From assembly GCA_016214145.1 (NCBI GenBank), contig JACRPA010000004.1, forward strand, positions 106,605 to 170,604: 64,000 nt of DNA, read 5' to 3'. The position numbers and the translations under genes were made by a program. Origin of the DNA: Rhodocyclales bacterium. GTDB lineage: Bacteria > Pseudomonadota > Gammaproteobacteria > Burkholderiales > Rhodocyclaceae. The notes beneath the pieces were generated by a model. It did no database searches and was not told the DNA's origin. It saw nothing but the letters and a program-made list of their open reading frames with translations. Positions 1-64,000 of the stretch are shown here, piece by piece (the stretch's first letter is position 1; every line of letters starts with the position of its first letter).

Positions 1-501
1 CTGCCGCGCCGCGTAGTGCGCGGCATTGGCCGCGTCCAGTTCGCCCAGGCGCTTCGCCAGAGGCCCGGCGACCGCCAGCAGGTTGCGCGGATCGAGCTGG
101 ATGTGCGGATTCCCGGCGGCATGGACGTCGCCTTCGGCACGGTCGAGCTTCAGCGGAATCTCCAGCCGCACGACGAACTGCGCCGCCTCGAAGTAACCCG
201 GCCGTCCCGGCTGCACGGCGGCATTGCCCGACTCGCGCAGCACCGGCGGCAGCCACCCCGCTTCCAGGTCGGCGCCGGTGCACGCCACCAGTTGCGCGCT
301 GCGCGCCCGGGCGATCAGCGAGGGCCGCGCCTCGATGCGATGCGGGTCCTGCAGGGCATGGGTGGCGGAGTACGCGCTCACCTTGTCGCCGCCGAGTTCC
401 TTCGCCAGCGCCGCCCATTCCGGCTCGCAGGCGAACACGCGCAGCTCGGCGCGCACGGGCAGCGCCGCCGCCAGCAGGAACAGCAGTACGAATCTTTTCA
501 T
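1..501 (-). CDS. Metal ABC transporter substrate-binding protein, ZnuA-like (C-terminus cut by window edge)
   Basis: Periplasmic metal-binding lipoprotein-fold component of a zinc or manganese ABC importer; the first 167 codons are visible and the rest lies beyond base 1. It starts at an ATG with a strong GGAGAGA ribosome site and has a signal peptide ending near residue 18 (VRA). The cluster 9 family metal ligands are recognisable: the DPH motif around residue 54 and NPHIQLDP around residue 131. It lies 9 bases downstream of the porin gene and is probably co-transcribed with it and the small exported protein, which suggests a metal-uptake operon. Zinc as the metal is a guess, because the usual His-rich loop is not obvious here. 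Confidence 0.8.
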   Translation of the reverse strand, partial: MKRFVLLFLLAAALPVRAELRVFACEPEWAALAKELGGDKVSAYSATHALQDPHRIEARPSLIARARSAQLVACTGADLEAGWLPPVLRESGNAAVQPGRPGYFEAAQFVVRLEIPLKLDRAEGDVHAAGNPHIQLDPRNLLAVAGPLAKRLGELDAANAAHYAARQ

Positions 502-510
502 GTCTCTCTC

Positions 511-1887
511 CTAGAACTTGTGGGCGCCGTGGGCGCCCAGGCTCATGATGTACTGCAGGGTCACCTGGTTGTCGCTGAGGCCCTGCATCGAACGGTCGCG
601 GGCGAACTGCAGACGCAGGCGGGAAAACTCGCTTTGCGACCAGTCGGCCATGATCGAATGGCGTTGCGGCCGGTAGCCGCTGAAGTAAGCGTTGGCGGGA
701 TCGAGGGCGGCAAAGACGCTGGCCGGGTCATAGCGCTTGCTGCCTGCGTTCAGCCAGTCGTAGCGGTAGCCGACGCGCCACTGCGGCATGAACTGCCAGA
801 CCGCCTGCGCATAGCCGCCGGTCTGGCGCGAACGCAAATCGCCGAGGGCGAGCCCGCCCAGGCAGGGCGAGGTCGCCACCCCGGATGCGCAGGCCAGATC
901 GCCGCTCTCGCTGCGGCGGAAGAGCTCCGTCTGGAATTTGAAGTTGCGTTCCTTAGGATTGCCCTCCGGCGCCCATTTCCAGACAAAGTCAGCCACCAGG
1001 GTACGGCTGCGGCCGGTGAACAGGCCCGCCACCTCGTTCGGGCCGGCCGCATCGGTGTCCGCGAAAGGCGCTTCGCGGTCTTTCGCCCGCGTCGACAGCC
1101 AGGACAGGCCGGCGCGCCAGGCATGGGAGCGCCCGACATCGTCGCCGACATGGGCGAACAGCGCGCTGGCGCCGGCCGAGTTCCTGTTGCGGTCGGTGCC
1201 GGGGAATCCCGCGCCGCGGCCGAGCTCGGCGCCGAGTTCCATGAACAGATCGGTCGGCGCCACCCACTTCAGCTGCAGGCCGTCCTGGCCGTACGCGCCG
1301 CCGAACAGCGCCTGCGCCATGAGCGGGGCGTCGGCGAAATCCCAGGCGTGCGGATGCTGCTCGTTCTGGTAGCCGATGCCGGAGAGGAAGCGGCCGCCCT
1401 TGAGCGTGAAGCCGTTGCCGAGACCCAGGGTCTGGAACCAGGCCTCCTCGACTTCGGCCTGGCCGTCCTTCAGCGCGACGTTGAGCAGGCCGCGATAGTA
1501 AGGGTCGATGTTGGCCGAGACGACCAGCTCGGACTCGTCCAGCGTCAGGCCGCGCCCGGCGCCCTCCGCGCCGCCCGGCCAGTAGCCGGCGATGGCGCGG
1601 CCGGACGTATCCCGGCCGCGGCGGTACTGCCCCTGCAGGATGAGCGAGATCTCCGGATTGAAGCCGCCGGCCGCGTGCGCCGCACCGGCGCCGCTCTGCG
1701 CAGGCTGACTTTTCGCCGGCGCCGTGTCGGCCGCGGCCAGCCGCTGTTCCAGCGCCTCGATGCGCTGCTCGTAGGATTTTTTCATCTGCGCGATTTCCTC
1801 GCGCAGGGCTTTCAGGTCTTCGTCGCCGGCCGCGGCGGCGGGCAGCGCCAGCATGGCCACGACGGCAGAAAGGCAGATTCGGTGCAT
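511..1887 (-). CDS. Outer-membrane porin-like protein with N-terminal coiled coil
   Basis: Exported protein of about 458 residues: signal peptide (MHRICLSAVVAMLALPAAAA), then a heptad-patterned coiled coil (EDLKALREEIAQMKKSYEQ), then a long stretch rich in alternating aromatic/polar strands and glycine that ends in a beta-barrel-like C-terminus. This resembles porins that accompany metal transporters in proteobacteria; the substrate cannot be read. The start is uncertain. An in-frame ATG at 1968 has a good GGAG site, but the codons between 1968 and 1887 consist of a GC-rich dispersed repeat, so I prefer the ATG at 1887 that directly precedes the signal peptide, although its own ribosome site is weak. 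Confidence 0.65.
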   Translation of the reverse strand: MHRICLSAVVAMLALPAAAAGDEDLKALREEIAQMKKSYEQRIEALEQRLAAADTAPAKSQPAQSGAGAAHAAGGFNPEISLILQGQYRRGRDTSGRAIAGYWPGGAEGAGRGLTLDESELVVSANIDPYYRGLLNVALKDGQAEVEEAWFQTLGLGNGFTLKGGRFLSGIGYQNEQHPHAWDFADAPLMAQALFGGAYGQDGLQLKWVAPTDLFMELGAELGRGAGFPGTDRNRNSAGASALFAHVGDDVGRSHAWRAGLSWLSTRAKDREAPFADTDAAGPNEVAGLFTGRSRTLVADFVWKWAPEGNPKERNFKFQTELFRRSESGDLACASGVATSPCLGGLALGDLRSRQTGGYAQAVWQFMPQWRVGYRYDWLNAGSKRYDPASVFAALDPANAYFSGYRPQRHSIMADWSQSEFSRLRLQFARDRSMQGLSDNQVTLQYIMSLGAHGAHKF

Positions 1888-1965
1888 GGCGCCTCGCGCC
1901 GGGCCGCCCCAAGCGAGGCGAGCGCCCCCTCGGGGGGCAGCGAACGAATAGTGAGCGTGGGGGTA
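1888..1965. repeat. GC-rich dispersed repeat at the 5' end of the porin gene
   Basis: On the minus strand the segment reads as a short palindrome-containing block (core CCCCCGAGGGGG followed by CTCGCCTCG and GGGGCGGCCCGG). Blocks of this form are familiar as dispersed intergenic repeats in betaproteobacteria. It lies between a good ribosome site (GGAG near 1975) and the signal peptide start at 1887 and is open in frame, so it either lengthens the protein by 27 residues or displaced the original start. Confidence 0.45.
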
Positions 1966-2031
1966 CATACATTTCTCCAAAGCAAATGAAACGCCGCCAC
2001 GCACGGCGCGGCAGACGGTCAACAGCAGGCT

Positions 2032-2364
2032 TCAGAGAACGGCGGGAGGAGCGCGGGAATCGTAGCGCCGTATCGCGCGGACTGACTTTTCCGGCGGCGC
2101 AGGAAAGGCGGATTCGACGTGTGCAGATGCGTCCGCTGCGGACAGCGTGCTGCCCGGCAGCGCCGCGTCGAGGCTGGCGAAGGCGGTGCAGCTGGTGCAG
2201 GACTGGCCGAGGACCGCCGCGGCGGCATGCTCGCCATTCTGCGATTCGAGACCGACGACCGCCGGCGCGCCGAGGTGCGCCGCCCAGTGGGCGAACGCCG
2301 CCTGCTGCGCCCCGGTGAGGCACAGCACGGCGAGAACGGCAATCAGCTTGCGGAAGCGGGTCAT
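2032..2364 (-). CDS. Small exported protein with CxxC motif, function unknown
   Basis: A 110-residue protein with a signal peptide (MTRFRKLIAVLAVLCLTGAQQAAFA) followed by a short mature chain containing histidines (HWAAH) and a CTSC pair. It resembles the small Cys/His-containing exported proteins that often sit at the head of metal-handling operons, but I do not recognise a named family. It lies just downstream of rlmI and upstream of the porin and ZnuA-like genes on the same strand. Its C-terminal codons (PPEKSVRAIRRYD) are encoded by a copy of the dispersed GACTGACTTT element in reverse, so the C-terminus may not be conserved. Confidence 0.55.
   Translation of the reverse strand: MTRFRKLIAVLAVLCLTGAQQAAFAHWAAHLGAPAVVGLESQNGEHAAAAVLGQSCTSCTAFASLDAALPGSTLSAADASAHVESAFPAPPEKSVRAIRRYDSRAPPAVL
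2066..2092 (+). repeat. GACTGACTTT element (27 bp copy)
   Basis: CGCCGTAT, five bases, then GGACTGACTTTTCC. It lies inside the small exported protein gene, antisense to it. Confidence 0.6.
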
Positions 2365-2374
2365 CGAGCGGCGA

Positions 2375-3565
2375 TTATACGACCTGGCAGAGCAGGCCCT
2401 TCAGGTATTCGCCTTCCGGGAAGGCCAGCGCAACAGGATGGTCGGGCGCCGCCGAGAGGCGCCGCAGGATGCGCGCATCCACACCGGCATCGCCGGCGGC
2501 GCCGGCGACGATCTTCTGGAACAGCTCGAGGCCGATGCCGCCCGAGCAGGAATAGGTCATCAGCAGCCCGCCCGGATTGAGCAGGCGGAAACCGAGCAGG
2601 TTGATGTCCTTGTAGGCGCGCGCGGCGCGCGCGGCGTGGGCGGCGGAGGGCGCGAACTTGGGCGGGTCGAGGACGATCAGGTCGAAGCGCGCGCCGCTCT
2701 TCTTCAGCGCGCGCAGCTCCTCGAAGACGTCGGCGTCGCGCCACTCGGCGCGCGCCCCGTCGAGTTGCGGATTCAGCGCCAGATTGCGCCGCGCCGATTC
2801 CAGCGCCGGGCCGGAACTGTCGATGGAAAGCACCTGCGCCGCACCGCCGGCCAGCGCCTGCAGGCTGAAGCCGCCGGTGTAGCAGAAGCCGTTGAGCACG
2901 CTGCGGCCGGCGGACAGCTCGCGCACGAGCCGCCGGTTCTCGCGCTGATCGAGATAGAAGCCGGTCTTGTGGCCGCCCGCGATGTCCACCTCCAGGCGAA
3001 GGCCGTGCTCCTCGATGACGACGCCGCCCTCGGGCGCCTCTCCATGCAAAAAACCGGTACGGGCTTGCAGGCCTTCGAGCCCGCGCACATCCGAGTCGGA
3101 ACGCTCGAAGATCCGCGCGCAGCCGGTCGCCTGCACCAGCGCGGCAACGAGGGCGTCGCGCCACTTCTCCGCGCCGGCGCTGTTCAGCTGCAGCACCACC
3201 GTCTCGCCGTAGCGGTCGGCGATGACGCCCGGCAGGCCGTCCGACTCGCCGTGGATGAGGCGCAGACCTTCTTGATTGGCGAGTTCGGGCAAGGCTGCCC
3301 GCGCCGCGACGGCGGCGGCGACGCGGCGCTTGAAGAAGGCATGGTCGACGGTTTCTGCCGCATCGAAGGTCCACAGGCGGGCGCGGATCTGCGAGTGCGG
3401 GCTGAACGCCGCCCGTCCCAGCGGCCGGCCGTCGTGGGCGAACACCTCCACGGTGTCGCCGAGACGGGCGCGCCCCTTCAGATGCGCCACCGCGCCCGCG
3501 AAAATCCAGGGATGGCGGCGCATGGCGGAGCGCTCCTTGCCGGGGTTGAGTATGAGTTCGGGCAT
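2375..3565 (-). CDS. rlmI: 23S rRNA m5C1962 methyltransferase
   Basis: SAM-dependent methyltransferase of the RlmI family acting on 23S rRNA. The 396-residue length is normal. It has an N-terminal PUA-like domain (about residues 1-75), then a Rossmann methyltransferase domain with the family motifs NGFCYTGGFSLQAL (SAM site), VLDPPKFAPS (motif IV) and the TYSCSGG loop. It starts at an ATG (MPELILNPGKERS) and reads leftward, ending 10 bases before the next gene. The TAA stop is embedded in a TATAAT sequence on the same strand, which could be a promoter for the following gene or chance. Confidence 0.93.
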   Translation of the reverse strand: MPELILNPGKERSAMRRHPWIFAGAVAHLKGRARLGDTVEVFAHDGRPLGRAAFSPHSQIRARLWTFDAAETVDHAFFKRRVAAAVAARAALPELANQEGLRLIHGESDGLPGVIADRYGETVVLQLNSAGAEKWRDALVAALVQATGCARIFERSDSDVRGLEGLQARTGFLHGEAPEGGVVIEEHGLRLEVDIAGGHKTGFYLDQRENRRLVRELSAGRSVLNGFCYTGGFSLQALAGGAAQVLSIDSSGPALESARRNLALNPQLDGARAEWRDADVFEELRALKKSGARFDLIVLDPPKFAPSAAHAARAARAYKDINLLGFRLLNPGGLLMTYSCSGGIGLELFQKIVAGAAGDAGVDARILRRLSAAPDHPVALAFPEGEYLKGLLCQVV

Positions 3566-3582
3566 GATTGGCCTTGTTTTTA

Positions 3583-3657
3583 AGCCGCGGATTACGCGGA
3601 TACACGCGGATCAAGAACAGAAATGAAAATCCGCGTTCATCCGCGTAATCCGCGGCT
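3583..3657. repeat. Inverted repeat, 29-bp arms
   Basis: Arms 3583-3611 and 3629-3657 are complementary with two mismatches; each is built from CCGCGGATTACGCGGAT-like units. It lies between rlmI and the DUF364 gene and is a probable dispersed palindromic repeat that would fold into a long hairpin in RNA. Confidence 0.8.
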
Positions 3658-3665
3658 ATAGCTTT

Positions 3666-4511
3666 TCATCGTGTTCTTTCCAGCATTCTGTCGAGCCCCG
3701 GATAGCGCTGCGGCGTCAGGGTCGCCTTGCGCGAGGTCTCGCCCCACTTCTCGCCGGCGGCGCAGCGCGCGAGGAAGGCGTCGGCATCGACCACCCAGGC
3801 CGTGCCGACGGCGGACACGCCGGCGGCGAAGAGCGGATCGGGCGGACAGCCGGCCGAGGGACCGACGATGGCGACGGCTTCCGCCCCGCGCCAGCAGCCG
3901 GCCACCGCCTCGAAGGTGTCGTTGAGCAGCAGCGTGCTGGTCGACACGATCTTGTTGCAGCCGGCGAGACGCTTCGCGTCGAGCGTGACGACGAGCCCCG
4001 GCTCCTCGCGCACGAGTTCAGCCTTCAGCTCCAGCACGGTGACGGGAATGCCCAACGCGCGCGCCTGCTCGATGAGCGGCGTGAAGTGGCCGACCATGCC
4101 GAGGCGGTCGCCCGGCTTGAGGCCAAGCGAGCCGAAGGAATCGATGGCGTCGTCGGGCACGAAGCCGGCGCGGTCGTAGAGGCGGCGCGTCAGGGCGTTG
4201 ATCGTGGCGAGACCGATCGCGCGTTCGGCGGCGCCGCCCTCTGCATAGCCGCGCACCAGCGCCAGCGCCGCGCGGCCCTCCAGGGCGCCCGCCCCCCGCG
4301 CGTGCAGCGCGGCCAGCGTGCCGTCGAGCAGCGTGAAGGCGAGGCCGACGCTGCCGTCGTCGAACTGCACGGCGCAGAACTCGCCCTCCTTGGCCGGCCG
4401 GCCGGCCGGCGGCGGCAGGACGATGCGCTTCACGCGCGCCGGGCCCAGCGCCGCATCGATGCGCTGCGCGGCGTCGACGAGCCAGCGGCGTACGGACGGT
4501 GCTGCGCTCAT
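3666..4511 (-). CDS. DUF364/DUF4213 Rossmann-like protein
   Basis: Protein of about 281 residues starting at MSAAPSVRRW. An in-frame upstream ATG at 4583 would translate the neighbouring inverted repeat and is unlikely. The C-terminal half has the features of the DUF364 family (proposed heavy-metal-chelation domain): GDRLGMVGHFTPL, NKIVSTSTLLLNDTF and a VGPSAGCPP loop with cysteine. The reaction is unknown; relatives are found near metal and cofactor genes. It stands alone between two palindromic repeats and is not clearly in an operon. Confidence 0.75.
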   Translation of the reverse strand: MSAAPSVRRWLVDAAQRIDAALGPARVKRIVLPPPAGRPAKEGEFCAVQFDDGSVGLAFTLLDGTLAALHARGAGALEGRAALALVRGYAEGGAAERAIGLATINALTRRLYDRAGFVPDDAIDSFGSLGLKPGDRLGMVGHFTPLIEQARALGIPVTVLELKAELVREEPGLVVTLDAKRLAGCNKIVSTSTLLLNDTFEAVAGCWRGAEAVAIVGPSAGCPPDPLFAAGVSAVGTAWVVDADAFLARCAAGEKWGETSRKATLTPQRYPGLDRMLERTR

Positions 4512-4519
4512 TTTCTGCC

Positions 4520-4584
4520 TGTGGGAGCGGCGTCCTCGCCGCGATAACAGCCGCCAATATCGCGGCGAGGACGCCGCTCCCACA
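4520..4584. repeat. Perfect inverted repeat, 25-bp arms
   Basis: Arms 4520-4544 and 4560-4584 are perfect complements, starting TGTGGGAGCGGCGTCC. The architecture matches the repeat at 31864-31924 (same GGGAGCGGC...GCCGCGAT frame with a changed centre), so both probably belong to one family. Confidence 0.85.
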
Positions 4585-4620
4585 GCAGCGTTTCAACGCC
4601 ATGCCTGCCCTGGCCCGCAT

Positions 4621-5532
4621 TCATTTCTTCTTGGCTCTCGGGTGGGCTGCGTCGTAGACCTTGGCCAGGTGCATGAAGTCGAGGTGCGTATACACCTGCG
4701 TCGTGCCGATGCTGGAATGGCCGAGCATTTCCTGCACGGCGCGCAGGTCGCCGGAGGACTGCAGCACGTGCGAGGCGAAGGAGTGGCGCAGCATGTGCGG
4801 ATGGACGTGGGCGCCGAGGCCGGCCTTTTTCGCCCAGCGGTCGAGGCGCAGCTGGATCATGCGCATCGACAGTCGCGTGCCGCGCCGGCTGACGAACAGC
4901 GCCGGGCAGTCGGCGGCGGCCACCTCGCCGCGTCGTGCCAGCCATGCCGCCAGCGCCGCGCGCGCCTTGGCGCCGACCGGCACGGTGCGCGTCTTGGCGC
5001 GCTTGCCGGTGACGGTCACTTCGCCCGCCGCCAGGTCCTGCGCCAGGTTGCAGTCGAGGCTCGCCAGTTCGGCCAGGCGCAGCCCGGAGGAATAGCACAG
5101 CTCGAACATCGCCTTGTCGCGCAGTTCCAGCAGGCCGTCGGCCTCCCGCTCCAGCAGCGCGTTCGCCTGGTCGGCCGAGAGCACCGAGGGCAGGGCCTTT
5201 TTCGATTTCGGCGCGCGCACGCTGAGGCAGGGATTCTGTTCCAGGCCGCGATGGCGCGCCAGCCAGTTGAAGAAGCCGCGCCAGGCCGACAGCACGCGGG
5301 CCAGCGAGCGGCCGGACAGTCCGCGCCCGTGCAGCTGCGCGACGAAGCGGCGGATGTCGTGATGCTTAAGCCGGTCGAGCGGGGCGGCGCCGGCCAGCGC
5401 CAGCAGCGCGGCGATGTCGTGGCTGTAGCTTTCCAGGGTGAGCGGGCTGACGCGGCGCTGGTGGGCCAGCTCGTCGAGCCAGTCCGCGGCCGCGGTCTTG
5501 GCGCCCTCGCCTGTCAGCCCGGCCGGAACCAT
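4621..5532 (-). CDS. xerC: Tyrosine recombinase XerC
   Basis: Site-specific recombinase that, with XerD, resolves chromosome dimers at dif. It has 303 residues, with an N-terminal SAM-like core-binding domain and a C-terminal catalytic domain containing the full active-site set: Arg in SSGLRLAEL, Lys in TGKRAKTR, His and Arg in HPHMLRHSF, His in LGHSSIGTT and the nucleophile Tyr in QVYTH. It is followed upstream by the DUF484 gene two bases away, the usual proteobacterial dapF-DUF484-xerC order. Confidence 0.96.
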   Translation of the reverse strand: MVPAGLTGEGAKTAAADWLDELAHQRRVSPLTLESYSHDIAALLALAGAAPLDRLKHHDIRRFVAQLHGRGLSGRSLARVLSAWRGFFNWLARHRGLEQNPCLSVRAPKSKKALPSVLSADQANALLEREADGLLELRDKAMFELCYSSGLRLAELASLDCNLAQDLAAGEVTVTGKRAKTRTVPVGAKARAALAAWLARRGEVAAADCPALFVSRRGTRLSMRMIQLRLDRWAKKAGLGAHVHPHMLRHSFASHVLQSSGDLRAVQEMLGHSSIGTTQVYTHLDFMHLAKVYDAAHPRAKKK

Positions 5533-5534
5533 GG

Positions 5535-6185
5535 TTATTCGAGTGATCTCAACAGCGCCGCGCTCGCCAGGTCGCCGATGTGGCCAAGATACAGTGTGCC
5601 CATCTCCGGGTAGAAGCGCTGCACGTCCTCCGAGCCCAGGGCCAGCAGGCCGACCGTCTCGGCTTCGCGCCGCAACGCCACCAGCGCCACCGAGCGCACC
5701 TGGTCGCCGGCTTCGCCGAACCAGGCGGCGGCCTCGAAGCCGGCATTGGCACCGCAGTAGGGATGCGCCAGCCCGGCGGCGAAGATGCGCGTCTGTTCAT
5801 TCACTTCGGCGAACTCCGCCGCATCGGCCTGCGCCGGCAGGTTCCACAGGCGGAAGGCGACATGCGGCACGGCGAAATCCTCGCCGAGATGCCTGAAGAG
5901 CGCCTGCCGCGCGGCGGCGAAATCGCGCGCGCCGGCCAGCGCGGTGGCCAGGCGATGCACCTTCTCGCCGATGGCGTCGTTCTCCTCGCCGAAGCGGATC
6001 AGCTCGCCCAGCTTGCCCTCCAGCAGCTTGGCCTTCTCGCGCAGCGTGAGGATCTGCCGCTCGGTGATCGAGATGGCGCGGCCGCCATGCGGATGCGGGA
6101 TGTAGAGCTGCGCCAGCAGGTCGGCGTACTCCTCGAAGAACTTCGGGTGGTCCTGCAGGTAGCGGGCGATTTCGTCGGCTTTCAT
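5535..6185 (-). CDS. DUF484 family protein (GAF-like)
   Basis: A 216-residue cytoplasmic protein of the DUF484 family, which is nearly always encoded between dapF and xerC; the biochemical role is unknown. The N-terminus (MKADEIARYLQDHPKFFEEY) is followed by a helical segment and a GAF-like domain. The ATG at 6185 is chosen for its AAGGA ribosome site; upstream sequence in this frame belongs to a repeat and the end of dapF. It lies two bases upstream of xerC, so the two are translationally linked. Confidence 0.9.
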   Translation of the reverse strand: MKADEIARYLQDHPKFFEEYADLLAQLYIPHPHGGRAISITERQILTLREKAKLLEGKLGELIRFGEENDAIGEKVHRLATALAGARDFAAARQALFRHLGEDFAVPHVAFRLWNLPAQADAAEFAEVNEQTRIFAAGLAHPYCGANAGFEAAAWFGEAGDQVRSVALVALRREAETVGLLALGSEDVQRFYPEMGTLYLGHIGDLASAALLRSLE

Positions 6186-6213
6186 TCTTGTCCTTCCCCC
6201 TCTGGTTAATTCC

Positions 6214-6281
6214 GTAGGTCGGCCTTCAGGCCGACATGGGCGGCCGGGCACGCGCGGTTGTCGGGCTGAAGCCCGACCTAC
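6214..6281. repeat. GTAGGTCGG palindromic repeat, copy 1
   Basis: Two hairpins facing each other: GTAGGTCGGCCTTCAGGCC on the left and its complement-type TCGGGCTGAAGCCCGACCTAC on the right. It separates dapF from DUF484. Further copies are at 14117, 20208, 26095, 37564 and 46860, plus a half copy at 17079. Confidence 0.9.
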
Positions 6282-7108
6282 AACTCCAACTCGCCATCGA
6301 ACACGCTCACCGCCGGGCCGGTCATCAGCACGGGCTGGCCGGGGCCGCCCCAGGCGATCGTCAGTTCGCCGCCGCGCGTCGCCACCCGCACCGGCGAATC
6401 GAGCAGGCCGCGAATGACGCCGGCGGCGACGGCGGCGCAGGCGCCGGTGCCGCAGGCGAGCGTCTCGCCGGCGCCGCGCTCGAAAACGCGCAGGCGGATG
6501 GCGTTGCGATTCACCACCTGCATGAAGCCGGCGTTCACCCGCTGCGGAAAGCGCGGGTGGTTCTCGATGAGCGGGCCTTGCTCCGCGACCGGCGCGGCAT
6601 CGACGTTCGCCACCACCTGCACCGCATGCGGATTGCCCATCGACAGGGCGGTGATGTCGACGCTGGCGCCGTCGAGCTGCAGCGGCTGCACCAGCGCATC
6701 GCTCCCGGTGACGAAGGGCACATGCGAGGGCTCGAAGCGCGGCACGCCCATGTCCACCGTGACGAGGCCGTCCGCCTCCAGGCGCGGCTCGATCAGGCCG
6801 CCCTTCGTCTCGACGCGAATGGCGCGCTTCGCCGTCAGGCCCTTCTCGTGCACGAAGCGCACGAAGCAGCGCGCGCCGTTGCCGCATTGCTCCACCTCGC
6901 CGCCGTCGGCGTTGAAGATGCGGTAGCGGAAGTCGGCGTCCGGAAGCAAAGGCTTCTCGACGACGAGGATCTGGTCGCAGCCGACGCCGAAGTGGCGGTC
7001 GGCGAGGAAGCGCGCCTGTTCCGGCGTGAGATCAATGGCCTGCGTGACTGCGTCGAGCACGACGAAATCGTTGCCGAGGCCGTGCATCTTGGTGAACCGA
7101 ATCATCAT
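6278..7108 (-). CDS. dapF: Diaminopimelate epimerase
   Basis: Interconverts LL- and meso-diaminopimelate for lysine and peptidoglycan synthesis. It has 276 residues. Both catalytic cysteines are in family motifs: EQCGNGARC and LACGTGACA. The N-terminal [15 protein letters not shown] is typical. Two adjacent ATG codons (7108 and 7105) are possible starts. The stop codon lies within the first bases of the GTAGGTCGG repeat, so the repeat marks the 3' boundary of the gene. Confidence 0.96.
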
Positions 7109-7146
7109 GGCTTGTCACCACTTCCAAGAGTGAAAGCCGCGCCGCA

Positions 7147-7190
7147 CCCCCCCTCTCCCCTAGCCCCTCTCCCGCGAGGGGAGAGGGGAA
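7147..7190. repeat. CCCCTCTCCC / GGGGAGAGGGG palindromic repeat
   Basis: A C-rich run followed by its G-rich complement around CCCGCGAGGG, of the kind widely dispersed between proteobacterial genes. It lies in the gap between the CoA-binding protein and dapF and could act as a weak terminator-like hairpin. Confidence 0.6.
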
Positions 7191-7219
7191 TTTCGTGAGC
7201 CGCTGGCGCGACTTGAGTT

Positions 7220-7651
7220 TTAATCCGCATCGGCCACCTCGGCGCACAGCCCGACATAGTCACGCCAGATGCAGCGGTCCATCACCACCGTCATGCCAGC
7301 GGCCGAGGCCTTCGCGGCCGCTGCTTCATTGACGATGCCGTCCTGCAGCCAGATGCGCTTCAGGCCCAGGCGCAGGCATTCGTCCACGAGCGGGCCGACA
7401 TGCTCGGCGGCGCGGAAGACGTCCACCAGATCGATTTTTTCCGGCACTTCGGAAAGCGAGGCGTAGGCCTTCTCGCCCAGCACCGCCGCCACCTTCGGCC
7501 GCACCGGGATGATGCGCAGGCCCGCGCCCTGCAGGGCGCGGGCGATGCGAAAGGCGGGACGGGCGGGATTCGGCGAGAGGCCGACCACGGCGATGGTCTT
7601 CACCTCGCGCAGCAGGGTGCAGATCGCCTCGGGATCGGGGTTGCGGAACAT
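7220..7651 (-). CDS. CoA-binding domain protein (YccU-like)
   Basis: A 143-residue single-domain Rossmann protein of the CoA-binding (YccU) family. The nucleotide-binding loop is VVGLSPNPARPAF near residue 22, and the C-terminal half carries the family segments IDLVDVFR and IWLQDGIVNEAA. The physiological role is unsettled; binding of CoA is inferred from the fold. It ends before dapF and is separated from the acyltransferase genes upstream by a repeat. Confidence 0.9.
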   Translation of the reverse strand: MFRNPDPEAICTLLREVKTIAVVGLSPNPARPAFRIARALQGAGLRIIPVRPKVAAVLGEKAYASLSEVPEKIDLVDVFRAAEHVGPLVDECLRLGLKRIWLQDGIVNEAAAAKASAAGMTVVMDRCIWRDYVGLCAEVADAD

Positions 7652-7672
7652 CGGGCAATCTTACCTCAACCG

Positions 7673-7762
7673 CTTTCAACGCAAAGAGCGCAAAGACGCA
7701 AAGGGCGCCAAGAAACACAGGAATCTTTGCGATCTTTGCGTCTTTGCGTCCTTTGCGTTGAA
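7673..7762. repeat. CAAAGACGCAAAG inverted repeat, copy 1
   Basis: Left arm begins CTTTCAACGCAAAG with repeated GCAAAG units; the right arm is its complement ending CTTTGCGTTGAA. Other copies are at 27281 and 59721, each between two genes of one operon. Confidence 0.85.
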
Positions 7763-7767
7763 GGAGC

Positions 7768-8637
7768 TTAGTAGGGCCGCTTCTCGCCCTTGGGGCGCGT
7801 CTTGAAGCGCTTGTGCACCCAGTAGTACTGCTCGGGCATCTCGGCGATGCGCTGCTCGATCCAGGCGTTCATGCGCAGCGTGTCGGCCTCGATGCTCTCG
7901 CCGGGATAGTCGACCCACGGCTCGCCCAGTTCGACGGCGTAGCCGGCTTCGCCCGGCAGCATGCGCGTGATGCAGGGGATCACCGCGGCGCCGGTCATGC
8001 GCGCCAGCCGCGAGAGGCCGGTGATGGTCGCCGCCGGCACGCCGAAGAAGGGCACGAAGATGGTGTCGCGCTGGCCGTAGTCCATGTCCGGCAGGTAGTA
8101 GAAGGGCCGGCCGTCCTTCATGCCGCGGATGGCCTGGCGCACGCCTTCCTGGCGCGAGAGCAGCCTCGAATGGCCGAAGCGCAGGCGGCCCTTGTAGAGC
8201 GCGGCGTTGAAATAGAAATTCTTCTGCTGGGCGTAGATGCTCACCATGTCCAGTTCCAGGGTGAGCCGCGTCCAGCCCATGTCGAGGCCGACGAAATGCG
8301 GCACGAAGAGGATCACCGGCCTGCCCTGCAGGGCGCGCACCCGCTCCAGGCCGTCGACGCGCACCAGGCGGCGAATTTCCTCCGGCGGCGACCACCAGAG
8401 CAGGCCGCGCTCGAGGAAGCTGCGGCCGAAGGCGCGGAAATGCGCGCGGGCGAGTTGCTCGCGCTCCGCCTCGGCCATCCGCGGATAGCACAGGCGCAGG
8501 TTGGTCAGGGCGACATGGCGGCGCTCCCGGCCGAAGGCGTGGAGCAGGCCGCCGAAGGCCTCGCCGAGCGGCGCCAGCCGCTTCAGCGGCAGGAAGTGCA
8601 GCAGCCAGATCAGGCCGAGTCCAAGGCGCGTCATCAT
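7768..8637 (-). CDS. Lipid A biosynthesis acyltransferase (LpxL/HtrB family), second of pair
   Basis: Inner-membrane acyltransferase adding a secondary acyl chain to lipid A. It has about 289 residues: an N-terminal membrane anchor (LGLIWLLHFLPL), then the family HX4D catalytic motif HFVGLD and the later DMDYGQRDTIFVPFFG segment. The ATG at 8637 overlaps the stop of the upstream acyltransferase (ATGA), so the pair is translationally coupled. Which of the two makes the laurate or myristate transfer cannot be told. Confidence 0.9.
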   Translation of the reverse strand: MMTRLGLGLIWLLHFLPLKRLAPLGEAFGGLLHAFGRERRHVALTNLRLCYPRMAEAEREQLARAHFRAFGRSFLERGLLWWSPPEEIRRLVRVDGLERVRALQGRPVILFVPHFVGLDMGWTRLTLELDMVSIYAQQKNFYFNAALYKGRLRFGHSRLLSRQEGVRQAIRGMKDGRPFYYLPDMDYGQRDTIFVPFFGVPAATITGLSRLARMTGAAVIPCITRMLPGEAGYAVELGEPWVDYPGESIEADTLRMNAWIEQRIAEMPEQYYWVHKRFKTRPKGEKRPY

Positions 8638-9485
8638 GCCGGCGGCGGCGCGGCGCCGCGCGGCGCCTTGTAGCGGTTGTAGCCCCACATGTACTGCTCC
8701 GGGCAGCGCCGGACCAGCGCCTCGATGGCGCGGTTGAGCGCTGCCGCACGCTGATCCAGCGACCCTTCAAGCTCGTCTTGCAGCGGCAGGAAGTACACGT
8801 GGAATCCCGCGCCCCGCGGCAGGCGCTCGGCGTAGGTCAGGATCACCGACGCCTTGCTGGTCTCGGTCAGGCGCGCCGCCAGGGTCATGGTGAATGCCGG
8901 GCGGCCGAAGAAGTCCGTCCACACCCCCTCGCCCTCCCCCGGCACCTGGTCGGGCAGCATGCCGATGGCCTCGCGGCGCTTCAGCGCACGCAGCAGCAGG
9001 CGCACCCCGGAAAGATCGGCCGGTGCGAGATGCAGGTCGCCGCCGCCGCGCCCCTCCTCCATGAGCGGCTTGAGCCATGCCAGCTTGGGCGGCCGGTAGA
9101 GCACCGTGAGCTTCATCCGGACGGCGAGGTACTGGGCAATGATGTCGAAGCAGCCCAGGTGCGGCGTCAGGAAAAGGATGCCCTCGCCGCGCGCCCGGGC
9201 CTGCTCCACGATCTCCCAGCCGGTGACGTGCATCACCCTGTCCGTCACCTCGCGCCTGTCGCGCAGCCACACCCACGGCAGTTCCAGCACGCCGCGCCCG
9301 GCGTGGGCGATTGCCGCCGGCAGAATGGCCGTGGCATCGGCAGGGTTATACGCAAGCGCCAGGTTTTCCTTCATGTTCCGCCGATAGGTCGGCGAGGCGA
9401 ACCAGGCGGCCCAGCCGAGCAACGCGCCCAGGCCATGCAGCAGACGCAGGGGCAGACGGCCAAGGAGACGAAAGAGGAATGCCAT
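8634..9485 (-). CDS. Lipid A biosynthesis acyltransferase (LpxL/HtrB family), first of pair
   Basis: A 283-residue paralogue of the following gene. It has an N-terminal membrane segment (FRLLGRLPLRLLHGLGALLG), the catalytic HX4D motif HLGCFD, and the DQVPGEGEGVWTDFFG region typical of the family. It is transcribed divergently from metK, so its promoter should lie between about 9490 and 9560. Its 3' end overlaps the second acyltransferase by 4 bases. The tandem pair beside metK is a common betaproteobacterial arrangement. Confidence 0.92.
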   Translation of the reverse strand: MAFLFRLLGRLPLRLLHGLGALLGWAAWFASPTYRRNMKENLALAYNPADATAILPAAIAHAGRGVLELPWVWLRDRREVTDRVMHVTGWEIVEQARARGEGILFLTPHLGCFDIIAQYLAVRMKLTVLYRPPKLAWLKPLMEEGRGGGDLHLAPADLSGVRLLLRALKRREAIGMLPDQVPGEGEGVWTDFFGRPAFTMTLAARLTETSKASVILTYAERLPRGAGFHVYFLPLQDELEGSLDQRAAALNRAIEALVRRCPEQYMWGYNRYKAPRGAAPPPA

Positions 9486-9549
9486 TGGAGAAAATGCAGT
9501 TTCAGTGAAGGCTGATCTTCAGGTTACGCCGTAACTAAAAATACCGTGT

Positions 9550-9579
9550 TTGACCCGAACCGGGCCAAAAAACTATAAT
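9550..9579 (+). promoter_or_regulatory. Sigma70-type promoter of metK
   Basis: TTGACC (9550-9555), 18-bp spacer, TATAAT (9574-9579). The predicted transcript would begin at about 9586, right at the 5' strand of the riboswitch-like structure. Confidence 0.75.
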
Positions 9580-9584
9580 TATAT

Positions 9585-9662
9585 TTCCGCCGAGTTAATG
9601 GGGCAGCAAATGTTCCCTTGGACAACTTGCAGGGCGGCCTAATAAATACTGCTAAAGCGTCA
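9585..9662 (+). ncRNA. SAM-II-like riboswitch leader of metK (candidate)
   Basis: P1 can form from CCGCC (9587-9591) and GGCGG (9633-9637). The loop carries GAGTTAA and, just before the 3' strand, CTTGCAG; after P1 come TAATAAATA and GCTAAA, in the order I recall for SAM-II aptamers. A pseudoknot is possible between GCAG (9603-9606) and CTGC (9649-9652), as the class requires. The first loop is longer than usual and has its own small hairpin. SAM-II binds S-adenosylmethionine and lowers translation, which is sensible ahead of SAM synthetase. A covariance search (RF00521) would decide it. Confidence 0.55.
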
Positions 9663-9724
9663 CCTGCTTGTCTTCCCGGGGCCGGTAACGTCGGTGCAAC
9701 GGGAAAACAAAAGGAGCAGGACAG

Positions 9725-10891
<1,167 letters not shown>

Positions 10892-10913
10892 GCCCGACCC
10901 GCAGGGCCTGTCA

Positions 10914-10985
10914 ATGTTTCGGCGAAGGCTAACCTTCGCAACCAGCGAAGGTTAAGGCGCAACGCGCCGGCCGAAGCCAAAACAT
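10914..10985. repeat. Palindromic repeat D, copy 1
   Basis: The ends are inverted (ATGTTTCGGC / GCCAAAACAT), with an inner hairpin GGCTAACCTT...AAGGTTAAG and a GC-rich stem. A second copy at 59200-59267 has the same order of parts, so this is a mobile or amplified structured element. Confidence 0.7.
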
Positions 10986-11076
10986 CGACAAGGCGGCCGC
11001 GCTGCGCGCGGATGCCGGCCCGTAAGGCGGCGCCGAAGGCCGACGCCGGACTGCAATCAAAAGCAAGGCAAGAAAG

Positions 11077-11103
11077 ACGGGCGCCGCCGGCGCCCGTTTT
11101 CAT
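11077..11103 (+). terminator. Rho-independent terminator downstream of metK
   Basis: Stem ACGGGCGCC / GGCGCCCGT with a 3-base loop, followed by TTTTCATTT. A near-identical terminator follows the distant metK-tail copy at 13038. Confidence 0.85.
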
Positions 11104-11106
11104 TTC

Positions 11107-11132
11107 GGAAAAGTCAGTCCCGGCGGCACGGC
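11107..11132 (-). repeat. GACTGACTTT element
   Basis: The reverse strand reads GCCGTGCC, then GCCGGGACTGACTTTTCC, placed directly after the metK terminator; the same pairing occurs at 13038-13096. Confidence 0.6.
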
Positions 11133-11382
11133 TCCGGATGCTGGGCCTTGAACCAATCGCGCTTTCCGTTGCCACAATCAGGCTGAAAGGAGGAACACGG
11201 GTCGGATCGGCAAGAGACCCTGTGAGTGGCAGCAGCATTCCGTCACCGCGACCCAGACCAAGACCCCATGAGCAGCGATTGTATTTCCGCTGTCCGGAAA
11301 ATCGGCCTGTAAGCAATCAACCAACAGCACGGTCTACTGAGTGACGGACAACCGTCATCCCCAATCCCAACAGGAGACAGAT

Positions 11383-11670
11383 ATGAAATCGAGAAACCTG
11401 GCGCTAACAGCCATCACCGTCGCTTTTTCAGCCATCGCCGCATTCCCGGCCGTTGTACAGGCGGCAGACGAGAACACTCCCCGCGCCAATCAGTGCCGCA
11501 CGGCAAACGACATACGTATGCAGTACGGCTTGCCGACCGTCGATTGCGCCAAGGCTGCGGAAGGGGTCATGGGCCCGGTCCGCACCATGGACGCCAAGTC
11601 GGCCGGTCATCAAGCCGGCAGAGAGCAGTCCCCGACCCCCGGGTCTGCGGGCAACCTGCTCCAATTCTGA
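11383..11670 (+). CDS. Small secreted protein, function unknown
   Basis: A 95-residue protein with a clear signal peptide (MKSRNLALTAITVAFSAIAAFPAVVQA) and a short mature part of low complexity with two cysteines (NQCRTAND, TVDCAKAA). The ATG at 11383 has an AGGAGA ribosome site; an in-frame GTG at 11341 is less likely. I do not recognise the family. It lies inside the segment bounded by metK-tail copies and has lower GC than its neighbours in its first half, which would fit acquired DNA. A strong terminator follows at 11731. Confidence 0.65.
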   Translation: MKSRNLALTAITVAFSAIAAFPAVVQAADENTPRANQCRTANDIRMQYGLPTVDCAKAAEGVMGPVRTMDAKSAGHQAGREQSPTPGSAGNLLQF

Positions 11671-11730
11671 AATCGATTGCAGTCGTGCGGCCCGCCGATG
11701 ACGCTTGACGTACCGGGCCGCACTTGAGAC

Positions 11731-11770
11731 AAACGGGAATCCGGAGGCGCTCTCCGGTTTCCCGTTTTTT
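11731..11770 (+). terminator. Rho-independent terminator
   Basis: Stem AAACGGGAA-CCGGAG with its complement CTCCGG-TTTCCCGTTT, then a T run. It closes the small secreted protein gene. Confidence 0.85.
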
Positions 11771-11927
11771 CATATGGGCGGCCGGGCGAAGCGGATCCGG
11801 CATCGCGACGGATTGGACGAATCGCCAATCGGCCGCTAGCATGCTTACTTGATGGCTGCCGGGGCCTATCGCCCTGGCTGTCGCAGCACCGGCAAGGGCA
11901 CGCCGGATGTTTGTGGAGAGTATTTGC

Positions 11928-12881
11928 ATGCGGTTGCCTCTTTTGATCTCGTCGGTCCTTTTCTGGGTGGTACTGACCCCCTCTGCCAACGCTGTGTCCG
12001 GCTTGGCAGAGAAATCGTCCAAGACACGCAAATCGGACATCACGATCCGCGTGGAGGACGGGGGTTGGGGCGAGGCCGACACGGAGGAGGTCGAATCCGT
12101 CCTGCACGCGGTTGCCGACGAGCTGGCAACCTGGGTGCCCGTGCGGCTGCCGATTTCCATCGTGGTATCGCACACCGACCGCGAGCCCATGGTGCTGTAT
12201 GAAAAGGACGGCACGGGGGAGTACCGGGTGCGGCTGCATGCGAACGACCGGCGCTGGGGCGAATATGTCTATGAGTTCGCACATGAACTCTGCCACATCA
12301 TGTCCAACTACGATGCGCACCGGAGCCGCGATTCGCGCAAATACAACCAGTGGTTCGAGGAGACGCTCTGCGAAACCGCTTCGCTCTACACGCTGCGCTC
12401 CATGGCGCTCACCTGGGGCAGCGCCCCGCCGCGTCCGGGCCTGGAAGGGCACGCGGCCAAACTGAAGGCATTTGCGCAGCAACTGATCATGGAAGAACAC
12501 CGTAACCTGCCGGATGGCACACCGCTTGCCGAGTGGCTGCGGGAAAACGAGGAAGCGCTGAGGAACGATCCTTATCTGCGCGAAAAAAACGAAATCGTCG
12601 CCAAGCTCCTGCTACCGCTGTTCGAGCAAGACCCGGAGAACATCGACAGCCTGCATTACCTGAACCTCGACCCGGCCGAGGCCAGGGCCGACTTGCAGCA
12701 GTACCTGCACGCCTGGTATGACAACGCGCCTGCCCGGCACAAGACCTTCGTCGCCAGCATCCTGAAATTGCTCGGCGTGGAGACGCCCTTGGGCGTACGC
12801 GCCCACGCCAAGCCCGCCGCGCCGCAGTATCCGGAAGGCGGCGCCGGGTCTGCCGGCCAGGCGGGGCCCAGCAAACACTAA
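11928..12881 (+). CDS. Putative secreted zinc metallopeptidase (HELCH zincin-like)
   Basis: About 317 residues with a signal peptide ([22 protein letters not shown]). The mature protein has a zincin-type motif, [13 protein letters not shown] near residue 120: two His plus Glu in HExxH. About 25 residues later a Glu-rich helix ([11 protein letters not shown]) could supply the third ligand, as in gluzincins. The C-terminal part is helical and ends in a Pro/Gly-rich tail. The ATG at 11928 is favoured by GGAG upstream and by the signal peptide; an in-frame ATG at 11907 would add seven residues. The substrate is unknown. It lies within the metK-tail-bounded segment. Confidence 0.65.
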
Positions 12882-12895
12882 TTTGGCAACGCTTC

Positions 12896-13015
12896 GGCCT
12901 GCGGCCGATCTACCGCAAGACCGCCGCCTGCGGCCACTTCGGCCGCGACGAGCCGGAATTCACCTGGGAAGCCCTCGATAAAGTAGCTGCGCTGAAAGCC
13001 GACGCGGGGTTGTAA
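12896..13015 (+). pseudogene. Duplicated 3' end of metK (last 39 codons and stop)
   Basis: The translation repeats the metK C-terminus almost exactly ([34 protein letters not shown], stop), but many third positions differ, so it is not a recent copy. There is no start of its own. It is followed by a terminator and GACTGACTTT element nearly identical to those after metK itself, so the whole 3' region is duplicated around the two secreted-protein genes. Confidence 0.85.
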
Positions 13016-13037
13016 TCTCCCGCAAGAAAGCAAATGA

Positions 13038-13067
13038 ACGGGCGCCCTTGGGCGCCCGTTTTGTTTC
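13038..13067 (+). terminator. Rho-independent terminator after the metK-tail copy
   Basis: Stem ACGGGCGCCC / GGGCGCCCGT followed by TTTTGTTT, matching the terminator at 11077-11103. Confidence 0.8.
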
Positions 13068-13068
13068 C

Positions 13069-13096
13069 GGCAAAAGTCAGTCCCGGCAGTACGGCG
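13069..13096 (-). repeat. GACTGACTTT element (28 bp copy)
   Basis: The reverse strand reads CGCCGTAC, five bases, then GGACTGACTTTTGCC. It is intergenic, after the duplicated metK terminator. Confidence 0.65.
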
Positions 13097-13126
13097 AGAA
13101 AATGGCGTTGTTACTGCTTGCCACGG

Positions 13127-13366
13127 TCAAACCGCGACGGTTGCTGCCAACTGCATTGCAGCAATGAACTCTTCCGGCGACACGTCCGCCTGCCTGAGGA
13201 TTCCCGCCAGAGTGCCGACCTTGACTTCGCTGTGAATGGGAACGACACAGCCTTTTGAACCTCGGCGCATGATGACGTGGCTTCCGGATTGGCGGAGCTT
13301 CTCGAAACCGAGACGCTCCGGCACCCGTACTACCGTTGCCCCGGAAACGCGGGGCAGTTTAGGCAT
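13127..13366 (-). CDS. hicA: HicA-type toxin (mRNA interferase)
   Basis: A 79-residue double-stranded-RNA-binding-fold toxin of the HicA family, expected to cleave mRNA. The conserved region LGFEKLRQSGSHVIMRR includes the family glycine, serine and catalytic histidine. It begins 8 bases inside the end of the upstream hicB gene, so antitoxin and toxin are co-translated with the antitoxin first. It sits between the metK-tail segment and a restriction enzyme gene, in an accessory stretch. Confidence 0.9.
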   Translation of the reverse strand: MPKLPRVSGATVVRVPERLGFEKLRQSGSHVIMRRGSKGCVVPIHSEVKVGTLAGILRQADVSPEEFIAAMQLAATVAV

Positions 13367-13565
13367 GCGCGGGAACGCTGAACATCGTAATCAGCGGATG
13401 TCCCGATGCGGGCAGGGGAAACTCGGTCAGATAGAGCGCCGTAGCCTCCTGCAGATTGGAAAGGGCTTCCTCGACCGTTTCACCTTGCGTGGTGGTTCCC
13501 GTCTCGGGATTCAGGGCGACGTACCCGCCTTCTTCTGCGGGAGTGAGTACCGATGTCAGTTCCAT
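13359..13565 (-). CDS. hicB: HicB-type antitoxin
   Basis: A 68-residue partner of HicA. It shows the HicB RNase H-like fold signature: EGGYVALNPETGTTTQGETV, then EEALSNLQEATALYL. It is short for the family and lacks a recognisable C-terminal DNA-binding domain. The ATG has a CGGAG ribosome site. Confidence 0.88.
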   Translation of the reverse strand: MELTSVLTPAEEGGYVALNPETGTTTQGETVEEALSNLQEATALYLTEFPLPASGHPLITMFSVPAHA

Positions 13566-13647
13566 GACTGGACTCCGGTGGAAAAATCCAATTGTCGCTC
13601 ATTCCGGGCATCGCCGCCCAAAGCGGCTAGCGCCGCGGCCAAGCGCG

Positions 13648-13830
13648 TCAGCCTCTGTTCCTGAAGGCGCACGCCGCGAACCCGGCGACGCCGAGCGCAA
13701 ACAGGAGGCCCGTAACCACAAGGCCGCTGTCGATCAGGAAAATGCCCAGCAGGAAAACAGCCGTCAATATCAGCCACAGCAGCCCCTCGAACAGGCCGAC
13801 CACGCATCGGATCAGTTGCTCGAACAACAT
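13648..13830 (-). CDS. Small two-helix membrane protein
   Basis: A 60-residue protein with two hydrophobic helices (about residues 10-30 and 34-54) and an Arg-rich end (RNRG). A very good ribosome site (AAGGGAGG) precedes the ATG, which supports real translation. I know no function. It lies downstream of the restriction-modification gene on the same strand, 68 bases away, and could be its partner or unrelated. Confidence 0.55.
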   Translation of the reverse strand: MLFEQLIRCVVGLFEGLLWLILTAVFLLGIFLIDSGLVVTGLLFALGVAGFAACAFRNRG

Positions 13831-13898
13831 GGCAGGCCTCCCTTTACTGGTTCAGGCGGCCCATTATGGAACCGGGAGAGGCTCAGGAGATGATCCCC

Positions 13899-17363
<3,465 letters not shown>

Positions 17364-17376
17364 GGCCACAGGGGAG

Positions 17377-17405
17377 TTTATCGGAATCGGCCCAAGGCGT
17401 ATAAT
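17377..17405 (+). promoter_or_regulatory. Likely promoter of ahcY
   Basis: Perfect TATAAT (17400-17405) with a weak TTTATC 17 bp upstream. The predicted start lies just before the SAH riboswitch. Confidence 0.6.
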
Positions 17406-17412
17406 GCGCAGC

Positions 17413-17514
17413 TTCCGAGGAGCGCTGCGAGGCGCCGCATCAGTCGGCCCCCAGGCTCGGAGTTCTTCAAACTGCGCTCACCTCAACCCGTGCCGGCACG
17501 GGAAGGCAGGTGAG
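17413..17514 (+). ncRNA. SAH riboswitch upstream of ahcY
   Basis: The conserved aptamer core is visible: CCGAGGAGCGCTGC (from 17415), AGGCTCGG (17453-17460, pairing with the first CCGAG), then CAAAC and GCGCTCAC. Downstream, CTCACCT (17477-17483) can pair with AGGTGAG (17508-17514) around an inner CCCGTGC/GCACGGG hairpin. This would compete with the aptamer and forms the probable expression platform. The class turns on ahcY when S-adenosylhomocysteine accumulates. Confidence 0.9.
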
Positions 17515-17558
17515 CCAGGTCTCCCCCTCCCCCCGGCTGCTTTGACAAGGAGCCAAGC

Positions 17559-18980
17559 ATGACCGCCACCGCAAAAGCCGTACCCAGCTTCACCGACTAC
17601 AAGGTCGCCGACATCGCCCTCGCCTCCTGGGGGCGCAAGGAAATCGCCATCGCCGAAACCGAGATGCCCGGCCTGATGGCCGTGCGCGAGGAATTCGCCG
17701 CCACCCAGCCGCTGCGCGGCGCGCGCATCGCCGGCAGCCTGCACATGACCATCCAGACGGCGGTGCTGATCGAGAGCCTGAAGGCGCTCGGCGCCGACGT
17801 GCGCTGGGCCTCCTGCAACATCTTCTCGACGCAGGACCACGCCGCCGCCGCCATCGCCGCCGGCGGCACGCCGGTGTTCGCCTACAAGGGCGAGAGCCTC
17901 GAAGAGTACTGGGACTACACCCACCGCATCTTCGAGTGGGCCGATGGCAAAGGTCCGAACATGATTCTCGACGACGGCGGCGATGCCACGCTGCTGCTGA
18001 TCCTCGGCAGCAAGGCCGAGGAGAACCCGTCGGTGATCGCCCACCCGACCAACGAAGAGGAAGTCGCGCTGTTCGCCGCGATCAAAAAACGCATCGCCGC
18101 CCAGCCCGGCTGGTACGCAAAGATGCTGGCCGGCATCCAGGGCGTGACGGAAGAGACCACCACCGGCGTCAAGCGCCTCTACCAGATGGCGGCCGAGGGC
18201 CGGCTGCCCTTCCCGGCCATCAACGTCAACGACTCGGTCACCAAGGCCAAGTTCGACAACCTCTACGGCTGCCGCGAATCGCTGGTGGACGGCATCAAGC
18301 GCGCCACCGACGTCATGATCGCCGGCAAGGTCGCCGTGGTGGCCGGCTACGGCGACGTCGGCAAGGGTTGCGCGCAGTCCTTGCGCGGCCTCGGCGCCAC
18401 GGTGTGGGTGACGGAGATCGACCCGATCTGCGCGCTGCAGGCGGCAATGGAAGGCTACCGCGTCGTCACCATGGACGAGGCGGCGGCCCACGCCGACATC
18501 TTCGTCACCGCCACCGGCAACCTGCGCATCATCGGCCACGAGCACATGAAGGCGATGCGCAACAACGCCATCGTCTGCAACATCGGACACTTCGATTCCG
18601 AGATAGACATCGCCTCGCTGCGCCAGTACACGTGGGAGAACATCAAGCCGCAGGTCGACCATGTCATCTTCCCCGACGGAAAGCGCATCATCGTGCTGGC
18701 CGAAGGGCGGCTGGTGAACCTGGGCTGCGCCACGGGGCATCCCTCCTTCGTCATGAGCAACTCCTTCACCAACCAGGTGCTGGCGCAGATCGAGCTGTTC
18801 ACCCGTGGCGGCCAGTATGGCAAGCAGGTCTACGTGCTGCCCAAGCACCTCGACGAGAAGGTGGCGCGCCTGCACCTGAAGAAAATCGGCGCGCACCTGA
18901 CCGAGCTGTCCGACGAACAGGCCACCTACCTCAACCTGTCGAAGGACGGTCCGTACAAGCCGGACCACTACCGTTATTAG
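17559..18980 (+). CDS. ahcY: S-adenosylhomocysteine hydrolase
   Basis: Cleaves SAH to adenosine and homocysteine, relieving inhibition of methyltransferases. 473 residues, normal for the bacterial long form. Substrate-domain motif [16 protein letters not shown]-binding loop [11 protein letters not shown], and the C-terminal PDHYRY that reaches into the NAD site of the neighbouring subunit. It is preceded by the SAH riboswitch and an AAGGAG ribosome site. Followed 20 bases later by the S23 ORF and then metF. Confidence 0.98.
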
Positions 18981-19009
18981 TGAGGCGTGAGGAGAGAGGG
19001 GTGAGGAGG
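18980..19009. repeat. GTGAGGAG repeat C, copy 1
   Basis: A run of GTGAGG and GAGAGGGG units starting at the last base of the ahcY stop codon. It provides both the ribosome site and the GTG start of the S23 ORF. The inverted partner is at 19362-19390. Confidence 0.75.
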
Positions 19010-19360
19010 AAACACCACGAGCTGCAGGCTTGGCAGCTGGCCATTCAACTGGTCAAGGGCATTTATCAAATCACCGCCTCTTTTCCAGCTTCGGAAATGT
19101 ATGGCCTGTCCGCCCAGATGCGGCGCAGTGCGGTTTCGATTCCATCCAATATCGCTGAAGGAGCGGCCCGAAACACCACCAAGGAGTTCTTGCATTTTCT
19201 TGGCATCGCTCGCGGGTCGCTCAGCGAATTGGAAACACAGGTCGTCATCGCCAGGGAACTGGGCTTTATAGTCGACTCCGAGTCTATCGAAAAGCTGATT
19301 GACGACGCATTCGGCCTTCTGGGCGGCCTGATCAACTCGCTGCGCGCCAAAGAACAATGA
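19001..19360 (+). CDS. Four-helix-bundle protein of the S23 family
   Basis: A 119-residue protein of the family first seen as ORFs in 23S rRNA intervening sequences and related to Avd of diversity-generating retroelements. Family segments: LQAWQLAIQLVKGIY, SAQMRRSAVSIPSNIAEG and ARGSLSELETQ. It starts at a GTG inside repeat C, and its TGA overlaps the ATG of metF (ATGA). It is flanked by inverted copies of repeat C, so it looks like a small inserted unit between ahcY and metF. The molecular role is unknown. Confidence 0.85.
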   Translation: MRRKHHELQAWQLAIQLVKGIYQITASFPASEMYGLSAQMRRSAVSIPSNIAEGAARNTTKEFLHFLGIARGSLSELETQVVIARELGFIVDSESIEKLIDDAFGLLGGLINSLRAKEQ

Positions 19361-20211
19361 ACCCCTCACTCCTCACTCCTCACCCCTCACGAACTCTCTC
19401 CTTCGAGTTCTTCCCGCCGCAGACGGCGGAGGGCATGGACAAGCTGCGCGCCACGCGGCGCCAGCTTGCCCAACTGAAGCCGGCCTTCTTTTCCTGCACC
19501 TTCGGCGCCGGCGGCTCGACGCGCGACCGCACGCTGGAGACGGTGCTGGAGATCCAGTCCGAAGGCCATCCGGCGGCGCCGCACCTGTCCTGCATCGGTT
19601 CGACGCGGGACAACGTGCGCGCCGTGCTCGACCGCTACCAGGCGGCCGGCATCCGCCGCATCGTCGCCCTGCGCGGCGACCTGCCCTCGGGCATGGCCGA
19701 TCCGGGCGAGTTCCGCTACGCCAACGAGCTGGTGGCGTTCATCCGGGCGGAGACCGGCGACTGGTTCCACATCGAGGTGGCGGCCTACCCGGAATACCAC
19801 CCGCAGGCGAAGAACCCGCGCGACGACCTGCTGAATTTCAAGCGCAAGGTGGACGCGGGAGCGGATTCGGCCATCACGCAGTATTTCTACAACGCCGACG
19901 CCTATGACCAGTTCGTCGACCAGGCGCAGGCGCTGGGCGTCAACGTGCCGATCGTGCCGGGCATCATGCCGATCGCCAATTTCAGCAAGATCGCCCGCTT
20001 CTCGGATGCCTGCGGCACGGAGATTCCGCGCTGGATGCGGAAGAAGTTCGAGGGCTTCGGCGACGACAGCGCCTCGGTGCGCGCCTTCGGCCTCGACGTG
20101 GTGACGGCGCTGTGCGACCGCCTGCTCGCCAGCGGCGCGCCGGGCCTGCATTTCTACACCCTCAACCAGGCCGGGCTGACCTCGACGATCTGGCAGCGGC
20201 TGGGCTTGTAG
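19357..20211 (+). CDS. metF: 5,10-methylenetetrahydrofolate reductase
   Basis: Flavoprotein making 5-methyltetrahydrofolate for methionine synthesis. 284 residues with the family start SFEFFPPQTAEGMDKL, and downstream CTFGAGGST, HLSCIGSTRD and TQYFYNAD. The first dozen codons (MNPSLLTPHPSRT) are encoded by repeat C, so the original N-terminus was probably replaced. The TAG stop is the second to fourth base of a GTAGGTCGG repeat. Coupled by a 4-base overlap to the S23 ORF. Confidence 0.95.
   Translation: MNPSLLTPHPSRTLSFEFFPPQTAEGMDKLRATRRQLAQLKPAFFSCTFGAGGSTRDRTLETVLEIQSEGHPAAPHLSCIGSTRDNVRAVLDRYQAAGIRRIVALRGDLPSGMADPGEFRYANELVAFIRAETGDWFHIEVAAYPEYHPQAKNPRDDLLNFKRKVDAGADSAITQYFYNADAYDQFVDQAQALGVNVPIVPGIMPIANFSKIARFSDACGTEIPRWMRKKFEGFGDDSASVRAFGLDVVTALCDRLLASGAPGLHFYTLNQAGLTSTIWQRLGL
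19362..19390. repeat. Repeat C, copy 2 (inverted relative to copy 1)
   Basis: CCCCTCACTCCTCACTCCTC followed by ACCCCTCAC: the complement-strand form of copy 1, placed over the first codons of metF. Confidence 0.75.
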
Positions 20212-20287
20212 GTCGGGCTTCAGCCCGACATCGGCGCGGGCGTCCCACAGGGATTTCCTTCGGTCATCGGGCTGAAGCCCGACCTAC
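20208..20287. repeat. GTAGGTCGG palindromic repeat, copy 4
   Basis: A full two-hairpin copy that begins on the last codon of metF and supplies its stop (G-TAG-GTCGG). Confidence 0.9.
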
Positions 20288-20309
20288 GCGAACCGCCCGC
20301 CCGCTCCAA

Positions 20310-20336
20310 GGAAAAGTCAGTCCCCGCAATACGGCG
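20310..20336 (-). repeat. GACTGACTTT element (27 bp copy)
   Basis: The reverse strand reads CGCCGTAT, TGCGG, then GGACTGACTTTTCC. It lies in the short convergent gap between metF and the HerA-like gene and is the best-preserved copy. Confidence 0.7.
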
Positions 20337-20337
20337 A

Positions 20338-21843
20338 TCAGCGCCGCTTGCTGCCGAGAATGGAACCGAGCACGCCGCGCAGCACCTGGCGGCCGAGTTC
20401 CGAGCCGATGGCGCGGGCGGCGCTCTTCACCGCCGCCTCGGCCACTGTCTGGCGGCCGCCGCGCGCACCGCCGCCGAACAGATCGCCCAGCCCGCCGAGA
20501 ATGCCGCCGCCGCTTGACTGCGGCTGCGCCGGTGCCGGTGCCGGCTGGGGCGCGCTTTCCGCCGCCTGCGCGGCGCGCGCCTTGAGCTTCTCGTAGGCCG
20601 ACTCGCGGTCCACCGCCTTTTCGTAGTGGCCGTAGAGCAGCGAGCCCCTGATCGCCGCGTTTCTTTCTTCGGCCGTGAGCGGCCCGATGCGCGAGGCCGG
20701 CGGCAGGATGAAGGCGCGCTCGACGACGCTCGGCCGGCCCTTCTCGTCGAGGAAGGACACCAGCGCCTCGCCCACGGCGAGTTCGGTGATGGCCGTCTCG
20801 GTGTCGAGCTTGGGGTTCTGCCGCAGTGTCTGCGCCGCCGTCTTCACCGCCTTCTGGTCGCGCGGCGTGAAGGCGCGCAGGGCGTGCTGCACGCGGTTGC
20901 CGAGCTGGCCGAGCACCGTCTCCGGCACGTCGAGCGGGTTCTGCGTGATGAAATAGACGCCGACGCCCTTGGAGCGGATCAGCCGCACCACCTGCTCGAT
21001 CTTCTCCAGCAGCGCCGGCGGCGCCTCGTTGAAGAGCAGATGCGCCTCGTCGAAGAAGAACACCAGCTTCGGCTTGTCCAGGTCGCCCGCCTCGGGCAGC
21101 TGCTCGAACAACTCGGCCAGCAGCCAGAGCAGGAAGGTCGAGTAGAGACGCGGGGCGTTGAGCAGCTTGTCGGCGGCGAGGATATTCACGACCCCCTTGC
21201 CGCCATCCGTCTGCATCAGGTCGGCGATGTCGAGCATCGGCTCGCCGAAGAAACTGCCGCCGCCCTGCTCCTCGATCTGCAGCAGGGCGCGCTGGATGGC
21301 GCCGACGGAGGCCGCCGAGACATTGCCGTACTCGGTGGTGAACTGCTTCGCGTTCTCGCCGACGTGCTGCACCATCGCGCGCAGGTCCTTCAGGTCGAGC
21401 AGCAGCAGGCCGTTGTCGTCGGCGATCCTGAAGACGATCTGCAGGACGCCGGCCTGCGTGTCGTTGAGGTTGAGCAGGCGCCCGAGCAGGAGCGGGCCCA
21501 TGTCGGAGACGGTGGCGCGCACCGGGTGGCCAGATTCGCCAAAGACATCCCAGAACACCGCCGGGAAGGCGGTCGGCTGAGGCTCCGCGATGCCATGCGC
21601 CTGCAGCCTTTCCTTCAGCTTCGGCGTGATGCTGCCGGCGGCGGCGAGACCGGAGAGGTCGCCCTTGACGTCGGCCATGAACACCGGCACGCCGATCGAA
21701 GAAAGCCGCTCGGCGAGCACCTGCAGGGTGACAGTCTTGCCGGTGCCGGTGGCGCCGGTGATGAGGCCGTGGCGGTTGGCCAGCGCCGGCAGCAGCGCCA
21801 GTTCGAGTTCGCCGGATTTGGCGATGACGAGCGGCTGGACCAT
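20338..21843 (-). CDS. HerA-like ATPase, DUF853 family (YjgR-like)
   Basis: A 501-residue P-loop ATPase of the DUF853 group in the HerA/FtsK superfamily. Walker A is [11 protein letters not shown] near residue 32, Walker B is [12 protein letters not shown], and the arginine-finger region is [15 protein letters not shown]. The C-terminus has an Ala/Pro/Gln linker and a Gly-rich tail. The ATG at 21843 has a GGGAGAAG ribosome site. The cellular function is not established. It is transcribed divergently from yebC; only 63 bases separate the two starts. Confidence 0.88.
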
Positions 21844-21906
21844 GCGACTTCTCCCCTGAGTGTAAAATCGCATTTTAACAGCGCATTTTTTGACGAAAGG
21901 TTCGAC

Positions 21907-22635
21907 ATGGCCGGCCACTCCAAATGGGCCAACATCCAGCACCGCAAGGGGCGCCAGGACGCCAAGCGCGGCAAGGTCTTCACCAAGCTCATCAAGGAAA
22001 TCACCGTCGCCGCCAAGATGGGCGGCAGCGACGCCGACAGCAACCCGCGCCTGCGCCTGGCGATGGACAAGGCCTTCGACAGCAACATGTCGAAGGACAC
22101 CGTCGAGCGCGCCATCAAGCGCGGCGCCGGCGAGCTGGACGGCGCCAGCTACGAGGAAATCCGCTACGAAGGCTACGGCATCGGCGGCGCGGCGGTGATG
22201 GTGGATTGCCTCACCGACAACAAGACGCGCACCGTGGCGGAAGTGCGCCACGCCTTCGCCAAGAACGGCGGCAACCTCGGCGCGGAAGGCTCGGTCGCCT
22301 TCCAGTTCAAGCATTGCGGCCAGTTCGTCTTCGCCCCCGGCACCAGCGAGGACAAGGCGATGGAGGCGGCGCTGGAAGCCGGCGCCGAGGACGTGGTGGC
22401 CAACGAGGACGGCAGCATCGAGGTGGTCTGCGCGCCGCAGGACTTCCATGCCGTCAAATCCGGCCTGGAAAAGGCCGGCCTCAAGGCGGAAGTCGCCGAC
22501 ATCACCTTCAAGTCGCTCAACGACTCCGACCTCGCCGGCGAGGACGCCGCGAAGATGCAGAAGCTGCTCGACGCCATCGACGCGCTCGACGACGTGCAGG
22601 AAGTCTATACAACCGCAGTCATGAGTGAGGAGTGA
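21907..22635 (+). CDS. yebC: YebC/PmpR family regulator
   Basis: A 242-residue protein of the YebC/TACO1 family, described as a DNA-binding regulator and, more recently, as a factor easing ribosome stalling. It begins with the signature [19 protein letters not shown]. It heads the yebC-ruvC-ruvA-ruvB region as in many proteobacteria. The last codons and stop (MSEE, TGA) fall in repeat C, copy 3. Confidence 0.95.
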
Positions 22636-22654
22636 GGGGTGAGGAGTGAGGGGG
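22623..22654. repeat. Repeat C, copy 3
   Basis: GAGTGAGGAGTGAGGGG then TGAGGAGTGAGGGGG across the yebC-ruvC junction. It encodes the yebC stop and the ruvC ribosome site and start. Confidence 0.75.
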
Positions 22655-23199
22655 CAAATCCCGACAGCACTCCTGCCATCCGCATTCTCGGCATCGACCC
22701 TGGTCTCAGGATTACGGGCTTCGGCATCATCGAGAAGACCGGCAGCCGCCTGAGCTATGTCACCAGCGGCTGCGTCCGGACACCCCCCGACGGCGCGCTG
22801 CCGCTGCGCCTGAAGGCCATCCTCGACGGCCTGCGCGAGGTGATCGCCGAACACCGGCCGCAGCAGGTCGCCGTCGAGATCGTCTTCGTCAACGTCAACC
22901 CGCAGTCCACCCTGCTGCTCGGCCAGGCGCGCGGCGCGGCGATCTGCGCGGCGGTCGACGCCGCGCTGCCCATCGCCGAATACACCGCCCTGCAGGTGAA
23001 GCAGGCGGTGGTCGGCAACGGCCATGCCGCCAAGGAGCAGGTGCAGCACATGGTGCGGCGCCTGCTCGCCCTGCCGGGCGATCCCAGCCCGGATGCCGCC
23101 GATGCGCTGGCCTGCGCCATCTGCCACGCCCATGGCGGCCAGGGGCTGGGCGCCCTGTCCACCGCCGGCATGAGCGTGCGCCGCGGCCGGCTGCGATAG
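22639..23199 (+). CDS. ruvC: Holliday junction endonuclease RuvC
   Basis: Resolves Holliday junctions with RuvAB. 186 residues; the acidic catalytic residues are in place: LGIDPGLR (Asp), VEIVFVNVN (Glu) and [10 protein letters not shown] (two Asp). The start is the GTG at 22639 inside repeat C, which also supplies GAGGAGTGAGG as ribosome site, so about a dozen N-terminal residues ([13 protein letters not shown]) precede the conserved core and are atypical. It is separated from ruvA by a terminator. Confidence 0.95.
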
Positions 23200-23332
23200 C
23201 CCCCCTCTGCAGGCCTATCACTTTAGTCGTCATCCAAACGGATGATGCGCGTTCCTCCCCGCTTGGGTTCTAATCCTATTGCAGGAAATATCTTCCTCCC
23301 CTGCAAGTTTTCACACACGCCGTCCGTGTGCC

Positions 23333-23358
23333 AAGCGCCCGCAAGGGCGCTTTTTTTT
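23333..23358 (+). terminator. Rho-independent terminator between ruvC and ruvA
   Basis: AAGCGCCC, GCAA loop, GGGCGCTT and eight T. It implies that ruvA needs its own promoter in the preceding or following bases. Confidence 0.9.
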
Positions 23359-23405
23359 GCCGCTGCCGCTACAATCCCTCACCTCTTCTTCCACGGAACA
23401 CGACC

Positions 23406-23981
23406 ATGATCGGCCGCCTGACCGGCATCCTCGTCGAGAAGAACCCGCCGCAGATCACGCTCGACGTGGCGGGCGTCGGCTATGAAGTCGACGTGCCCAT
23501 GAGCACCTTCTACCACCTGCCCGCCGCCGGCGAGAAGGTGACCCTGCACACCCATCTGGCGGTGCGCGAGGACGCGCACCAGCTGTTCGGCTTCGCCTCG
23601 GAAGCCGAGCGCGCCGCCTTCCGCCAGTTGCTGAAGATCTCAGGCATCGGCGCGCGCACGGCGCTGTCGGTGCTGTCCGGCCTGTCGGTGGCCGAACTCG
23701 CCCAGGCGGTGGCAGCGCAGGAAACCGGCCGGCTGACGAAAATTCCCGGCATCGGCAAGAAAACGGCGGAACGCCTGCTGCTGGAACTGCGCGACAGGAT
23801 GAAGGGGATCGCCGCCGTCGCGCCGGCGGCGGCGCAAACCGCCTCGAACGACATCCTCAACGCCCTGCTGGCGCTCGGCTACAACGAGCGCGAGGCGCAG
23901 GCGGCGCTGAAGGCCCTGCCCGCCGGCGTGTCCGTCTCCGACGGCATCCGCCAGGCGCTCAAGTCCTTGTCCAAGGCCTGA
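23406..23981 (+). CDS. ruvA: Holliday junction branch migration protein RuvA
   Basis: DNA-binding tetramer subunit that loads the RuvB motor on Holliday junctions. 191 residues: an N-terminal OB-like domain ([16 protein letters not shown]), two helix-hairpin-helix motifs ([10 protein letters not shown] and [12 protein letters not shown]), and a C-terminal domain III ([16 protein letters not shown]) that contacts RuvB. The ATG at 23406 fits the family start; the ribosome site is weak. Confidence 0.96.
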
Positions 23982-24035
23982 CGGCTTGAACAGTCCGCTG
24001 GGGTACAATGCCCCGGCATTTCACTTATCCGGCGC

Positions 24036-25060
24036 ATGGACAACACACGACTCGCCCGCATCGTCCTGGTCACCCTGCTGGCGCTCGGCTGCTTCCTGAT
24101 CCTGCAGCCCTTCGTCGCCGCGATCCTCTTCGCCGCCATCGTCTGCGTCACCACCTGGCCACTGCATGCCTGGCTGCTCAAGCGCCTCGGCGATCGCCCG
24201 GCGCTGACTTCCAGCCTCATGACGCTGCTGCTCATGCTGGTGGTGCTGCTGCCGATGATCTTTCTGGCCGCCAGCCTGACCGATGCCGTGCCGCCGCTGG
24301 CGGACAAGCTGCGCACCTTTCTCGACCACGCCGCCGTGCCGCCGGAATGGCTGCGCCGGATCCCTTTCTTCGGCGAGCAGATCGACGCCTACTGGCGGGG
24401 TCTGGCGCAGAACCGCGAGGAGTTCAACAAGCTGCTCCTGCAGTTCTACGACCCGGCGCGCAAGCTGCTGTTCAAGATCGTGGCCCTCACCGGCGAGGGC
24501 CTGCTGCAGCTGCTGCTGGTGCTGTTCATCGCCTTCTTCTTCTACCGCGACGGGCCTGCGCTGGTCGACCGACTGAAGAGCGGCAGCCGCATGCTGGCCG
24601 GCGCGCTGGGCGAACAGATGCTGGCCCTGGCGCGCAGCACCGTCATGGGGGTGATGATCGGCATCGTCGGCACCGCCGCCGCCCAGGCGCTGGTGGCGCT
24701 GATCGGCTTCCTCATCGCCGGCGTGCCGGGCGCCGTCCTGCTCGCCGCGGCAACCTTCTTCCTCTCCATGATCCCGATCGGCCCGCCGCTGATCTGGGGC
24801 GGCGCCGCCTTCTGGCTCTACGACCAGGGCCAGGCCGGCTGGGCGATCTTCATGGTGATCTATGGCGTGGCCGTCATCAGCAGCGTGGACAATTTCGTCA
24901 AGCCGCTGCTCATCAGCCGCACCGCCAGCCTGCCGATCCTGCTCATCGCGCTGGGCGTCTTCGGCGGCGTGCTCGCCTTCGGCTTCATCGGCATCTTCCT
25001 CGGCCCGGTCCTGCTGGCGCTCGGCCACGTTCTCACCGAAAAATGGACTGCGGCGCAGCC

Positions 25061-25064
<4 letters not shown>
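24036..25064 (+). CDS. AI-2E family transporter (PerM/YdiK-like permease)
   Basis: A 342-residue integral membrane protein with about seven hydrophobic segments. The central hydrophilic stretch (residues 90-150) and the following [14 protein letters not shown] and IGPPLIWGG segments are typical of the AI-2E exporter family. The substrate is unknown; the family name comes from one member. It lies between ruvA and ruvB, and its stop overlaps the ruvB start (ATGA), so it is co-expressed with the repair genes. Confidence 0.88.
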
Positions 25065-26094
<1,030 letters not shown>

Positions 26095-26098
<4 letters not shown>

Positions 26099-26161
26099 GT
26101 CGGCCTTCAGGCCGACATCGGCCGTCGATCAACCGCCCAGTCGGGCTGAAGCCCGACCTAC
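26095..26161. repeat. GTAGGTCGG palindromic repeat, copy 5
   Basis: A two-hairpin copy starting on the last sense codon of ruvB; it fills the gap to ybgC. Confidence 0.9.
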
Positions 26162-26175
26162 AGTAAAATGCCGGC

Positions 26176-26601
26176 ATGTCGCCTGTCAGCCAATCCGCGC
26201 CCGGAACGTTCACCTTTCCGGTGCGCGTGTATTACGAGGACACCGACACGGCCGGGATCGTGTATTACGCCAACTACCTGCGCTACCTGGAACGGGGGCG
26301 CACCGAGTGGCTGCGGGCGCTGGGCGTCGAGCAGCTGAGGCTGGCGCAGGAGACCGGCCTCGTCTTCGCGGTGCGCTCGCTCAGCATCGAGTACCTGAAG
26401 CCGGCGCGCCTCGACGACCAGCTCGCCGTCCTGACGGAACTGACTTTGCCGGGGCGCGCCCAGGTCACGCTGAAACAGTGGATTGAACGCGATGGCGAAA
26501 CCCTGGTCGAAGCCACCGTCCGCGTCGCCTGCCTGGACGCCAGGAAAATGAAGCCGGCCGCCTTGCCGGCCGAGATCAGAAGAAAGATGGGAGCGGAATG
26601 A
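26176..26601 (+). CDS. ybgC: Tol-Pal associated acyl-CoA thioesterase
   Basis: A 141-residue hotdog-fold thioesterase at the head of the tol-pal operon. The active-site Asp lies in the signature [16 protein letters not shown]. The stop overlaps the tolQ start. A degenerate GACTGACTTT element (26424-26450) lies in frame in the middle of the gene and encodes part of [11 protein letters not shown]. Confidence 0.95.
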
Positions 26602-27275
26602 ACGTCACCACAGACCTGTCCATAATTTCCCTCATCGCCAACGCCAGCATCCTCGTCAAGGGCGTCATGCTGCTGCTGGCGGGGGTGTCCTTCATGTCCT
26701 GGTACTGGATCTTCCGCAAGGGCTTCGCCATCCGCGATGCGCGCGCCAAGACCGACCAGTTCGAGCGCGACTTCTGGAGCGGCGGCGACCTCAACGCCCT
26801 CTTCCAGAGCGCGGTGAACGACCGCCACAGCGCCGGCGCGCTGGAGCGCATCTTCGAGGCCGGCTACCGCGAATTCACCAAGCTGCGCGGGCAGAAGTCG
26901 CTCGACCCGGCGAGCATCGTCGATGGTTCCCGCCGCGCCATGCGCGCCACCTACCAGCGCGAGATGGACCACCTCGAGGCGCACCTCGCCTTCCTCGCCT
27001 CGGTCGGCTCGGTCAGCCCCTATGTCGGCCTGTTCGGCACGGTATGGGGCATCATGAACGCCTTCCGCGGACTCGCCAACGTCAGCTCGGCCACCCTGGC
27101 GCACGTCGCGCCGGGCATCGCCGAGGCGCTGGTGGCCACCGCCATCGGCCTCTTCGCCGCCATCCCCGCGGTGGTCGCCTACAACCGCTTCGCCCACGAC
27201 ATCGACCGCATCGCCATCCGCTTCGAGAGCTTCACGGAGGAGTTCTCGAATATCTTGCAAAGGCAGCTGCGATGA
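26598..27275 (+). CDS. tolQ: Tol-Pal system proton channel subunit TolQ
   Basis: A 225-residue inner-membrane protein homologous to ExbB/MotA, forming the proton channel with TolR. It has three membrane segments: an N-terminal one near residues 15-38 and two in the C-terminal half ([20 protein letters not shown] and [20 protein letters not shown]). The ATG overlaps the ybgC stop. A repeat-filled gap of 128 bases, unusual for this operon, separates it from tolR. Confidence 0.95.
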
Positions 27276-27280
27276 AACCA

Positions 27281-27378
27281 CTTTCAACGCAAAGAGCGCA
27301 AAGACGCAAAGGCCGCAAAGGTGAAAGGACAGGTGTCTTTCTTTGCGCCCTTTGCGTCTTTGCGTTCTCTGCGTCGAA
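27281..27378. repeat. CAAAGACGCAAAG inverted repeat, copy 2
   Basis: CTTTCAACGCAAAGAGCGC on the left, complement units on the right. It lies between tolQ and tolR, which normally abut. Confidence 0.85.
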
Positions 27379-27403
27379 TGCGGTTCGTTTCTGAGGTCAA
27401 GCA

Positions 27404-27808
27404 ATGCGCCAGCGCCGGCTAATGAATCAGATCAACGTCGTCCCCTACATCGACGTGATGCTGGTGCTGCTCGTCATCTTCATGGTGACGGCGCCGCTGA
27501 TCCAGGTGGCGTCGGTGGACGTGCCGACGGTGGGCAAGGCGGCCCAGGCCCCGGCCGACCCCCTGCAGGTGATCGTCAAGGCCGACCAGACGCTCGCCTT
27601 CCGCGCCACGCCGAACGCCACGCCGCGCGACGTCTCGCGCGACGAGCTGATGCGCCTGGTGGCGGAAGCGCAGAAGCGGAACCCGCAGCAGCCGGTGGTC
27701 GTCGCCGGCGACAAGAACGTGCGCTACGAGGCCGTCATGCAGGTGATGGACGATCTGCAGAAGCAGCAGGTCGCCCGCGTCGGCCTGCTGGTGCAGCAGG
27801 GCAAATGA
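27404..27808 (+). CDS. tolR: Tol-Pal system protein TolR
   Basis: A 134-residue ExbD/TolR protein: one N-terminal membrane helix containing the proton-carrying Asp (NVVPYIDVMLVLLVIFM) and a periplasmic domain. It couples proton flow through TolQ to TolA. The stop overlaps the tolA start (ATGA). Confidence 0.95.
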   Translation: MRQRRLMNQINVVPYIDVMLVLLVIFMVTAPLIQVASVDVPTVGKAAQAPADPLQVIVKADQTLAFRATPNATPRDVSRDELMRLVAEAQKRNPQQPVVVAGDKNVRYEAVMQVMDDLQKQQVARVGLLVQQGK

Positions 27809-28557
27809 GCACCGTTTTTTTCGAAGACAGGGAAGATCCCGGCAAGAAAGCCTCCGCGGCGCTGGCCGCCGCCGTGCATGTCGCGCTGATTGTCTTGCTG
27901 ATCTACGGCATCCGCTGGCAGACGCGGCCGCCGGAGGCGGTCGAAGTGGAGCTGGTGCGGGCCGTTCCCGCGCCGCCTGCCGCTGTCACAGAACCGCCAC
28001 CCGAACCCGCGCCGCCGCCGAAGGTCGAACCCAGAGCCGAGCCGAAAATCGAACCGAAGCCCGCGCCGCCCAAGCCGGACATCGCGCTGAAGGAAAAGGA
28101 AAAGCCCAAGCCGGAGCCGAAGCCGGTTCCCAAAGTCGAGCCGAAGCCGGAGCCCGACAAGGCCAGCCGCCAACTTATGGCGGAAGCCCTGAAGCGCGAG
28201 CAGCAGCAGCTCGAAGCGCGCAAGGCCGAACAGGAGCTGGCGAACCTAAAGGCCGCCCAGGCCGCCTCGGCGCGCAGCAAGGCAACGGCGGACTATATCG
28301 GCAAGATCCGCGGCAAGATCAAGGGCAACATCGTGCTGCCGCCCGACATCAAGGGGAACCCCGAGGCGATCTTCGATGTCGTGCAACTGCCCAGCGGCGA
28401 GATTCTCAGCGTCAAGCTGAAGAAGTCCAGCGGCCATGCCGCCTATGACAGCGCCGTCGAGCGGGCCATCCTCAAGTCGAGCCCGCTGCCCAGGCCCGAG
28501 CAGGGCGATCTCTTCAGCCGCAGCCTGGAGCTGAAGTTCCGGCCGCTGGAAGAGTGA
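27805..28557 (+). CDS. tolA: Tol-Pal system protein TolA
   Basis: A 250-residue periplasm-spanning protein. An N-terminal membrane helix (residues 19-36, HVALIVLLIYGI) is followed by a long Pro/Glu/Lys-rich domain and helical segment (residues 55-150) and a C-terminal TonB-like domain (YIGKIRGKIKGNIVLP ... KKSSGHAAYDSAVERAI) that binds TolB. It is shorter than the E. coli protein, as usual in betaproteobacteria. Confidence 0.93.
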   Translation: MSTVFFEDREDPGKKASAALAAAVHVALIVLLIYGIRWQTRPPEAVEVELVRAVPAPPAAVTEPPPEPAPPPKVEPRAEPKIEPKPAPPKPDIALKEKEKPKPEPKPVPKVEPKPEPDKASRQLMAEALKREQQQLEARKAEQELANLKAAQAASARSKATADYIGKIRGKIKGNIVLPPDIKGNPEAIFDVVQLPSGEILSVKLKKSSGHAAYDSAVERAILKSSPLPRPEQGDLFSRSLELKFRPLEE

Positions 28558-28595
28558 CAAATGTATAATTCTGCCGTTCTCCATTCTGTCGAGCG

Positions 28596-29870
28596 ATGAT
28601 GACCGCACTCAAACGCGCCGTATTCGCCTTATTCCTTCTCGCGCTGTCCTTCGCCTCGCGCGCCCAGCTCACCATCGAGATCACCGGCGCCGGCGCCAAC
28701 CGCATTCCCGTCGCCATCGCCGACTTCGCCGGCGAGCCGGGCATCGCGCGCGCCGTCGCCATGGTGGTGCGCGCCGACCTCGAGCGCAGCGGCCTGTTCA
28801 AGCTGGTCGAGGCGGGCGCCCCGCTGGCCGAAAACGCCCCGGTGAATTTCGCCGACTGGAAATCGCGCGGCGCCGACGCCCTCGTCGTCGGCAGCGTTCA
28901 GCCTGCCGCCAACGGCCGCTATGAAGTGCGCTTCCGCCTGCACGACGTGCAGAAACAGGCCTCCCTCGGCGGCCTGGCCTACGTCATGACGGCCCAGCAG
29001 GGGCGCACCACGGGGCACCGCATCGCCGATTACGTCTATGAAAAGCTGCTCGGCGAGCCGGGCATCTTCTCGACCCGCATCGCCTACGTCGTGAAGAGCG
29101 CCGGCCGCTTCGAACTGCAGATCGCCGACGCCGACGGCATGAACGCGCAGACCGCGCTGGCCTCGAAGGAGCCGATCATCTCGCCGGCCTGGTCGCCCGA
29201 CGGCAGCCGCCTCGCCTACGTCTCCTTCGAATCGAAGAAGCCGGTGATCTACGTGCATTCCCTCGCCACCGGCAGCCGTCACGTCGCCGCCAACTTCAAG
29301 GGCTCCAACTCGGCCCCGGCCTGGTCGCCCGACGGCCGCAAGCTGGCCGTGGTGCTGACCAAGGACGGCGCCTCGCAGCTCTATTCGGTGAGCGCCGACG
29401 GCAGCGGCGTGGTGCGCCTGGCCTCGTCCGCCGGCATCGACACCGAGCCCTACTTCTCGCCCGACGGCCAGTTCATCTACTTCACCTCGGACCGCGGCGG
29501 CAGCCCGCAGGCCTACCGCATTTCGTCCGGCGGCGGCGACGCCCAGCGCATCACCTTCGAGGGCAGCTACAACGTCACGCCGCGCCTGTCGCCCGACGGC
29601 AAGAACATGGCTTACGTCTCGCGCAACGGCGGGCGCTTCCAGCTCGCCCTGATGGACCTCGCCACGCGCCAGACGCAGATCCTCACCGACTCGGACAAGG
29701 ACGAATCGCCCAGCTTCGCGCCCAACGGCCGCATGATCCTCTATGCCTCCGAGGTCGGCGGGCGCGGCGTGCTGGCCGCCGTTTCCAGCGACGGCCGCGT
29801 CAAGCAGAAGCTCTCGGTGCAGGCAGGCGACGTGCGCGAGCCGGCGTGGGGGCCCTTTTTGAAACAATGA
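28596..29870 (+). CDS. tolB: Tol-Pal system beta-propeller protein TolB
   Basis: A 424-residue periplasmic protein with a signal peptide (residues 1-23), an N-terminal alpha/beta domain and a six-bladed propeller with repeated WSPDGSRLAYVS-type motifs. It links Pal to TolA. A TATAAT at 28564-28569 in the short gap after tolA might be an internal promoter, but no good -35 box goes with it. Confidence 0.96.
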   Translation: MMTALKRAVFALFLLALSFASRAQLTIEITGAGANRIPVAIADFAGEPGIARAVAMVVRADLERSGLFKLVEAGAPLAENAPVNFADWKSRGADALVVGSVQPAANGRYEVRFRLHDVQKQASLGGLAYVMTAQQGRTTGHRIADYVYEKLLGEPGIFSTRIAYVVKSAGRFELQIADADGMNAQTALASKEPIISPAWSPDGSRLAYVSFESKKPVIYVHSLATGSRHVAANFKGSNSAPAWSPDGRKLAVVLTKDGASQLYSVSADGSGVVRLASSAGIDTEPYFSPDGQFIYFTSDRGGSPQAYRISSGGGDAQRITFEGSYNVTPRLSPDGKNMAYVSRNGGRFQLALMDLATRQTQILTDSDKDESPSFAPNGRMILYASEVGGRGVLAAVSSDGRVKQKLSVQAGDVREPAWGPFLKQ

Positions 29871-29889
29871 TTTTTGAGTGGAGACGACC

Positions 29890-30417
29890 ATGCGCAAGGA
29901 ACTGATGATTATTTTGGGCGCCGCCCTGATCGCCGGCTGCGGCACCACCGGCGGACCGGAGCAGCCCGGTGCGGACGTGGAAGACCGCAGTGCGAAGAAG
30001 ATCGACGGCACCGAAGTCCGCCCGGTCACGGCGGGCGACCCGATGGGCGCGGCGCTGGCCGCCGTCAAGCAGGGCGTGCTGGCCAAGCGCAGCGTCTTCT
30101 TCGACTACGACAGCTACGTCATCAAGGAGGAGTTCAAGTCCCTCGTCGAGGCGCACGCCAGGTTCCTCGTCGCCAACCCGAAGGTGAAGATGCTCATCCA
30201 GGGCAACGCCGACGAGCGCGGCAGCCGCGAATACAACCTGGCCCTCGGCCAGAAGCGGGCCGAAGCGCTGAGGAAGATGCTCGCCCTGCTCGGCGCCCGC
30301 GAGGACCAGATCGAGGCCGTCAGCCTGGGCGAGGAGAAGCCGCGCTGCAGCGAAGGAAACGAGGGCTGCTGGTCGCAGAACCGCCGCAGCGACATGCTCT
30401 ACACCGGCGAGTTCTGA
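29890..30417 (+). CDS. pal: Peptidoglycan-associated lipoprotein Pal
   Basis: A 175-residue lipoprotein. The signal peptide ends in the lipobox LIAGC. The C-terminal OmpA-like domain binds diaminopimelate in peptidoglycan (FFDYDSYVIKEEF, NADERGSREYN). The ATG at 29890 is chosen for the GGAGAC ribosome site; four in-frame codons upstream are not needed. Confidence 0.96.
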   Translation: MRKELMIILGAALIAGCGTTGGPEQPGADVEDRSAKKIDGTEVRPVTAGDPMGAALAAVKQGVLAKRSVFFDYDSYVIKEEFKSLVEAHARFLVANPKVKMLIQGNADERGSREYNLALGQKRAEALRKMLALLGAREDQIEAVSLGEEKPRCSEGNEGCWSQNRRSDMLYTGEF

Positions 30418-30420
30418 GCA

Positions 30421-31158
30421 ATGCGCATTCGGCGCCTGCTGCCCCTGCTGCTGCTCGTCGCCGTCCTGCCGGCGCGGGGCGCGCTGTTCGACGACGAGGA
30501 AGCGCGCAAGCGCATCGAGGCGCTGCGCACCGAGGTCAATGCGCGGATGGACAAGCTGGAAGCCGCCTCGCGCGGGCAGATCGAGCTGGCCAACCAGATC
30601 GAGGCGCTCAAGGCGGAGGTGGCCAAGCTGCGCGGGCAGATCGAGGTCATGACGAACGAAATCGAGTCGACGCAGAAACGCCAGAAGGATTTCTACGTCG
30701 ACCTCGACAACCGGCTGCGCAAGCTGGAGCCGCAGGCCGGCGCGGAAGCCAAGCCCGCCGATGCCAGGCCGGCGGTTGATCCTGCCGCGGAAACGCGCGA
30801 CTACGAAGCGGCGCTGAATCTTTTCAAGGCCGGCAAGCACAAGGACGCGCTCAACGCCTTTCTGAACTTCATCAAGACCTATCCGGCCAGCCCCTTCCTG
30901 CCCTCGGCGCACTATTGGGCCGGCAGCGCGCATTACCAGCTCGGCGAGTACAAGAAGGCTGTAGAGCTCTTCTCCAAGCTGGCCGCCACCTGGCCGGACG
31001 ACACCAAGGCGCCGGATGCACTGCTCGGCCAGGCCAATTGCCAGCAGGAATCCGGCGACGCCAAGGGATCGAAGAAGACGCTGGAGACCCTCGTCGCCAA
31101 GTACCCCTCCAGCGCCGCGGCCGCGGTCGCCAAGCAACGCCTGGCCAAGAGGCGCTAG
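30421..31158 (+). CDS. cpoB: Cell division coordinator CpoB (YbgF)
   Basis: A 245-residue periplasmic protein: signal peptide (MRIRRLLPLLLLVAVLPARG), a trimerising coiled coil (residues 35-100) and three TPR repeats (YEAALNLFKAGKHKDALNAF, then SAHYWAGSAHYQLGEYKKA). It coordinates outer-membrane constriction with peptidoglycan synthesis. It begins 3 bases after pal. Confidence 0.95.
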   Translation: MRIRRLLPLLLLVAVLPARGALFDDEEARKRIEALRTEVNARMDKLEAASRGQIELANQIEALKAEVAKLRGQIEVMTNEIESTQKRQKDFYVDLDNRLRKLEPQAGAEAKPADARPAVDPAAETRDYEAALNLFKAGKHKDALNAFLNFIKTYPASPFLPSAHYWAGSAHYQLGEYKKAVELFSKLAATWPDDTKAPDALLGQANCQQESGDAKGSKKTLETLVAKYPSSAAAAVAKQRLAKRR

Positions 31159-31209
31159 GGCAGCCTGTCGCGGCGCGGACGCCGCCCAGGCAATCCGGAC
31201 ATCCGCAGC

Positions 31210-31863
31210 GTGATCGACCACTCCGCCAAGCTGCGCATCAGCGAAATCTTTCATTCCCTGCAGGGCGAAAGCACCCGCGCCGGCCTGCCGACGGTGTTCG
31301 TGCGGCTCACCGGCTGCCCGCTGCGCTGCGCCTGGTGCGACACGGAATACGCCTTTTCCGGCGGCGAGACCCAAACCCTCGGCGACGTATTGATCGAGGT
31401 GGCCAGGCACGGCGCCCGCCAGGTCTGCGTCACCGGCGGCGAGCCGCTGGCGCAGAAGGCCTGCCTGCCGCTGCTCACGGCGCTGTGCGACGCCGGCTAT
31501 TCGGTGTCGCTGGAAACCAGCGGCGCGCTGGACATCTCCGCCGTCGACCCGCGCGTGTCGCGCATCATGGACCTCAAGGCGCCGGCCTCCGGCGAGGCGG
31601 ACAGGAACCACTGGGAAAACCTCGCCCGACTTGCCGGACACGATGAACTCAAGATCGTGCTGGCCGACGAGGCGGATTACGAGTGGGCAAAGTCAGTCCT
31701 CGCGGCACGGCGGCTGGATGCGATCTGCCCGGTGCTGCTCTCGCCCGTGGCGGGGAAGCTGGATGCGAAACTACTGGCCGAATGGGTGCTGCGCGACAAG
31801 CTGCCGGTGCGCGTGCAGTTGCAGTTGCACAAGATCATCTGGGGGAGTGAAAGAGGTCGCTAA
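31210..31863 (+). CDS. queE: 7-carboxy-7-deazaguanine synthase
   Basis: Radical SAM enzyme of queuosine (preQ0) synthesis. 217 residues with the CxxxCxxC cluster motif in GCPLRCAWCDTEYAFSG and the SAM-binding VTGGEPLAQ. Starts at GTG 31210. An exact GACTGACTTT element lies inside, antisense (31687-31712). The partner gene queC is 400 bases downstream beyond a small opposite-strand gene. Confidence 0.94.
   Translation: MIDHSAKLRISEIFHSLQGESTRAGLPTVFVRLTGCPLRCAWCDTEYAFSGGETQTLGDVLIEVARHGARQVCVTGGEPLAQKACLPLLTALCDAGYSVSLETSGALDISAVDPRVSRIMDLKAPASGEADRNHWENLARLAGHDELKIVLADEADYEWAKSVLAARRLDAICPVLLSPVAGKLDAKLLAEWVLRDKLPVRVQLQLHKIIWGSERGR
31687..31712 (-). repeat. GACTGACTTT element inside queE
   Basis: The reverse strand reads CGCCGTGCCGCGA, then GGACTGACTTTGCC. 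The exact 10-mer sits in codons for AKSVLAARR. Confidence 0.5.
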
Positions 31864-31924
31864 TGCGGGAGCGGCCTACCGGCCGCGATCCGGCGTCCCA
31901 TCGCGGCCGGTAGGCCGCTCCTAC
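31864..31924. repeat. Inverted repeat, 24-bp arms
   Basis: TGCGGGAGCGGCCTACCGGC with its complement GCCGGTAGGCCGCTCCTAC. Its design is that of the repeat at 4520-4584. It lies between the convergent ends of queE and the MoaD-like gene. Confidence 0.85.
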
Positions 31925-32206
31925 TCAACAGACCGGCGCGCCGTAGGCCCGCGAGAAGGGAATCGGCCCGGACAGCGCCAGGCGGTCGCCATGGCCGAGC
32001 CGGACGCCCTCCTCGAAGCTGCCGCCGAAGGATTTCAGGATGTTGTGGCCATTGTGCCAGGCCGCGAAGATTTCCCGCTCGGGGATGCCCAGCCGGCGTG
32101 CCACCTCGGCGGGGGCCGCGCCTTCCGGCAGGCTGACCCGCAGCGGCTCGTACTTGCGCACGAAACGCACCAGGCTGTTGTAGAGATGGACTTCGACTTC
32201 GATCAT
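31925..32206 (-). CDS. MoaD/ThiS-like ubiquitin-fold protein without C-terminal GlyGly
   Basis: A 93-residue protein starting MIEVEVHLYNSLVRFVRKYEP. The beta-grasp pattern (SLPEGAAPAEVARRLGIPEREI, then LGHGDRLALSGPIPF) resembles MoaD/ThiS sulfur carriers, but the chain ends GAPVC instead of GG, so ordinary thiocarboxylate chemistry is not expected. It is divergent from queC across a 55-base gap with an FNR-like palindrome. The role is unknown. Confidence 0.7.
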   Translation of the reverse strand: MIEVEVHLYNSLVRFVRKYEPLRVSLPEGAAPAEVARRLGIPEREIFAAWHNGHNILKSFGGSFEEGVRLGHGDRLALSGPIPFSRAYGAPVC

Positions 32207-32242
32207 GGCCGGACATGATAAGGTGCCGCCTGCATCCGTTAA

Positions 32243-32256
32243 TTGACCCGCGTCAA
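32243..32256. promoter_or_regulatory. FNR/Dnr-like palindrome TTGAC-N4-GTCAA
   Basis: TTGAC, CCGC, GTCAA: a perfect palindrome differing from the FNR/Dnr consensus TTGAT-N4-ATCAA at the fifth position of each arm. It lies in the divergent gap between the MoaD-like gene and queC, 6 bases before the queC start, where it could block queC or serve the other gene. Confidence 0.4.
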
Positions 32257-32261
32257 ACCCG

Positions 32262-32951
32262 ATGACCGACAAGAAAAAGCGCGCCGTCGTGCTGCTTTCC
32301 GGCGGCCTCGATTCCGCCACCACCCTGGCGATCGCCCGCGGCGAGGGTTACGCCTGCCATGCCCTGTCCGTGGATTATGGCCAGCGCCATTCGGCCGAAC
32401 TCGAAGCCGCCGCCCGCGTCGCCATGGCGCTGGGCGCCTGCGAACACCGCGTCGTCGACGTCGACCTCGGCCAGTTCGGCGGCTCGGCGCTCACCGACAC
32501 CGCCATCGACGTGCCGATGCGCGGCGTGCAACCCGGCATCCCGGCCACCTACGTGCCGGCGCGCAACACCGTCATGCTGTCGCTGGCGCTGGCCTGGGCC
32601 GAGGTGCTCGGCGCCCATCACATCTTCGTCGGCGTGAATGCCGTCGACTACTCCGGCTACCCGGACTGCCGGCCGGAATACATCGCCGCCTTCGAGGCGA
32701 TGGCCAACCTCGCCACCAGGGCCGCCGTCGAAGGCGCGCGCCTGCGCATCCACGCCCCCCTCATCTCCCTCTCCAAGGCCGACATCATCCGCCGCGGCAG
32801 CGCGCTCGGCGTGGACTACGGCCTCACCGTCTCCTGCTACCAGGCCGACGACGCCGGCGCCGCCTGCGGCCTGTGCGACGCCTGCCGCCTGCGCCATGCC
32901 GGCTTCAAGGCTGCCGGCCTGCCCGATCCGACGCACTACATGACTGCTTGA
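32262..32951 (+). CDS. queC: 7-cyano-7-deazaguanine synthase
   Basis: ATP-dependent preQ0 synthase for queuosine. 229 residues: PP-loop [12 protein letters not shown] at residue 11, [10 protein letters not shown], and the zinc-binding [14 protein letters not shown] near the C-terminus. With queE it supplies the queuosine precursor. Confidence 0.96.
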
Positions 32952-33070
32952 TCCCTCAAATACAGTGCGGTTATGCAATAGCAAACAAGACTAATCCACG
33001 GCACCATCGGTTTCTTTAGAATCCGTTGGTTGCGAAATCACAAGATGGCGCAAATCGCGGAGGAGAAAAC

Positions 33071-34180
33071 ATGGAATTCACGATTCACCATCAGGTGCTG
33101 ACGACCATCTTTGTCGTCGCCATCGTCATGGGCGCGGTAGTGAGCAAGACCGACTTCTGCACCATGGGGGCCGTCTCCGACTGGGTCAACATGGGCGACA
33201 CCGGCCGTCTGCGCGCCTGGCTGCTGGCCATGGCTGTGGCGATTATCGGCGTCGCCGCGATGTCCGGCACGGGCATCGCCAGCATCGGCAACAGCACTTT
33301 CCCCCCCTACCGCACGACCAACTTCGCCTGGCTGCGCTACCTCCTCGGCGGCCTGATGTTCGGCATCGGCATGACGCTCGCCTCGGGCTGCGGCAACAAG
33401 ACCCTGGTGCGCATCGGCGGCGGCAACCTCAAGTCGATCGTCGTGCTGATCATCGCCTCGGCCTGCGCCTACCTCATGCTGTGGACCGAGTTCTACGGCC
33501 AGGTCTTCAATTCCTGGATCGTCGCCACCACCATCGACCTCGGCAAGTCGGGCTTCCAGAGCCAGGCCGTGAGCGAATTCTTCGGCGCCGGCGTTGTCCC
33601 GCAGGTCGCCACCGGCGCCGCGCTCGGCCTGCTCCTCGCCGGCTTCGCCTTCGCTTCGAAGGATTTGCGCGGCAGCTTCGACAACCTCCTCGCCGGCCTG
33701 GTCATCGGCCTTGCCGTGGTGATCGGCTGGTATGTCACCGGCGGCTCGATGGGTGCGTCCTGGAAGGAGTGGGCGGAACTCGCCGAAACCGTGCCGAGCC
33801 GCGTCGAGGTGCAATCCTTCACCTTCATCAGCCCGATGGGCGACACGGCGCGCTATCTGATGAGCCCGGGCAATTTCGCCAATATCAACTTCGGCGTCAC
33901 CGCCCTGGCCGGTGTCATCGTCGGCTCCTTCCTCCATGCGCTGCTCTCCGGAAAATTTCGCATCGAATGGTTCGCCTCCGGCGGCGACTTTCTCAACCAC
34001 GCCATCGGCGCGGTGCTGATGGGCATCGGCGGCGTGCTGTCGATGGGCTGCACCATCGGCCAGGCCATCACCGGCGTGTCGACCCTGGCCATGGGTTCCA
34101 TCCTGACCTTCGTCGCCATCGTCGCCGGCGCCGCCGCGACCATGAAATTCCAGTACTGGCGCATGATGCAGGAGGCGTAG
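33071..34180 (+). CDS. YeeE/YedE family transporter
   Basis: A 369-residue polytopic membrane protein of the YeeE/YedE (TsuA-like) family, several members of which import thiosulfate or other sulfur compounds. The conserved cysteine motifs are present: SKTDFCTMGAVSDW, TLASGCGNKTLVR and SMGCTIGQAITG. The ATG at 33071 has a GGAGGAG ribosome site. No sulfur-metabolism gene adjoins it, so the substrate is open. Confidence 0.85.
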   Translation: MEFTIHHQVLTTIFVVAIVMGAVVSKTDFCTMGAVSDWVNMGDTGRLRAWLLAMAVAIIGVAAMSGTGIASIGNSTFPPYRTTNFAWLRYLLGGLMFGIGMTLASGCGNKTLVRIGGGNLKSIVVLIIASACAYLMLWTEFYGQVFNSWIVATTIDLGKSGFQSQAVSEFFGAGVVPQVATGAALGLLLAGFAFASKDLRGSFDNLLAGLVIGLAVVIGWYVTGGSMGASWKEWAELAETVPSRVEVQSFTFISPMGDTARYLMSPGNFANINFGVTALAGVIVGSFLHALLSGKFRIEWFASGGDFLNHAIGAVLMGIGGVLSMGCTIGQAITGVSTLAMGSILTFVAIVAGAAATMKFQYWRMMQEA

Positions 34181-34193
34181 CGCGCCCGAAAAA

Positions 34194-34222
34194 TTGACAC
34201 CGCGCAGACCGGCTTCTATAAT
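34194..34222 (+). promoter_or_regulatory. Consensus promoter of tRNA-Lys
   Basis: TTGACA, 17-bp spacer, TATAAT, followed by a GC-rich discriminator (GCGCGG) as expected for a growth-rate-controlled stable RNA gene. Confidence 0.9.
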
Positions 34223-34237
34223 GCGCGGCTCTTTCGG

Positions 34238-34313
34238 GGGTCGTTAGCTCAGCTGGTAGAGCAGCGGACTTTTAATCCGTTGGTCGGCGGTTCGAATCCG
34301 CCACGGCCTACCA
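34238..34313 (+). tRNA. tRNA-Lys (anticodon UUU)
   Basis: A 76-nucleotide cloverleaf: acceptor GGGTCGT/ACGGCCT, D-arm with AGCTGGTAGA, anticodon loop CTTTTAA with anticodon at 34271-34273, T-arm GGCGG-TTCGAAT-CCGCC, and an encoded CCA end. Confidence 0.97.
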
Positions 34314-34320
34314 CGAAAAT

Positions 34321-34357
34321 CAAGGGCCTGAGAGCAATCTCAGGCCCTTGTCCATTT
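34321..34357 (+). terminator. Terminator of tRNA-Lys
   Basis: A 13-bp perfect stem CAAGGGCCTGAGA / TCTCAGGCCCTTG with a GCAA loop; the T run after it is short (TCCATTT). Confidence 0.75.
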
Positions 34358-34432
34358 CGGGCTAATCCCTTCAGGTTATTCAAGCAGCCTGCCCCGGCAG
34401 CTAGGATGGCGAACTTCTGACTGGAAGGCGCC

Positions 34433-35593
34433 ATGCGGCTCGATTTCCTCGCTTCAATGCTGTTTCCCGAACAGGCCGCGGTCAGCGGACGTGAGAAGGT
34501 CATTTCCGCGCTGGCGGCATGCATCGCCATCGCCGCGGTCATCTGGGCCAGCCAGCAACTGGCCCAGTCGGAGCACCGCCCCTTCGTGATCGCCTCCATG
34601 GGATCGTCCGCCGTGCTGCTCTTTGCCGTCTTCCACAGCCCCCTGTCGCAGCCCTGGGCGCTGGTCGGCGGCCATCTCGCCTCGGCGGCGATCGGCGTTC
34701 TGTGCGCGCATCACATCCCGAATCCGATCGTCGCCGCCGCCGCCGCGCTGGGGTTCGCCATGCTGGCCATGCACTGGCTGCGCTGCCTGCATCCGCCGGC
34801 CGGGGCCACCGCCGTCTTCGCCGTCATCGGCGGACAGCCGATCCAGGCGCTGGGATGGGGCTATGTCTTCTCCGTGGTCGGCGCCAATGTCGCCGTCCTG
34901 CTGCTCGCCGCCCTCGCCCTCAACAACCTGCTGCCCGGGCGGCGCTATCCGATGCAGCGGCCGGGGCCGGCCACCGACACGCCGCTTGGCCGCGTCTCAA
35001 GGCCGGAGCACGAGGATATCGTCGCCGCGCTGAAGGGGATGGACACCTTCATCGACGTGGCGGAGGAGGACCTCGATCGGATCTACCTTCTGGCGACGAT
35101 CAACCGGCAGAAGCGCAACCTCGGTTCCGTCTTCTGCCGCGACATCATGACCCGCAACGTTACGTCCGTATCGCCGCAAACGTCACTGTCCGCGGCCTGG
35201 GAGGTCCTGCGCCAGCGCAACATCCGCGGCGTGCCGGTGCTGGATGAGGATCGCCGCGTCGTCGGCATGGTGGCGATCTCGGATTTTCTCAAGAATACCG
35301 ACTGGGACTGGAACCGCCGCAGCCGCCTGCGCTGCCTGCTGACCTCCCCGCGCAAGGCGCCGGCGACGGCGGCCGACATCATGACGTCTCCGGTCGTCAC
35401 GCTGCACGAAGACACGCACGCGGCGGAACTTTTCGCGACGTTCGCCGGCCATGGCATCAATCACGTCCCGGTCACCGACGCTGCGGGCCGCCTGACCGGC
35501 ATCATTACCCGGCTCGACCTGCTGAATCTCTTCGGCGACCCGTTGCGCGCACACGGGACGGCTTCGAGCCAGACCCTGTTTTCAAAAGCCTGA
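34433..35593 (+). CDS. HPP family membrane protein with two CBS domains
   Basis: 386 residues. The N-terminal half is an HPP domain with four to five membrane helices and the name-giving RCLHPPAGATA motif; some HPP proteins transport nitrite. The C-terminal half has a CBS pair (DIMTRNVTSVSPQTSL and DIMTSPVVTLHEDTHA), likely sensing adenine nucleotides. It stands alone. A nitrite link would fit the nitrogen genes farther downstream but is only a suggestion. Confidence 0.88.
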   Translation: MRLDFLASMLFPEQAAVSGREKVISALAACIAIAAVIWASQQLAQSEHRPFVIASMGSSAVLLFAVFHSPLSQPWALVGGHLASAAIGVLCAHHIPNPIVAAAAALGFAMLAMHWLRCLHPPAGATAVFAVIGGQPIQALGWGYVFSVVGANVAVLLLAALALNNLLPGRRYPMQRPGPATDTPLGRVSRPEHEDIVAALKGMDTFIDVAEEDLDRIYLLATINRQKRNLGSVFCRDIMTRNVTSVSPQTSLSAAWEVLRQRNIRGVPVLDEDRRVVGMVAISDFLKNTDWDWNRRSRLRCLLTSPRKAPATAADIMTSPVVTLHEDTHAAELFATFAGHGINHVPVTDAAGRLTGIITRLDLLNLFGDPLRAHGTASSQTLFSKA

Positions 35594-35703
35594 GCAATCC
35601 CGTCGGGCATTTCTCCGTTTCGGCCGGCATTGCGGATAACCGCGATTGCCCACACGGCGCTTCCCCGCCCATAATCACACTATCTTCCAGGCAAGGAGGC
35701 CAC

Positions 35704-36285
35704 ATGTTCCAGGTGCGCATTCACGGTCGCGGCGGGCAGGGCGTGGTCTCGGCGGCGGAAATGCTGTCGGTCGCCGCCTTTCTCGAGGGCAAGCATGCGC
35801 AGGCCTTTCCCAGCTTCGGCTCGGAGCGCATGGGCGCGCCGGTGATGGCCTTCTGCCGCATCGCCGACCGCGAAATCCGCCTGCGCGAGCCGGTCATGAC
35901 GCCCGATGCGCTGATCATCCAGGACACGACGCTGCTGCACCAGGTCGACCTCTTCAGCGGCGTCACCACGGAGGGGCTGATCCTCATCAATTCCACGCGC
36001 AGCTTCGCCGAGCTGGGCATCGGCGACTTCGTCGAGGGCTTCCACCCCGACCTGCTGTGCACGGTGCCGGCCACCGAGCTGGCGCTGAAGCACGTCGGCC
36101 GGCCGGTGCCGAACGCCGCGCTGCTGGGCGGCTTCGCCGCGGTATGCGACCAGGTCCGGCTGGAATCGGTGTTTGCCGCCATCCGCGAGAAATTCACCGG
36201 CAAGGTGGCGGAAGGCAACGTCGCCGCCGCGCGCGAGGCCTACGACATCGTCAAGGCGGAAAGACAGGAGGCTCTGCATGCTTAA
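35704..36285 (+). CDS. 2-oxoacid:acceptor oxidoreductase, gamma subunit
   Basis: A 193-residue gamma-type subunit that helps bind CoA in pyruvate/2-oxoacid:ferredoxin oxidoreductases. Signature: VRIHGRGGQGVVSAAEML, then FPSFGSERMGAPV. First of four genes (gamma, alpha, beta, NAD(P)H/ferredoxin subunit). The end overlaps the alpha start by 8 bases. The subunit order resembles phenylglyoxylate:acceptor oxidoreductase (Pad) of aromatic degraders as well as pyruvate enzymes; the substrate cannot be fixed from sequence. Confidence 0.88.
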   Translation: MFQVRIHGRGGQGVVSAAEMLSVAAFLEGKHAQAFPSFGSERMGAPVMAFCRIADREIRLREPVMTPDALIIQDTTLLHQVDLFSGVTTEGLILINSTRSFAELGIGDFVEGFHPDLLCTVPATELALKHVGRPVPNAALLGGFAAVCDQVRLESVFAAIREKFTGKVAEGNVAAAREAYDIVKAERQEALHA

Positions 36286-37531
36286 GCAGACGGAAGGCTC
36301 CCACGCCATCGCCGAGTGCGTCGCCCTGTGCCGGCCGGAAGTGATCTGCGCCTACCCGATCACGCCGCAGACCCACATCGTCGAGGGCCTCGGCGAAATG
36401 GTGAAGGCCGGCGATCTGGCGAACTGCGAGTTCATCAACGTCGAATCCGAATTCGCCGCGCTGTCGGTGGCCATCGGCGCCTCGGCGGCCGGCGCGCGCA
36501 CCTACACGGCCACCGCCAGCCAGGGCCTGCTCTTCATGGCCGAGGCGGTGTACAACGCCGCCGGCCTCGGACTGCCCATCGTCATGACCATCGGCAACCG
36601 CGCCATCGGCGCGCCGATCAACATCTGGAACGACCACACCGATTCCATGTCGATGCGCGACGCCGGCTGGATCCAGCTCTACGCCGAGACCAACCAGGAG
36701 GCGGCCGACCTGCACATCCAGGCCTTCCGTCTGGCCGAGGAGCTGTCGATCCCGGTGATGGTCTGCGTGGACGGCTTCATCCTGACCCACGCCTACGAGC
36801 GCCTCGACATCCCGACGCAGGCGCAGGTGGACGCCTACCTGCCGCCCTTCGAACCGCGCCAGGTGCTCGACCCGCGCGAACCCGTCTCCATCGGCGCCAT
36901 GGTCGGCCCGGAGGCCTTCACGGAAGTGCGCTACCTTGCCCACCACAAGCAGATGCGCGCGCTGGAACTGATTCCGCGCCTGTCGCGGGAATTCAAGCAG
37001 GTGTTCGGCCGCGATTCCGGCGGGCTCATCCGCAGCTACCGCGCCGAGGATGCCAAGACCATCGTCGTCGCGCTGGGCTCGGTGAACGGCACCATCAAGG
37101 ACGTCATCGACGAGCTGCGCGAGGAGGGCTGCGCCATCGGCGCCGCGGCCATCCTCTCCTTCCGCCCCTTCCCGAGCGACGCCCTGCATGAAATCCTGTC
37201 GCATGCCAAGCGCCTGGTGGTGATCGAGAAATCGCTGGCGGTGGGCATCGGCGGCATCGTCTCGCACAACCTGCGCATGGCCTTGTCCGGCATCTCGCTG
37301 CACGCCTACACGGTGGTGGCGGGGCTGGGCGGCCGCGCCATCACCAAGGCCAGCCTGCGCGGCCTGTTCGAGCGCGCCCTGCGCGACGAGCTGGAACCGC
37401 TCACCTTCCTCGACCTCAACCAGGCGGCGATCGAGCGCGAACTGGAACGCGAGAAGGCGCAGCGCCGCTCCGGCCCGTCGGCCGAGAACATCCTGCGCGA
37501 CATGGCCGGCGGCGCGCGCTCGGCCCTCTGA
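36278..37531 (+). CDS. 2-oxoacid:acceptor oxidoreductase, alpha subunit
   Basis: A 417-residue alpha subunit (PorA-like), containing the pyrimidine-binding and C-terminal domains of the thiamine enzyme. Motifs: YPITPQTHIVEGL near residue 28, NVESEFAALSVAIGASAAG and TASQGLLFMAEA. Starts at an ATG overlapping the gamma gene. It ends with a charged helix. A 106-base gap holding a GTAGGTCGG repeat separates it from beta, unlike the tight joints elsewhere in the operon. Confidence 0.9.
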   Translation: MLKQTEGSHAIAECVALCRPEVICAYPITPQTHIVEGLGEMVKAGDLANCEFINVESEFAALSVAIGASAAGARTYTATASQGLLFMAEAVYNAAGLGLPIVMTIGNRAIGAPINIWNDHTDSMSMRDAGWIQLYAETNQEAADLHIQAFRLAEELSIPVMVCVDGFILTHAYERLDIPTQAQVDAYLPPFEPRQVLDPREPVSIGAMVGPEAFTEVRYLAHHKQMRALELIPRLSREFKQVFGRDSGGLIRSYRAEDAKTIVVALGSVNGTIKDVIDELREEGCAIGAAAILSFRPFPSDALHEILSHAKRLVVIEKSLAVGIGGIVSHNLRMALSGISLHAYTVVAGLGGRAITKASLRGLFERALRDELEPLTFLDLNQAAIERELEREKAQRRSGPSAENILRDMAGGARSAL

Positions 37532-37563
37532 GGCAGGGGAGGAACGCCATGGATAAGCAATAT

Positions 37564-37620
37564 GTAGGTCGGGCTTCAGCCCGACAGCAAGCGCCAAAGT
37601 CGGCCTGATGGCCGACCTAC
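37564..37620. repeat. GTAGGTCGG palindromic repeat, copy 6
   Basis: It lies between alpha and beta genes of the oxidoreductase. It begins 12 bases after an ATG (37549) that has a strong AGGGGAGGAA ribosome site, and it closes that reading frame with a TGA after 19 codons. Confidence 0.9.
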
Positions 37621-37637
37621 AGAGACGGGGTTTACAC

Positions 37638-38642
37638 ATGGAAACGCAGCAGATCAAGTTCTACCAGACCGGCACCTTCACCGTCGGCAACCGCCTGCAG
37701 GACGAGCAGCAGCGCAGCGTGCAGGCCAACATGCAGCGCACCAACTCGCTCAACTCCGGCCACCGCGCCTGCCAGGGTTGCGGCGAGGCGCTCGGCGCGC
37801 GCTACGCCATCGACGCGGCGATGCGCGCGGCGAACAACCAGATCGTCGCCTGCAACGCCACCGGCTGCCTGGAAGTGTTCTCCACGCCCTACCCGGAGAC
37901 CTCCTGGCAGATCCCCTGGATCCATTCGCTCTTCGGCAATGCCGCGGCGGTGGCCACCGGCGTCATGGCGGCCATGAAGGTCAAGGGCCGCAGCGACGTG
38001 CGCGTCATCGCCCAGGGCGGCGACGGCGGCACCACCGACATCGGCTTCGGCTGCCTCTCCGGCATGTTCGAGCGCAATGACGACGTGCTCTACATCTGCT
38101 ACGACAACGAGGCCTACATGAACACCGGCGTGCAGCGCTCCTCGGCGACGCCGCCGGCGGCGCGCACCGCCACCACCATGGCGATCGGCGCGGCGCCGGG
38201 CAACACGTTCGGCCAGGGCAAGAACGTGCCGCTGATCGCCATGGCGCACGGCATCCCCTACGTCGCCACCGCCTCGGTGGCCTATCTGCGCGACCTCGAG
38301 GAAAAAGTCAGCCGCGCCATGACGGTGAGGGGGGCGCGCTACATCCACATCCTGGTGCCCTGCCCGCTCGGCTGGGGCGCCCAGCCGCACGACACCATCA
38401 AGCTGGCGCGCCTGGCGGTGGAGACCGGCCTCTTCCCGCTGTTCGAGGCCGAGCACGGCGAGGTGGTGCGCACGACGCCGATCCGCCACCGCGTGCCGGT
38501 CGAGGAATACCTCAAGCCGCAGAAGCGCTTCGCCCACCTCTTCGGCAAGACGCCGGCGGTGGACACCATCGCCCGCATCCAGGAAATGGCTGACCGCAAC
38601 ATCCGCAAATACCGGCTCGTAGACGAAAGACGCCATGGATAA
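37638..38642 (+). CDS. 2-oxoacid:acceptor oxidoreductase, beta subunit (thiamine diphosphate binding)
   Basis: A 334-residue beta subunit. Cysteine pair HRACQGCGEALG near residue 39, NATGCLEVF, the ThDP/Mg motif GGDGGTTDIGFGCLSGMFERN (split here: GGDGG then GFGCLSG), and YDNEAYMNTGVQRS. The start at ATG 37638 has only a weak ribosome site. Upstream, the repeat separates it from a better ribosome site and ATG at 37549, so its translation may rely on re-initiation. It overlaps the next gene by 8 bases. Confidence 0.9.
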   Translation: METQQIKFYQTGTFTVGNRLQDEQQRSVQANMQRTNSLNSGHRACQGCGEALGARYAIDAAMRAANNQIVACNATGCLEVFSTPYPETSWQIPWIHSLFGNAAAVATGVMAAMKVKGRSDVRVIAQGGDGGTTDIGFGCLSGMFERNDDVLYICYDNEAYMNTGVQRSSATPPAARTATTMAIGAAPGNTFGQGKNVPLIAMAHGIPYVATASVAYLRDLEEKVSRAMTVRGARYIHILVPCPLGWGAQPHDTIKLARLAVETGLFPLFEAEHGEVVRTTPIRHRVPVEEYLKPQKRFAHLFGKTPAVDTIARIQEMADRNIRKYRLVDERRHG

Positions 38643-40257
38643 GCCCTTCGCCATCACCCTCGACCCCGGCTCCTCGCTGGCCAATCGCACCGGCTCCTGG
38701 CGCACGAACCGGCCGGTGTATGTCGACCGCCTGCCGCCCTGCAACCACGCCTGCCCGGCCGGCGAGAACATCCAGGCCTGGCTGTTCCACGCCGAATCGG
38801 GCGACTACGAGGCGGCCTGGCGCGAGCTGGTGAAGAACAATCCGCTGCCTGCGATCATGGGCCGCGCCTGCTACCACACCTGCGAAAACGCCTGCAACCG
38901 CGGCAGCCTCGACGAGTCGGTGAGCATCCACGCTGTCGAACGCTTCCTCGGCGACGAGGCGCTGAAGCGCGGCTGGAGCGTCGCCCCCGGCCCCGACAGC
39001 GGCAAGCGCGTGCTGGTGGTCGGCTGCGGCCCGGCCGGGCTGTCCGCCGCCTGGCACCTGCGCCTCGCCGGCCATGCCGTGACGATCTTCGAGGCCAGCG
39101 CGCAGAGCGGCGGCATGATGCGCTTCGGCATCCCCAAGTACCGCCTGCCGCGCGAAGTGCTCGACGCCGAAGTGCGGCGCATCGTCGACATGGGCGTGGA
39201 ACTCAAATTCGACAGCCGCGTCGACGACCTGCTCGCGACGATGCAGGCGGGCAAATTCGATGCCTGCTTCCTTGCCGTCGGCGCCCACATCGCCAAGCGC
39301 GCCTACATCCCGGCCGGCGACGCCAGCAAGATCCTCGACGCCGTCTCCGTGCTGCGCGGCATGGAGGATGACGCGAAACCCCTGCTCGGCCGCCGCGTCG
39401 TGGTGTACGGCGGCGGCAACACCGCCATCGACGTCGCCCGCACCGCCAAGCGGCTCGGCGCCGAGGAATCGATCATCGTCTACCGCCGCACGCGCGAGAA
39501 GATGCCGGCGCACGACTTCGAGGTCGAGGAGGCGCTGCAGGAAGGCGTGCAGATGAAATGGCTGACCACCGTCAAGGAAGCCGGCGAGGCCAGCCTGATG
39601 GTGGAGAAAATGGCCCTCGACGAGAACGGTTTCCCGCAGCCGACCGGCGAGTTCGAGACCATCGAGGCCGACTCGCTGGTGCTGGCGCTGGGGCAGGACG
39701 TCGACCTGGGCCTCCTCGCCAAGGTGCCGGGACTGACTTTCGACAACGGTTCGGTCGCGGTCGACGCCGGCATGATGGCGGGACATCCCGGCATTTTCGC
39801 CGGCGGCGACATGGTGCCGGGCGAGCGCACCGTGACGGTGGCGATCGGCCACGGCAAGAAGGCGGCGCGCAACATCGACGCCTGGCTGCGCGGCGAAACT
39901 TATGCACCGCCGCCCAGGCACGAGGTCGCCACTTTCGACAAGCTCAACACCTGGTACTACGCGGACGCGCCGAAGACCGTGCAGCCGGTGCTCGACATCA
40001 TCCGCCGCCAGGGCACCTTCGAGGAGGTGCTGGGCGGGCTCGACGAGGGCAATGCCCAGTTCGAGGCGCGCCGCTGCCTCTCCTGCGGCAACTGCTTCGA
40101 GTGCGACAACTGCTACGGCGTCTGCCCCGACAACGCCGTCATCAAGCTCGGCCCGGGCAAGCGCTTCCGCTTCAACTACGACTACTGCAAGGGCTGCGGC
40201 ATCTGCGTCGCCGAATGCCCCTGCGGCGCGATCCGCGTGGAGCCCGAGACGATCTAA
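38635..40257 (+). CDS. NAD(P)H-linked flavoprotein/ferredoxin subunit of the 2-oxoacid oxidoreductase (GltD-like)
   Basis: 540 residues. The N-terminal Fe-S domain (CNHACPAGENIQAW, CYHTCENACNRG) and two Rossmann domains (VVGCGPAGLSAAWHL for FAD, VVYGGGNTAIDVART for NAD(P)H) match the glutamate synthase small-subunit family. The C-terminus is a two-cluster ferredoxin (CLSCGNCFECDNCYGVCP and CKGCGICVAECPCG). It would pass electrons from 2-oxoacid oxidation to NAD(P)+, or the reverse. In the Pad enzyme I recall, ferredoxin and flavoprotein are separate, so this appears to be a fusion. Confidence 0.88.
   Translation: MDKPFAITLDPGSSLANRTGSWRTNRPVYVDRLPPCNHACPAGENIQAWLFHAESGDYEAAWRELVKNNPLPAIMGRACYHTCENACNRGSLDESVSIHAVERFLGDEALKRGWSVAPGPDSGKRVLVVGCGPAGLSAAWHLRLAGHAVTIFEASAQSGGMMRFGIPKYRLPREVLDAEVRRIVDMGVELKFDSRVDDLLATMQAGKFDACFLAVGAHIAKRAYIPAGDASKILDAVSVLRGMEDDAKPLLGRRVVVYGGGNTAIDVARTAKRLGAEESIIVYRRTREKMPAHDFEVEEALQEGVQMKWLTTVKEAGEASLMVEKMALDENGFPQPTGEFETIEADSLVLALGQDVDLGLLAKVPGLTFDNGSVAVDAGMMAGHPGIFAGGDMVPGERTVTVAIGHGKKAARNIDAWLRGETYAPPPRHEVATFDKLNTWYYADAPKTVQPVLDIIRRQGTFEEVLGGLDEGNAQFEARRCLSCGNCFECDNCYGVCPDNAVIKLGPGKRFRFNYDYCKGCGICVAECPCGAIRVEPETI
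39729..39740 (+). repeat. GACTGACTTT core inside the GltD-like gene
   Basis: GGGACTGACTTT, preceded by GCCAAGGTGCC. It encodes GLTF in a non-conserved loop. Confidence 0.4.
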
Positions 40258-40309
40258 AGTTCCTCCGCCGCGGGCCGTTAACGTCGGAGCAGCCTTGTTC
40301 TGCCCCGAC

Positions 40310-41524
40310 ATGATCAAGAAAATTCCATTAAGCCAGCTCAAGCCTGGCATGTTCATCCACGACCTGAGCTGCGGCTGGATGGACCACCCCTTCCTGCGCA
40401 AGCAGTTTCCCATCGAATCCGGCAAGGATATCGCGAAGATCGGCGATGCCGGTATCCATGAGGTCTATATCGACACGGGCAAGGGCCTCGATGTCGGCGA
40501 TGCGCCGACCGAGGCAGAAGTGCGGCGCGCGCTGGAGCAGGAAATGATCGGAGTGGCCGAGCGCGAACCGGCCGCCGCCGCCGGCGCCTCCACCCGGGAA
40601 GAGCTGGCGCGGGCGCACAAGGTCCATGCGGAAGCCAATCTGATCGTGCGCGGCATCATGCGCGATGCGCGCCTGGGCCACCAGGTGCGGGTCGAGCAGA
40701 TGGAGCCGGTGGTGGAGAAAATCACGGCGTCCGTCCTGCGCAACAGCGGCGCCATGCTTTCGCTGACGCGCATCAAGAACAAGGACGATTACACCTTCCA
40801 GCACTCGGTCGGCGTCTGCGCACTGATGGTGGCGTTCAGCCGCGGCATGGGGCTGGACGACGAGACCATCCGCCAGGCCGGCATCGGCGGCATGGTGCAC
40901 GACGTCGGCAAGATGCAGACGCCGGACAAGGTGCTCAACAAGCCGGGCAAGCTGACGGACGAGGAGTTCACCGTGATGCGCCACCATGTCGTCGCCGGCC
41001 GGGAAATCCTCGAAATCACGCCCAACATCTCGCCGACCGCCCTGCAGGTCGCGGCGCAGCACCACGAGCGCTACGACGGCAGCGGCTACCCGAACCGGAT
41101 GAAAGGCGACGACATCTCGCGCATGGGGCAGATGGCGGCCATCGTGGATGTCTATGACGCGATCACCTCCGACCGCGTCTATCACAAGGGCATGGCGCCG
41201 ACCGATGCGCTGCGCAAGATGTTCGAGTGGAGCAAGTTCCATTTCAACCCGGAGCTGGTGCAGGCCTTCGCGCGCGTCATCGGCATCTACCCCGTCGGCG
41301 CGCTGGTCAGGCTGGAAAGCCAGCGCCTCGCCGTGGTGGTGGAGCAGCGCGAAGCCAGCATGCTGCAGCCGCTGGTGCGCGTGATCTTCGATGCCAAACG
41401 CAACTACCACCTGAAACCCGAAGACGTCGATCTCTCCCGGCCCATGGGCAAGGGCGGCGCCGATAAAATCGTCGGCCACGAGCTGCCGGAAAAATGGCTG
41501 ATCGACCCGATGAAATTCCTCTGA
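40310..41524 (+). CDS. HD-GYP domain c-di-GMP phosphodiesterase with DUF3391
   Basis: A 404-residue cytoplasmic signalling protein. N-terminal DUF3391 (IPLSQLKPGMFIHDLSCGW), then an HD-GYP domain with the metal-binding HDVGK and the hallmark HHERYDGSGYPNRMKGD. Expected to hydrolyse cyclic di-GMP. It lies alone after the oxidoreductase operon, with 52 bases between. Confidence 0.92.
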   Translation: MIKKIPLSQLKPGMFIHDLSCGWMDHPFLRKQFPIESGKDIAKIGDAGIHEVYIDTGKGLDVGDAPTEAEVRRALEQEMIGVAEREPAAAAGASTREELARAHKVHAEANLIVRGIMRDARLGHQVRVEQMEPVVEKITASVLRNSGAMLSLTRIKNKDDYTFQHSVGVCALMVAFSRGMGLDDETIRQAGIGGMVHDVGKMQTPDKVLNKPGKLTDEEFTVMRHHVVAGREILEITPNISPTALQVAAQHHERYDGSGYPNRMKGDDISRMGQMAAIVDVYDAITSDRVYHKGMAPTDALRKMFEWSKFHFNPELVQAFARVIGIYPVGALVRLESQRLAVVVEQREASMLQPLVRVIFDAKRNYHLKPEDVDLSRPMGKGGADKIVGHELPEKWLIDPMKFL

Positions 41525-41641
41525 AACCCGCCCCATGCCGGCCTTGTCGCCCTGACGCCAATCCCCGAACAGCGGAAGCTCTATAATCCTTCGTTATCCG
41601 CCCATCAGGCGGCCGCTGACAGCCAGTTACAGGAGGGGATC

Positions 41642-43543
41642 ATGGGAGCCAAATACCTGGAATTTCACCGCCGCTCGATCGAAGACCGCGACGCGTTCTG
41701 GACCGAACAGTCGAAAATGATCGACTGGCACAAGCCGTTCGGCCAGGTGCTCGACTATGGCAAGCCGCCCTTCGCCAAGTGGTTCGTCGGCGGCGAGACC
41801 AATCTCTGCCACAACGCGGTGGACCGCCACCTGAAGGATCGCGCCAGCCAGGCCGCGCTGATCTACATCTCGACCGAGACGGGCGAGGAGAAGACCTACA
41901 CCTACGCCGAACTGCACGCCGAAGTGCAGCGCATGGCGGCCGTGCTCGTCAGCCTCGGTGTCGGCAAGGGCGACCGCGTGCTGATCTACATGCCGATGAT
42001 CGCCGAGGCCATTTTCGCCATGCTCGCCACGGTGCGCATCGGCGCCATCCACTCGGTAGTGTTCGGCGGCTTCGCCGCCAACTCGCTCGCCACGCGCATC
42101 GACGACGCCCGGCCGAAGGTCATGATCACGGCCGACGCCGGCATGCGCGGCGGCAAGGCGGTGCCCTACAAGCACCTGGTCGACGAATCCCTGCGCCTGG
42201 CCGAGACGCCGGCGGAGAAAGTGCTGATCGTCAACCGCGGCCTCGACAAGGACATGCCGCTCGTCGCCGGCCGCGACCTCGACTACGCCACGCTGCGCGC
42301 GCAGCACATGAACACGCAGGTGCCCTGCACCTGGGTCGAGTCGAGCCATCCCTCCTACATCCTGTACACCTCCGGCACGACCGGCAAGCCCAAGGGCGTG
42401 CAGCGCGACACCGGCGGCTACGCCGTGGCGCTGGCCGCCTCGATGAAGCATGTCTACGCCGCCAACCCGGGCGAAACCTACTTCGCCACCTCCGACATCG
42501 GCTGGGTGGTGGGACACAGCTACATCGTCTACGGCCCGCTTATCAACGGCATGGCCACGGTGGTGTACGAAGGCACGCCGCTGCGCCCAGACGCCGGCAT
42601 CTGGTGGAAGATCGTGCAGGATTACAAAGTGACGGTGATGTTCTCCGCGCCGACCGCCATCCGCGTGCTGAAGAAGCAGGACCCGGCCTTCCTCAAGAAG
42701 TACGATCTCTCCTCGCTGCGCCATGTCTTCCTCGCCGGCGAACCGCTCGATGAGACGACGGCGCAATGGATCGCCGAGGCCCTGCAGAAGCCGATCTACG
42801 ACCACTACTGGCAGACCGAGACCGGCTGGGCGCTGCTCACCGGCCTGCCCGGTGTCGAGCCGCATGCGACCAAGTTCGGCAGCCCCTCCTTCCCCGCCTA
42901 CGGCTACGACGTGCGCCTGCTGCACGAGGAGACCGCCGAGGAAGTGCCGGCCAACGAAAAGGGCGTCGTCGCGGTGATTCCGCCGCTGCCGCCGGGCTGC
43001 ATGACCACGGTGTGGGGCCAGGACGAGCGTTTCGTGCAGACCTATTTCACCAGCTTCAGGAACAAGCTGATCTACACCACCTTCGACTGGGGCATCCGCG
43101 ACGAGGACAACTATTACTTCATCCTCGGCCGCACCGACGATGTCATCAACGTCGCCGGCCACCGCCTCGGCACGCGCGAGATCGAGGAGGCGGTGAGCGC
43201 CCATCCGGCCATCGCCGAGGTGGCCGTGGTCGGCGTCGCCGACCAGTTGAAGGGCCAGATGCCGCTGGCCTTCGCCGTGGTCAAGGATGCGGCCAGCGCC
43301 GCCACGCCGGAACTGCGCGCCGCGCTGGAGAAGGAAGTCATGGCCAAGGTGGACAGCCTGCTCGGCGCCATCGGCCGGCCCAAGCGCGTGTACTTCATCA
43401 CCCAGTTGCCCAAGACCCGCTCGGGCAAGGTGCTGCGCCGTTCCATCCAGGCCGTCGCCGAAGGCCGCGACCCCGGCGATCTGACCACACTGGACGATCC
43501 GGTCGGCATCCAGATGGTGAAGGACGCTGTCGGCGGCAAGTAA
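41642..43543 (+). CDS. prpE: Propionyl-CoA synthetase
   Basis: A 633-residue acyl-adenylate-forming enzyme (AMP-binding family). Motifs: YTSGTTGKPKGVQRDTGG, HYWQTETGW, DDVINVAGHRLGT and the catalytic Lys in RSGKVLRRSI. The QRDTGGYAVAL stretch and the length favour PrpE over acetyl-CoA synthetase. It has a GAGGGG ribosome site; a TATAAT at 41582-41587 may be its -10 box. No other prp genes adjoin it. A strong terminator follows. Confidence 0.9.
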   Translation: MGAKYLEFHRRSIEDRDAFWTEQSKMIDWHKPFGQVLDYGKPPFAKWFVGGETNLCHNAVDRHLKDRASQAALIYISTETGEEKTYTYAELHAEVQRMAAVLVSLGVGKGDRVLIYMPMIAEAIFAMLATVRIGAIHSVVFGGFAANSLATRIDDARPKVMITADAGMRGGKAVPYKHLVDESLRLAETPAEKVLIVNRGLDKDMPLVAGRDLDYATLRAQHMNTQVPCTWVESSHPSYILYTSGTTGKPKGVQRDTGGYAVALAASMKHVYAANPGETYFATSDIGWVVGHSYIVYGPLINGMATVVYEGTPLRPDAGIWWKIVQDYKVTVMFSAPTAIRVLKKQDPAFLKKYDLSSLRHVFLAGEPLDETTAQWIAEALQKPIYDHYWQTETGWALLTGLPGVEPHATKFGSPSFPAYGYDVRLLHEETAEEVPANEKGVVAVIPPLPPGCMTTVWGQDERFVQTYFTSFRNKLIYTTFDWGIRDEDNYYFILGRTDDVINVAGHRLGTREIEEAVSAHPAIAEVAVVGVADQLKGQMPLAFAVVKDAASAATPELRAALEKEVMAKVDSLLGAIGRPKRVYFITQLPKTRSGKVLRRSIQAVAEGRDPGDLTTLDDPVGIQMVKDAVGGK

Positions 43544-43558
43544 CTTCATCGCCGAAAA

Positions 43559-43600
43559 AAAACGGCCCGGTCGGCTCGTCCGCCCGGGCCGTTTTCTTTG
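43559..43600 (+). terminator. Rho-independent terminator of prpE
   Basis: A 12-bp stem AAAACGGCCCGG / CCGGGCCGTTTT with a 13-base loop, followed by CTTTG. Confidence 0.9.
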
Positions 43601-43648
43601 CCGGCGGGACAGGTATCATCAGCACTCCACACCCGTCGAGAAGCCGCC

Positions 43649-45691
43649 ATGCCCGCCATACCCGTCGAATCCATTCGCAACGTCGCCCTGCTGGGCCATG
43701 CCGGCGCCGGCAAGACCAGTCTGGCGGAAGCCCTGCTCGGCGCAGCCGGCGCGATCCCGTCCAGGAACGGCGATGGCGTCCTCGATTACGACCCGCTGGA
43801 AAAGGAGCACCGTCACTCCATCAAGCTGGCCTGCGCCCATTTCGACAGTGAGGGCGTGCGCGTGCACCTGCTCGACTCTCCGGGCTATCCCGACTTCACC
43901 GGGCAGGCCATCGCCGCGCTCGATGCGGTGGAGACCGCCGCCATCGTCGTCAATGCGCAGAACGGCATCGAAATCACGGCCAGCCGCATGGCCCTGTGGG
44001 CACAGACGCGCAAGCTGTGCCGCATCGTCGTCGTCAACAAGATCGACGCCGAGCGCATCGACCTGCAGAAGCTGCTGGAGGAACTGCAGGCCGCCTTCGG
44101 CCGCGAATGCCTGCCGGTAAACCTGCCCGCCGACGGCGGGAAGCGGGTGGTCGACTGCTTTTTCAACCTGGGCGGCGAGGCCACCGATTTCTCTTCCGTG
44201 CAGGGCGCCCATCGCGCCCTGGTCGAGCAGGTGGTCGAGGTGGACGAGACGCTCACCGAGCGCTACCTCGGCGGAGAGGAAATCGCGCCGGCGGACCTGC
44301 ACGACGCCTTCGAACAGGCTTTGCGCGAAGGCCATCTGCTGCCGGTGCTGTTCGTGTCGGCAAAAAGCGGCGCCGGCGTGCGTGAGTTGATCGACTTCAT
44401 CCGCCGCCTGGCGCCCAATCCGCGCGAGGGCAATCCGCCGCTGTTCGAGAAATGGGCCGGGGGCGACGCGGCCCGCGCCGAATTCTTCCAGTCCGTTCCC
44501 GGCCCGGGCGGCCATGTGCTGGCGCACGTCTTCAAGGTCGAGGTCGACCCTTACCTGGGCAAGGTCGCGGTGCTGCGCGTGCACCAGGGCACGGTTGCTG
44601 CGGGCATGCCGCTCTACGCCGGGGAAGTGCGCAAGCCCTTTCGCGTCGCGCATCTGTATGCCGTGCAGGGGAAGGCGCTGGAGCCGATCGGCGCGGCCGG
44701 CCCCGGCACGATCTGCGCCATCAACAAGGTGGACGAACTCGGCTTCGACATGGTGCTGCACGACGCGCCCGAGGACGCCGCCATCCATTTCCGCCCGCTG
44801 CCGATCCCGCATGCGGTGTATGGCCTCGCCGTCCGCGTCAAAAAGCAGAGCGACACGCAGAAGCTGGCCGAGGTGCTGCACCGTCTCGTCGCCGAGGACC
44901 CGGGCCTGCACGTCGAGCACGACCCGATCACCCACGAGGCGGTAATCCGCGGCCTCGGCGAGATGCACCTGTCGCGCGTCATGGAAAAAATGCGCGCCCA
45001 GTACAAGCTCGACGTCGACAGCCACCCGCCGACCATCCCCTACCGCGAGACTGTCACGATTCCCGCCGAGGGCCACCATCGCCACAAGAAGCAGTCGGGC
45101 GGCGCCGGGCAGTTCGGCGAAGTGTTCCTGCGCATCCGGCCGCTGGCGCGCGGCGAGGGTTTCCGCTTCGTCGACGAGGTCAAGGGCGGCGTGATCCCCG
45201 GCACTTTCATCCCCGCGGTCGAAAAGGGCGTGCGCGAGGTGCTGGGACAGGGCGCCGTCGCCGGCTTCCCGGTGCTGGATGTCGAGGTCACCGTACACGA
45301 CGGCAAGACCCATCCGGTCGACGGCAAGGAAATCGCCTTCATCGTCGCCGGCCGCAAGGCTTTTCTGGATGCCGTGGCAAAGGCCCGCGCCCAGGTGCTG
45401 GAACCGATCGTCGCGCTGAAGCTGACCGTTCCCGAGTCCGCCATCGGCGACACCTCCGGCGAAATCGCCGCGCGGCGCGGCCATGTTACGGCCACCGGAA
45501 CGGCGCGCGGCGGCATGGCGGCGCTCTCGGCACGCGCCCCGCTGGCCGAACTGACGGATTTCCAGAATCGCCTCAAGGCGCTCACCAGCGGACAGGGCAA
45601 CTACACCATGGAACTGGTCGGCTACGAGCCGGCCCCGCCCGCCGTGCAGTCGCGCCTGATGGCGGCCTTCCGGCCGCGCGATGAGCAGTAA
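43649..45691 (+). CDS. Elongation factor G-like GTPase (EF-G2 type)
   Basis: A 680-residue translational GTPase. G1 GHAGAGKTSL, G3 DSPGYPDF, G4 NKID, then domains II-V as in EF-G (YRETVTIPAEGHHRHKKQSGG in domain IV region). It differs from housekeeping EF-G by its shorter switch I and altered G2 and belongs to the EF-G-like paralogue group of uncertain function. It stands alone behind the prpE terminator. Confidence 0.88.
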   Translation: MPAIPVESIRNVALLGHAGAGKTSLAEALLGAAGAIPSRNGDGVLDYDPLEKEHRHSIKLACAHFDSEGVRVHLLDSPGYPDFTGQAIAALDAVETAAIVVNAQNGIEITASRMALWAQTRKLCRIVVVNKIDAERIDLQKLLEELQAAFGRECLPVNLPADGGKRVVDCFFNLGGEATDFSSVQGAHRALVEQVVEVDETLTERYLGGEEIAPADLHDAFEQALREGHLLPVLFVSAKSGAGVRELIDFIRRLAPNPREGNPPLFEKWAGGDAARAEFFQSVPGPGGHVLAHVFKVEVDPYLGKVAVLRVHQGTVAAGMPLYAGEVRKPFRVAHLYAVQGKALEPIGAAGPGTICAINKVDELGFDMVLHDAPEDAAIHFRPLPIPHAVYGLAVRVKKQSDTQKLAEVLHRLVAEDPGLHVEHDPITHEAVIRGLGEMHLSRVMEKMRAQYKLDVDSHPPTIPYRETVTIPAEGHHRHKKQSGGAGQFGEVFLRIRPLARGEGFRFVDEVKGGVIPGTFIPAVEKGVREVLGQGAVAGFPVLDVEVTVHDGKTHPVDGKEIAFIVAGRKAFLDAVAKARAQVLEPIVALKLTVPESAIGDTSGEIAARRGHVTATGTARGGMAALSARAPLAELTDFQNRLKALTSGQGNYTMELVGYEPAPPAVQSRLMAAFRPRDEQ

Positions 45692-45692
45692 T

Positions 45693-45720
45693 CGCCGTAT
45701 CGGGGAGACTGACTTTTTCC
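45693..45720 (+). repeat. GACTGACTTT element (28 bp copy)
   Basis: CGCCGTAT, CGGGGA, then GACTGACTTTTTCC, immediately after the stop of the EF-G-like gene. Confidence 0.65.
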
Positions 45721-45761
45721 TTCCCTGCTGCTGGAAGGGGTTTTCGTTCAGGCCCCTGGCT

Positions 45762-45775
45762 TTGATCCACGTCAA
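45762..45775 (+). promoter_or_regulatory. FNR/Dnr-type box upstream of ubiU
   Basis: TTGAT, CCAC, GTCAA: one mismatch from the TTGAT-N4-ATCAA consensus, 56 bases before the ubiU start. Anaerobic activation of O2-independent ubiquinone synthesis is the obvious reading. Confidence 0.65.
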
Positions 45776-45830
45776 TCACGCCCGGCCGGGCCACCCCTAG
45801 ACTGCCACCTCCCCGGAAGATTTCACGCCC

Positions 45831-46844
45831 ATGCTCACCGGCAAGCCCTTCGAACTCGTCTGCCCGGCCGGCGCCCTGCCGTCGCTGAAGGCCGCCGTCG
45901 ACAACGGCGCCGACTGCGTCTACACCGGCCTCAAGGACAACACCAACGCGCGCAACTTCACCGGCCTGAATTTCGACGATGCGCAGTTGCGCGAGGGCAT
46001 CCGCTACGCCCACGACCGCCGCGTCAAGGTGCTGCTGGCGCTCAACACCTATCCGCAGACGTCGACTTGGGGGCGCTGGACCGCCGCCGTGGACAAGGCG
46101 GCCGACTTCGGCGTCGACGCCGTCATCCTGGCCGACCCCGGCCTGATGGAATACGCGAAGACGAAGCATCCGCAGCTGCGCCTGCACCTCTCGGTGCAGG
46201 GCTCGGCCACCAGCTACGAGGCGATCAATTTCTACCACGAGCAGTTCGGCATCCAGCGCGCCGTGCTGCCGCGCGTGCTGGCCATGCCCCAGATCGAACA
46301 TGTGGTGAAGAACACGCCGGTGGAAATCGAGGTGTTCGGCTTCGGCGGCCTGTGCGTCATGGTGGAAGGCCGCTGCGCGCTGTCCGCCTACGTCACCGGC
46401 GACTCGCCCAACACCGTCGGCGTCTGCTCGCCGGGCAAGGCGGTGCGCTACGAACAGACCGAGCGCGGCATGGAGACGCGCCTCAACGGCGTGCTCATCG
46501 ACCGCTTCGCCGAGGGCGAGAAGACCGGCTATCCGACGCTGTGCAAGGGCCGCTTCGAGGTGAACGAAGAGACCTATTACGCCATCGAGGAGCCGACCAG
46601 CCTCAACACCCTCGAACTGCTGCCGAAGCTGATGGAGATCGGCGTCAAGGCCATCAAGATCGAGGGCCGCCAGCGCAGCCCGGCCTACGTCGCGCAAGTG
46701 ACCAAAGTCTGGCGCGAGGCGATCGATTCCGCCCTGCGCAATCGCCAGGGCTACGCCGTGCGCGAATCCTGGATGGCGGAGCTGAACAAGGTCTCCGAGG
46801 GCAGCATGCACACGCTCGGCGCCTATTACCGCCCATGGAAATAA
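45831..46844 (+). CDS. ubiU: O2-independent ubiquinone hydroxylation protein UbiU
   Basis: A 337-residue protein of the U32 peptidase-like family. With UbiV it hydroxylates the ubiquinone ring without O2, using prephenate as oxygen donor. The four Fe-S cysteines are in GGLCVMVEGRCALS, VGVCSPG and PTLCKGRF. The FNR-type box upstream and the following ubiV and ubiT make the assignment firm. A GTAGGTCGG repeat separates it from ubiV. Confidence 0.92.
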   Translation: MLTGKPFELVCPAGALPSLKAAVDNGADCVYTGLKDNTNARNFTGLNFDDAQLREGIRYAHDRRVKVLLALNTYPQTSTWGRWTAAVDKAADFGVDAVILADPGLMEYAKTKHPQLRLHLSVQGSATSYEAINFYHEQFGIQRAVLPRVLAMPQIEHVVKNTPVEIEVFGFGGLCVMVEGRCALSAYVTGDSPNTVGVCSPGKAVRYEQTERGMETRLNGVLIDRFAEGEKTGYPTLCKGRFEVNEETYYAIEEPTSLNTLELLPKLMEIGVKAIKIEGRQRSPAYVAQVTKVWREAIDSALRNRQGYAVRESWMAELNKVSEGSMHTLGAYYRPWK

Positions 46845-46859
46845 ACGTAATTCGGACAT

Positions 46860-46916
46860 GTAGGTCGGCCTTCAGGCCGACAACAATGGCTGAAGTCGGC
46901 CTGAAGGCCGACCTAC
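46860..46916. repeat. GTAGGTCGG palindromic repeat, copy 7
   Basis: A two-hairpin copy (GTAGGTCGGCCTTCAGGCC ... GGCCTGAAGGCCGACCTAC reversed partner) inside the ubiU-ubiV gap. Confidence 0.9.
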
Positions 46917-46929
46917 GAAAGCGGCAGCC

Positions 46930-47823
46930 ATGAAATTGGCCCTTGGTCCTCTCCTCTATTACTGGCCGCGCCAGCAGGTCATCGATTTCTACGAGGAAAT
47001 TGCGAAGACACCGGTGGACATCGCCTACCTCGGCGAAACGGTCTGCGCCCGCCGCCATGAATTGCGCGTGCAGGACTGGGCGGAGATCGCAGCCAAACTC
47101 GCGGCCGCCGGCAAGCAGGCCATCCTCGGCACGCAGACCCTGATCGAATCCGAATCCGACCTGAAGACCCTGCGCCGCGTCATCGACGAGAAGGGCTTCC
47201 TCACCGAAGCCAACGACATGGGCGCCGTGCGCATCCTCGCCGCGGAGAAACGCCCCTTCGTCGCCGGCCCCTTCCTCAACGTCTTCAACGCCGCCACCCT
47301 GTCCATGATGGCGCGCCTCGGCGCAAGCCGCTGGGTGATGCCGGTCGAGATGTCGGCGGCCTCGCTGGCCGATTTGCAGGCGGCGCGCCCGGCCGGACTG
47401 GAAACCGAGGTGTTCGCCTACGGCCGACTGCCGCTGGCCTTCTCGGCGCGCTGCTTCACCGCGCGCCACTTCAACCTGCAGAAGGACGACTGCCAGTTCA
47501 AGTGCCTCGATTTCCCCGACGGCCTGCTCATCAGGACGCGCGAGGGCGAGGAATTCCTCACGCTCAACGGCATCCAGACGCAATCCTCGAAGGTCTACAA
47601 CCTGATCGGCGAAGTCGACGCCATGCGTGCGCTGGGTGTCGATGTGCTGCGCATCAGCCCCCAGTCACAGCACACGATCGAACTGCTGCAGGCATTCCAC
47701 GACCGCATGCACGGCACGCTCGATCCGTCCGCCGCACGCGAAAGGCTGGCCGGCCTCGGCCTGGCCGAACCCTGCAACGGCTTCTGGTACGGCAAACCCG
47801 GCCTCGACCAAATTGCCGCCTAG
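46930..47823 (+). CDS. ubiV: O2-independent ubiquinone hydroxylation protein UbiV
   Basis: A 297-residue partner of UbiU. Fe-S cysteines in GETVCARRHEL near residue 38, and ARCFTARHFNLQ with KDDCQFKCLD around residues 177-197. The start MKLALGPLLYYWPR is typical. Allows ubiquinone synthesis in anoxic conditions, consistent with a denitrifying lifestyle. Confidence 0.92.
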   Translation: MKLALGPLLYYWPRQQVIDFYEEIAKTPVDIAYLGETVCARRHELRVQDWAEIAAKLAAAGKQAILGTQTLIESESDLKTLRRVIDEKGFLTEANDMGAVRILAAEKRPFVAGPFLNVFNAATLSMMARLGASRWVMPVEMSAASLADLQAARPAGLETEVFAYGRLPLAFSARCFTARHFNLQKDDCQFKCLDFPDGLLIRTREGEEFLTLNGIQTQSSKVYNLIGEVDAMRALGVDVLRISPQSQHTIELLQAFHDRMHGTLDPSAARERLAGLGLAEPCNGFWYGKPGLDQIAA

Positions 47824-47847
47824 GCGGACGCACGGTAGACTGCTCGC

Positions 47848-48354
47848 ATGGACATCATCGAAACCCTGCGCCGCGCCCGCATTCCCCAATTCGAGCTGCC
47901 CCGCCTGGTCGGCAGCATCAACGCGCGCCTGCCGCAGCTGCCGCCCACGCTCGGGCTGGTCAGCGCGCTCAATCTGGCGCTGGACCGCATCCTCCCGCGC
48001 GACACCCTGGAGCCCCTGACCGGCAAGCTGGTCTGCCTGCGCGTCACCGACGGCGGCCTCACCCTGCAATTCACCCTGACGCCGAAGGGTTTTCGCCCCG
48101 CGGTCAGCAGCGCCAGGCCGGATCTGATGATCTCCGCCAAAGCGCGGGATTTCCTCGCCCTGGCCCTGCGCGAGGAAGACCCCGACACCCTGTTCTTCAA
48201 CCGCCGCCTCGTCATGGAAGGCGATACCGACCTCGGCCTGCTGGTGAAAAACACGCTGGACGCGGTCGACTGGCCGCGCCTCGATCCCGAAGACCTGCAC
48301 CCCTTCCGCCTGTTCGCCCAACTCAGGCTGCGGATGGGGCCGTCGAGCCGATAG
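47848..48354 (+). CDS. ubiT: Ubiquinone biosynthesis accessory factor UbiT (SCP2 domain)
   Basis: A 168-residue SCP2-type lipid-binding protein that works with UbiU-UbiV and is thought to bind ubiquinone precursors. SCP2 pattern: LVCLRVTDGGLTLQFTLTP and DTLFFNRRLVMEGDTDLG. It ends 6 bases from the convergent Nod-like gene. Confidence 0.9.
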   Translation: MDIIETLRRARIPQFELPRLVGSINARLPQLPPTLGLVSALNLALDRILPRDTLEPLTGKLVCLRVTDGGLTLQFTLTPKGFRPAVSSARPDLMISAKARDFLALALREEDPDTLFFNRRLVMEGDTDLGLLVKNTLDAVDWPRLDPEDLHPFRLFAQLRLRMGPSSR

Positions 48355-48360
48355 CCAGTT

Positions 48361-50694
48361 CTACTTCGCCAGGATCTCTCCTTCCTTCGCAATCACCTCC
48401 GACAAGGGTTGCGCCGCAGCCTGCTTGAGCCGCGCCGCGCGCGAGAGCAGGAACCAGGCGATGGGCAGCACGCCGCCCAGCACGAACAGGGCGCCGCCGA
48501 CCACCCGCGCCCAAGTCAGCGTCTGGAACACGGCGCCCTCGATATAGGCCTGCGAGCGCGCCCGCCAGTAACCGTCCTCCAGCACCGTGGCGAACTGGTG
48601 GATGCCGACCGGAAACAGATCGATCGCCACCATCAGCAGCAGGCCGAGGTTGATCGACCAGAAAGCGCGCCGCAATAGTTCGCCGTTCCAGCTTCCCGGC
48701 GCGACCAGGTAGCGCCCGCAGAACAGCACCGCCGCCAGCGCCAGATTGCCGTACACCCCCATCAGCGCGGCATGGCCGTGGTTCACCGTCAGATAGGTGC
48801 CATGCTCGTAGTAGTTCACGATCGGCAGGTTGATGATGAAGCCGAACACGCCAGCGCCGAGGAAATTCCAGAAGTTCACGCCGAGCAGGAACAGGAAGGC
48901 CTCGTGCTGGCCGAAGCGCTGCGCGCCTTCACCCTGCATGGAGCGCTCAGGCGTCTTGCGGAACTCCCAGGCCTCCAGGGTGAGCAGGATCAGCGGCACC
49001 ACCTGCAGCGTCGAGAAGACGCTGCCGATGGCCAGCGTCGCCACCGGCTTGGCGTTCCAGTAGAAGTTGTGCGAGATGCCGAGCAGGCCCGAGCCGAGGA
49101 ACAGCAGCGTCGCCAGGTAGACAATGCGCGAGGCCGCCGCGTGGCTCACCAGTCCCATCATCACCATGAAATAGGCCAGCAGCACGGTGGTAAACACCTC
49201 GAAGAAGGCCTCGGCCCACATGTGGATCACCGCCCAGCGCCAGAAGTCGGCGATGACGAAGTTGGTGGTTGGCTTCGCCACGAAGGCCGAGAGGAACAGC
49301 AGCACGATCGAGAGCACGGCGTAGAACAGCCATTTCGGCAGGATCCAGGCATCGCCCTGGTGCCACACCCTGCGCACGCCGCGCCAGACGATCGCCGCCC
49401 AGAGCACGAACACCGCCATCAGCAGCATTTGCCACAGCCGGCCCAATTCAACGAATTCCCAGCCCTGGTTGCCGAGCAGGTTCCAGTATTCGCCAAGCAG
49501 GTTCTTCGGCCCCATGAAGACGCCGACCAGCATGCCCGCCACCAGCACCAGCACCATGCCGAAGAGCAGGTTCACCAGCCGCGCCTGCCCCGGCGGCTCG
49601 CCTTCCGCCACGGCCGAGAGCACGAAGATCGAGGCGCCGATCCAGCAGGCGGTAATCCACAGCAGGGCGAGCTGGATGTGCCAGCCGCGAGTGATCGTGA
49701 GCGGCAGCGCCTGGGCGATGTCCACGCCGAAGAAGCTGGTGAAGCCGATGAAGTCGTGCACCGTCAGCACCCCGGCGACGATCTGCAGCACGAACAGGGC
49801 CGCCGCCGCCGCGAAGAACTTGTAAGCGACGCGCTGGGTTTCGCTCGGCCGCCAGCCCTCGACCCGCGCCAGGGTGGCGAGGTTCTCCTGTTCGCCGCCG
49901 CTGCGCCAGCCGGCCATGCGGCTGTAGCGGCCGTAGAGGAACAGCACGATGCCCAGGCACAGCACCAGGGCCAGCGCGGCGATCACGCTCCACAGCATCA
50001 CCGGCGCGCCGGGCCGGTTGCCGGCCAGTTCGTCATAGGGCCAGTTGTGCGTGTAGCTGTAGTTCACGCCGGGGCGCTGCGCGCCGCAGACCCAGCCGCC
50101 CCAGAAGAAGAAGGCGGCCAGTTCGCGGATCTCCTGCGCATCGGTGATGTAGCCGGCGGGATGAAAGGCTTCCGGCCCCTCGCCGCGGAACATCGCAGTG
50201 TAGTGGCGCACCAGCGCCGCGTAGGCAATGGCCTGGCCCTCGCTCAGCGTCACCCGGTTGCGCGCCGCGTCGTAGCGGTTCTGCCTGATCTCGGCCTGCA
50301 CGCGGGCTAGCGCCGCCGAACGCGCCGCAGTGCCGTTCTCCTGCTGCGGCGGACCGGCGTAATGATCGAGCATCGCCTCGGCCGTGCGGTGCAGGGCGTC
50401 GGCGGTGAAATCGACGCCGCGCGCCGCGCCGTCGCCGAACAGGCTGCCGTAATCCATCAGGGCGTAGCGCTGAAAGGCAAGCTGGCCGCGCAGGATCGCC
50501 TCCTGCGTAACCACCGGCGCGCCGGCGACATCGACGAAGTCCGGGATCGGCGGCGCATCGTCGTAGGTCTTCGCGCCGACGAAGATCATGCTGCCCATGC
50601 CGATGACCATCACCACGGCGAGCGGCAACCACCAGTTGCGCCGGTCCATCACCAGCCGGTTCCAGATGTTGCCCAGCCTGTTTCCCGTTTCCAT
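48361..50694 (-). CDS. nod: Putative nitric oxide dismutase (Nod), quinol NO reductase-like
   Basis: About 777 residues, 14 membrane helices, haem-copper oxidase superfamily with the N-terminal periplasmic domain of qNOR. It keeps the FeB His and Glu in IHMWAEAFFEVF, but the normal His-His pair is His-Asn in LGISHNFYWNAKP (codons at 49066-49071). The quinol site usually contains His-x3-Glu; here HDFIG has Gly in place of Glu (codon 49744-49746). The late acidic residue before the last helix is also Gly (ARVVGGAL). These are the changes reported for NO dismutases of Methylomirabilis, which turn 2 NO into N2 and O2. ATG 50694 has a GGGGGAG site; another ATG lies at 50718. A qNOR function remains the alternative. 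Confidence 0.8.
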   Translation of the reverse strand: METGNRLGNIWNRLVMDRRNWWLPLAVVMVIGMGSMIFVGAKTYDDAPPIPDFVDVAGAPVVTQEAILRGQLAFQRYALMDYGSLFGDGAARGVDFTADALHRTAEAMLDHYAGPPQQENGTAARSAALARVQAEIRQNRYDAARNRVTLSEGQAIAYAALVRHYTAMFRGEGPEAFHPAGYITDAQEIRELAAFFFWGGWVCGAQRPGVNYSYTHNWPYDELAGNRPGAPVMLWSVIAALALVLCLGIVLFLYGRYSRMAGWRSGGEQENLATLARVEGWRPSETQRVAYKFFAAAAALFVLQIVAGVLTVHDFIGFTSFFGVDIAQALPLTITRGWHIQLALLWITACWIGASIFVLSAVAEGEPPGQARLVNLLFGMVLVLVAGMLVGVFMGPKNLLGEYWNLLGNQGWEFVELGRLWQMLLMAVFVLWAAIVWRGVRRVWHQGDAWILPKWLFYAVLSIVLLFLSAFVAKPTTNFVIADFWRWAVIHMWAEAFFEVFTTVLLAYFMVMMGLVSHAAASRIVYLATLLFLGSGLLGISHNFYWNAKPVATLAIGSVFSTLQVVPLILLTLEAWEFRKTPERSMQGEGAQRFGQHEAFLFLLGVNFWNFLGAGVFGFIINLPIVNYYEHGTYLTVNHGHAALMGVYGNLALAAVLFCGRYLVAPGSWNGELLRRAFWSINLGLLLMVAIDLFPVGIHQFATVLEDGYWRARSQAYIEGAVFQTLTWARVVGGALFVLGGVLPIAWFLLSRAARLKQAAAQPLSEVIAKEGEILAK

Positions 50695-50730
50695 CGGCTC
50701 CCCCCTTTCGTTGTGCATGCCGGGGCATTA

Positions 50731-50854
50731 TTGGCGCCTGCCGCCGGGCCGATTAGTGCCAAGCCCTGCATAACTCTTGGCGCCAGCCGGTGCTCGCCGG
50801 CCTGGCACCAAGGCCGGCACGAAGTGCGGTGCCGACTGGCCCCATTGGCACCAT
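50731..50854. promoter_or_regulatory. Cluster of TTGGCRCCA dyads in the nod-hao divergent region
   Basis: The 236-base gap between the two divergent starts holds five related motifs: TTGGCGCCT (50731), AGTGCCAAG (50755), CTTGGCGCCAG (50776), CCTGGCACCAAGG (50801) and TTGGCACCAT (50845). They look like repeated operator sites for one regulator. Related palindromes occur at 53696 and 55075. Confidence 0.5.
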
Positions 50855-50954
50855 CAGATGTTTCCGGCGCGGCGCTTTCTTCCCCGTTCGGCGAGTCCGA
50901 TGATGGACGCTCGCGAATTCCGTTTGGACGCGTTCAATAAGGGAGGAGACCCCG

Positions 50955-52661
50955 ATGATCGTCAATCTGTGGCAGAAATGCGCAATGCTCCTGCTTGCCT
51001 GCGGCATGCTGTTCGCGGCAGGCGCGCAGGCGGACATTCCCAAGGAAACCTACGATGCGCTGAAGCTGGACAAGTCGGCCACGTCCAAGCAGCTCTATGA
51101 AGCGCTGGTGAAGCGCTACAAGGATCCGGCGGAGGGCGCCGGGCGCGGCACGCATGCCAAGTACTGGGAGCCGATCGCTTTCGACAAATATCTCGATCCG
51201 GCCAACTCCTACAAGCCGCCTTCGTCGGTCAAGGAAGTCTCCTCGCGCCAGCAGTGCGTCAAGTGCCATGCCGACGAGACGCCGGTATGGGTGAATGCCT
51301 GGAAGAAAAGCACGCACGCCAACCTCGACAATATCCGCAAGCTGACGCCCAAGGATGCGACCTACTACAAGAAGGCCAAACTCGAGGAAGTCGAGAACAA
51401 CCTGCGCTCGCACGGCAGGCTGGGCGCCGGCGAGCAGCTCAAGGAGGTCGGCTGCATCGACTGCCACGTTGACGTAAATGCCAAGAAGAGCGCCGACCAC
51501 CGCGCCGACCTGCGCATGCCCACCGCCGACGTCTGCGCCACCTGCCACCTGCAGGAATTCGGCGAGCGCGAGTCCGAGCGCGACACCATTACTTGGCCGA
51601 AGGATCAGTGGCCGAAGGGTCGTCCGTCGCATGCGCTGGATTTCAAGGCCAATATCGAGACGACGATCTGGGCCGGCATGCCGCAGCGCGAAATCGCCGC
51701 CGGCTGCACCACCTGCCACCAGAACCAGAACAAGTGCGACGGCTGCCACACCCGCCATGAGTTCTCGGTGGTCGAGTCGCGCAAGCCGCAGGCCTGCGCC
51801 ACCTGCCACAACGGTGTCGACCACAACAACTGGGAGGCCTACACGCTCTCCAAGCACGGCAAGGTGGCGGAGATCATGGGCGGCAAATGGAACTGGGATG
51901 TGCAGTTGAAGGACGCCTTCGCCAAAGGCGGCCAGACGGCGCCGACCTGCCAGACCTGCCACATGGAGTTCCAGGGCAAGTTCAGCCACAACATGGTGCG
52001 CAAGGTGCGCTGGGCCAACTACCCCTCGGTGCCCGGCATCGCCGAGAACATCAAGGGCGACTGGTCCGAAAAACGTCTGGAGGCCTGGGTGAAAACCTGC
52101 ACCCAGTGCCACAGCGAGAGCCTCGCCCGCTCCTATCTGGACTTGATGGACAAGGGCACGCTGCAGGGGCTGGCCAAGTTCCAGGAAGCGCACAAGGTGG
52201 TCGAGAAGCTCTACGCCGACAAGCTGCTGCCCGGGCAGACGACCAATCGGCCGGCGCCGCCGCCGCCCGACAAGGAAGGCGTGGCGCAGTTCTGGCAGCT
52301 GTTCTGGACCAAGGGCAACCAGCCGTCGTCAATCGAGTTCGAAGCCATCGAGATGGGCGAGAACGATCTGGCCAAGCTGCATGTGGGGATGGCACACGTC
52401 AATCCGGGCGGATGGACTTACACCGAGGGATTTGAGCCCCTCAACCGGGCCTATTCCAAAATCATGAGCGAGGACACCAAGATCCGCGAGATGGCGGCAC
52501 TGAAGGACCGGGTGGCCAAGCTTGAAGCCAAGCGCATCAGCCTGCTCGATCCCGACAATTCGGGCTCCCGCGCATCGCTCGGCGGGCTTGGCGGCGCCCT
52601 GCTGCTGGCCGGCGGCGTGGCGCTGGTCGGCTGGCGCCGGCGCGACAAGTCGGCGCGCTGA
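50955..52661 (+). CDS. haoA: Hydroxylamine oxidoreductase, octaheme (ammonia-oxidizer type)
   Basis: 568 residues: signal peptide to residue 26, eight CxxCH haem sites (Cys at 101, 167, 194, 251, 261, 281, 332, 382) and a C-terminal membrane-like segment ([18 protein letters not shown]). The sequence tracks the Nitrosomonas HAO I remember, for example [26 protein letters not shown] and [13 protein letters not shown]. The active-site motif [12 protein letters not shown] includes Tyr489 (codon 52419-52421), the residue that cross-links haem P460 and marks the oxidative enzyme; reductive octahaem relatives lack it. GGAGGAG ribosome site. Oxidises hydroxylamine to NO in the periplasm. Confidence 0.92.
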
Positions 52662-52670
52662 CCGACCGTC

Positions 52671-53684
52671 ATGGAAGCGGTGCTCGAACGGCCCGGCAAC
52701 CGACTCCTTCCGTCACTGGGACTGCTCCTGGTGGCGGGAGGGCTGTTGCTCCTCGGCTGGATAGCCTACGCGGCCTGGAAACCCGGCCCCGCCCCCTATC
52801 GCTATCAGCTGGTGGAAGAGGGTGGCTCGGACAAATTCGCCAAGCTCAGGCTCGAATCCTGGACCGATCTCAAGATAGGCAAGTATGAGCTCCGCGTCGA
52901 GGGGGTGGACCAACCGGTAGCCGTGGCGCATGTCGCGCGCCGCGGCGACGCCGCACCAGTGATGCTCGGCTGGGAGAACCGCAGCGATGAACCGGCGTTG
53001 TTCGTCGACACCAGGACATCCGAACTGGCGGCGCTGGCCAAGGCGATCGGCAAGCACACGCCTAAGGAAGCCGTTGTGCTCGCCTGGTGGGACACCTCGC
53101 GCCAGATGCGGCTGCTGAGCGGGCGCGAGACGGTCTTCGACACGCACCTGGGTGAGCCCTTCATCGCGCCGGCGGCCTGGCAGACGCGCAGCGGGCCGAT
53201 CGGCAACTACGAGCGCGAGTTCTGGGGCGCAGCGGCGAACGCCGAGGAACAGCGGAAATTGCAACGCTTCGCCGACGCGCTGTCCGGCGGGGTGGAAACG
53301 GGCGTGGCCGCGTTGCGCGAACTGGTGGGGGGGGGCGAAGCCTATGTCGCGGTTCACGTCTCGGACCTCTTCAAGCTCGGGTTGATGCGGCCCGACCGTC
53401 TCGGCGTCGCCTATAAGGACTTCCCGGTGAAGGGCGACCTGCATGGACCGATCGGCTTCGTCAAGCAATGGATGCACGGCAACAAATACGCCGCCTACGC
53501 ACTGCATGAACTTGCCGATGACCAGGTGCGCGTCTTCTTCCTGACCGATGCGAAAAGCAGCGACACGCTGCTGGCGAAAATGCTGCCGCTCACCACTTCC
53601 AGGCCGGCCGAGCTGCAGGCCTTGCAGCTCGTCTATCAGCACGGCGGCTACTGGGTATACAAGATCCCGCCCCGGCAGTCCTGA
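52671..53684 (+). CDS. haoB: Hydroxylamine oxidation protein HaoB
   Basis: A 337-residue protein with one N-terminal membrane helix (LGLLLVAGGLLLLGWIAYAAW) and a periplasmic domain without haem motifs. Position directly after haoA (9-base gap) and before the c554 gene, together with size and topology, matches HaoB of ammonia oxidizers, whose function is unknown. I identify it mainly by context and general similarity. Confidence 0.8.
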   Translation: MEAVLERPGNRLLPSLGLLLVAGGLLLLGWIAYAAWKPGPAPYRYQLVEEGGSDKFAKLRLESWTDLKIGKYELRVEGVDQPVAVAHVARRGDAAPVMLGWENRSDEPALFVDTRTSELAALAKAIGKHTPKEAVVLAWWDTSRQMRLLSGRETVFDTHLGEPFIAPAAWQTRSGPIGNYEREFWGAAANAEEQRKLQRFADALSGGVETGVAALRELVGGGEAYVAVHVSDLFKLGLMRPDRLGVAYKDFPVKGDLHGPIGFVKQWMHGNKYAAYALHELADDQVRVFFLTDAKSSDTLLAKMLPLTTSRPAELQALQLVYQHGGYWVYKIPPRQS

Positions 53685-53695
53685 GCATCTTCCCT

Positions 53696-53733
53696 CTGGC
53701 ACCAGCATCCGGCCCCCGGGTGGTTCTACCACC
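53696..53733. promoter_or_regulatory. GntR-type operator candidates between haoB and cycA
   Basis: CTGGCACCAG (53696-53705, one mismatch from a perfect palindrome) and GGTGGT-TCT-ACCACC (53719-53733). The second contains TGGT-N3-ACCA, the core of FadR-type GntR operators. They lie in the 101-base gap before the cytochrome c554 gene. Confidence 0.45.
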
Positions 53734-53785
53734 TGGCGGGGTCTGCGCATAAATTACAACCAGTGCGTTACGCAAGGAGTGTGTC

Positions 53786-54490
53786 ATGAAGCTTCATTTT
53801 GCCGGCATGCTGGCCGCCGCCTTATTGCTGACCGCCGCCACTGCCGCGGCGGCCCCCAACTACGAGGGGCGCAAGAAATGCGGCTCCTGCCATCGCAGCC
53901 AGCTCGAATCGTGGGAAAAGACGGCGCACGCCAAGGCCCTGGATTCGCTCGCGCCCAAGGCCAGGACCGAGGCCAAGAAGAAGGCCAAGCTGGATCCGAA
54001 CAAGGACTACCGGCAGGACGCGGACTGCGTCGGCTGCCACTCGACCGGTTTCAACTACGAAGGCGGCTTCGACCCGAAAGAGCCGAGCAAGTACCTCACC
54101 GGCGTCGGCTGCGAGAACTGCCACGGCCCCGGCTCGGAATACCGCCTGCTCCACCGCAAGGCGGGCCAGGCCTTCGAGAAGAAGAAGCAGAGCACGCCGC
54201 GCCAGCAGCTCGCCGATGCGGGACAGGAATTCCAGTTCGAGGAGCGCTGCGCCTCCTGCCACCTGAACTATGAAGGCTCGCCCTGGAAGAGCGCGAAAAA
54301 ACCCTTCACGCCCTTCGCGCCGAAGGTCGACAAAAAGTACGGCTTCGACTACGGCAAGGCGGTGCGCAACGACAAGGTCATGCACGAGCATTTCAAGCTC
54401 GAGGAGGTGTTCGCCGGGCCGCCCGTGCCGCCCTTCCGCGACGAGTTCCAGTCCAAGGCCAAGCCGGCCGTGAAGGGCAAGGAGGAGTGA
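53786..54490 (+). CDS. cycA: Tetraheme cytochrome c554
   Basis: A 234-residue periplasmic electron carrier accepting electrons from HAO. Signal peptide to about residue 23; four CxxCH motifs at Cys 32, 81, 109 and 155 (KCGSCH, CVGCH, CENCH, CASCH). Segments such as FEERCASCHLNYEGSPWK and TGVGCENCHGPG match c554 of Nitrosomonas as I recall it. The stop overlaps the next start (ATGA-type, 4 bases). Confidence 0.92.
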   Translation: MKLHFAGMLAAALLLTAATAAAAPNYEGRKKCGSCHRSQLESWEKTAHAKALDSLAPKARTEAKKKAKLDPNKDYRQDADCVGCHSTGFNYEGGFDPKEPSKYLTGVGCENCHGPGSEYRLLHRKAGQAFEKKKQSTPRQQLADAGQEFQFEERCASCHLNYEGSPWKSAKKPFTPFAPKVDKKYGFDYGKAVRNDKVMHEHFKLEEVFAGPPVPPFRDEFQSKAKPAVKGKEE

Positions 54491-55071
54491 TGGGCGGCGG
54501 GTTGCGCCCATACCTGAGGCAGCACGGCGGCGCGCTGCTGCTTGGTGCAGCGGGTACGCTGGCGCTGATTGCCGCCCTCTTCGGCGGCGAGGCGGCGCTG
54601 TCCACGACGCAGTTCTGCATGAGCTGCCATTCGATGAGCTACCCCGCCGAGGAACTGCAGAAGTCCTCGCATTACGGCGCCCTCGGCGCCAACCCCGGCT
54701 GCAAGGACTGCCACATCCCGCAGGGTCTGGCGAACTTCCATCTCGCCGTGGCAAGCCATGTCATCGACGGTGCCCGGGAACTGGTGCTGGAGTTGAAGAA
54801 CGACTACTCGGACATCAGGAAATTCGACGCCCGGCGGCCCAAGATGGCCCACGACGCGCGCATGAATCTGAAGCGCTGGGACAGCGTCACCTGCCGCGCC
54901 TGCCACAAGGACCCGCAGCCGCCCGGCGCCGACGCCCGGGCGGCGCACGAGAAAATGCGCACGCAGAAGGCCACCTGCATCGACTGCCACCAGAACCTGG
55001 TGCACAAGGAGGTGGCCGAGACCGACCTCGACGCCAGCCTGGCGCAGGGAAGGCGGGTGGTCAAACCCTGA
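54487..55071 (+). CDS. cycB: Tetraheme cytochrome cM552-like quinone reductase (NapC/NrfH family)
   Basis: A 194-residue membrane-anchored cytochrome: one N-terminal helix (residues 14-32) and four CxxCH motifs at Cys 43, 71, 135 and 163 (CMSCHSM, CKDCHIP, CRACHK, CIDCHQNLVHKE). In ammonia oxidizers this protein passes electrons from c554 to the quinone pool. It is shorter at the C-terminus than the Nitrosomonas protein I remember. It completes the haoA-haoB-cycA-cycB set. Confidence 0.88.
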   Translation: MMGGGLRPYLRQHGGALLLGAAGTLALIAALFGGEAALSTTQFCMSCHSMSYPAEELQKSSHYGALGANPGCKDCHIPQGLANFHLAVASHVIDGARELVLELKNDYSDIRKFDARRPKMAHDARMNLKRWDSVTCRACHKDPQPPGADARAAHEKMRTQKATCIDCHQNLVHKEVAETDLDASLAQGRRVVKP

Positions 55072-55074
55072 TCC

Positions 55075-55143
55075 CTGGTACCAGCAGCGCTTTCCGCCGT
55101 GGCCCTATGGACATTGCCGATTTCGGGTCTACCATGAAACCAT
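55075..55143. promoter_or_regulatory. Operator candidates upstream of the MocR regulator
   Basis: A perfect palindrome CTGGTACCAG (55075-55084) just after the cycB stop, and a direct repeat ACCAT-GAA-ACCAT (55131-55143). MocR/GntR proteins are known to use both palindromic and direct-repeat sites, so autoregulation is likely. Confidence 0.45.
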
Positions 55144-55180
55144 TCAATTCATCCGGCCTCCAGAGCCGGAGGAGGGCGAC

Positions 55181-56737
55181 GTGGAAATCCCGATCTTGCT
55201 CGACCCGAAGAGCCGGCAGTCGCTGCAGGCCCAGCTGTATGAACAGGTGCGCAAACTGATCCTCGGCGGACGCCTGAAGCCCGGCACGCACCTCCCCGCC
55301 AGCCGCGCGCTTGCCGACCAACTTGGTGTTTCCCGCAATACCGTGCTGCTGGCCTATGACCGACTGGCCGCCGAGGGTTATCTACAGACGCGTGAGGCCA
55401 TCGGCACTTATGTCAGCTTCGAGCTGCCCGAGGACTGCCTCACCGCCAAGCGCCTGCCCTTGGCCGCCGGGGCCGGCGCGCAGGATTTCTCCGCGCGTCG
55501 TCCGATCGCCTTCGAGGGCCGCGCCCAGGCGGTGGTCAACCAGCGGCGTCTGGCCTACGACTTCTGGCTCGGCCGGCCCGATCCGCATTCCTTCCCGATC
55601 AAGGCCTGGCGCCGACTCATCAACCGGATGCTGGTCACTGCGGGCACGCGCCTGACCGAGTATCGCGATCCCGCCGGCCTGATCGACCTGCGCAAGGCGA
55701 TCGCCGACCACCTCGGCCCGGCGCGCGGCATCAACGTCGACCCGGACCAGATCATCATCGTCGCCGGCTGCCAGGAGGGGCTCAACCTGACGGCGCGGCT
55801 GCTCCTGCGCGAGGGCATGAGCGTGGCGATCGAGAACCCCGCCTACCAGGGCGCCGCCTACCTCTACGAGAGCTACCGCGCGCACCTGGCGCCGATCGCC
55901 GTGGATGACAGCGGGCTGTGCGTGGATGAATTGCCGGAAGCGGGCGCGGCACTGCTCTACGTGACGCCCTCGCACCAGTATCCGATGGGCTTTACGCTTT
56001 CGCTGGAACGCCGCCTGCGCCTGCTCGACTGGGCCTGGCGCACGGGCACCTACATCGTCGAGGACGACTATGACAGCGATTTCCGCTACCGCGGCTCGCC
56101 GATCGAAGCGCTGATGGGGCTCGACAGCCACGGCTGCGTGATCTACCTGGGCACCTTCTCCAAGTCCATCGGCGCCGGCCTGCGGCTCGGCTACCTCGTC
56201 GTGCCGAAACATCTCGCCGCGCCGGCCCGCGCCGCCAAGGCGCTGCTCGACAACGGACACCCATGGCTGGAGCAGGCGGTGATGGCGGAATTCATCTCCG
56301 GCAACGGCTACAACAACCACCTGCGCCGCATTCGGCAAAGCTACGCCGAGCGCCGCGACTGCCTGGTCGACAGCCTGGGGCGGCATTTCGGCGAGGTCGT
56401 GGTTTCCGGCACCGAATGCGGCATGCACATCGCCTGGCACCTGGCCGAGGACCTGCCGCGCGCGGCCGAGCTGCAGGCCATGGCGGCCGAGCAAGGCGTC
56501 GGCATCTACACCCTGCAGTCCGGGGCGGCCTGCGACTTCGGCGGCTGCATCTATTCCGAGCGGGCCATCATGCTCGGCTTCTCCTCGCTCAACGAGCGGC
56601 AGATCCGCAGCGGCGTTGAGCGCATCGCAGCGGCCGTCGATGCGGCGCGCAGCCCGTCACTCGCTACGACAAACTCGCGCAGACCGCTCCCGACTGCTTC
56701 GCGAACGCACACCTGGCTCCCCCTGGCTAATTCATAG
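55181..56737 (+). CDS. MocR/PdxR-type regulator (GntR domain fused to aminotransferase-like domain)
   Basis: 518 residues: N-terminal GntR winged helix (residues 12-75, PASRALADQLGVSRNTVLLAYDR region), a linker, and a class I aminotransferase-like domain with PLP-binding Lys in LGTFSKSIGAGLRLGY and VEDDYDSDFRYRG. Starts at GTG 55181 with CGGAGGAGG. About 30 extra residues at the C-terminus look unstructured. It follows the hydroxylamine operon by 109 bases; the nearby TGGT-ACCA type palindromes make it a candidate regulator of nod and hao. The effector is unknown. Confidence 0.85.
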   Translation: MEIPILLDPKSRQSLQAQLYEQVRKLILGGRLKPGTHLPASRALADQLGVSRNTVLLAYDRLAAEGYLQTREAIGTYVSFELPEDCLTAKRLPLAAGAGAQDFSARRPIAFEGRAQAVVNQRRLAYDFWLGRPDPHSFPIKAWRRLINRMLVTAGTRLTEYRDPAGLIDLRKAIADHLGPARGINVDPDQIIIVAGCQEGLNLTARLLLREGMSVAIENPAYQGAAYLYESYRAHLAPIAVDDSGLCVDELPEAGAALLYVTPSHQYPMGFTLSLERRLRLLDWAWRTGTYIVEDDYDSDFRYRGSPIEALMGLDSHGCVIYLGTFSKSIGAGLRLGYLVVPKHLAAPARAAKALLDNGHPWLEQAVMAEFISGNGYNNHLRRIRQSYAERRDCLVDSLGRHFGEVVVSGTECGMHIAWHLAEDLPRAAELQAMAAEQGVGIYTLQSGAACDFGGCIYSERAIMLGFSSLNERQIRSGVERIAAAVDAARSPSLATTNSRRPLPTASRTHTWLPLANS

Positions 56738-56857
56738 AAAGACTGCGCAAATCACCGTCACCGCGTCCCAACGGGTAAAATTCTATGTTTTCGGGCTGTT
56801 ACGGCCCGTTTTGATTTTAGACAAGCTCCTCCCCGGCGGAGTCCTGCAGAATTCACC

Positions 56858-57472
56858 ATGCTTGAAGCCAGCAACCTGGAGTGCGTGCGCGGCGAGAAAA
56901 GCCTGTTTCGCGGCCTGTCGTTCCGGCTCGACCCGGGCGCCTGCCTGATGGTGCAGGGCGCCAACGGCAGCGGCAAGACCAGCCTGTTGCGCATGATCTG
57001 CGGCCTGGCTCAGCCGGAGCAGGGCGATATCCGCTGGAACGGCGAGCCGATCCGCAAGCTGGCGGAGGATTACCGCGGCGAGCTGCTGTATTGCGGCCAC
57101 GCCGGCGCGGTGAAGGACGACCTGACGGCGCTGGAGAACGCGCGCATTTCGGCCACATTGGCCGGCACGCCGGTCGATGTGGAGGCGGCGCGACTGGCGC
57201 TGCGGCAACTGGGCCTGAAGGGGCGCGAAGACCTGCCGGCGCGCGTGCTGTCCGCCGGCCAGAAACGCCGCGTGGCGCTCACCCGCCTGCTGCTGGAGAA
57301 GCGGAAATTGTGGGTGCTCGACGAGCCGCTCACGGCGCTGGACAAGACCGCGGTGGCGAACCTGGGCGGCGTCATCGACGCGCACCTGGCTTCGGGTGGC
57401 ATGGCAGTGCTGACCAGTCACCAGGACCTGCCGCTGGCGGCAGGCCGTGTCGAGCAACTGCGGCTCGACTGA
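56858..57472 (+). CDS. ccmA: Haem exporter ATP-binding subunit CcmA
   Basis: A 204-residue ABC ATPase: Walker A GANGSGKTSL, signature LSAGQKRRVALTRLLL, Walker B LWVLDEPLTALD. It releases haem-loaded CcmE from the CcmABCD complex during cytochrome c maturation. First gene of the ccm operon. Its stop overlaps ccmB by one base (TGATG). Confidence 0.95.
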   Translation: MLEASNLECVRGEKSLFRGLSFRLDPGACLMVQGANGSGKTSLLRMICGLAQPEQGDIRWNGEPIRKLAEDYRGELLYCGHAGAVKDDLTALENARISATLAGTPVDVEAARLALRQLGLKGREDLPARVLSAGQKRRVALTRLLLEKRKLWVLDEPLTALDKTAVANLGGVIDAHLASGGMAVLTSHQDLPLAAGRVEQLRLD

Positions 57473-58155
57473 TGGCTGAGACGAGCCTTCTGTCGGCGCT
57501 CGGCGCGGTCATCCGGCGCGACCTGCTGCTCGCCATGCGGCGCAAGTCGGACGTGCTGACGACGCTGTTCTTCTTCGTCATCGTCGTCAGCCTGTTCCCG
57601 CTCGGCATCGGGCCGGAAATGGCCATGCTGCGCCAGATCGCGCCCGGCGTGCTGTGGGTGGCGGCGCTGCTGGCGACCATGTTGTCGCTGAACCGCCTGT
57701 TCGCCGCGGATCACGCCGACGGCACGCTGGAGCAGATGGCCCTGTCGGCGGTGCCGCTCGGCGTGCTGGTGACGGGGAAAGTGGTCGCCCACTGGCTGCT
57801 GTCCGGCCTGCCGCTGGCGCTGCTGGCGCCGGTGCTGGGGCTGCAGTTCGACCTGGCGGCCGGCTCGCTGGGGGTGATGGTGGTCGCGCTGCTCATCGGC
57901 ACGCCGGTGCTCAGCCTGATCGGCGCCATCGGCGCAGCGCTGACCCTGGGCGTGCGCGGCGGCGGCGTGCTGGTGTCGCTGCTGGTGCTGCCGCTGTATG
58001 TGCCGGTGCTGATCTTCGGCGCCGGCGCGGTGGAGGCCGACTTGGGCGGCCTGGGCGCGACGGCGCACCTGTCGCTGCTGGCGGCCTTCCTGGCGCTGGC
58101 GGCTTTTTTCGGACCGTGGGCAACGACGGTTGCATTAAGGATTGCATTGGAATGA
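57472..58155 (+). CDS. ccmB: Haem exporter membrane subunit CcmB
   Basis: A 227-residue inner-membrane protein with six helices, partner of CcmA. Family features: RRDLLLAMRRKSDVLTTLFFF at the N-terminus and LNRLFAADHADGTLEQM. A repeat fills the 100-base gap to ccmC. Confidence 0.95.
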   Translation: MAETSLLSALGAVIRRDLLLAMRRKSDVLTTLFFFVIVVSLFPLGIGPEMAMLRQIAPGVLWVAALLATMLSLNRLFAADHADGTLEQMALSAVPLGVLVTGKVVAHWLLSGLPLALLAPVLGLQFDLAAGSLGVMVVALLIGTPVLSLIGAIGAALTLGVRGGGVLVSLLVLPLYVPVLIFGAGAVEADLGGLGATAHLSLLAAFLALAAFFGPWATTVALRIALE

Positions 58156-58167
58156 ACAAGAATCTTC

Positions 58168-58243
58168 ACCACCAAGGCACCAAGGCACCAAGATGCACCA
58201 AGAAGTTCTTTGTGCCCCTTGGTGCTCTTGGTGTCTTGGTGGT
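58168..58243. repeat. CACCAAGG inverted repeat
   Basis: CACCACCAAGGCACCAAGG on the left; CCTTGGTGCTCTTGGTGTC and TTGGTGGT on the right. It lies between ccmB and ccmC and resembles the design of the CAAAGACGCAAAG family (short unit repeated in each arm) but differs in sequence. Confidence 0.75.
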
Positions 58244-58255
58244 TTGCTGTTAAAA

Positions 58256-59005
58256 ATGTCGAATCGCATCGTCAATTGGTTCAAGTTCGCCTCGCCGCAG
58301 ACCTTCTATCCGCTGGCGGGGAAGATGATTCCCTGGTTCTGGGCGCTGACGGCCGTGTTCGGCCTCGTCGGCCTCTACATCGGCTTCTTCGTCGCGCCCA
58401 CCGACGCCCAGCAGGGCGAGGGCTACCGCATCATCTTCATCCACGTGCCGGCCTCGTGGCTGTCGATGTTCATCTATCTCATCATGGCCTTCTGGGCGGC
58501 GCTCGGCCTCGGCTTCAACACACGCCTGTCCGGCATGATGGCTTCCGCCTTGGCGCCGACCGGCGCGCTGATGGCCTTCCTCTCGCTGTGGACCGGCGCC
58601 CTCTGGGGCAAGCCGATGTGGGGCACCTGGTGGGTGTGGGACGCGCGGCTGACCTCCGAACTGATCCTGTTCTTCCTCTACCTCGGCTTCATCGCCCTGC
58701 AGTCGGCCATCGACGATGCGCGCCGCGCCGACAAGGCCGGCGCCGTGCTGGCGCTGGTCGGCGTGGCCAACATTCCCATCATCTATTTCTCGGTGAAATG
58801 GTGGAATACCCTGCACCAGGGCGCCTCGGTCAGCCTGACCCGCTCGCCCTCGATGGCGCAGACCATGCTGTGGGGCATGCTGCTGATGGCGCTGGCCTTC
58901 TGGATGTATTCCATTGCCGTGTCGCTGACCCGCGTGCGCGCCATCATCCTGGAGCGGGAGCGCCACGCCGGCTGGGTGGAAGAACTCAAGGAACTGAAAT
59001 CATGA
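58256..59005 (+). CDS. ccmC: Haem delivery protein CcmC
   Basis: A 249-residue six-helix membrane protein of the haem-handling family. The tryptophan-rich periplasmic loop is GTWWVWDARLTSE, flanked by haem-ligand histidines (FIHVPASW and NTLHQGASV). Loads haem onto CcmE. The stop overlaps the ccmD start (ATGA). Confidence 0.95.
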   Translation: MSNRIVNWFKFASPQTFYPLAGKMIPWFWALTAVFGLVGLYIGFFVAPTDAQQGEGYRIIFIHVPASWLSMFIYLIMAFWAALGLGFNTRLSGMMASALAPTGALMAFLSLWTGALWGKPMWGTWWVWDARLTSELILFFLYLGFIALQSAIDDARRADKAGAVLALVGVANIPIIYFSVKWWNTLHQGASVSLTRSPSMAQTMLWGMLLMALAFWMYSIAVSLTRVRAIILERERHAGWVEELKELKS

Positions 59006-59193
59006 AGTGGAACAGCTTCTCCGAGTTTCTCGCCATGGGCGGCCACGCGCTCTACGTCTGGGGCTCCTTCGGCGCCTGCCTGCTGCTCATGATCGTGGAA
59101 CCTATTCTCGCCAAGGCGCGTCGAAGCAACGCCCTCACCGAACTCAAGCGGGAAATCGCCGCTCGCAAGGAAAATGTGAATGAAAATTTCTGA
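59002..59193 (+). CDS. ccmD: Cytochrome c maturation protein CcmD
   Basis: A 63-residue small membrane protein: MGGHALYVWGSFGACLLLM helix followed by a charged C-terminal tail (LKREIAARKEN). Stabilises the CcmC-CcmE contact in the CcmABCD complex. Too small for confident homology alone, but position and pattern are typical. Confidence 0.9.
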   Translation: MKWNSFSEFLAMGGHALYVWGSFGACLLLMIVEPILAKARRSNALTELKREIAARKENVNENF

Positions 59194-59199
59194 AATGAA

Positions 59200-59267
59200 C
59201 ATTTCGGCGCAGGCTAACCTTGGCGCAGCCAAGGTTAAGCCGCGCAGCGGCGGCCGGAGCCAAAATG
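59200..59267. repeat. Palindromic repeat D, copy 2 (supplies the ccmE start)
   Basis: Inverted ends CATTTCGGC / GCCAAAATG, inner GGCTAACCTT...AAGGTTAAG hairpin and GC stem, as in copy 1 at 10914. The last three bases are the ATG of ccmE, and CGGAGCC inside the repeat is its ribosome site. Confidence 0.7.
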
Positions 59268-59711
59268 AAACCGAGACATAAACGCTTCGCCCTCATCGGC
59301 GGCGGCCTCGCCGTGCTGGGGCTAGCCGCCGCGCTGGTGCTCAATGCCTTCCAGAGCAACCTGGTGTTCTTCTTCACGCCGACGCAGATCGCGGCGGGCG
59401 AGGCGCCCAAGGGCAAGGCCTTCCGCATCGGCGGCCTGGTCAAGGATGGCAGCCTGAAGCGCCAGCCCGACGGCCTCACCGTGCAGTTCATCGTCACCGA
59501 CACGGCGAAGGAATTCCCGGTCGCCTACACCGGCATCCTGCCCGACCTGTTCCGCGAAGGGAAAGGCGTCGTGGCGCAGGGCAAGCTGGGCGAGAACGGC
59601 CTGTTCACCGCCAGCGAAGTGCTGGCCAAGCACGACGAAAATTACATGCCCCCTGAAGCGCAGCATGCGGTCGATGAGGCGCACAAGGCGGCAAAGACGG
59701 TGAAGCAATGA
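59265..59711 (+). CDS. ccmE: Haem chaperone CcmE
   Basis: A 148-residue periplasmic haem chaperone with an N-terminal anchor (residues 8-27) and an OB-fold. The haem-attaching His is His123 and the stabilising Tyr is Tyr127 in [12 protein letters not shown]. Start codon and ribosome site lie in repeat D. A CAAAGACGCAAAG repeat separates it from ccmF. Confidence 0.95.
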
Positions 59712-59720
59712 TGAAAACTC

Positions 59721-59821
59721 TTTCAACGCAAAGAACGCAAAGACGCAAAGAACGCAAAGGGTCTTTGGTTCATGTTTTGCGATTTCTTTGCGACCTTTGC
59801 GCCTTTGCGCCCTTTGCGTCA
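59721..59821. repeat. CAAAGACGCAAAG inverted repeat, copy 3
   Basis: CTTTCAACGCAAAGAACGC on the left and CTTTGCGCCTTTGCG units on the right, between ccmE and ccmF. The ATGAAAAC bases just before it resemble those before copy 2 in tolQ-tolR. Confidence 0.85.
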
Positions 59822-59835
59822 GGAGCGGTTATCCG

Positions 59836-61794
59836 ATGATCCCCGAACTCGGCCACTTCGCCCTGATCCTCGCACTGCTCGTCGCCCTCGTGCAGGGCAC
59901 CCTGCCGCTGGCCGGTGCCGCCAACGGCAGCCGGCCGTGGATCGCGCTGGCGCGACCGGCGGCGCGCGCGCAGTTCCTGCTCGTCGCGCTCGCCTTCGGC
60001 TGCCTCACCTGGGCCTTCGTCGCCAACGATTTCTCCGTCGTCTACACGGCGCAGCATTCCAACTCGCGCCTGCCGCTGATGTACCGCATCGCCGCTGTCT
60101 GGGGCGGCCACGAGGGTTCGCTGCTCTTGTGGATGCTGATGCTCTCCGGCTGGACGGTGGCGGTGTCCTTCCTCTCGCGCCACCTGCCCGACGCCATGGC
60201 GGCGCGCGTGCTCGGCGTGCTCGGCCTGGTCGCCGCCGGCTTCCTGCTCTTCATCCTGCTCACTTCCAGCCCCTTCGAGCGCCTGCTGCCAGCCGCCGAA
60301 GACGGCCGCGACCTGAATCCCCTGCTGCAGGATCCGGGCCTGGTGTTCCATCCACCCATGCTCTACATGGGCTATGTCGGCTTCTCGGTGGCCTTCGCCT
60401 TCGCCATCGCCGCGCTGCTCTCCGGCCAGCTCGACGCCGCCTGGGCGCGCTGGTCGCGGCCGTGGACCACGGCGGCCTGGGTCTTCCTCACGCTCGGCAT
60501 CGCCCTTGGTTCCTGGTGGGCCTATTACGAGCTGGGCTGGGGCGGCTGGTGGTTCTGGGACCCGGTGGAGAACGCCTCCTTCATGCCCTGGCTGGTGGGC
60601 ACGGCGCTGGTGCATTCGCTGGCGGTGACGGAAAAGCGCGGCGGCTTCAAGAACTGGACGGTGCTGCTGGCCATCGCCGCCTTCTCGCTCTCGCTGCTCG
60701 GCACCTTCCTCGTGCGCTCGGGCGTGCTCTCCTCGGTGCACGCCTTCGCCACCGATCCGCGCCGCGGCATCTTCATCCTGATCTTCCTCGCCGCGGTGGT
60801 CGGCGGCTCGCTGTTCCTCTTCGCCCTGCGTGCGCCGAAAGTCGGGCTGGGCGGCGCCTTCGGCCTGGTCTCGCGCGAATCGCTGCTGCTGATGAACAAC
60901 GTGCTGCTGCTGGTGGCCGCCGGCAGCGTGCTGCTCGGCACGCTCTACCCGCTCTTCATCGACGCGCTGGGCATGGGCAAGCTGTCGGTCGGGCCGCCCT
61001 ATTTCAACTCAGTCTTCGTGCCGCTGATGGTGCCGGCGCTGCTGCTCATGGCGCCCGGCCCGCTGATGCGCTGGAAGCACGCCAGCCTGGCGGACACGCT
61101 GAAGCCGCTGTGGCCCGCCGTATTGGCGGCACTGACTTTTGCCGTCGCCGTGCCCTTCGCCTACGGACGCTGGTCGCCGCTGGTGGCGCTGGGCATCGCG
61201 CTGGCCGCCTGGATCGTCGGCGCCAGCGCGGTCGGCATCGTCGCCCGCCTGCGCGGCAGCCAGGGCGGACTGCTTGAACAGCCGCGCAGCTGGTGGGGCA
61301 TGCATCTGGCGCACATCGGCATCGCCGCCTTCGTCCTCGGCGTCACGCTGGTGTCGGCCTACCAGGAGGAAAAGGATGTGCGCATGGAGCCGGACGACAC
61401 GGTGACGGTGGGCGGCTACACCTTCCGCTTCGTCGGCGTGCGGCCGGAGATGGGGCCGAACTACCGTGCCATGGTGGGTGAAGTGGAACTCTCGAAAGAG
61501 GGCAAGGCGCTGAAAACCATGCACCCGGAAAAACGCAGCTACTTCTCCTCGGCCATGCCAATGACCGAGGCGGCCATCGACGCGGGGGTTCTGCGCGACG
61601 TCTATGTCTCGCTCGGCGAACCGATTGACGAGCGCGCCTGGAGCGTGCGCGTGTACTACAAGCCCTTCGTCGACTGGATCTGGGGCGGCTGCCTGCTCAT
61701 GGCGCTGGGCGGCCTGCTTGCCCTGAGCGACCGGCGCTACCGACTGAAGAAGGCCGTGAGCGCCGTGCCGGCCATGCAAGGAGCCAAGGCATGA
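59836..61794 (+). CDS. ccmF: Cytochrome c haem lyase subunit CcmF
   Basis: A 652-residue polytopic membrane protein; with CcmH/I it joins haem from CcmE to apocytochrome c. Tryptophan-rich domain GWGGWWFWDPVENASFMPW near residue 240 and GHEGSLLLW earlier. It contains a nearly complete GACTGACTTT-family element (61116-61143) within a transmembrane stretch (AALTFAVAVP). Start ATG 59836 follows an AGGAGCGG ribosome site. Confidence 0.96.
   Translation: MIPELGHFALILALLVALVQGTLPLAGAANGSRPWIALARPAARAQFLLVALAFGCLTWAFVANDFSVVYTAQHSNSRLPLMYRIAAVWGGHEGSLLLWMLMLSGWTVAVSFLSRHLPDAMAARVLGVLGLVAAGFLLFILLTSSPFERLLPAAEDGRDLNPLLQDPGLVFHPPMLYMGYVGFSVAFAFAIAALLSGQLDAAWARWSRPWTTAAWVFLTLGIALGSWWAYYELGWGGWWFWDPVENASFMPWLVGTALVHSLAVTEKRGGFKNWTVLLAIAAFSLSLLGTFLVRSGVLSSVHAFATDPRRGIFILIFLAAVVGGSLFLFALRAPKVGLGGAFGLVSRESLLLMNNVLLLVAAGSVLLGTLYPLFIDALGMGKLSVGPPYFNSVFVPLMVPALLLMAPGPLMRWKHASLADTLKPLWPAVLAALTFAVAVPFAYGRWSPLVALGIALAAWIVGASAVGIVARLRGSQGGLLEQPRSWWGMHLAHIGIAAFVLGVTLVSAYQEEKDVRMEPDDTVTVGGYTFRFVGVRPEMGPNYRAMVGEVELSKEGKALKTMHPEKRSYFSSAMPMTEAAIDAGVLRDVYVSLGEPIDERAWSVRVYYKPFVDWIWGGCLLMALGGLLALSDRRYRLKKAVSAVPAMQGAKA
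61116..61143 (+). repeat. GACTGACTTT-family element inside ccmF
   Basis: CGCCGTAT, TGGCGGC, then ACTGACTTTTGCC: one mismatch in the 10-mer, full upstream part, in frame and sense. Confidence 0.55.
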
Positions 61795-62315
61795 ACCGTT
61801 TTCTCCTGCCGCTCGGCATCTTCATCGTGCTGGTGGCCTTCCTCGCCATCGGCCTGAACCGCGATCCGCGCGAAGTGCCCTCGCCCCTGGTGGGCAAGCC
61901 GGCGCCGGCCTTCGAGCTGCCGCAATTGCACAGGACGGAGGCGAAATTCGCGCCGAAGGACCTGCAGGGCAAGGTCTGGCTGCTCAACGTCTGGGCCTCC
62001 TGGTGCGTCTCCTGCCGGCAGGAGCATCCGATCCTGGTCGAACTGGCGAAGTCGGGCCTCGTGCCGATCTACGGCCTCAACTACAAGGACCAGCGCGCCG
62101 ACGCCCTGAAATGGCTGCGGCAGTTCGGCGATCCCTACGCGCTGTCGATCGTCGACGCCGAGGGCCGCGTCGGCATCGACTACGGCGTCTACGGCGTGCC
62201 GGAAACCTACGTCATCGACAAGGCCGGCGTCATCCGCTACAAGCAGATCGGCCCGGTGACGCAGGACGCGCTGGAGAAGACCATCCTGCCGCTGGTGAAG
62301 GAACTGCAGAAATGA
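61791..62315 (+). CDS. ccmG: Thiol:disulfide interchange protein CcmG (DsbE)
   Basis: A 174-residue membrane-anchored thioredoxin-like reductase with active site WCVSC (Cys72, Cys75). Keeps apocytochrome CxxCH cysteines reduced. The family's acidic groove residues and YGVPETYVIDKAG follow. It overlaps ccmF and ccmH by 4 bases at each end. Confidence 0.95.
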   Translation: MNRFLLPLGIFIVLVAFLAIGLNRDPREVPSPLVGKPAPAFELPQLHRTEAKFAPKDLQGKVWLLNVWASWCVSCRQEHPILVELAKSGLVPIYGLNYKDQRADALKWLRQFGDPYALSIVDAEGRVGIDYGVYGVPETYVIDKAGVIRYKQIGPVTQDALEKTILPLVKELQK

Positions 62316-62782
62316 GGCGCCTCGTTTTCGCACTGGTCTGTTTGGCTGCGTTCAGCCTGGGTTTCGCCAGGGAAGCCGCGCCGCTGGCGCAGGACGAGGC
62401 GGTGGAAAAGCGCATGGTGACGATCTCCGAAGAACTGCGCTGCCTGGTCTGCCAGAATGAATCGCTGGCCGCCTCGCGCGCCGACCTGGCGCAGGATCTG
62501 CGCCGCGAAATCCGCGAGCAGATCGGCCAGGGCAAGTCGGACAAGGATATTCTCGAGTTCATGGTGGGCCGCTATGGCGACTTCGTGCGCTACCGGCCGC
62601 CGCTGAAGGGCACCACGTTCCTGCTCTGGTTCGGGCCGTTCCTGCTGCTCGTCGCCGGCGTCGCCGCGCTGGTGATCGTGCTGCGCAGGCGCGGGCGGCG
62701 CGTCACCGCGACAACGCTCAGCGCGGAGGAGCAGAAGAAGGCGGATGAGCTGCTCCAGCTTGCGGAGAATGACAAGCCATGA
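62312..62782 (+). CDS. ccmH: Cytochrome c maturation protein CcmH
   Basis: A 156-residue protein: signal peptide, the thiol motif LRCLVCQNESLAAS (Cys44, Cys47), and a C-terminal membrane helix (FLLWFGPFLLLVAGVAALVIV). Part of the haem lyase. Overlaps ccmI by 4 bases. Confidence 0.95.
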   Translation: MRRLVFALVCLAAFSLGFAREAAPLAQDEAVEKRMVTISEELRCLVCQNESLAASRADLAQDLRREIREQIGQGKSDKDILEFMVGRYGDFVRYRPPLKGTTFLLWFGPFLLLVAGVAALVIVLRRRGRRVTATTLSAEEQKKADELLQLAENDKP

Positions 62783-63654
62783 CCGGTTTCCTCATTGCGG
62801 CAGCGGTTCTGCTTGCCCTCACCCTGCTGTTCCTGATCCTGCCGCTGGTCCGCCAGCGCGCCGCCGGAGCCGAGGCCTCACGCAACGCCATCAACGCCGG
62901 CATCTATCGCGATCAACTGGCCGAACTGGATCGCGATTTCGCTTCGGGCAGTCTGAACCAGACCGATTTCGAGGAAGGCCGGCGCGAACTGCAGCGCCGC
63001 CTGCTGGAGGATGCCGGCGGCGACGGCTCGGCAAGCGCCAGCCCGCGCCCGGCCCGGCGCAGCGCCCTGCTCATCGGCCTGACCCTGCCGATCGCCGCCG
63101 CCGCGCTTTATTTCGCGCTGGGCAACATTCCTGCGCTGTCGCCCGAGAGCGCGCAGCCGCCGAAGGTGACGGCACAGCAGATCGAGGAAATGGTGGCAAA
63201 GCTGGCGGCACGCATGGAGCAGAACCCGGACGATCCCAAGGGCTGGATAATGCTGGCGCGCTCGTACAAGGCGATGGGGCGCTACGAGGAATCGACGCGC
63301 GCCTTCGGCAAGGCCGAAAAGCTTGTAGGCACAGATCCCAATCTGCTCACCGATTATGCCGAGGCGCTCGCCCTGTCCACCGGCGGCTCGCTGCGCGGGC
63401 GCCCCAGTGAACTGATCGCCCGCGCCCTCAAGCTCGATCCGGAGTTCCCCGACGCCCTCGTCCTGGCCGGAACGGCCGCCTACGAACGCGAGGACTATGC
63501 GGCGGCGGTCGCTTACTGGGAGCGCCTGCTCAAGCAACTGCCGCCCGATTCCGAGGATGCTGCGTCCTTGTCCGAGAGCATCAAGAAAGCCCGCGCCGCC
63601 GCCCAGAAGCAATCCAGGAAAGGGATGAAATCCGGCGCTGGCAAGGCACAATAG
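62779..63654 (+). CDS. ccmI: Apocytochrome c chaperone CcmI
   Basis: A 291-residue protein with an N-terminal membrane domain of two helices (residues 4-23 and about 95-113) and a C-terminal TPR domain (PKGWIMLARSYKAMGRYEES, then EFPDALVLAGTAAYEREDY) that binds the apocytochrome tail. Last gene of the ccm operon. Confidence 0.93.
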   Translation: MTGFLIAAAVLLALTLLFLILPLVRQRAAGAEASRNAINAGIYRDQLAELDRDFASGSLNQTDFEEGRRELQRRLLEDAGGDGSASASPRPARRSALLIGLTLPIAAAALYFALGNIPALSPESAQPPKVTAQQIEEMVAKLAARMEQNPDDPKGWIMLARSYKAMGRYEESTRAFGKAEKLVGTDPNLLTDYAEALALSTGGSLRGRPSELIARALKLDPEFPDALVLAGTAAYEREDYAAAVAYWERLLKQLPPDSEDAASLSESIKKARAAAQKQSRKGMKSGAGKAQ

Positions 63655-63688
63655 CCCCCGTCAAACTACTCGGGAATTTTGGCAAACC

Positions 63689-63702
63689 TTGCGTCAAATC
63701 AA
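63689..63702 (+). promoter_or_regulatory. Weak FNR-like site upstream of the NapC-type gene
   Basis: TTGCG, TCAA, ATCAA: a perfect right half and a two-mismatch left half. Placement 110 bases before the cytochrome start is plausible for an activator. Confidence 0.3.
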
Positions 63703-63769
63703 TGTCGCACCACAGCAATTGCACCATTATCCGTCCAGTTTTTTCAATCCAGTCTGGCACTTAGATTAA

Positions 63770-63794
63770 ATCATCCGGCCAAAAGCCGGATGAT
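63770..63794 (+). promoter_or_regulatory. Hairpin in the 5' leader of the NapC-type gene
   Basis: A 10-bp perfect stem ATCATCCGGC / GCCGGATGAT with a CAAAA loop, ending 8 bases before the AAAGGAG ribosome site. It could stabilise the message or tune initiation; no T run follows, so it is not a terminator. Confidence 0.5.
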
Positions 63795-63811
63795 CGGATA
63801 AAGGAGCAAAC

Positions 63812-64000
63812 ATGGCCGAAAGCAAAGGCATGGTCGGACGTTGCTGGAGCGCATTGAAACAGCCCAGCGCCAAATATTCGTTGCTGACCCTGCTGGTGGC
63901 CGGTTTCTTCTCCGGCATCATTTTCTGGGGCGGCTTCAACACCGCGATGGAAGCCACCAACACCCTGGAGTTCTGCATTTCGTGCCACGAGATGCGCGAC
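63812..64000 (+). CDS. NapC/NrfH/NirT-type multihaem cytochrome c (cut by window edge)
   Basis: The first 63 codons of a membrane-anchored quinol-oxidising cytochrome. N-terminal helix (LLTLLVAGFFSGIIFWGGFN) followed by the family signature FNTAMEATNTLEFCISCHEMRD with the first haem site. NapC, NirT or a related nitrite/TMAO reductase donor are all possible; the rest lies outside. AAAGGAG ribosome site. Confidence 0.9.
   Translation, partial: MAESKGMVGRCWSALKQPSAKYSLLTLLVAGFFSGIIFWGGFNTAMEATNTLEFCISCHEMRD

Follow-up and report, generated by a model that had tools for sequence, protein, structure and literature searches.

Does a gene resembling quinol-dependent NO reductase (qNOR), placed beside a hydroxylamine-oxidation cluster, encode an NO dismutase (Nod), and which reaction would supply such an enzyme with NO? 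Nod is usually considered to be fed by nitrite reductase, whereas here the gene lies at a hydroxylamine-oxidation locus with which it shares predicted control. We addressed the question in a 64 kb window, that is, the whole stretch of DNA analysed, from a Rhodocyclales genome, likely of the Rhodocyclaceae.

The qNOR-like gene carries Nod-type residues

The gene, hereafter nod, occupies positions 48361..50694 on the minus strand, a strand that the initial annotation had not given. Its assignment as a putative NO dismutase draws on the Pfam domains PF22085 and PF00115, residue marks, clade membership, and predicted fold. The open reading frame runs from 50718 to 48361 and specifies 785 aa, or 777 aa if begun at ATG 50694. 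The latter seems the better start, ATG 50718 being also possible, because a GGGGGAG run resembling a ribosome site precedes it and because the homologue P0001, 92% identical to the window Nod, begins at the matching residue.

Residues were numbered as in Geobacillus qNOR, through an alignment to 3ayf. As the initial annotation had read them, the FeB ligand pair His-His is His559-Asn560 (49066..49071, minus strand; His codon 49069-49071, Asn codon 49066-49068), the Glu of the quinol site is Gly at position 332 (49744..49746, minus; the qNOR set has Glu or Asp here), and the late Asp is Gly at position 746 (48493..48495, minus; Asp in 27/28 qNOR-type rows). The quinol-site His and the Phe that it had seen are likewise retained, as His328 and Phe336. 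The alignment and the tree rows disclosed a fourth diagnostic change, which had been overlooked: Gln replaces the Glu of qNOR at position 581 (49003..49005, minus). A Glu-to-Gln exchange in the catalytic site is a mark of Nod according to PMC3413370. The window protein therefore has none of the residues by which a qNOR is recognized, namely His560, Glu581, an acidic residue at 332, and Asp746.

The putative Nods of Methylomirabilis oxyfera, HdN1, and Muricauda (PMC3413370) share with the window protein the FeB His-to-Asn and catalytic Glu-to-Gln exchanges, an altered quinol site, retention of the other FeB ligands, and a qNOR-like fold with a haem-free c domain. The window protein differs by its host lineage, by keeping His328 and Phe336, and by the adjacent hao cluster; the hosts of those Nods oxidize methane or alkanes, unlike the hao setting found here. 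Its predicted fold, in a model without cofactors, matched that of qNOR 3ayf with a TM of 0.87, and identity over the model was 37% to 3ayf and 33% to 8bgw. The predicted fold is that of these two quinol-dependent NO reductases, but four catalytic or quinol-site residues differ, and the tree places the protein apart from the qNOR group.

The window protein falls within a Nod clade

Asn560 and Gln581 occurred together in 331 of 359 rows and His560 with Glu581 in the other 28, without a single mixed row, which indicated that the residue pair is not a matter of chance. All 331 Asn560/Gln581 rows formed one clade with a support of 1.0, apart from the 28 qNOR-type rows, in a midpoint-rooted tree that was built without the Methylomirabilis, HdN1, and Muricauda reference Nods and whose sole anchor was P0197, named nitric oxide dismutase at its source. 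A smaller tree of 211 rows gave the Nod clade a support of 0.992. The Nod rows were gathered with two queries and are not a random sample; they amount to 327 distinct sequences over residues 61-700, certain genomes being represented twice, by loci with different handles (e.g., L002 and L107). L122, too short, was excluded from the trees, and L195 was retained among the 28 qNOR-type rows, with a frame that looks partly wrong.

In these comparisons, the window protein lay inside the Nod clade and outside the qNOR-type rows. Residues and tree together supported its being a Nod and ruled out a plain qNOR identity. Hence the dismutase reading of the initial annotation came through both the alignment with Geobacillus qNOR and the tree that it had called for, the production of N2 and O2 being putative. 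Its statement that Nod is rare did not stand: the best 120 matches of each of two protein searches were all Nod by the residue pair (240/240), and Nod was present in named betaproteobacteria such as Sulfuritalea, Lautropia, and other Burkholderiaceae.

His328 was retained in 179 and Phe336 in 89 of the 331 Nod rows. The soil and sediment nod clones of PMC10286720 are reported to deviate consistently at positions 328, 332, and 336. Compared with these clones, the window Nod, which keeps both His328 and Phe336, is a milder case at the quinol site; deviation at these two positions varies within the clade and is not a defining mark.

A possibility was that the protein is an NO reductase that takes electrons from a non-quinol donor and releases N2O. 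Indeed, it shares the qNOR fold, and His508, His559, Glu512, and Glu516 are retained in it as in nearly all clade members. NO disproportionation was, moreover, still termed unproven in 2022 (PMC9562985). Against this, His560, Glu581, and Asp746 are replaced across the whole Nod clade (position 746 being a gap in two rows), and position 332 is acidic in 1/331 rows. We consider this NO reductase reading very unlikely.

nod lies back to back with an ammonia-oxidizer-type hao cluster

nod stands back to back with a cluster made up of haoA-haoB-cycA-cycB and mocR, the gene for a MocR-type regulator. The haoA gene (50955..52661, plus strand; PF13447) encodes a hydroxylamine oxidoreductase (HAO) of the ammonia-oxidizer type, 70% identical to the N. 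europaea HAO 1fgj. It exhibits the P460-type marks, namely eight c-haem (CxxCH) motifs and the crosslinking Tyr (Tyr489, equivalent to Tyr467 of 1fgj), and is predicted to convert hydroxylamine to NO. Downstream, haoB (52671..53684, plus) scored 396 bits with TIGR04392, against a cut-off of 200. The product of cycA (53786..54490, plus; PF13435) is cytochrome c554-like, with four CxxCH haem motifs and a score below the NF043010 cut-off (350 bits vs 400). That of cycB (54487..55071, plus; PF03264; four CxxCH) is a NapC/NirT-family tetrahaem quinone-linked cytochrome, similar to cM552, and the order is that of the ammonia-oxidizer locus L193. The left flank holds ubiU-ubiV-ubiT for oxygen-independent ubiquinone synthesis (45831..48354, plus; NF047963, NF047965, and NF047962 all over cut-off). 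The right flank holds a ccm cluster (56858..62315, plus; ccmA, ccmC, ccmF, and dsbE/ccmG tested), which is conserved in L197 and L198.

Gene order, the 8-haem HAO with its crosslinking Tyr, HaoB, the tetrahaem c554, and the membrane cytochrome are all as in the Nitrosomonas-type cluster. In contrast with that cluster, a MocR regulator and nod are added and no ammonia monooxygenase was found, AmoA (PF02461) having 0 matches in this genome (G000). The same PF02461 search found AmoA in 7 of 13 haoB genomes. Three members of the family to which the AmoA-positive genomes belong gave no match either, so assembly gaps can hide AmoA.

The initial annotation had remarked on the unfamiliar gene neighbourhood, and this was borne out: no haoA homologue was found in the DNA retrieved for 79 of 80 named nod loci, 16 of the 80 being shorter than 12 kb. 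Separately, we noticed that Rhodocyclaceae and Burkholderiales nod loci have in common a di-haem peroxidase-like gene, a cytochrome, an aldehyde dehydrogenase, and an exporter, by labels read from sequence alone. None of these was seen around the window nod.

nod was probably inserted into an existing hao locus

Two genus-mates, G408 and G630, have the arrangement ubiU-ubiV-ubiT-haoA-haoB-cycA-cycB-mocR-ccm without nod, the ubiT-haoA gap being 295 and 194 bp, respectively; the ubiU-ubiV-ubiT flank is present, without nod, in L197 and L198. The locus without nod in two genus-mates indicated that nod was probably inserted into a pre-existing hao locus. nod and haoB occurred together in only 1 of 16 genomes of the genus, a pairing that is not conserved, and among the hao loci fetched nod was present in the window locus only. 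Genus-mates G464 and G594 have Nods as well, in a different subclade from that of the window Nod. Base composition gave no sign of foreign origin, the GC3 of nod being 0.915 as compared with 0.828 to 0.923 for eleven other window genes. We infer that nod would have been acquired by horizontal transfer into the older ubiT-haoA interval and would then have gained MocR sites.

Predicted operator sites link nod, hao, and mocR

A YTGGCACCAR-like palindrome is conserved before haoA, cycA, and mocR. Before haoA, it forms a predicted operator pair (50802..50854, at -153 and -110, 43 bp apart), found as the same pair in L197, L198, and L190. The predicted sites before cycA (53696..53705, at -90) and mocR (55075..55084, at -106) are conserved in L197, L198, L190, L199, and L200. 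We scored the window with a position weight matrix (PWM) trained solely on nine pre-haoA sites, two of them from the window. The five best matches in the 64 kb all fell in the nod-hao locus, and three of them, before mocR, cycA, and nod, lay outside the training set. The top match was the one upstream of mocR, a position that suggests autoregulation.

On the nod side, predicted sites lie at 50731, 50753, and 50777 (50731..50786), that is, 37, 59, and 83 bp before ATG 50694, with PWM scores of 6.6, 8.9, and 13.4. These copies are absent from the nod-less loci L197 and L198, in which the best extra scores were 5.6 and 9.2, inside the haoA pair, and 6.3, upstream in L198. Among 81 other nod upstream regions, a set in which the L030 window is wrong and L184 duplicates L002, none reached a score of 13 and one reached 12.4. 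The nod-side sites, one of the three being strong, also stand 178-224 bp before haoA, and could act for haoA alone. Searching for the two-site pattern was not specific by itself, with 11 matches vs 6 in the reversed control. The palindrome sites were not found in two ammonia-oxidizer hao loci, and in G355 haoA is preceded by a single site, while cycA and mocR have none. The nod-haoA interval contains one relaxed TTG-N8-CAA, at 50924; we dropped it as an FNR box since the 400 bp upstream of haoA showed no such motif in either L197 or L198.

The mocR gene (55181..56737, plus) combines a GntR domain (PF00392) with an aminotransferase domain (PF00155), and its product retains the PLP Lys328 motif (GTFSKS). 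It scored 444 bits, against a cut-off of 320, with NF052282, the NCBIfam family of the pyridoxine-synthesis regulator PdxR. Of 399 genomes searched in the order, 3 have an orthologue, and each of these is among the 13 with haoB (p = 3e-5); and an orthologue also adjoins hao in the genus-mate loci L197, L198, L199, and L200. Hydroxylamine reacts with PLP to give an oxime, and MocR, with its retained PLP Lys motif, may be a hydroxylamine sensor.

Possible sources and fates of NO

The genome contains two nirS-like genes (both for cytochrome c plus cytochrome d1 proteins), a Sec-dependent nosZ, and two NO reductase-like haem-copper oxidases that lack the active-site Tyr; the other NOR-like candidates are located on other contigs than nod. 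NO need not, therefore, go through Nod. A genome devoid of every other NO route was thus ruled out, and the nirS-like genes by themselves ruled out hydroxylamine as the only NO source.

One reading is nitrite-fed oxygenic denitrification, in which NirS would make NO, Nod would convert it to N2 and O2 for oxidases or oxygenases, and the hao adjacency would be incidental. The two nirS-like proteins and the lack of HAO neighbours at 79/80 named nod loci fit with it, and nitrite is the NO source in the Methylomirabilis work (PMC9562985). Yet an incidental adjacency accords poorly with the placement of nod in the hao promoter interval and with MocR-type sites whose score is unmatched in the 81 other nod upstream regions. 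We regard this reading as somewhat unlikely.

NO is a known product of HAO, and nod is both placed and predicted to be controlled together with hao. Nod might then serve as a safety valve that removes NO released by HAO, with O2 or N2O as a mere by-product and no role in energy metabolism. NOR-like candidates on other contigs are in keeping with this; at the same time, further NOR-like genes in the genome could be held against it, and genus-mates with the same hao locus manage without nod. A pure safety valve appears distinctly unlikely to us.

We tentatively favour, at slightly less than an even chance, that NO, which is predicted to arise from hydroxylamine via HAO and from nitrite via NirS, is split by Nod into N2 and O2 under predicted MocR control. 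Oxidation of NH2OH by HAO would yield NO and three electrons, which would reach quinone via c554 and the CycB cytochrome. From 2 NO, Nod would form N2 + O2; of the six electrons, four would then be spent by a terminal oxidase in consuming the O2. The net reaction would be 2 NH2OH -> N2 + 2 H2O + 2 H+ + 2 e-. A bolder and more doubtful version is self-oxygenating respiration on hydroxylamine, in which nitrite would not be needed and ammonia monooxygenase would be dispensed with. A PLP-bearing MocR would sense hydroxylamine, perhaps via oxime formation with PLP, and induce HAO and the recruited Nod; hydroxylamine would go to NO and on to N2 and O2, and its electrons would be burned with the cell's own oxygen. 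With nod at a hydroxylamine-oxidation locus and under shared predicted control, dark oxygen production would have a second NO source, and nitrification enzymes would be linked to oxygenic denitrification. The locus makes a small testable unit, in which two divergently transcribed units share a single regulator and a single palindrome.

A MocR-family regulator of a hydroxylamine-to-N2 cluster has a precedent in DnfR of Alcaligenes, which controls the Dirammox genes dnfT1RT2ABCD according to PMC12575085 and PMC9136411. The Dirammox system differs in two respects: the annotation of DnfA is that of a diiron N-oxygenase with hydroxylamine as its substrate, and neither HAO nor Nod is among the seven genes described. 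If MocR proteins sense hydroxylamine via PLP, this would account for both the window cluster and DnfR of Alcaligenes.

NO dismutase signature of the nod product

The gene at 48361-50694, which the initial annotation had named a putative NO dismutase gene (nod), lies on the minus strand. Its open reading frame encodes 785 aa from ATG 50718 and 777 aa from ATG 50694. The latter appears to be the better supported start, because a purine-rich site lies upstream and the 92% identical database protein P0001 starts at the same place. The product carries the Pfam NorB cytochrome c-like and COX1 domains, and no NCBIfam model fits it. Quinol-dependent NO reductases (qNORs) are the nearest solved structures, with Geobacillus 3ayf on top, and none of the 13 distinct matching chains is named dismutase. 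A cofactor-free AlphaFold2 model, predicted from a 53-row alignment, had a mean pLDDT of 86 and a TM score of 0.87 to 3ayf.

In an alignment including two structural qNORs, the residues read, in Geobacillus numbering, His328, Gly332, Phe336, His508, Glu512, Glu516, His559, Asn560, Gln581, and Gly746. The initial annotation had correctly seen Asn560, Gly332, and Gly746, with His328 and Phe336 kept. Putative Nods are defined by replacement of one coordinating His by Asn and of a catalytic Glu by Gln, and by a quinol site that has lost its fit (PMC3413370). Another study confirmed His560 to Asn as a mark of Nod and reported positions 328, 332, and 336 as consistently deviating (PMC10286720), whereas the window protein deviates, among these three, at 332 only.

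The alignment comprised 359 rows (the window, 240 database proteins, 116 loci, and the two structures, with a few duplicates). Asn560 and Gln581 occurred together in 331 rows, His560 and Glu581 in 28, and no row was mixed. Asp746 was missing from all 331 Nod-pair rows (a gap in two), and an acidic residue at 332 was present in one of them (a gap in 123) versus 28 of the 28 qNOR-type rows. In a midpoint-rooted tree without Methylomirabilis, HdN1, or Muricauda reference Nods, the 331 rows formed a single clade with a support of 1.0, which includes P0197, a protein named nitric oxide dismutase by its source. Placement against qNORs, part of the check proposed at first annotation, thus put the window protein outside the qNOR-type rows, and with the Asn560/Gln581 pair it upholds the name Nod.

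The rarity initially ascribed to Nod did not hold. In two protein searches, 1096 and 1201 relatives were scored without separating Nod from NOR, and the best 120 of each search all carried the Nod pair (240/240). So did 80/80 loci of named genomes, from Rhodocyclaceae, Sulfuritalea, Burkholderiaceae, Gammaproteobacteria, Planctomycetota, Bacteroidota, and others. Taken alone, the nod gene thus adds one new member to a known family, in which its enzyme is ordinary. Nod genes were also seen on four contigs of MAGs of the anammox bacterium 'Candidatus Scalindua' (L028, L029, L030, and L047). The same-family genomes G559, G531, and G485 (L113, L114, and L115) have a second, deep Nod type, which shows Thr at 328 and shares 45-46% identity with the Nod of the window.

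nod lies beside a hydroxylamine oxidation cluster

Divergent from nod runs haoA, whose product has eight CxxCH motifs, is ~70% identical to N. europaea HAO, and keeps the crosslinking tyrosine. Downstream follow haoB (over model cut-off), cycA (four haems, under model cut-off), and cycB (NapC/NirT family), and beyond these a MocR-type regulator gene and ccm genes. The opposite flank of nod holds ubiU-ubiV-ubiT. Among the 80 named nod loci, 16 of which are shorter than 12 kb, one had a haoA homologue near nod, the planctomycete locus L076 (distant, 30%, likewise divergent), and L037 had a weak cycA match only. We found no description of nod beside a hao cluster in the passages surveyed from open-access papers. 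The new part, as read from sequence, is the placement of nod and its predicted control with hydroxylamine oxidation.

The L076 locus (8157-12259, planctomycete RIFCSPLOWO2_12_FULL_40_19) is an independent nod-HAO pair, in which the HAO-like multihaem gene retains a Tyr where the crosslink position aligns. Other surroundings are common to many nods of Rhodocyclaceae and Burkholderiales (L002-L017 and L183-L189). Labelled from sequence, these comprise a di-haem gene of MauG/peroxidase-like type and genes for a small cytochrome c, an aldehyde dehydrogenase, and an exporter.

Among 16 genomes of the genus, haoB was present in five (in one as a fragment under cut-off), and Nod, at an identity of at least 69%, in that of the window (G000), in G464 and G594, and partially in G726; both occurred together in G000 only. 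G408 and G630 have the same locus in the same gene order without nod, with ubiT-haoA gaps of 295 and 194 bp. The window Nod belongs to a 17-member clade (support 0.988), separate from the Nods of G464 and G594. The simplest reading is that a foreign nod was inserted between ubiT and the hao promoter.

Predicted operators and the MocR-type regulator

Two TGGCACCA palindromes with a spacing of 43-44 bp lie 5' of haoA, and this pair is kept in the window, in the nod-less genus-mate loci L197 and L198, and in L190. A matrix built from nine sites before haoA was scanned over the window. The five top matches lie before mocR (55075), before haoA (50802 and 50845, both of which had served for training), before cycA (53696), and, at a distance of 83 bp, before nod ATG 50694 (50777). 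The sixth-ranked match, 49357, falls within nod. The sites before cycA and mocR are also present in L197, L198, L190, and two further genus-mate hao loci, L199 and L200. L191 has one haoA site only. No site was seen in L192 or L193, both loci of ammonia oxidisers, although L192 spans only 3.6 kb and includes little sequence ahead of haoA.

On the nod side, 50777 scored 13.4 bits, 50753 8.9, and 50731 6.6, and the best two scores were matched by 0/5000 Markov sequences. None of 81 other nod upstream regions reached 13, the maximum being 12.4, in one. The two-site pattern alone was unspecific, with 11 matches over 13 genomes versus six for a reversed-pattern control, and its matches include the hao-upstream pair in G000, G408, G630, and G039.

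With scoring limited to the top three candidates of each genome, MocR orthologues were found in three of 399 genomes of the order (G000, G039, and G355). All three belong to the 13 genomes with haoB, 12 of which are over cut-off (hypergeometric p = 3e-5). None of the three had an AMO match, while seven of the 13 did; G214, G244, and G274, also without a match, are of the same family as those seven. MocR operators are described as repeated boxes, and genes of such factors as often autoregulated, in a paper whose main text does not contain the word hydroxylamine (PMC5320631). Open-access literature pairing hydroxylamine oxidoreductase with MocR concerns, by title or abstract, Alcaligenes or Dirammox. 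The nearest precedent is DnfR, a MocR-family regulator governing the hydroxylamine-to-N2 dnf cluster. NCBIfam names the MocR-type protein of the window PdxR.

Possible NO metabolism

From the observed sequence identity, gene order, sites, and MocR profile, we infer a route in which HAO would produce NO, electrons would pass via CycA and CycB to quinone, Nod would make N2 and O2 from NO, and oxidases would consume this O2. The MocR-type regulator would control the nod and hao arms alike; hydroxylamine attacks PLP.

Ordinary handling of NO is open to the cell as well, because the genome has nirS-like genes, nosZ, and NOR-like oxidases. Two nirS-like proteins combine cytochrome c and cytochrome d1 domains, and no NCBIfam model names them. 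A Sec-dependent nosZ is present, and no nirK scored over cut-off in the genome. Of six COX1-family genes, Nod included, one encodes a B-type haem-copper oxidase (L165:10125-11807, HSSQQ at the HPIVY region) and another an A-type-like one (L167:9493-11022, HNLME at HPEVY). Both are without the active-site tyrosine and may be NO reductases of other classes; bNOR, sNOR, and eNOR are names of such classes. The L165 gene shares its contig with a nirS-like gene, ~22 kb apart.

Elsewhere in the window, one of two FNR-type boxes (TTGAY-N4-RTCAA) lies at 45762, ~70 bp upstream of ubiU, and 13899-17369 holds an MmeI-like single-chain restriction-modification gene.
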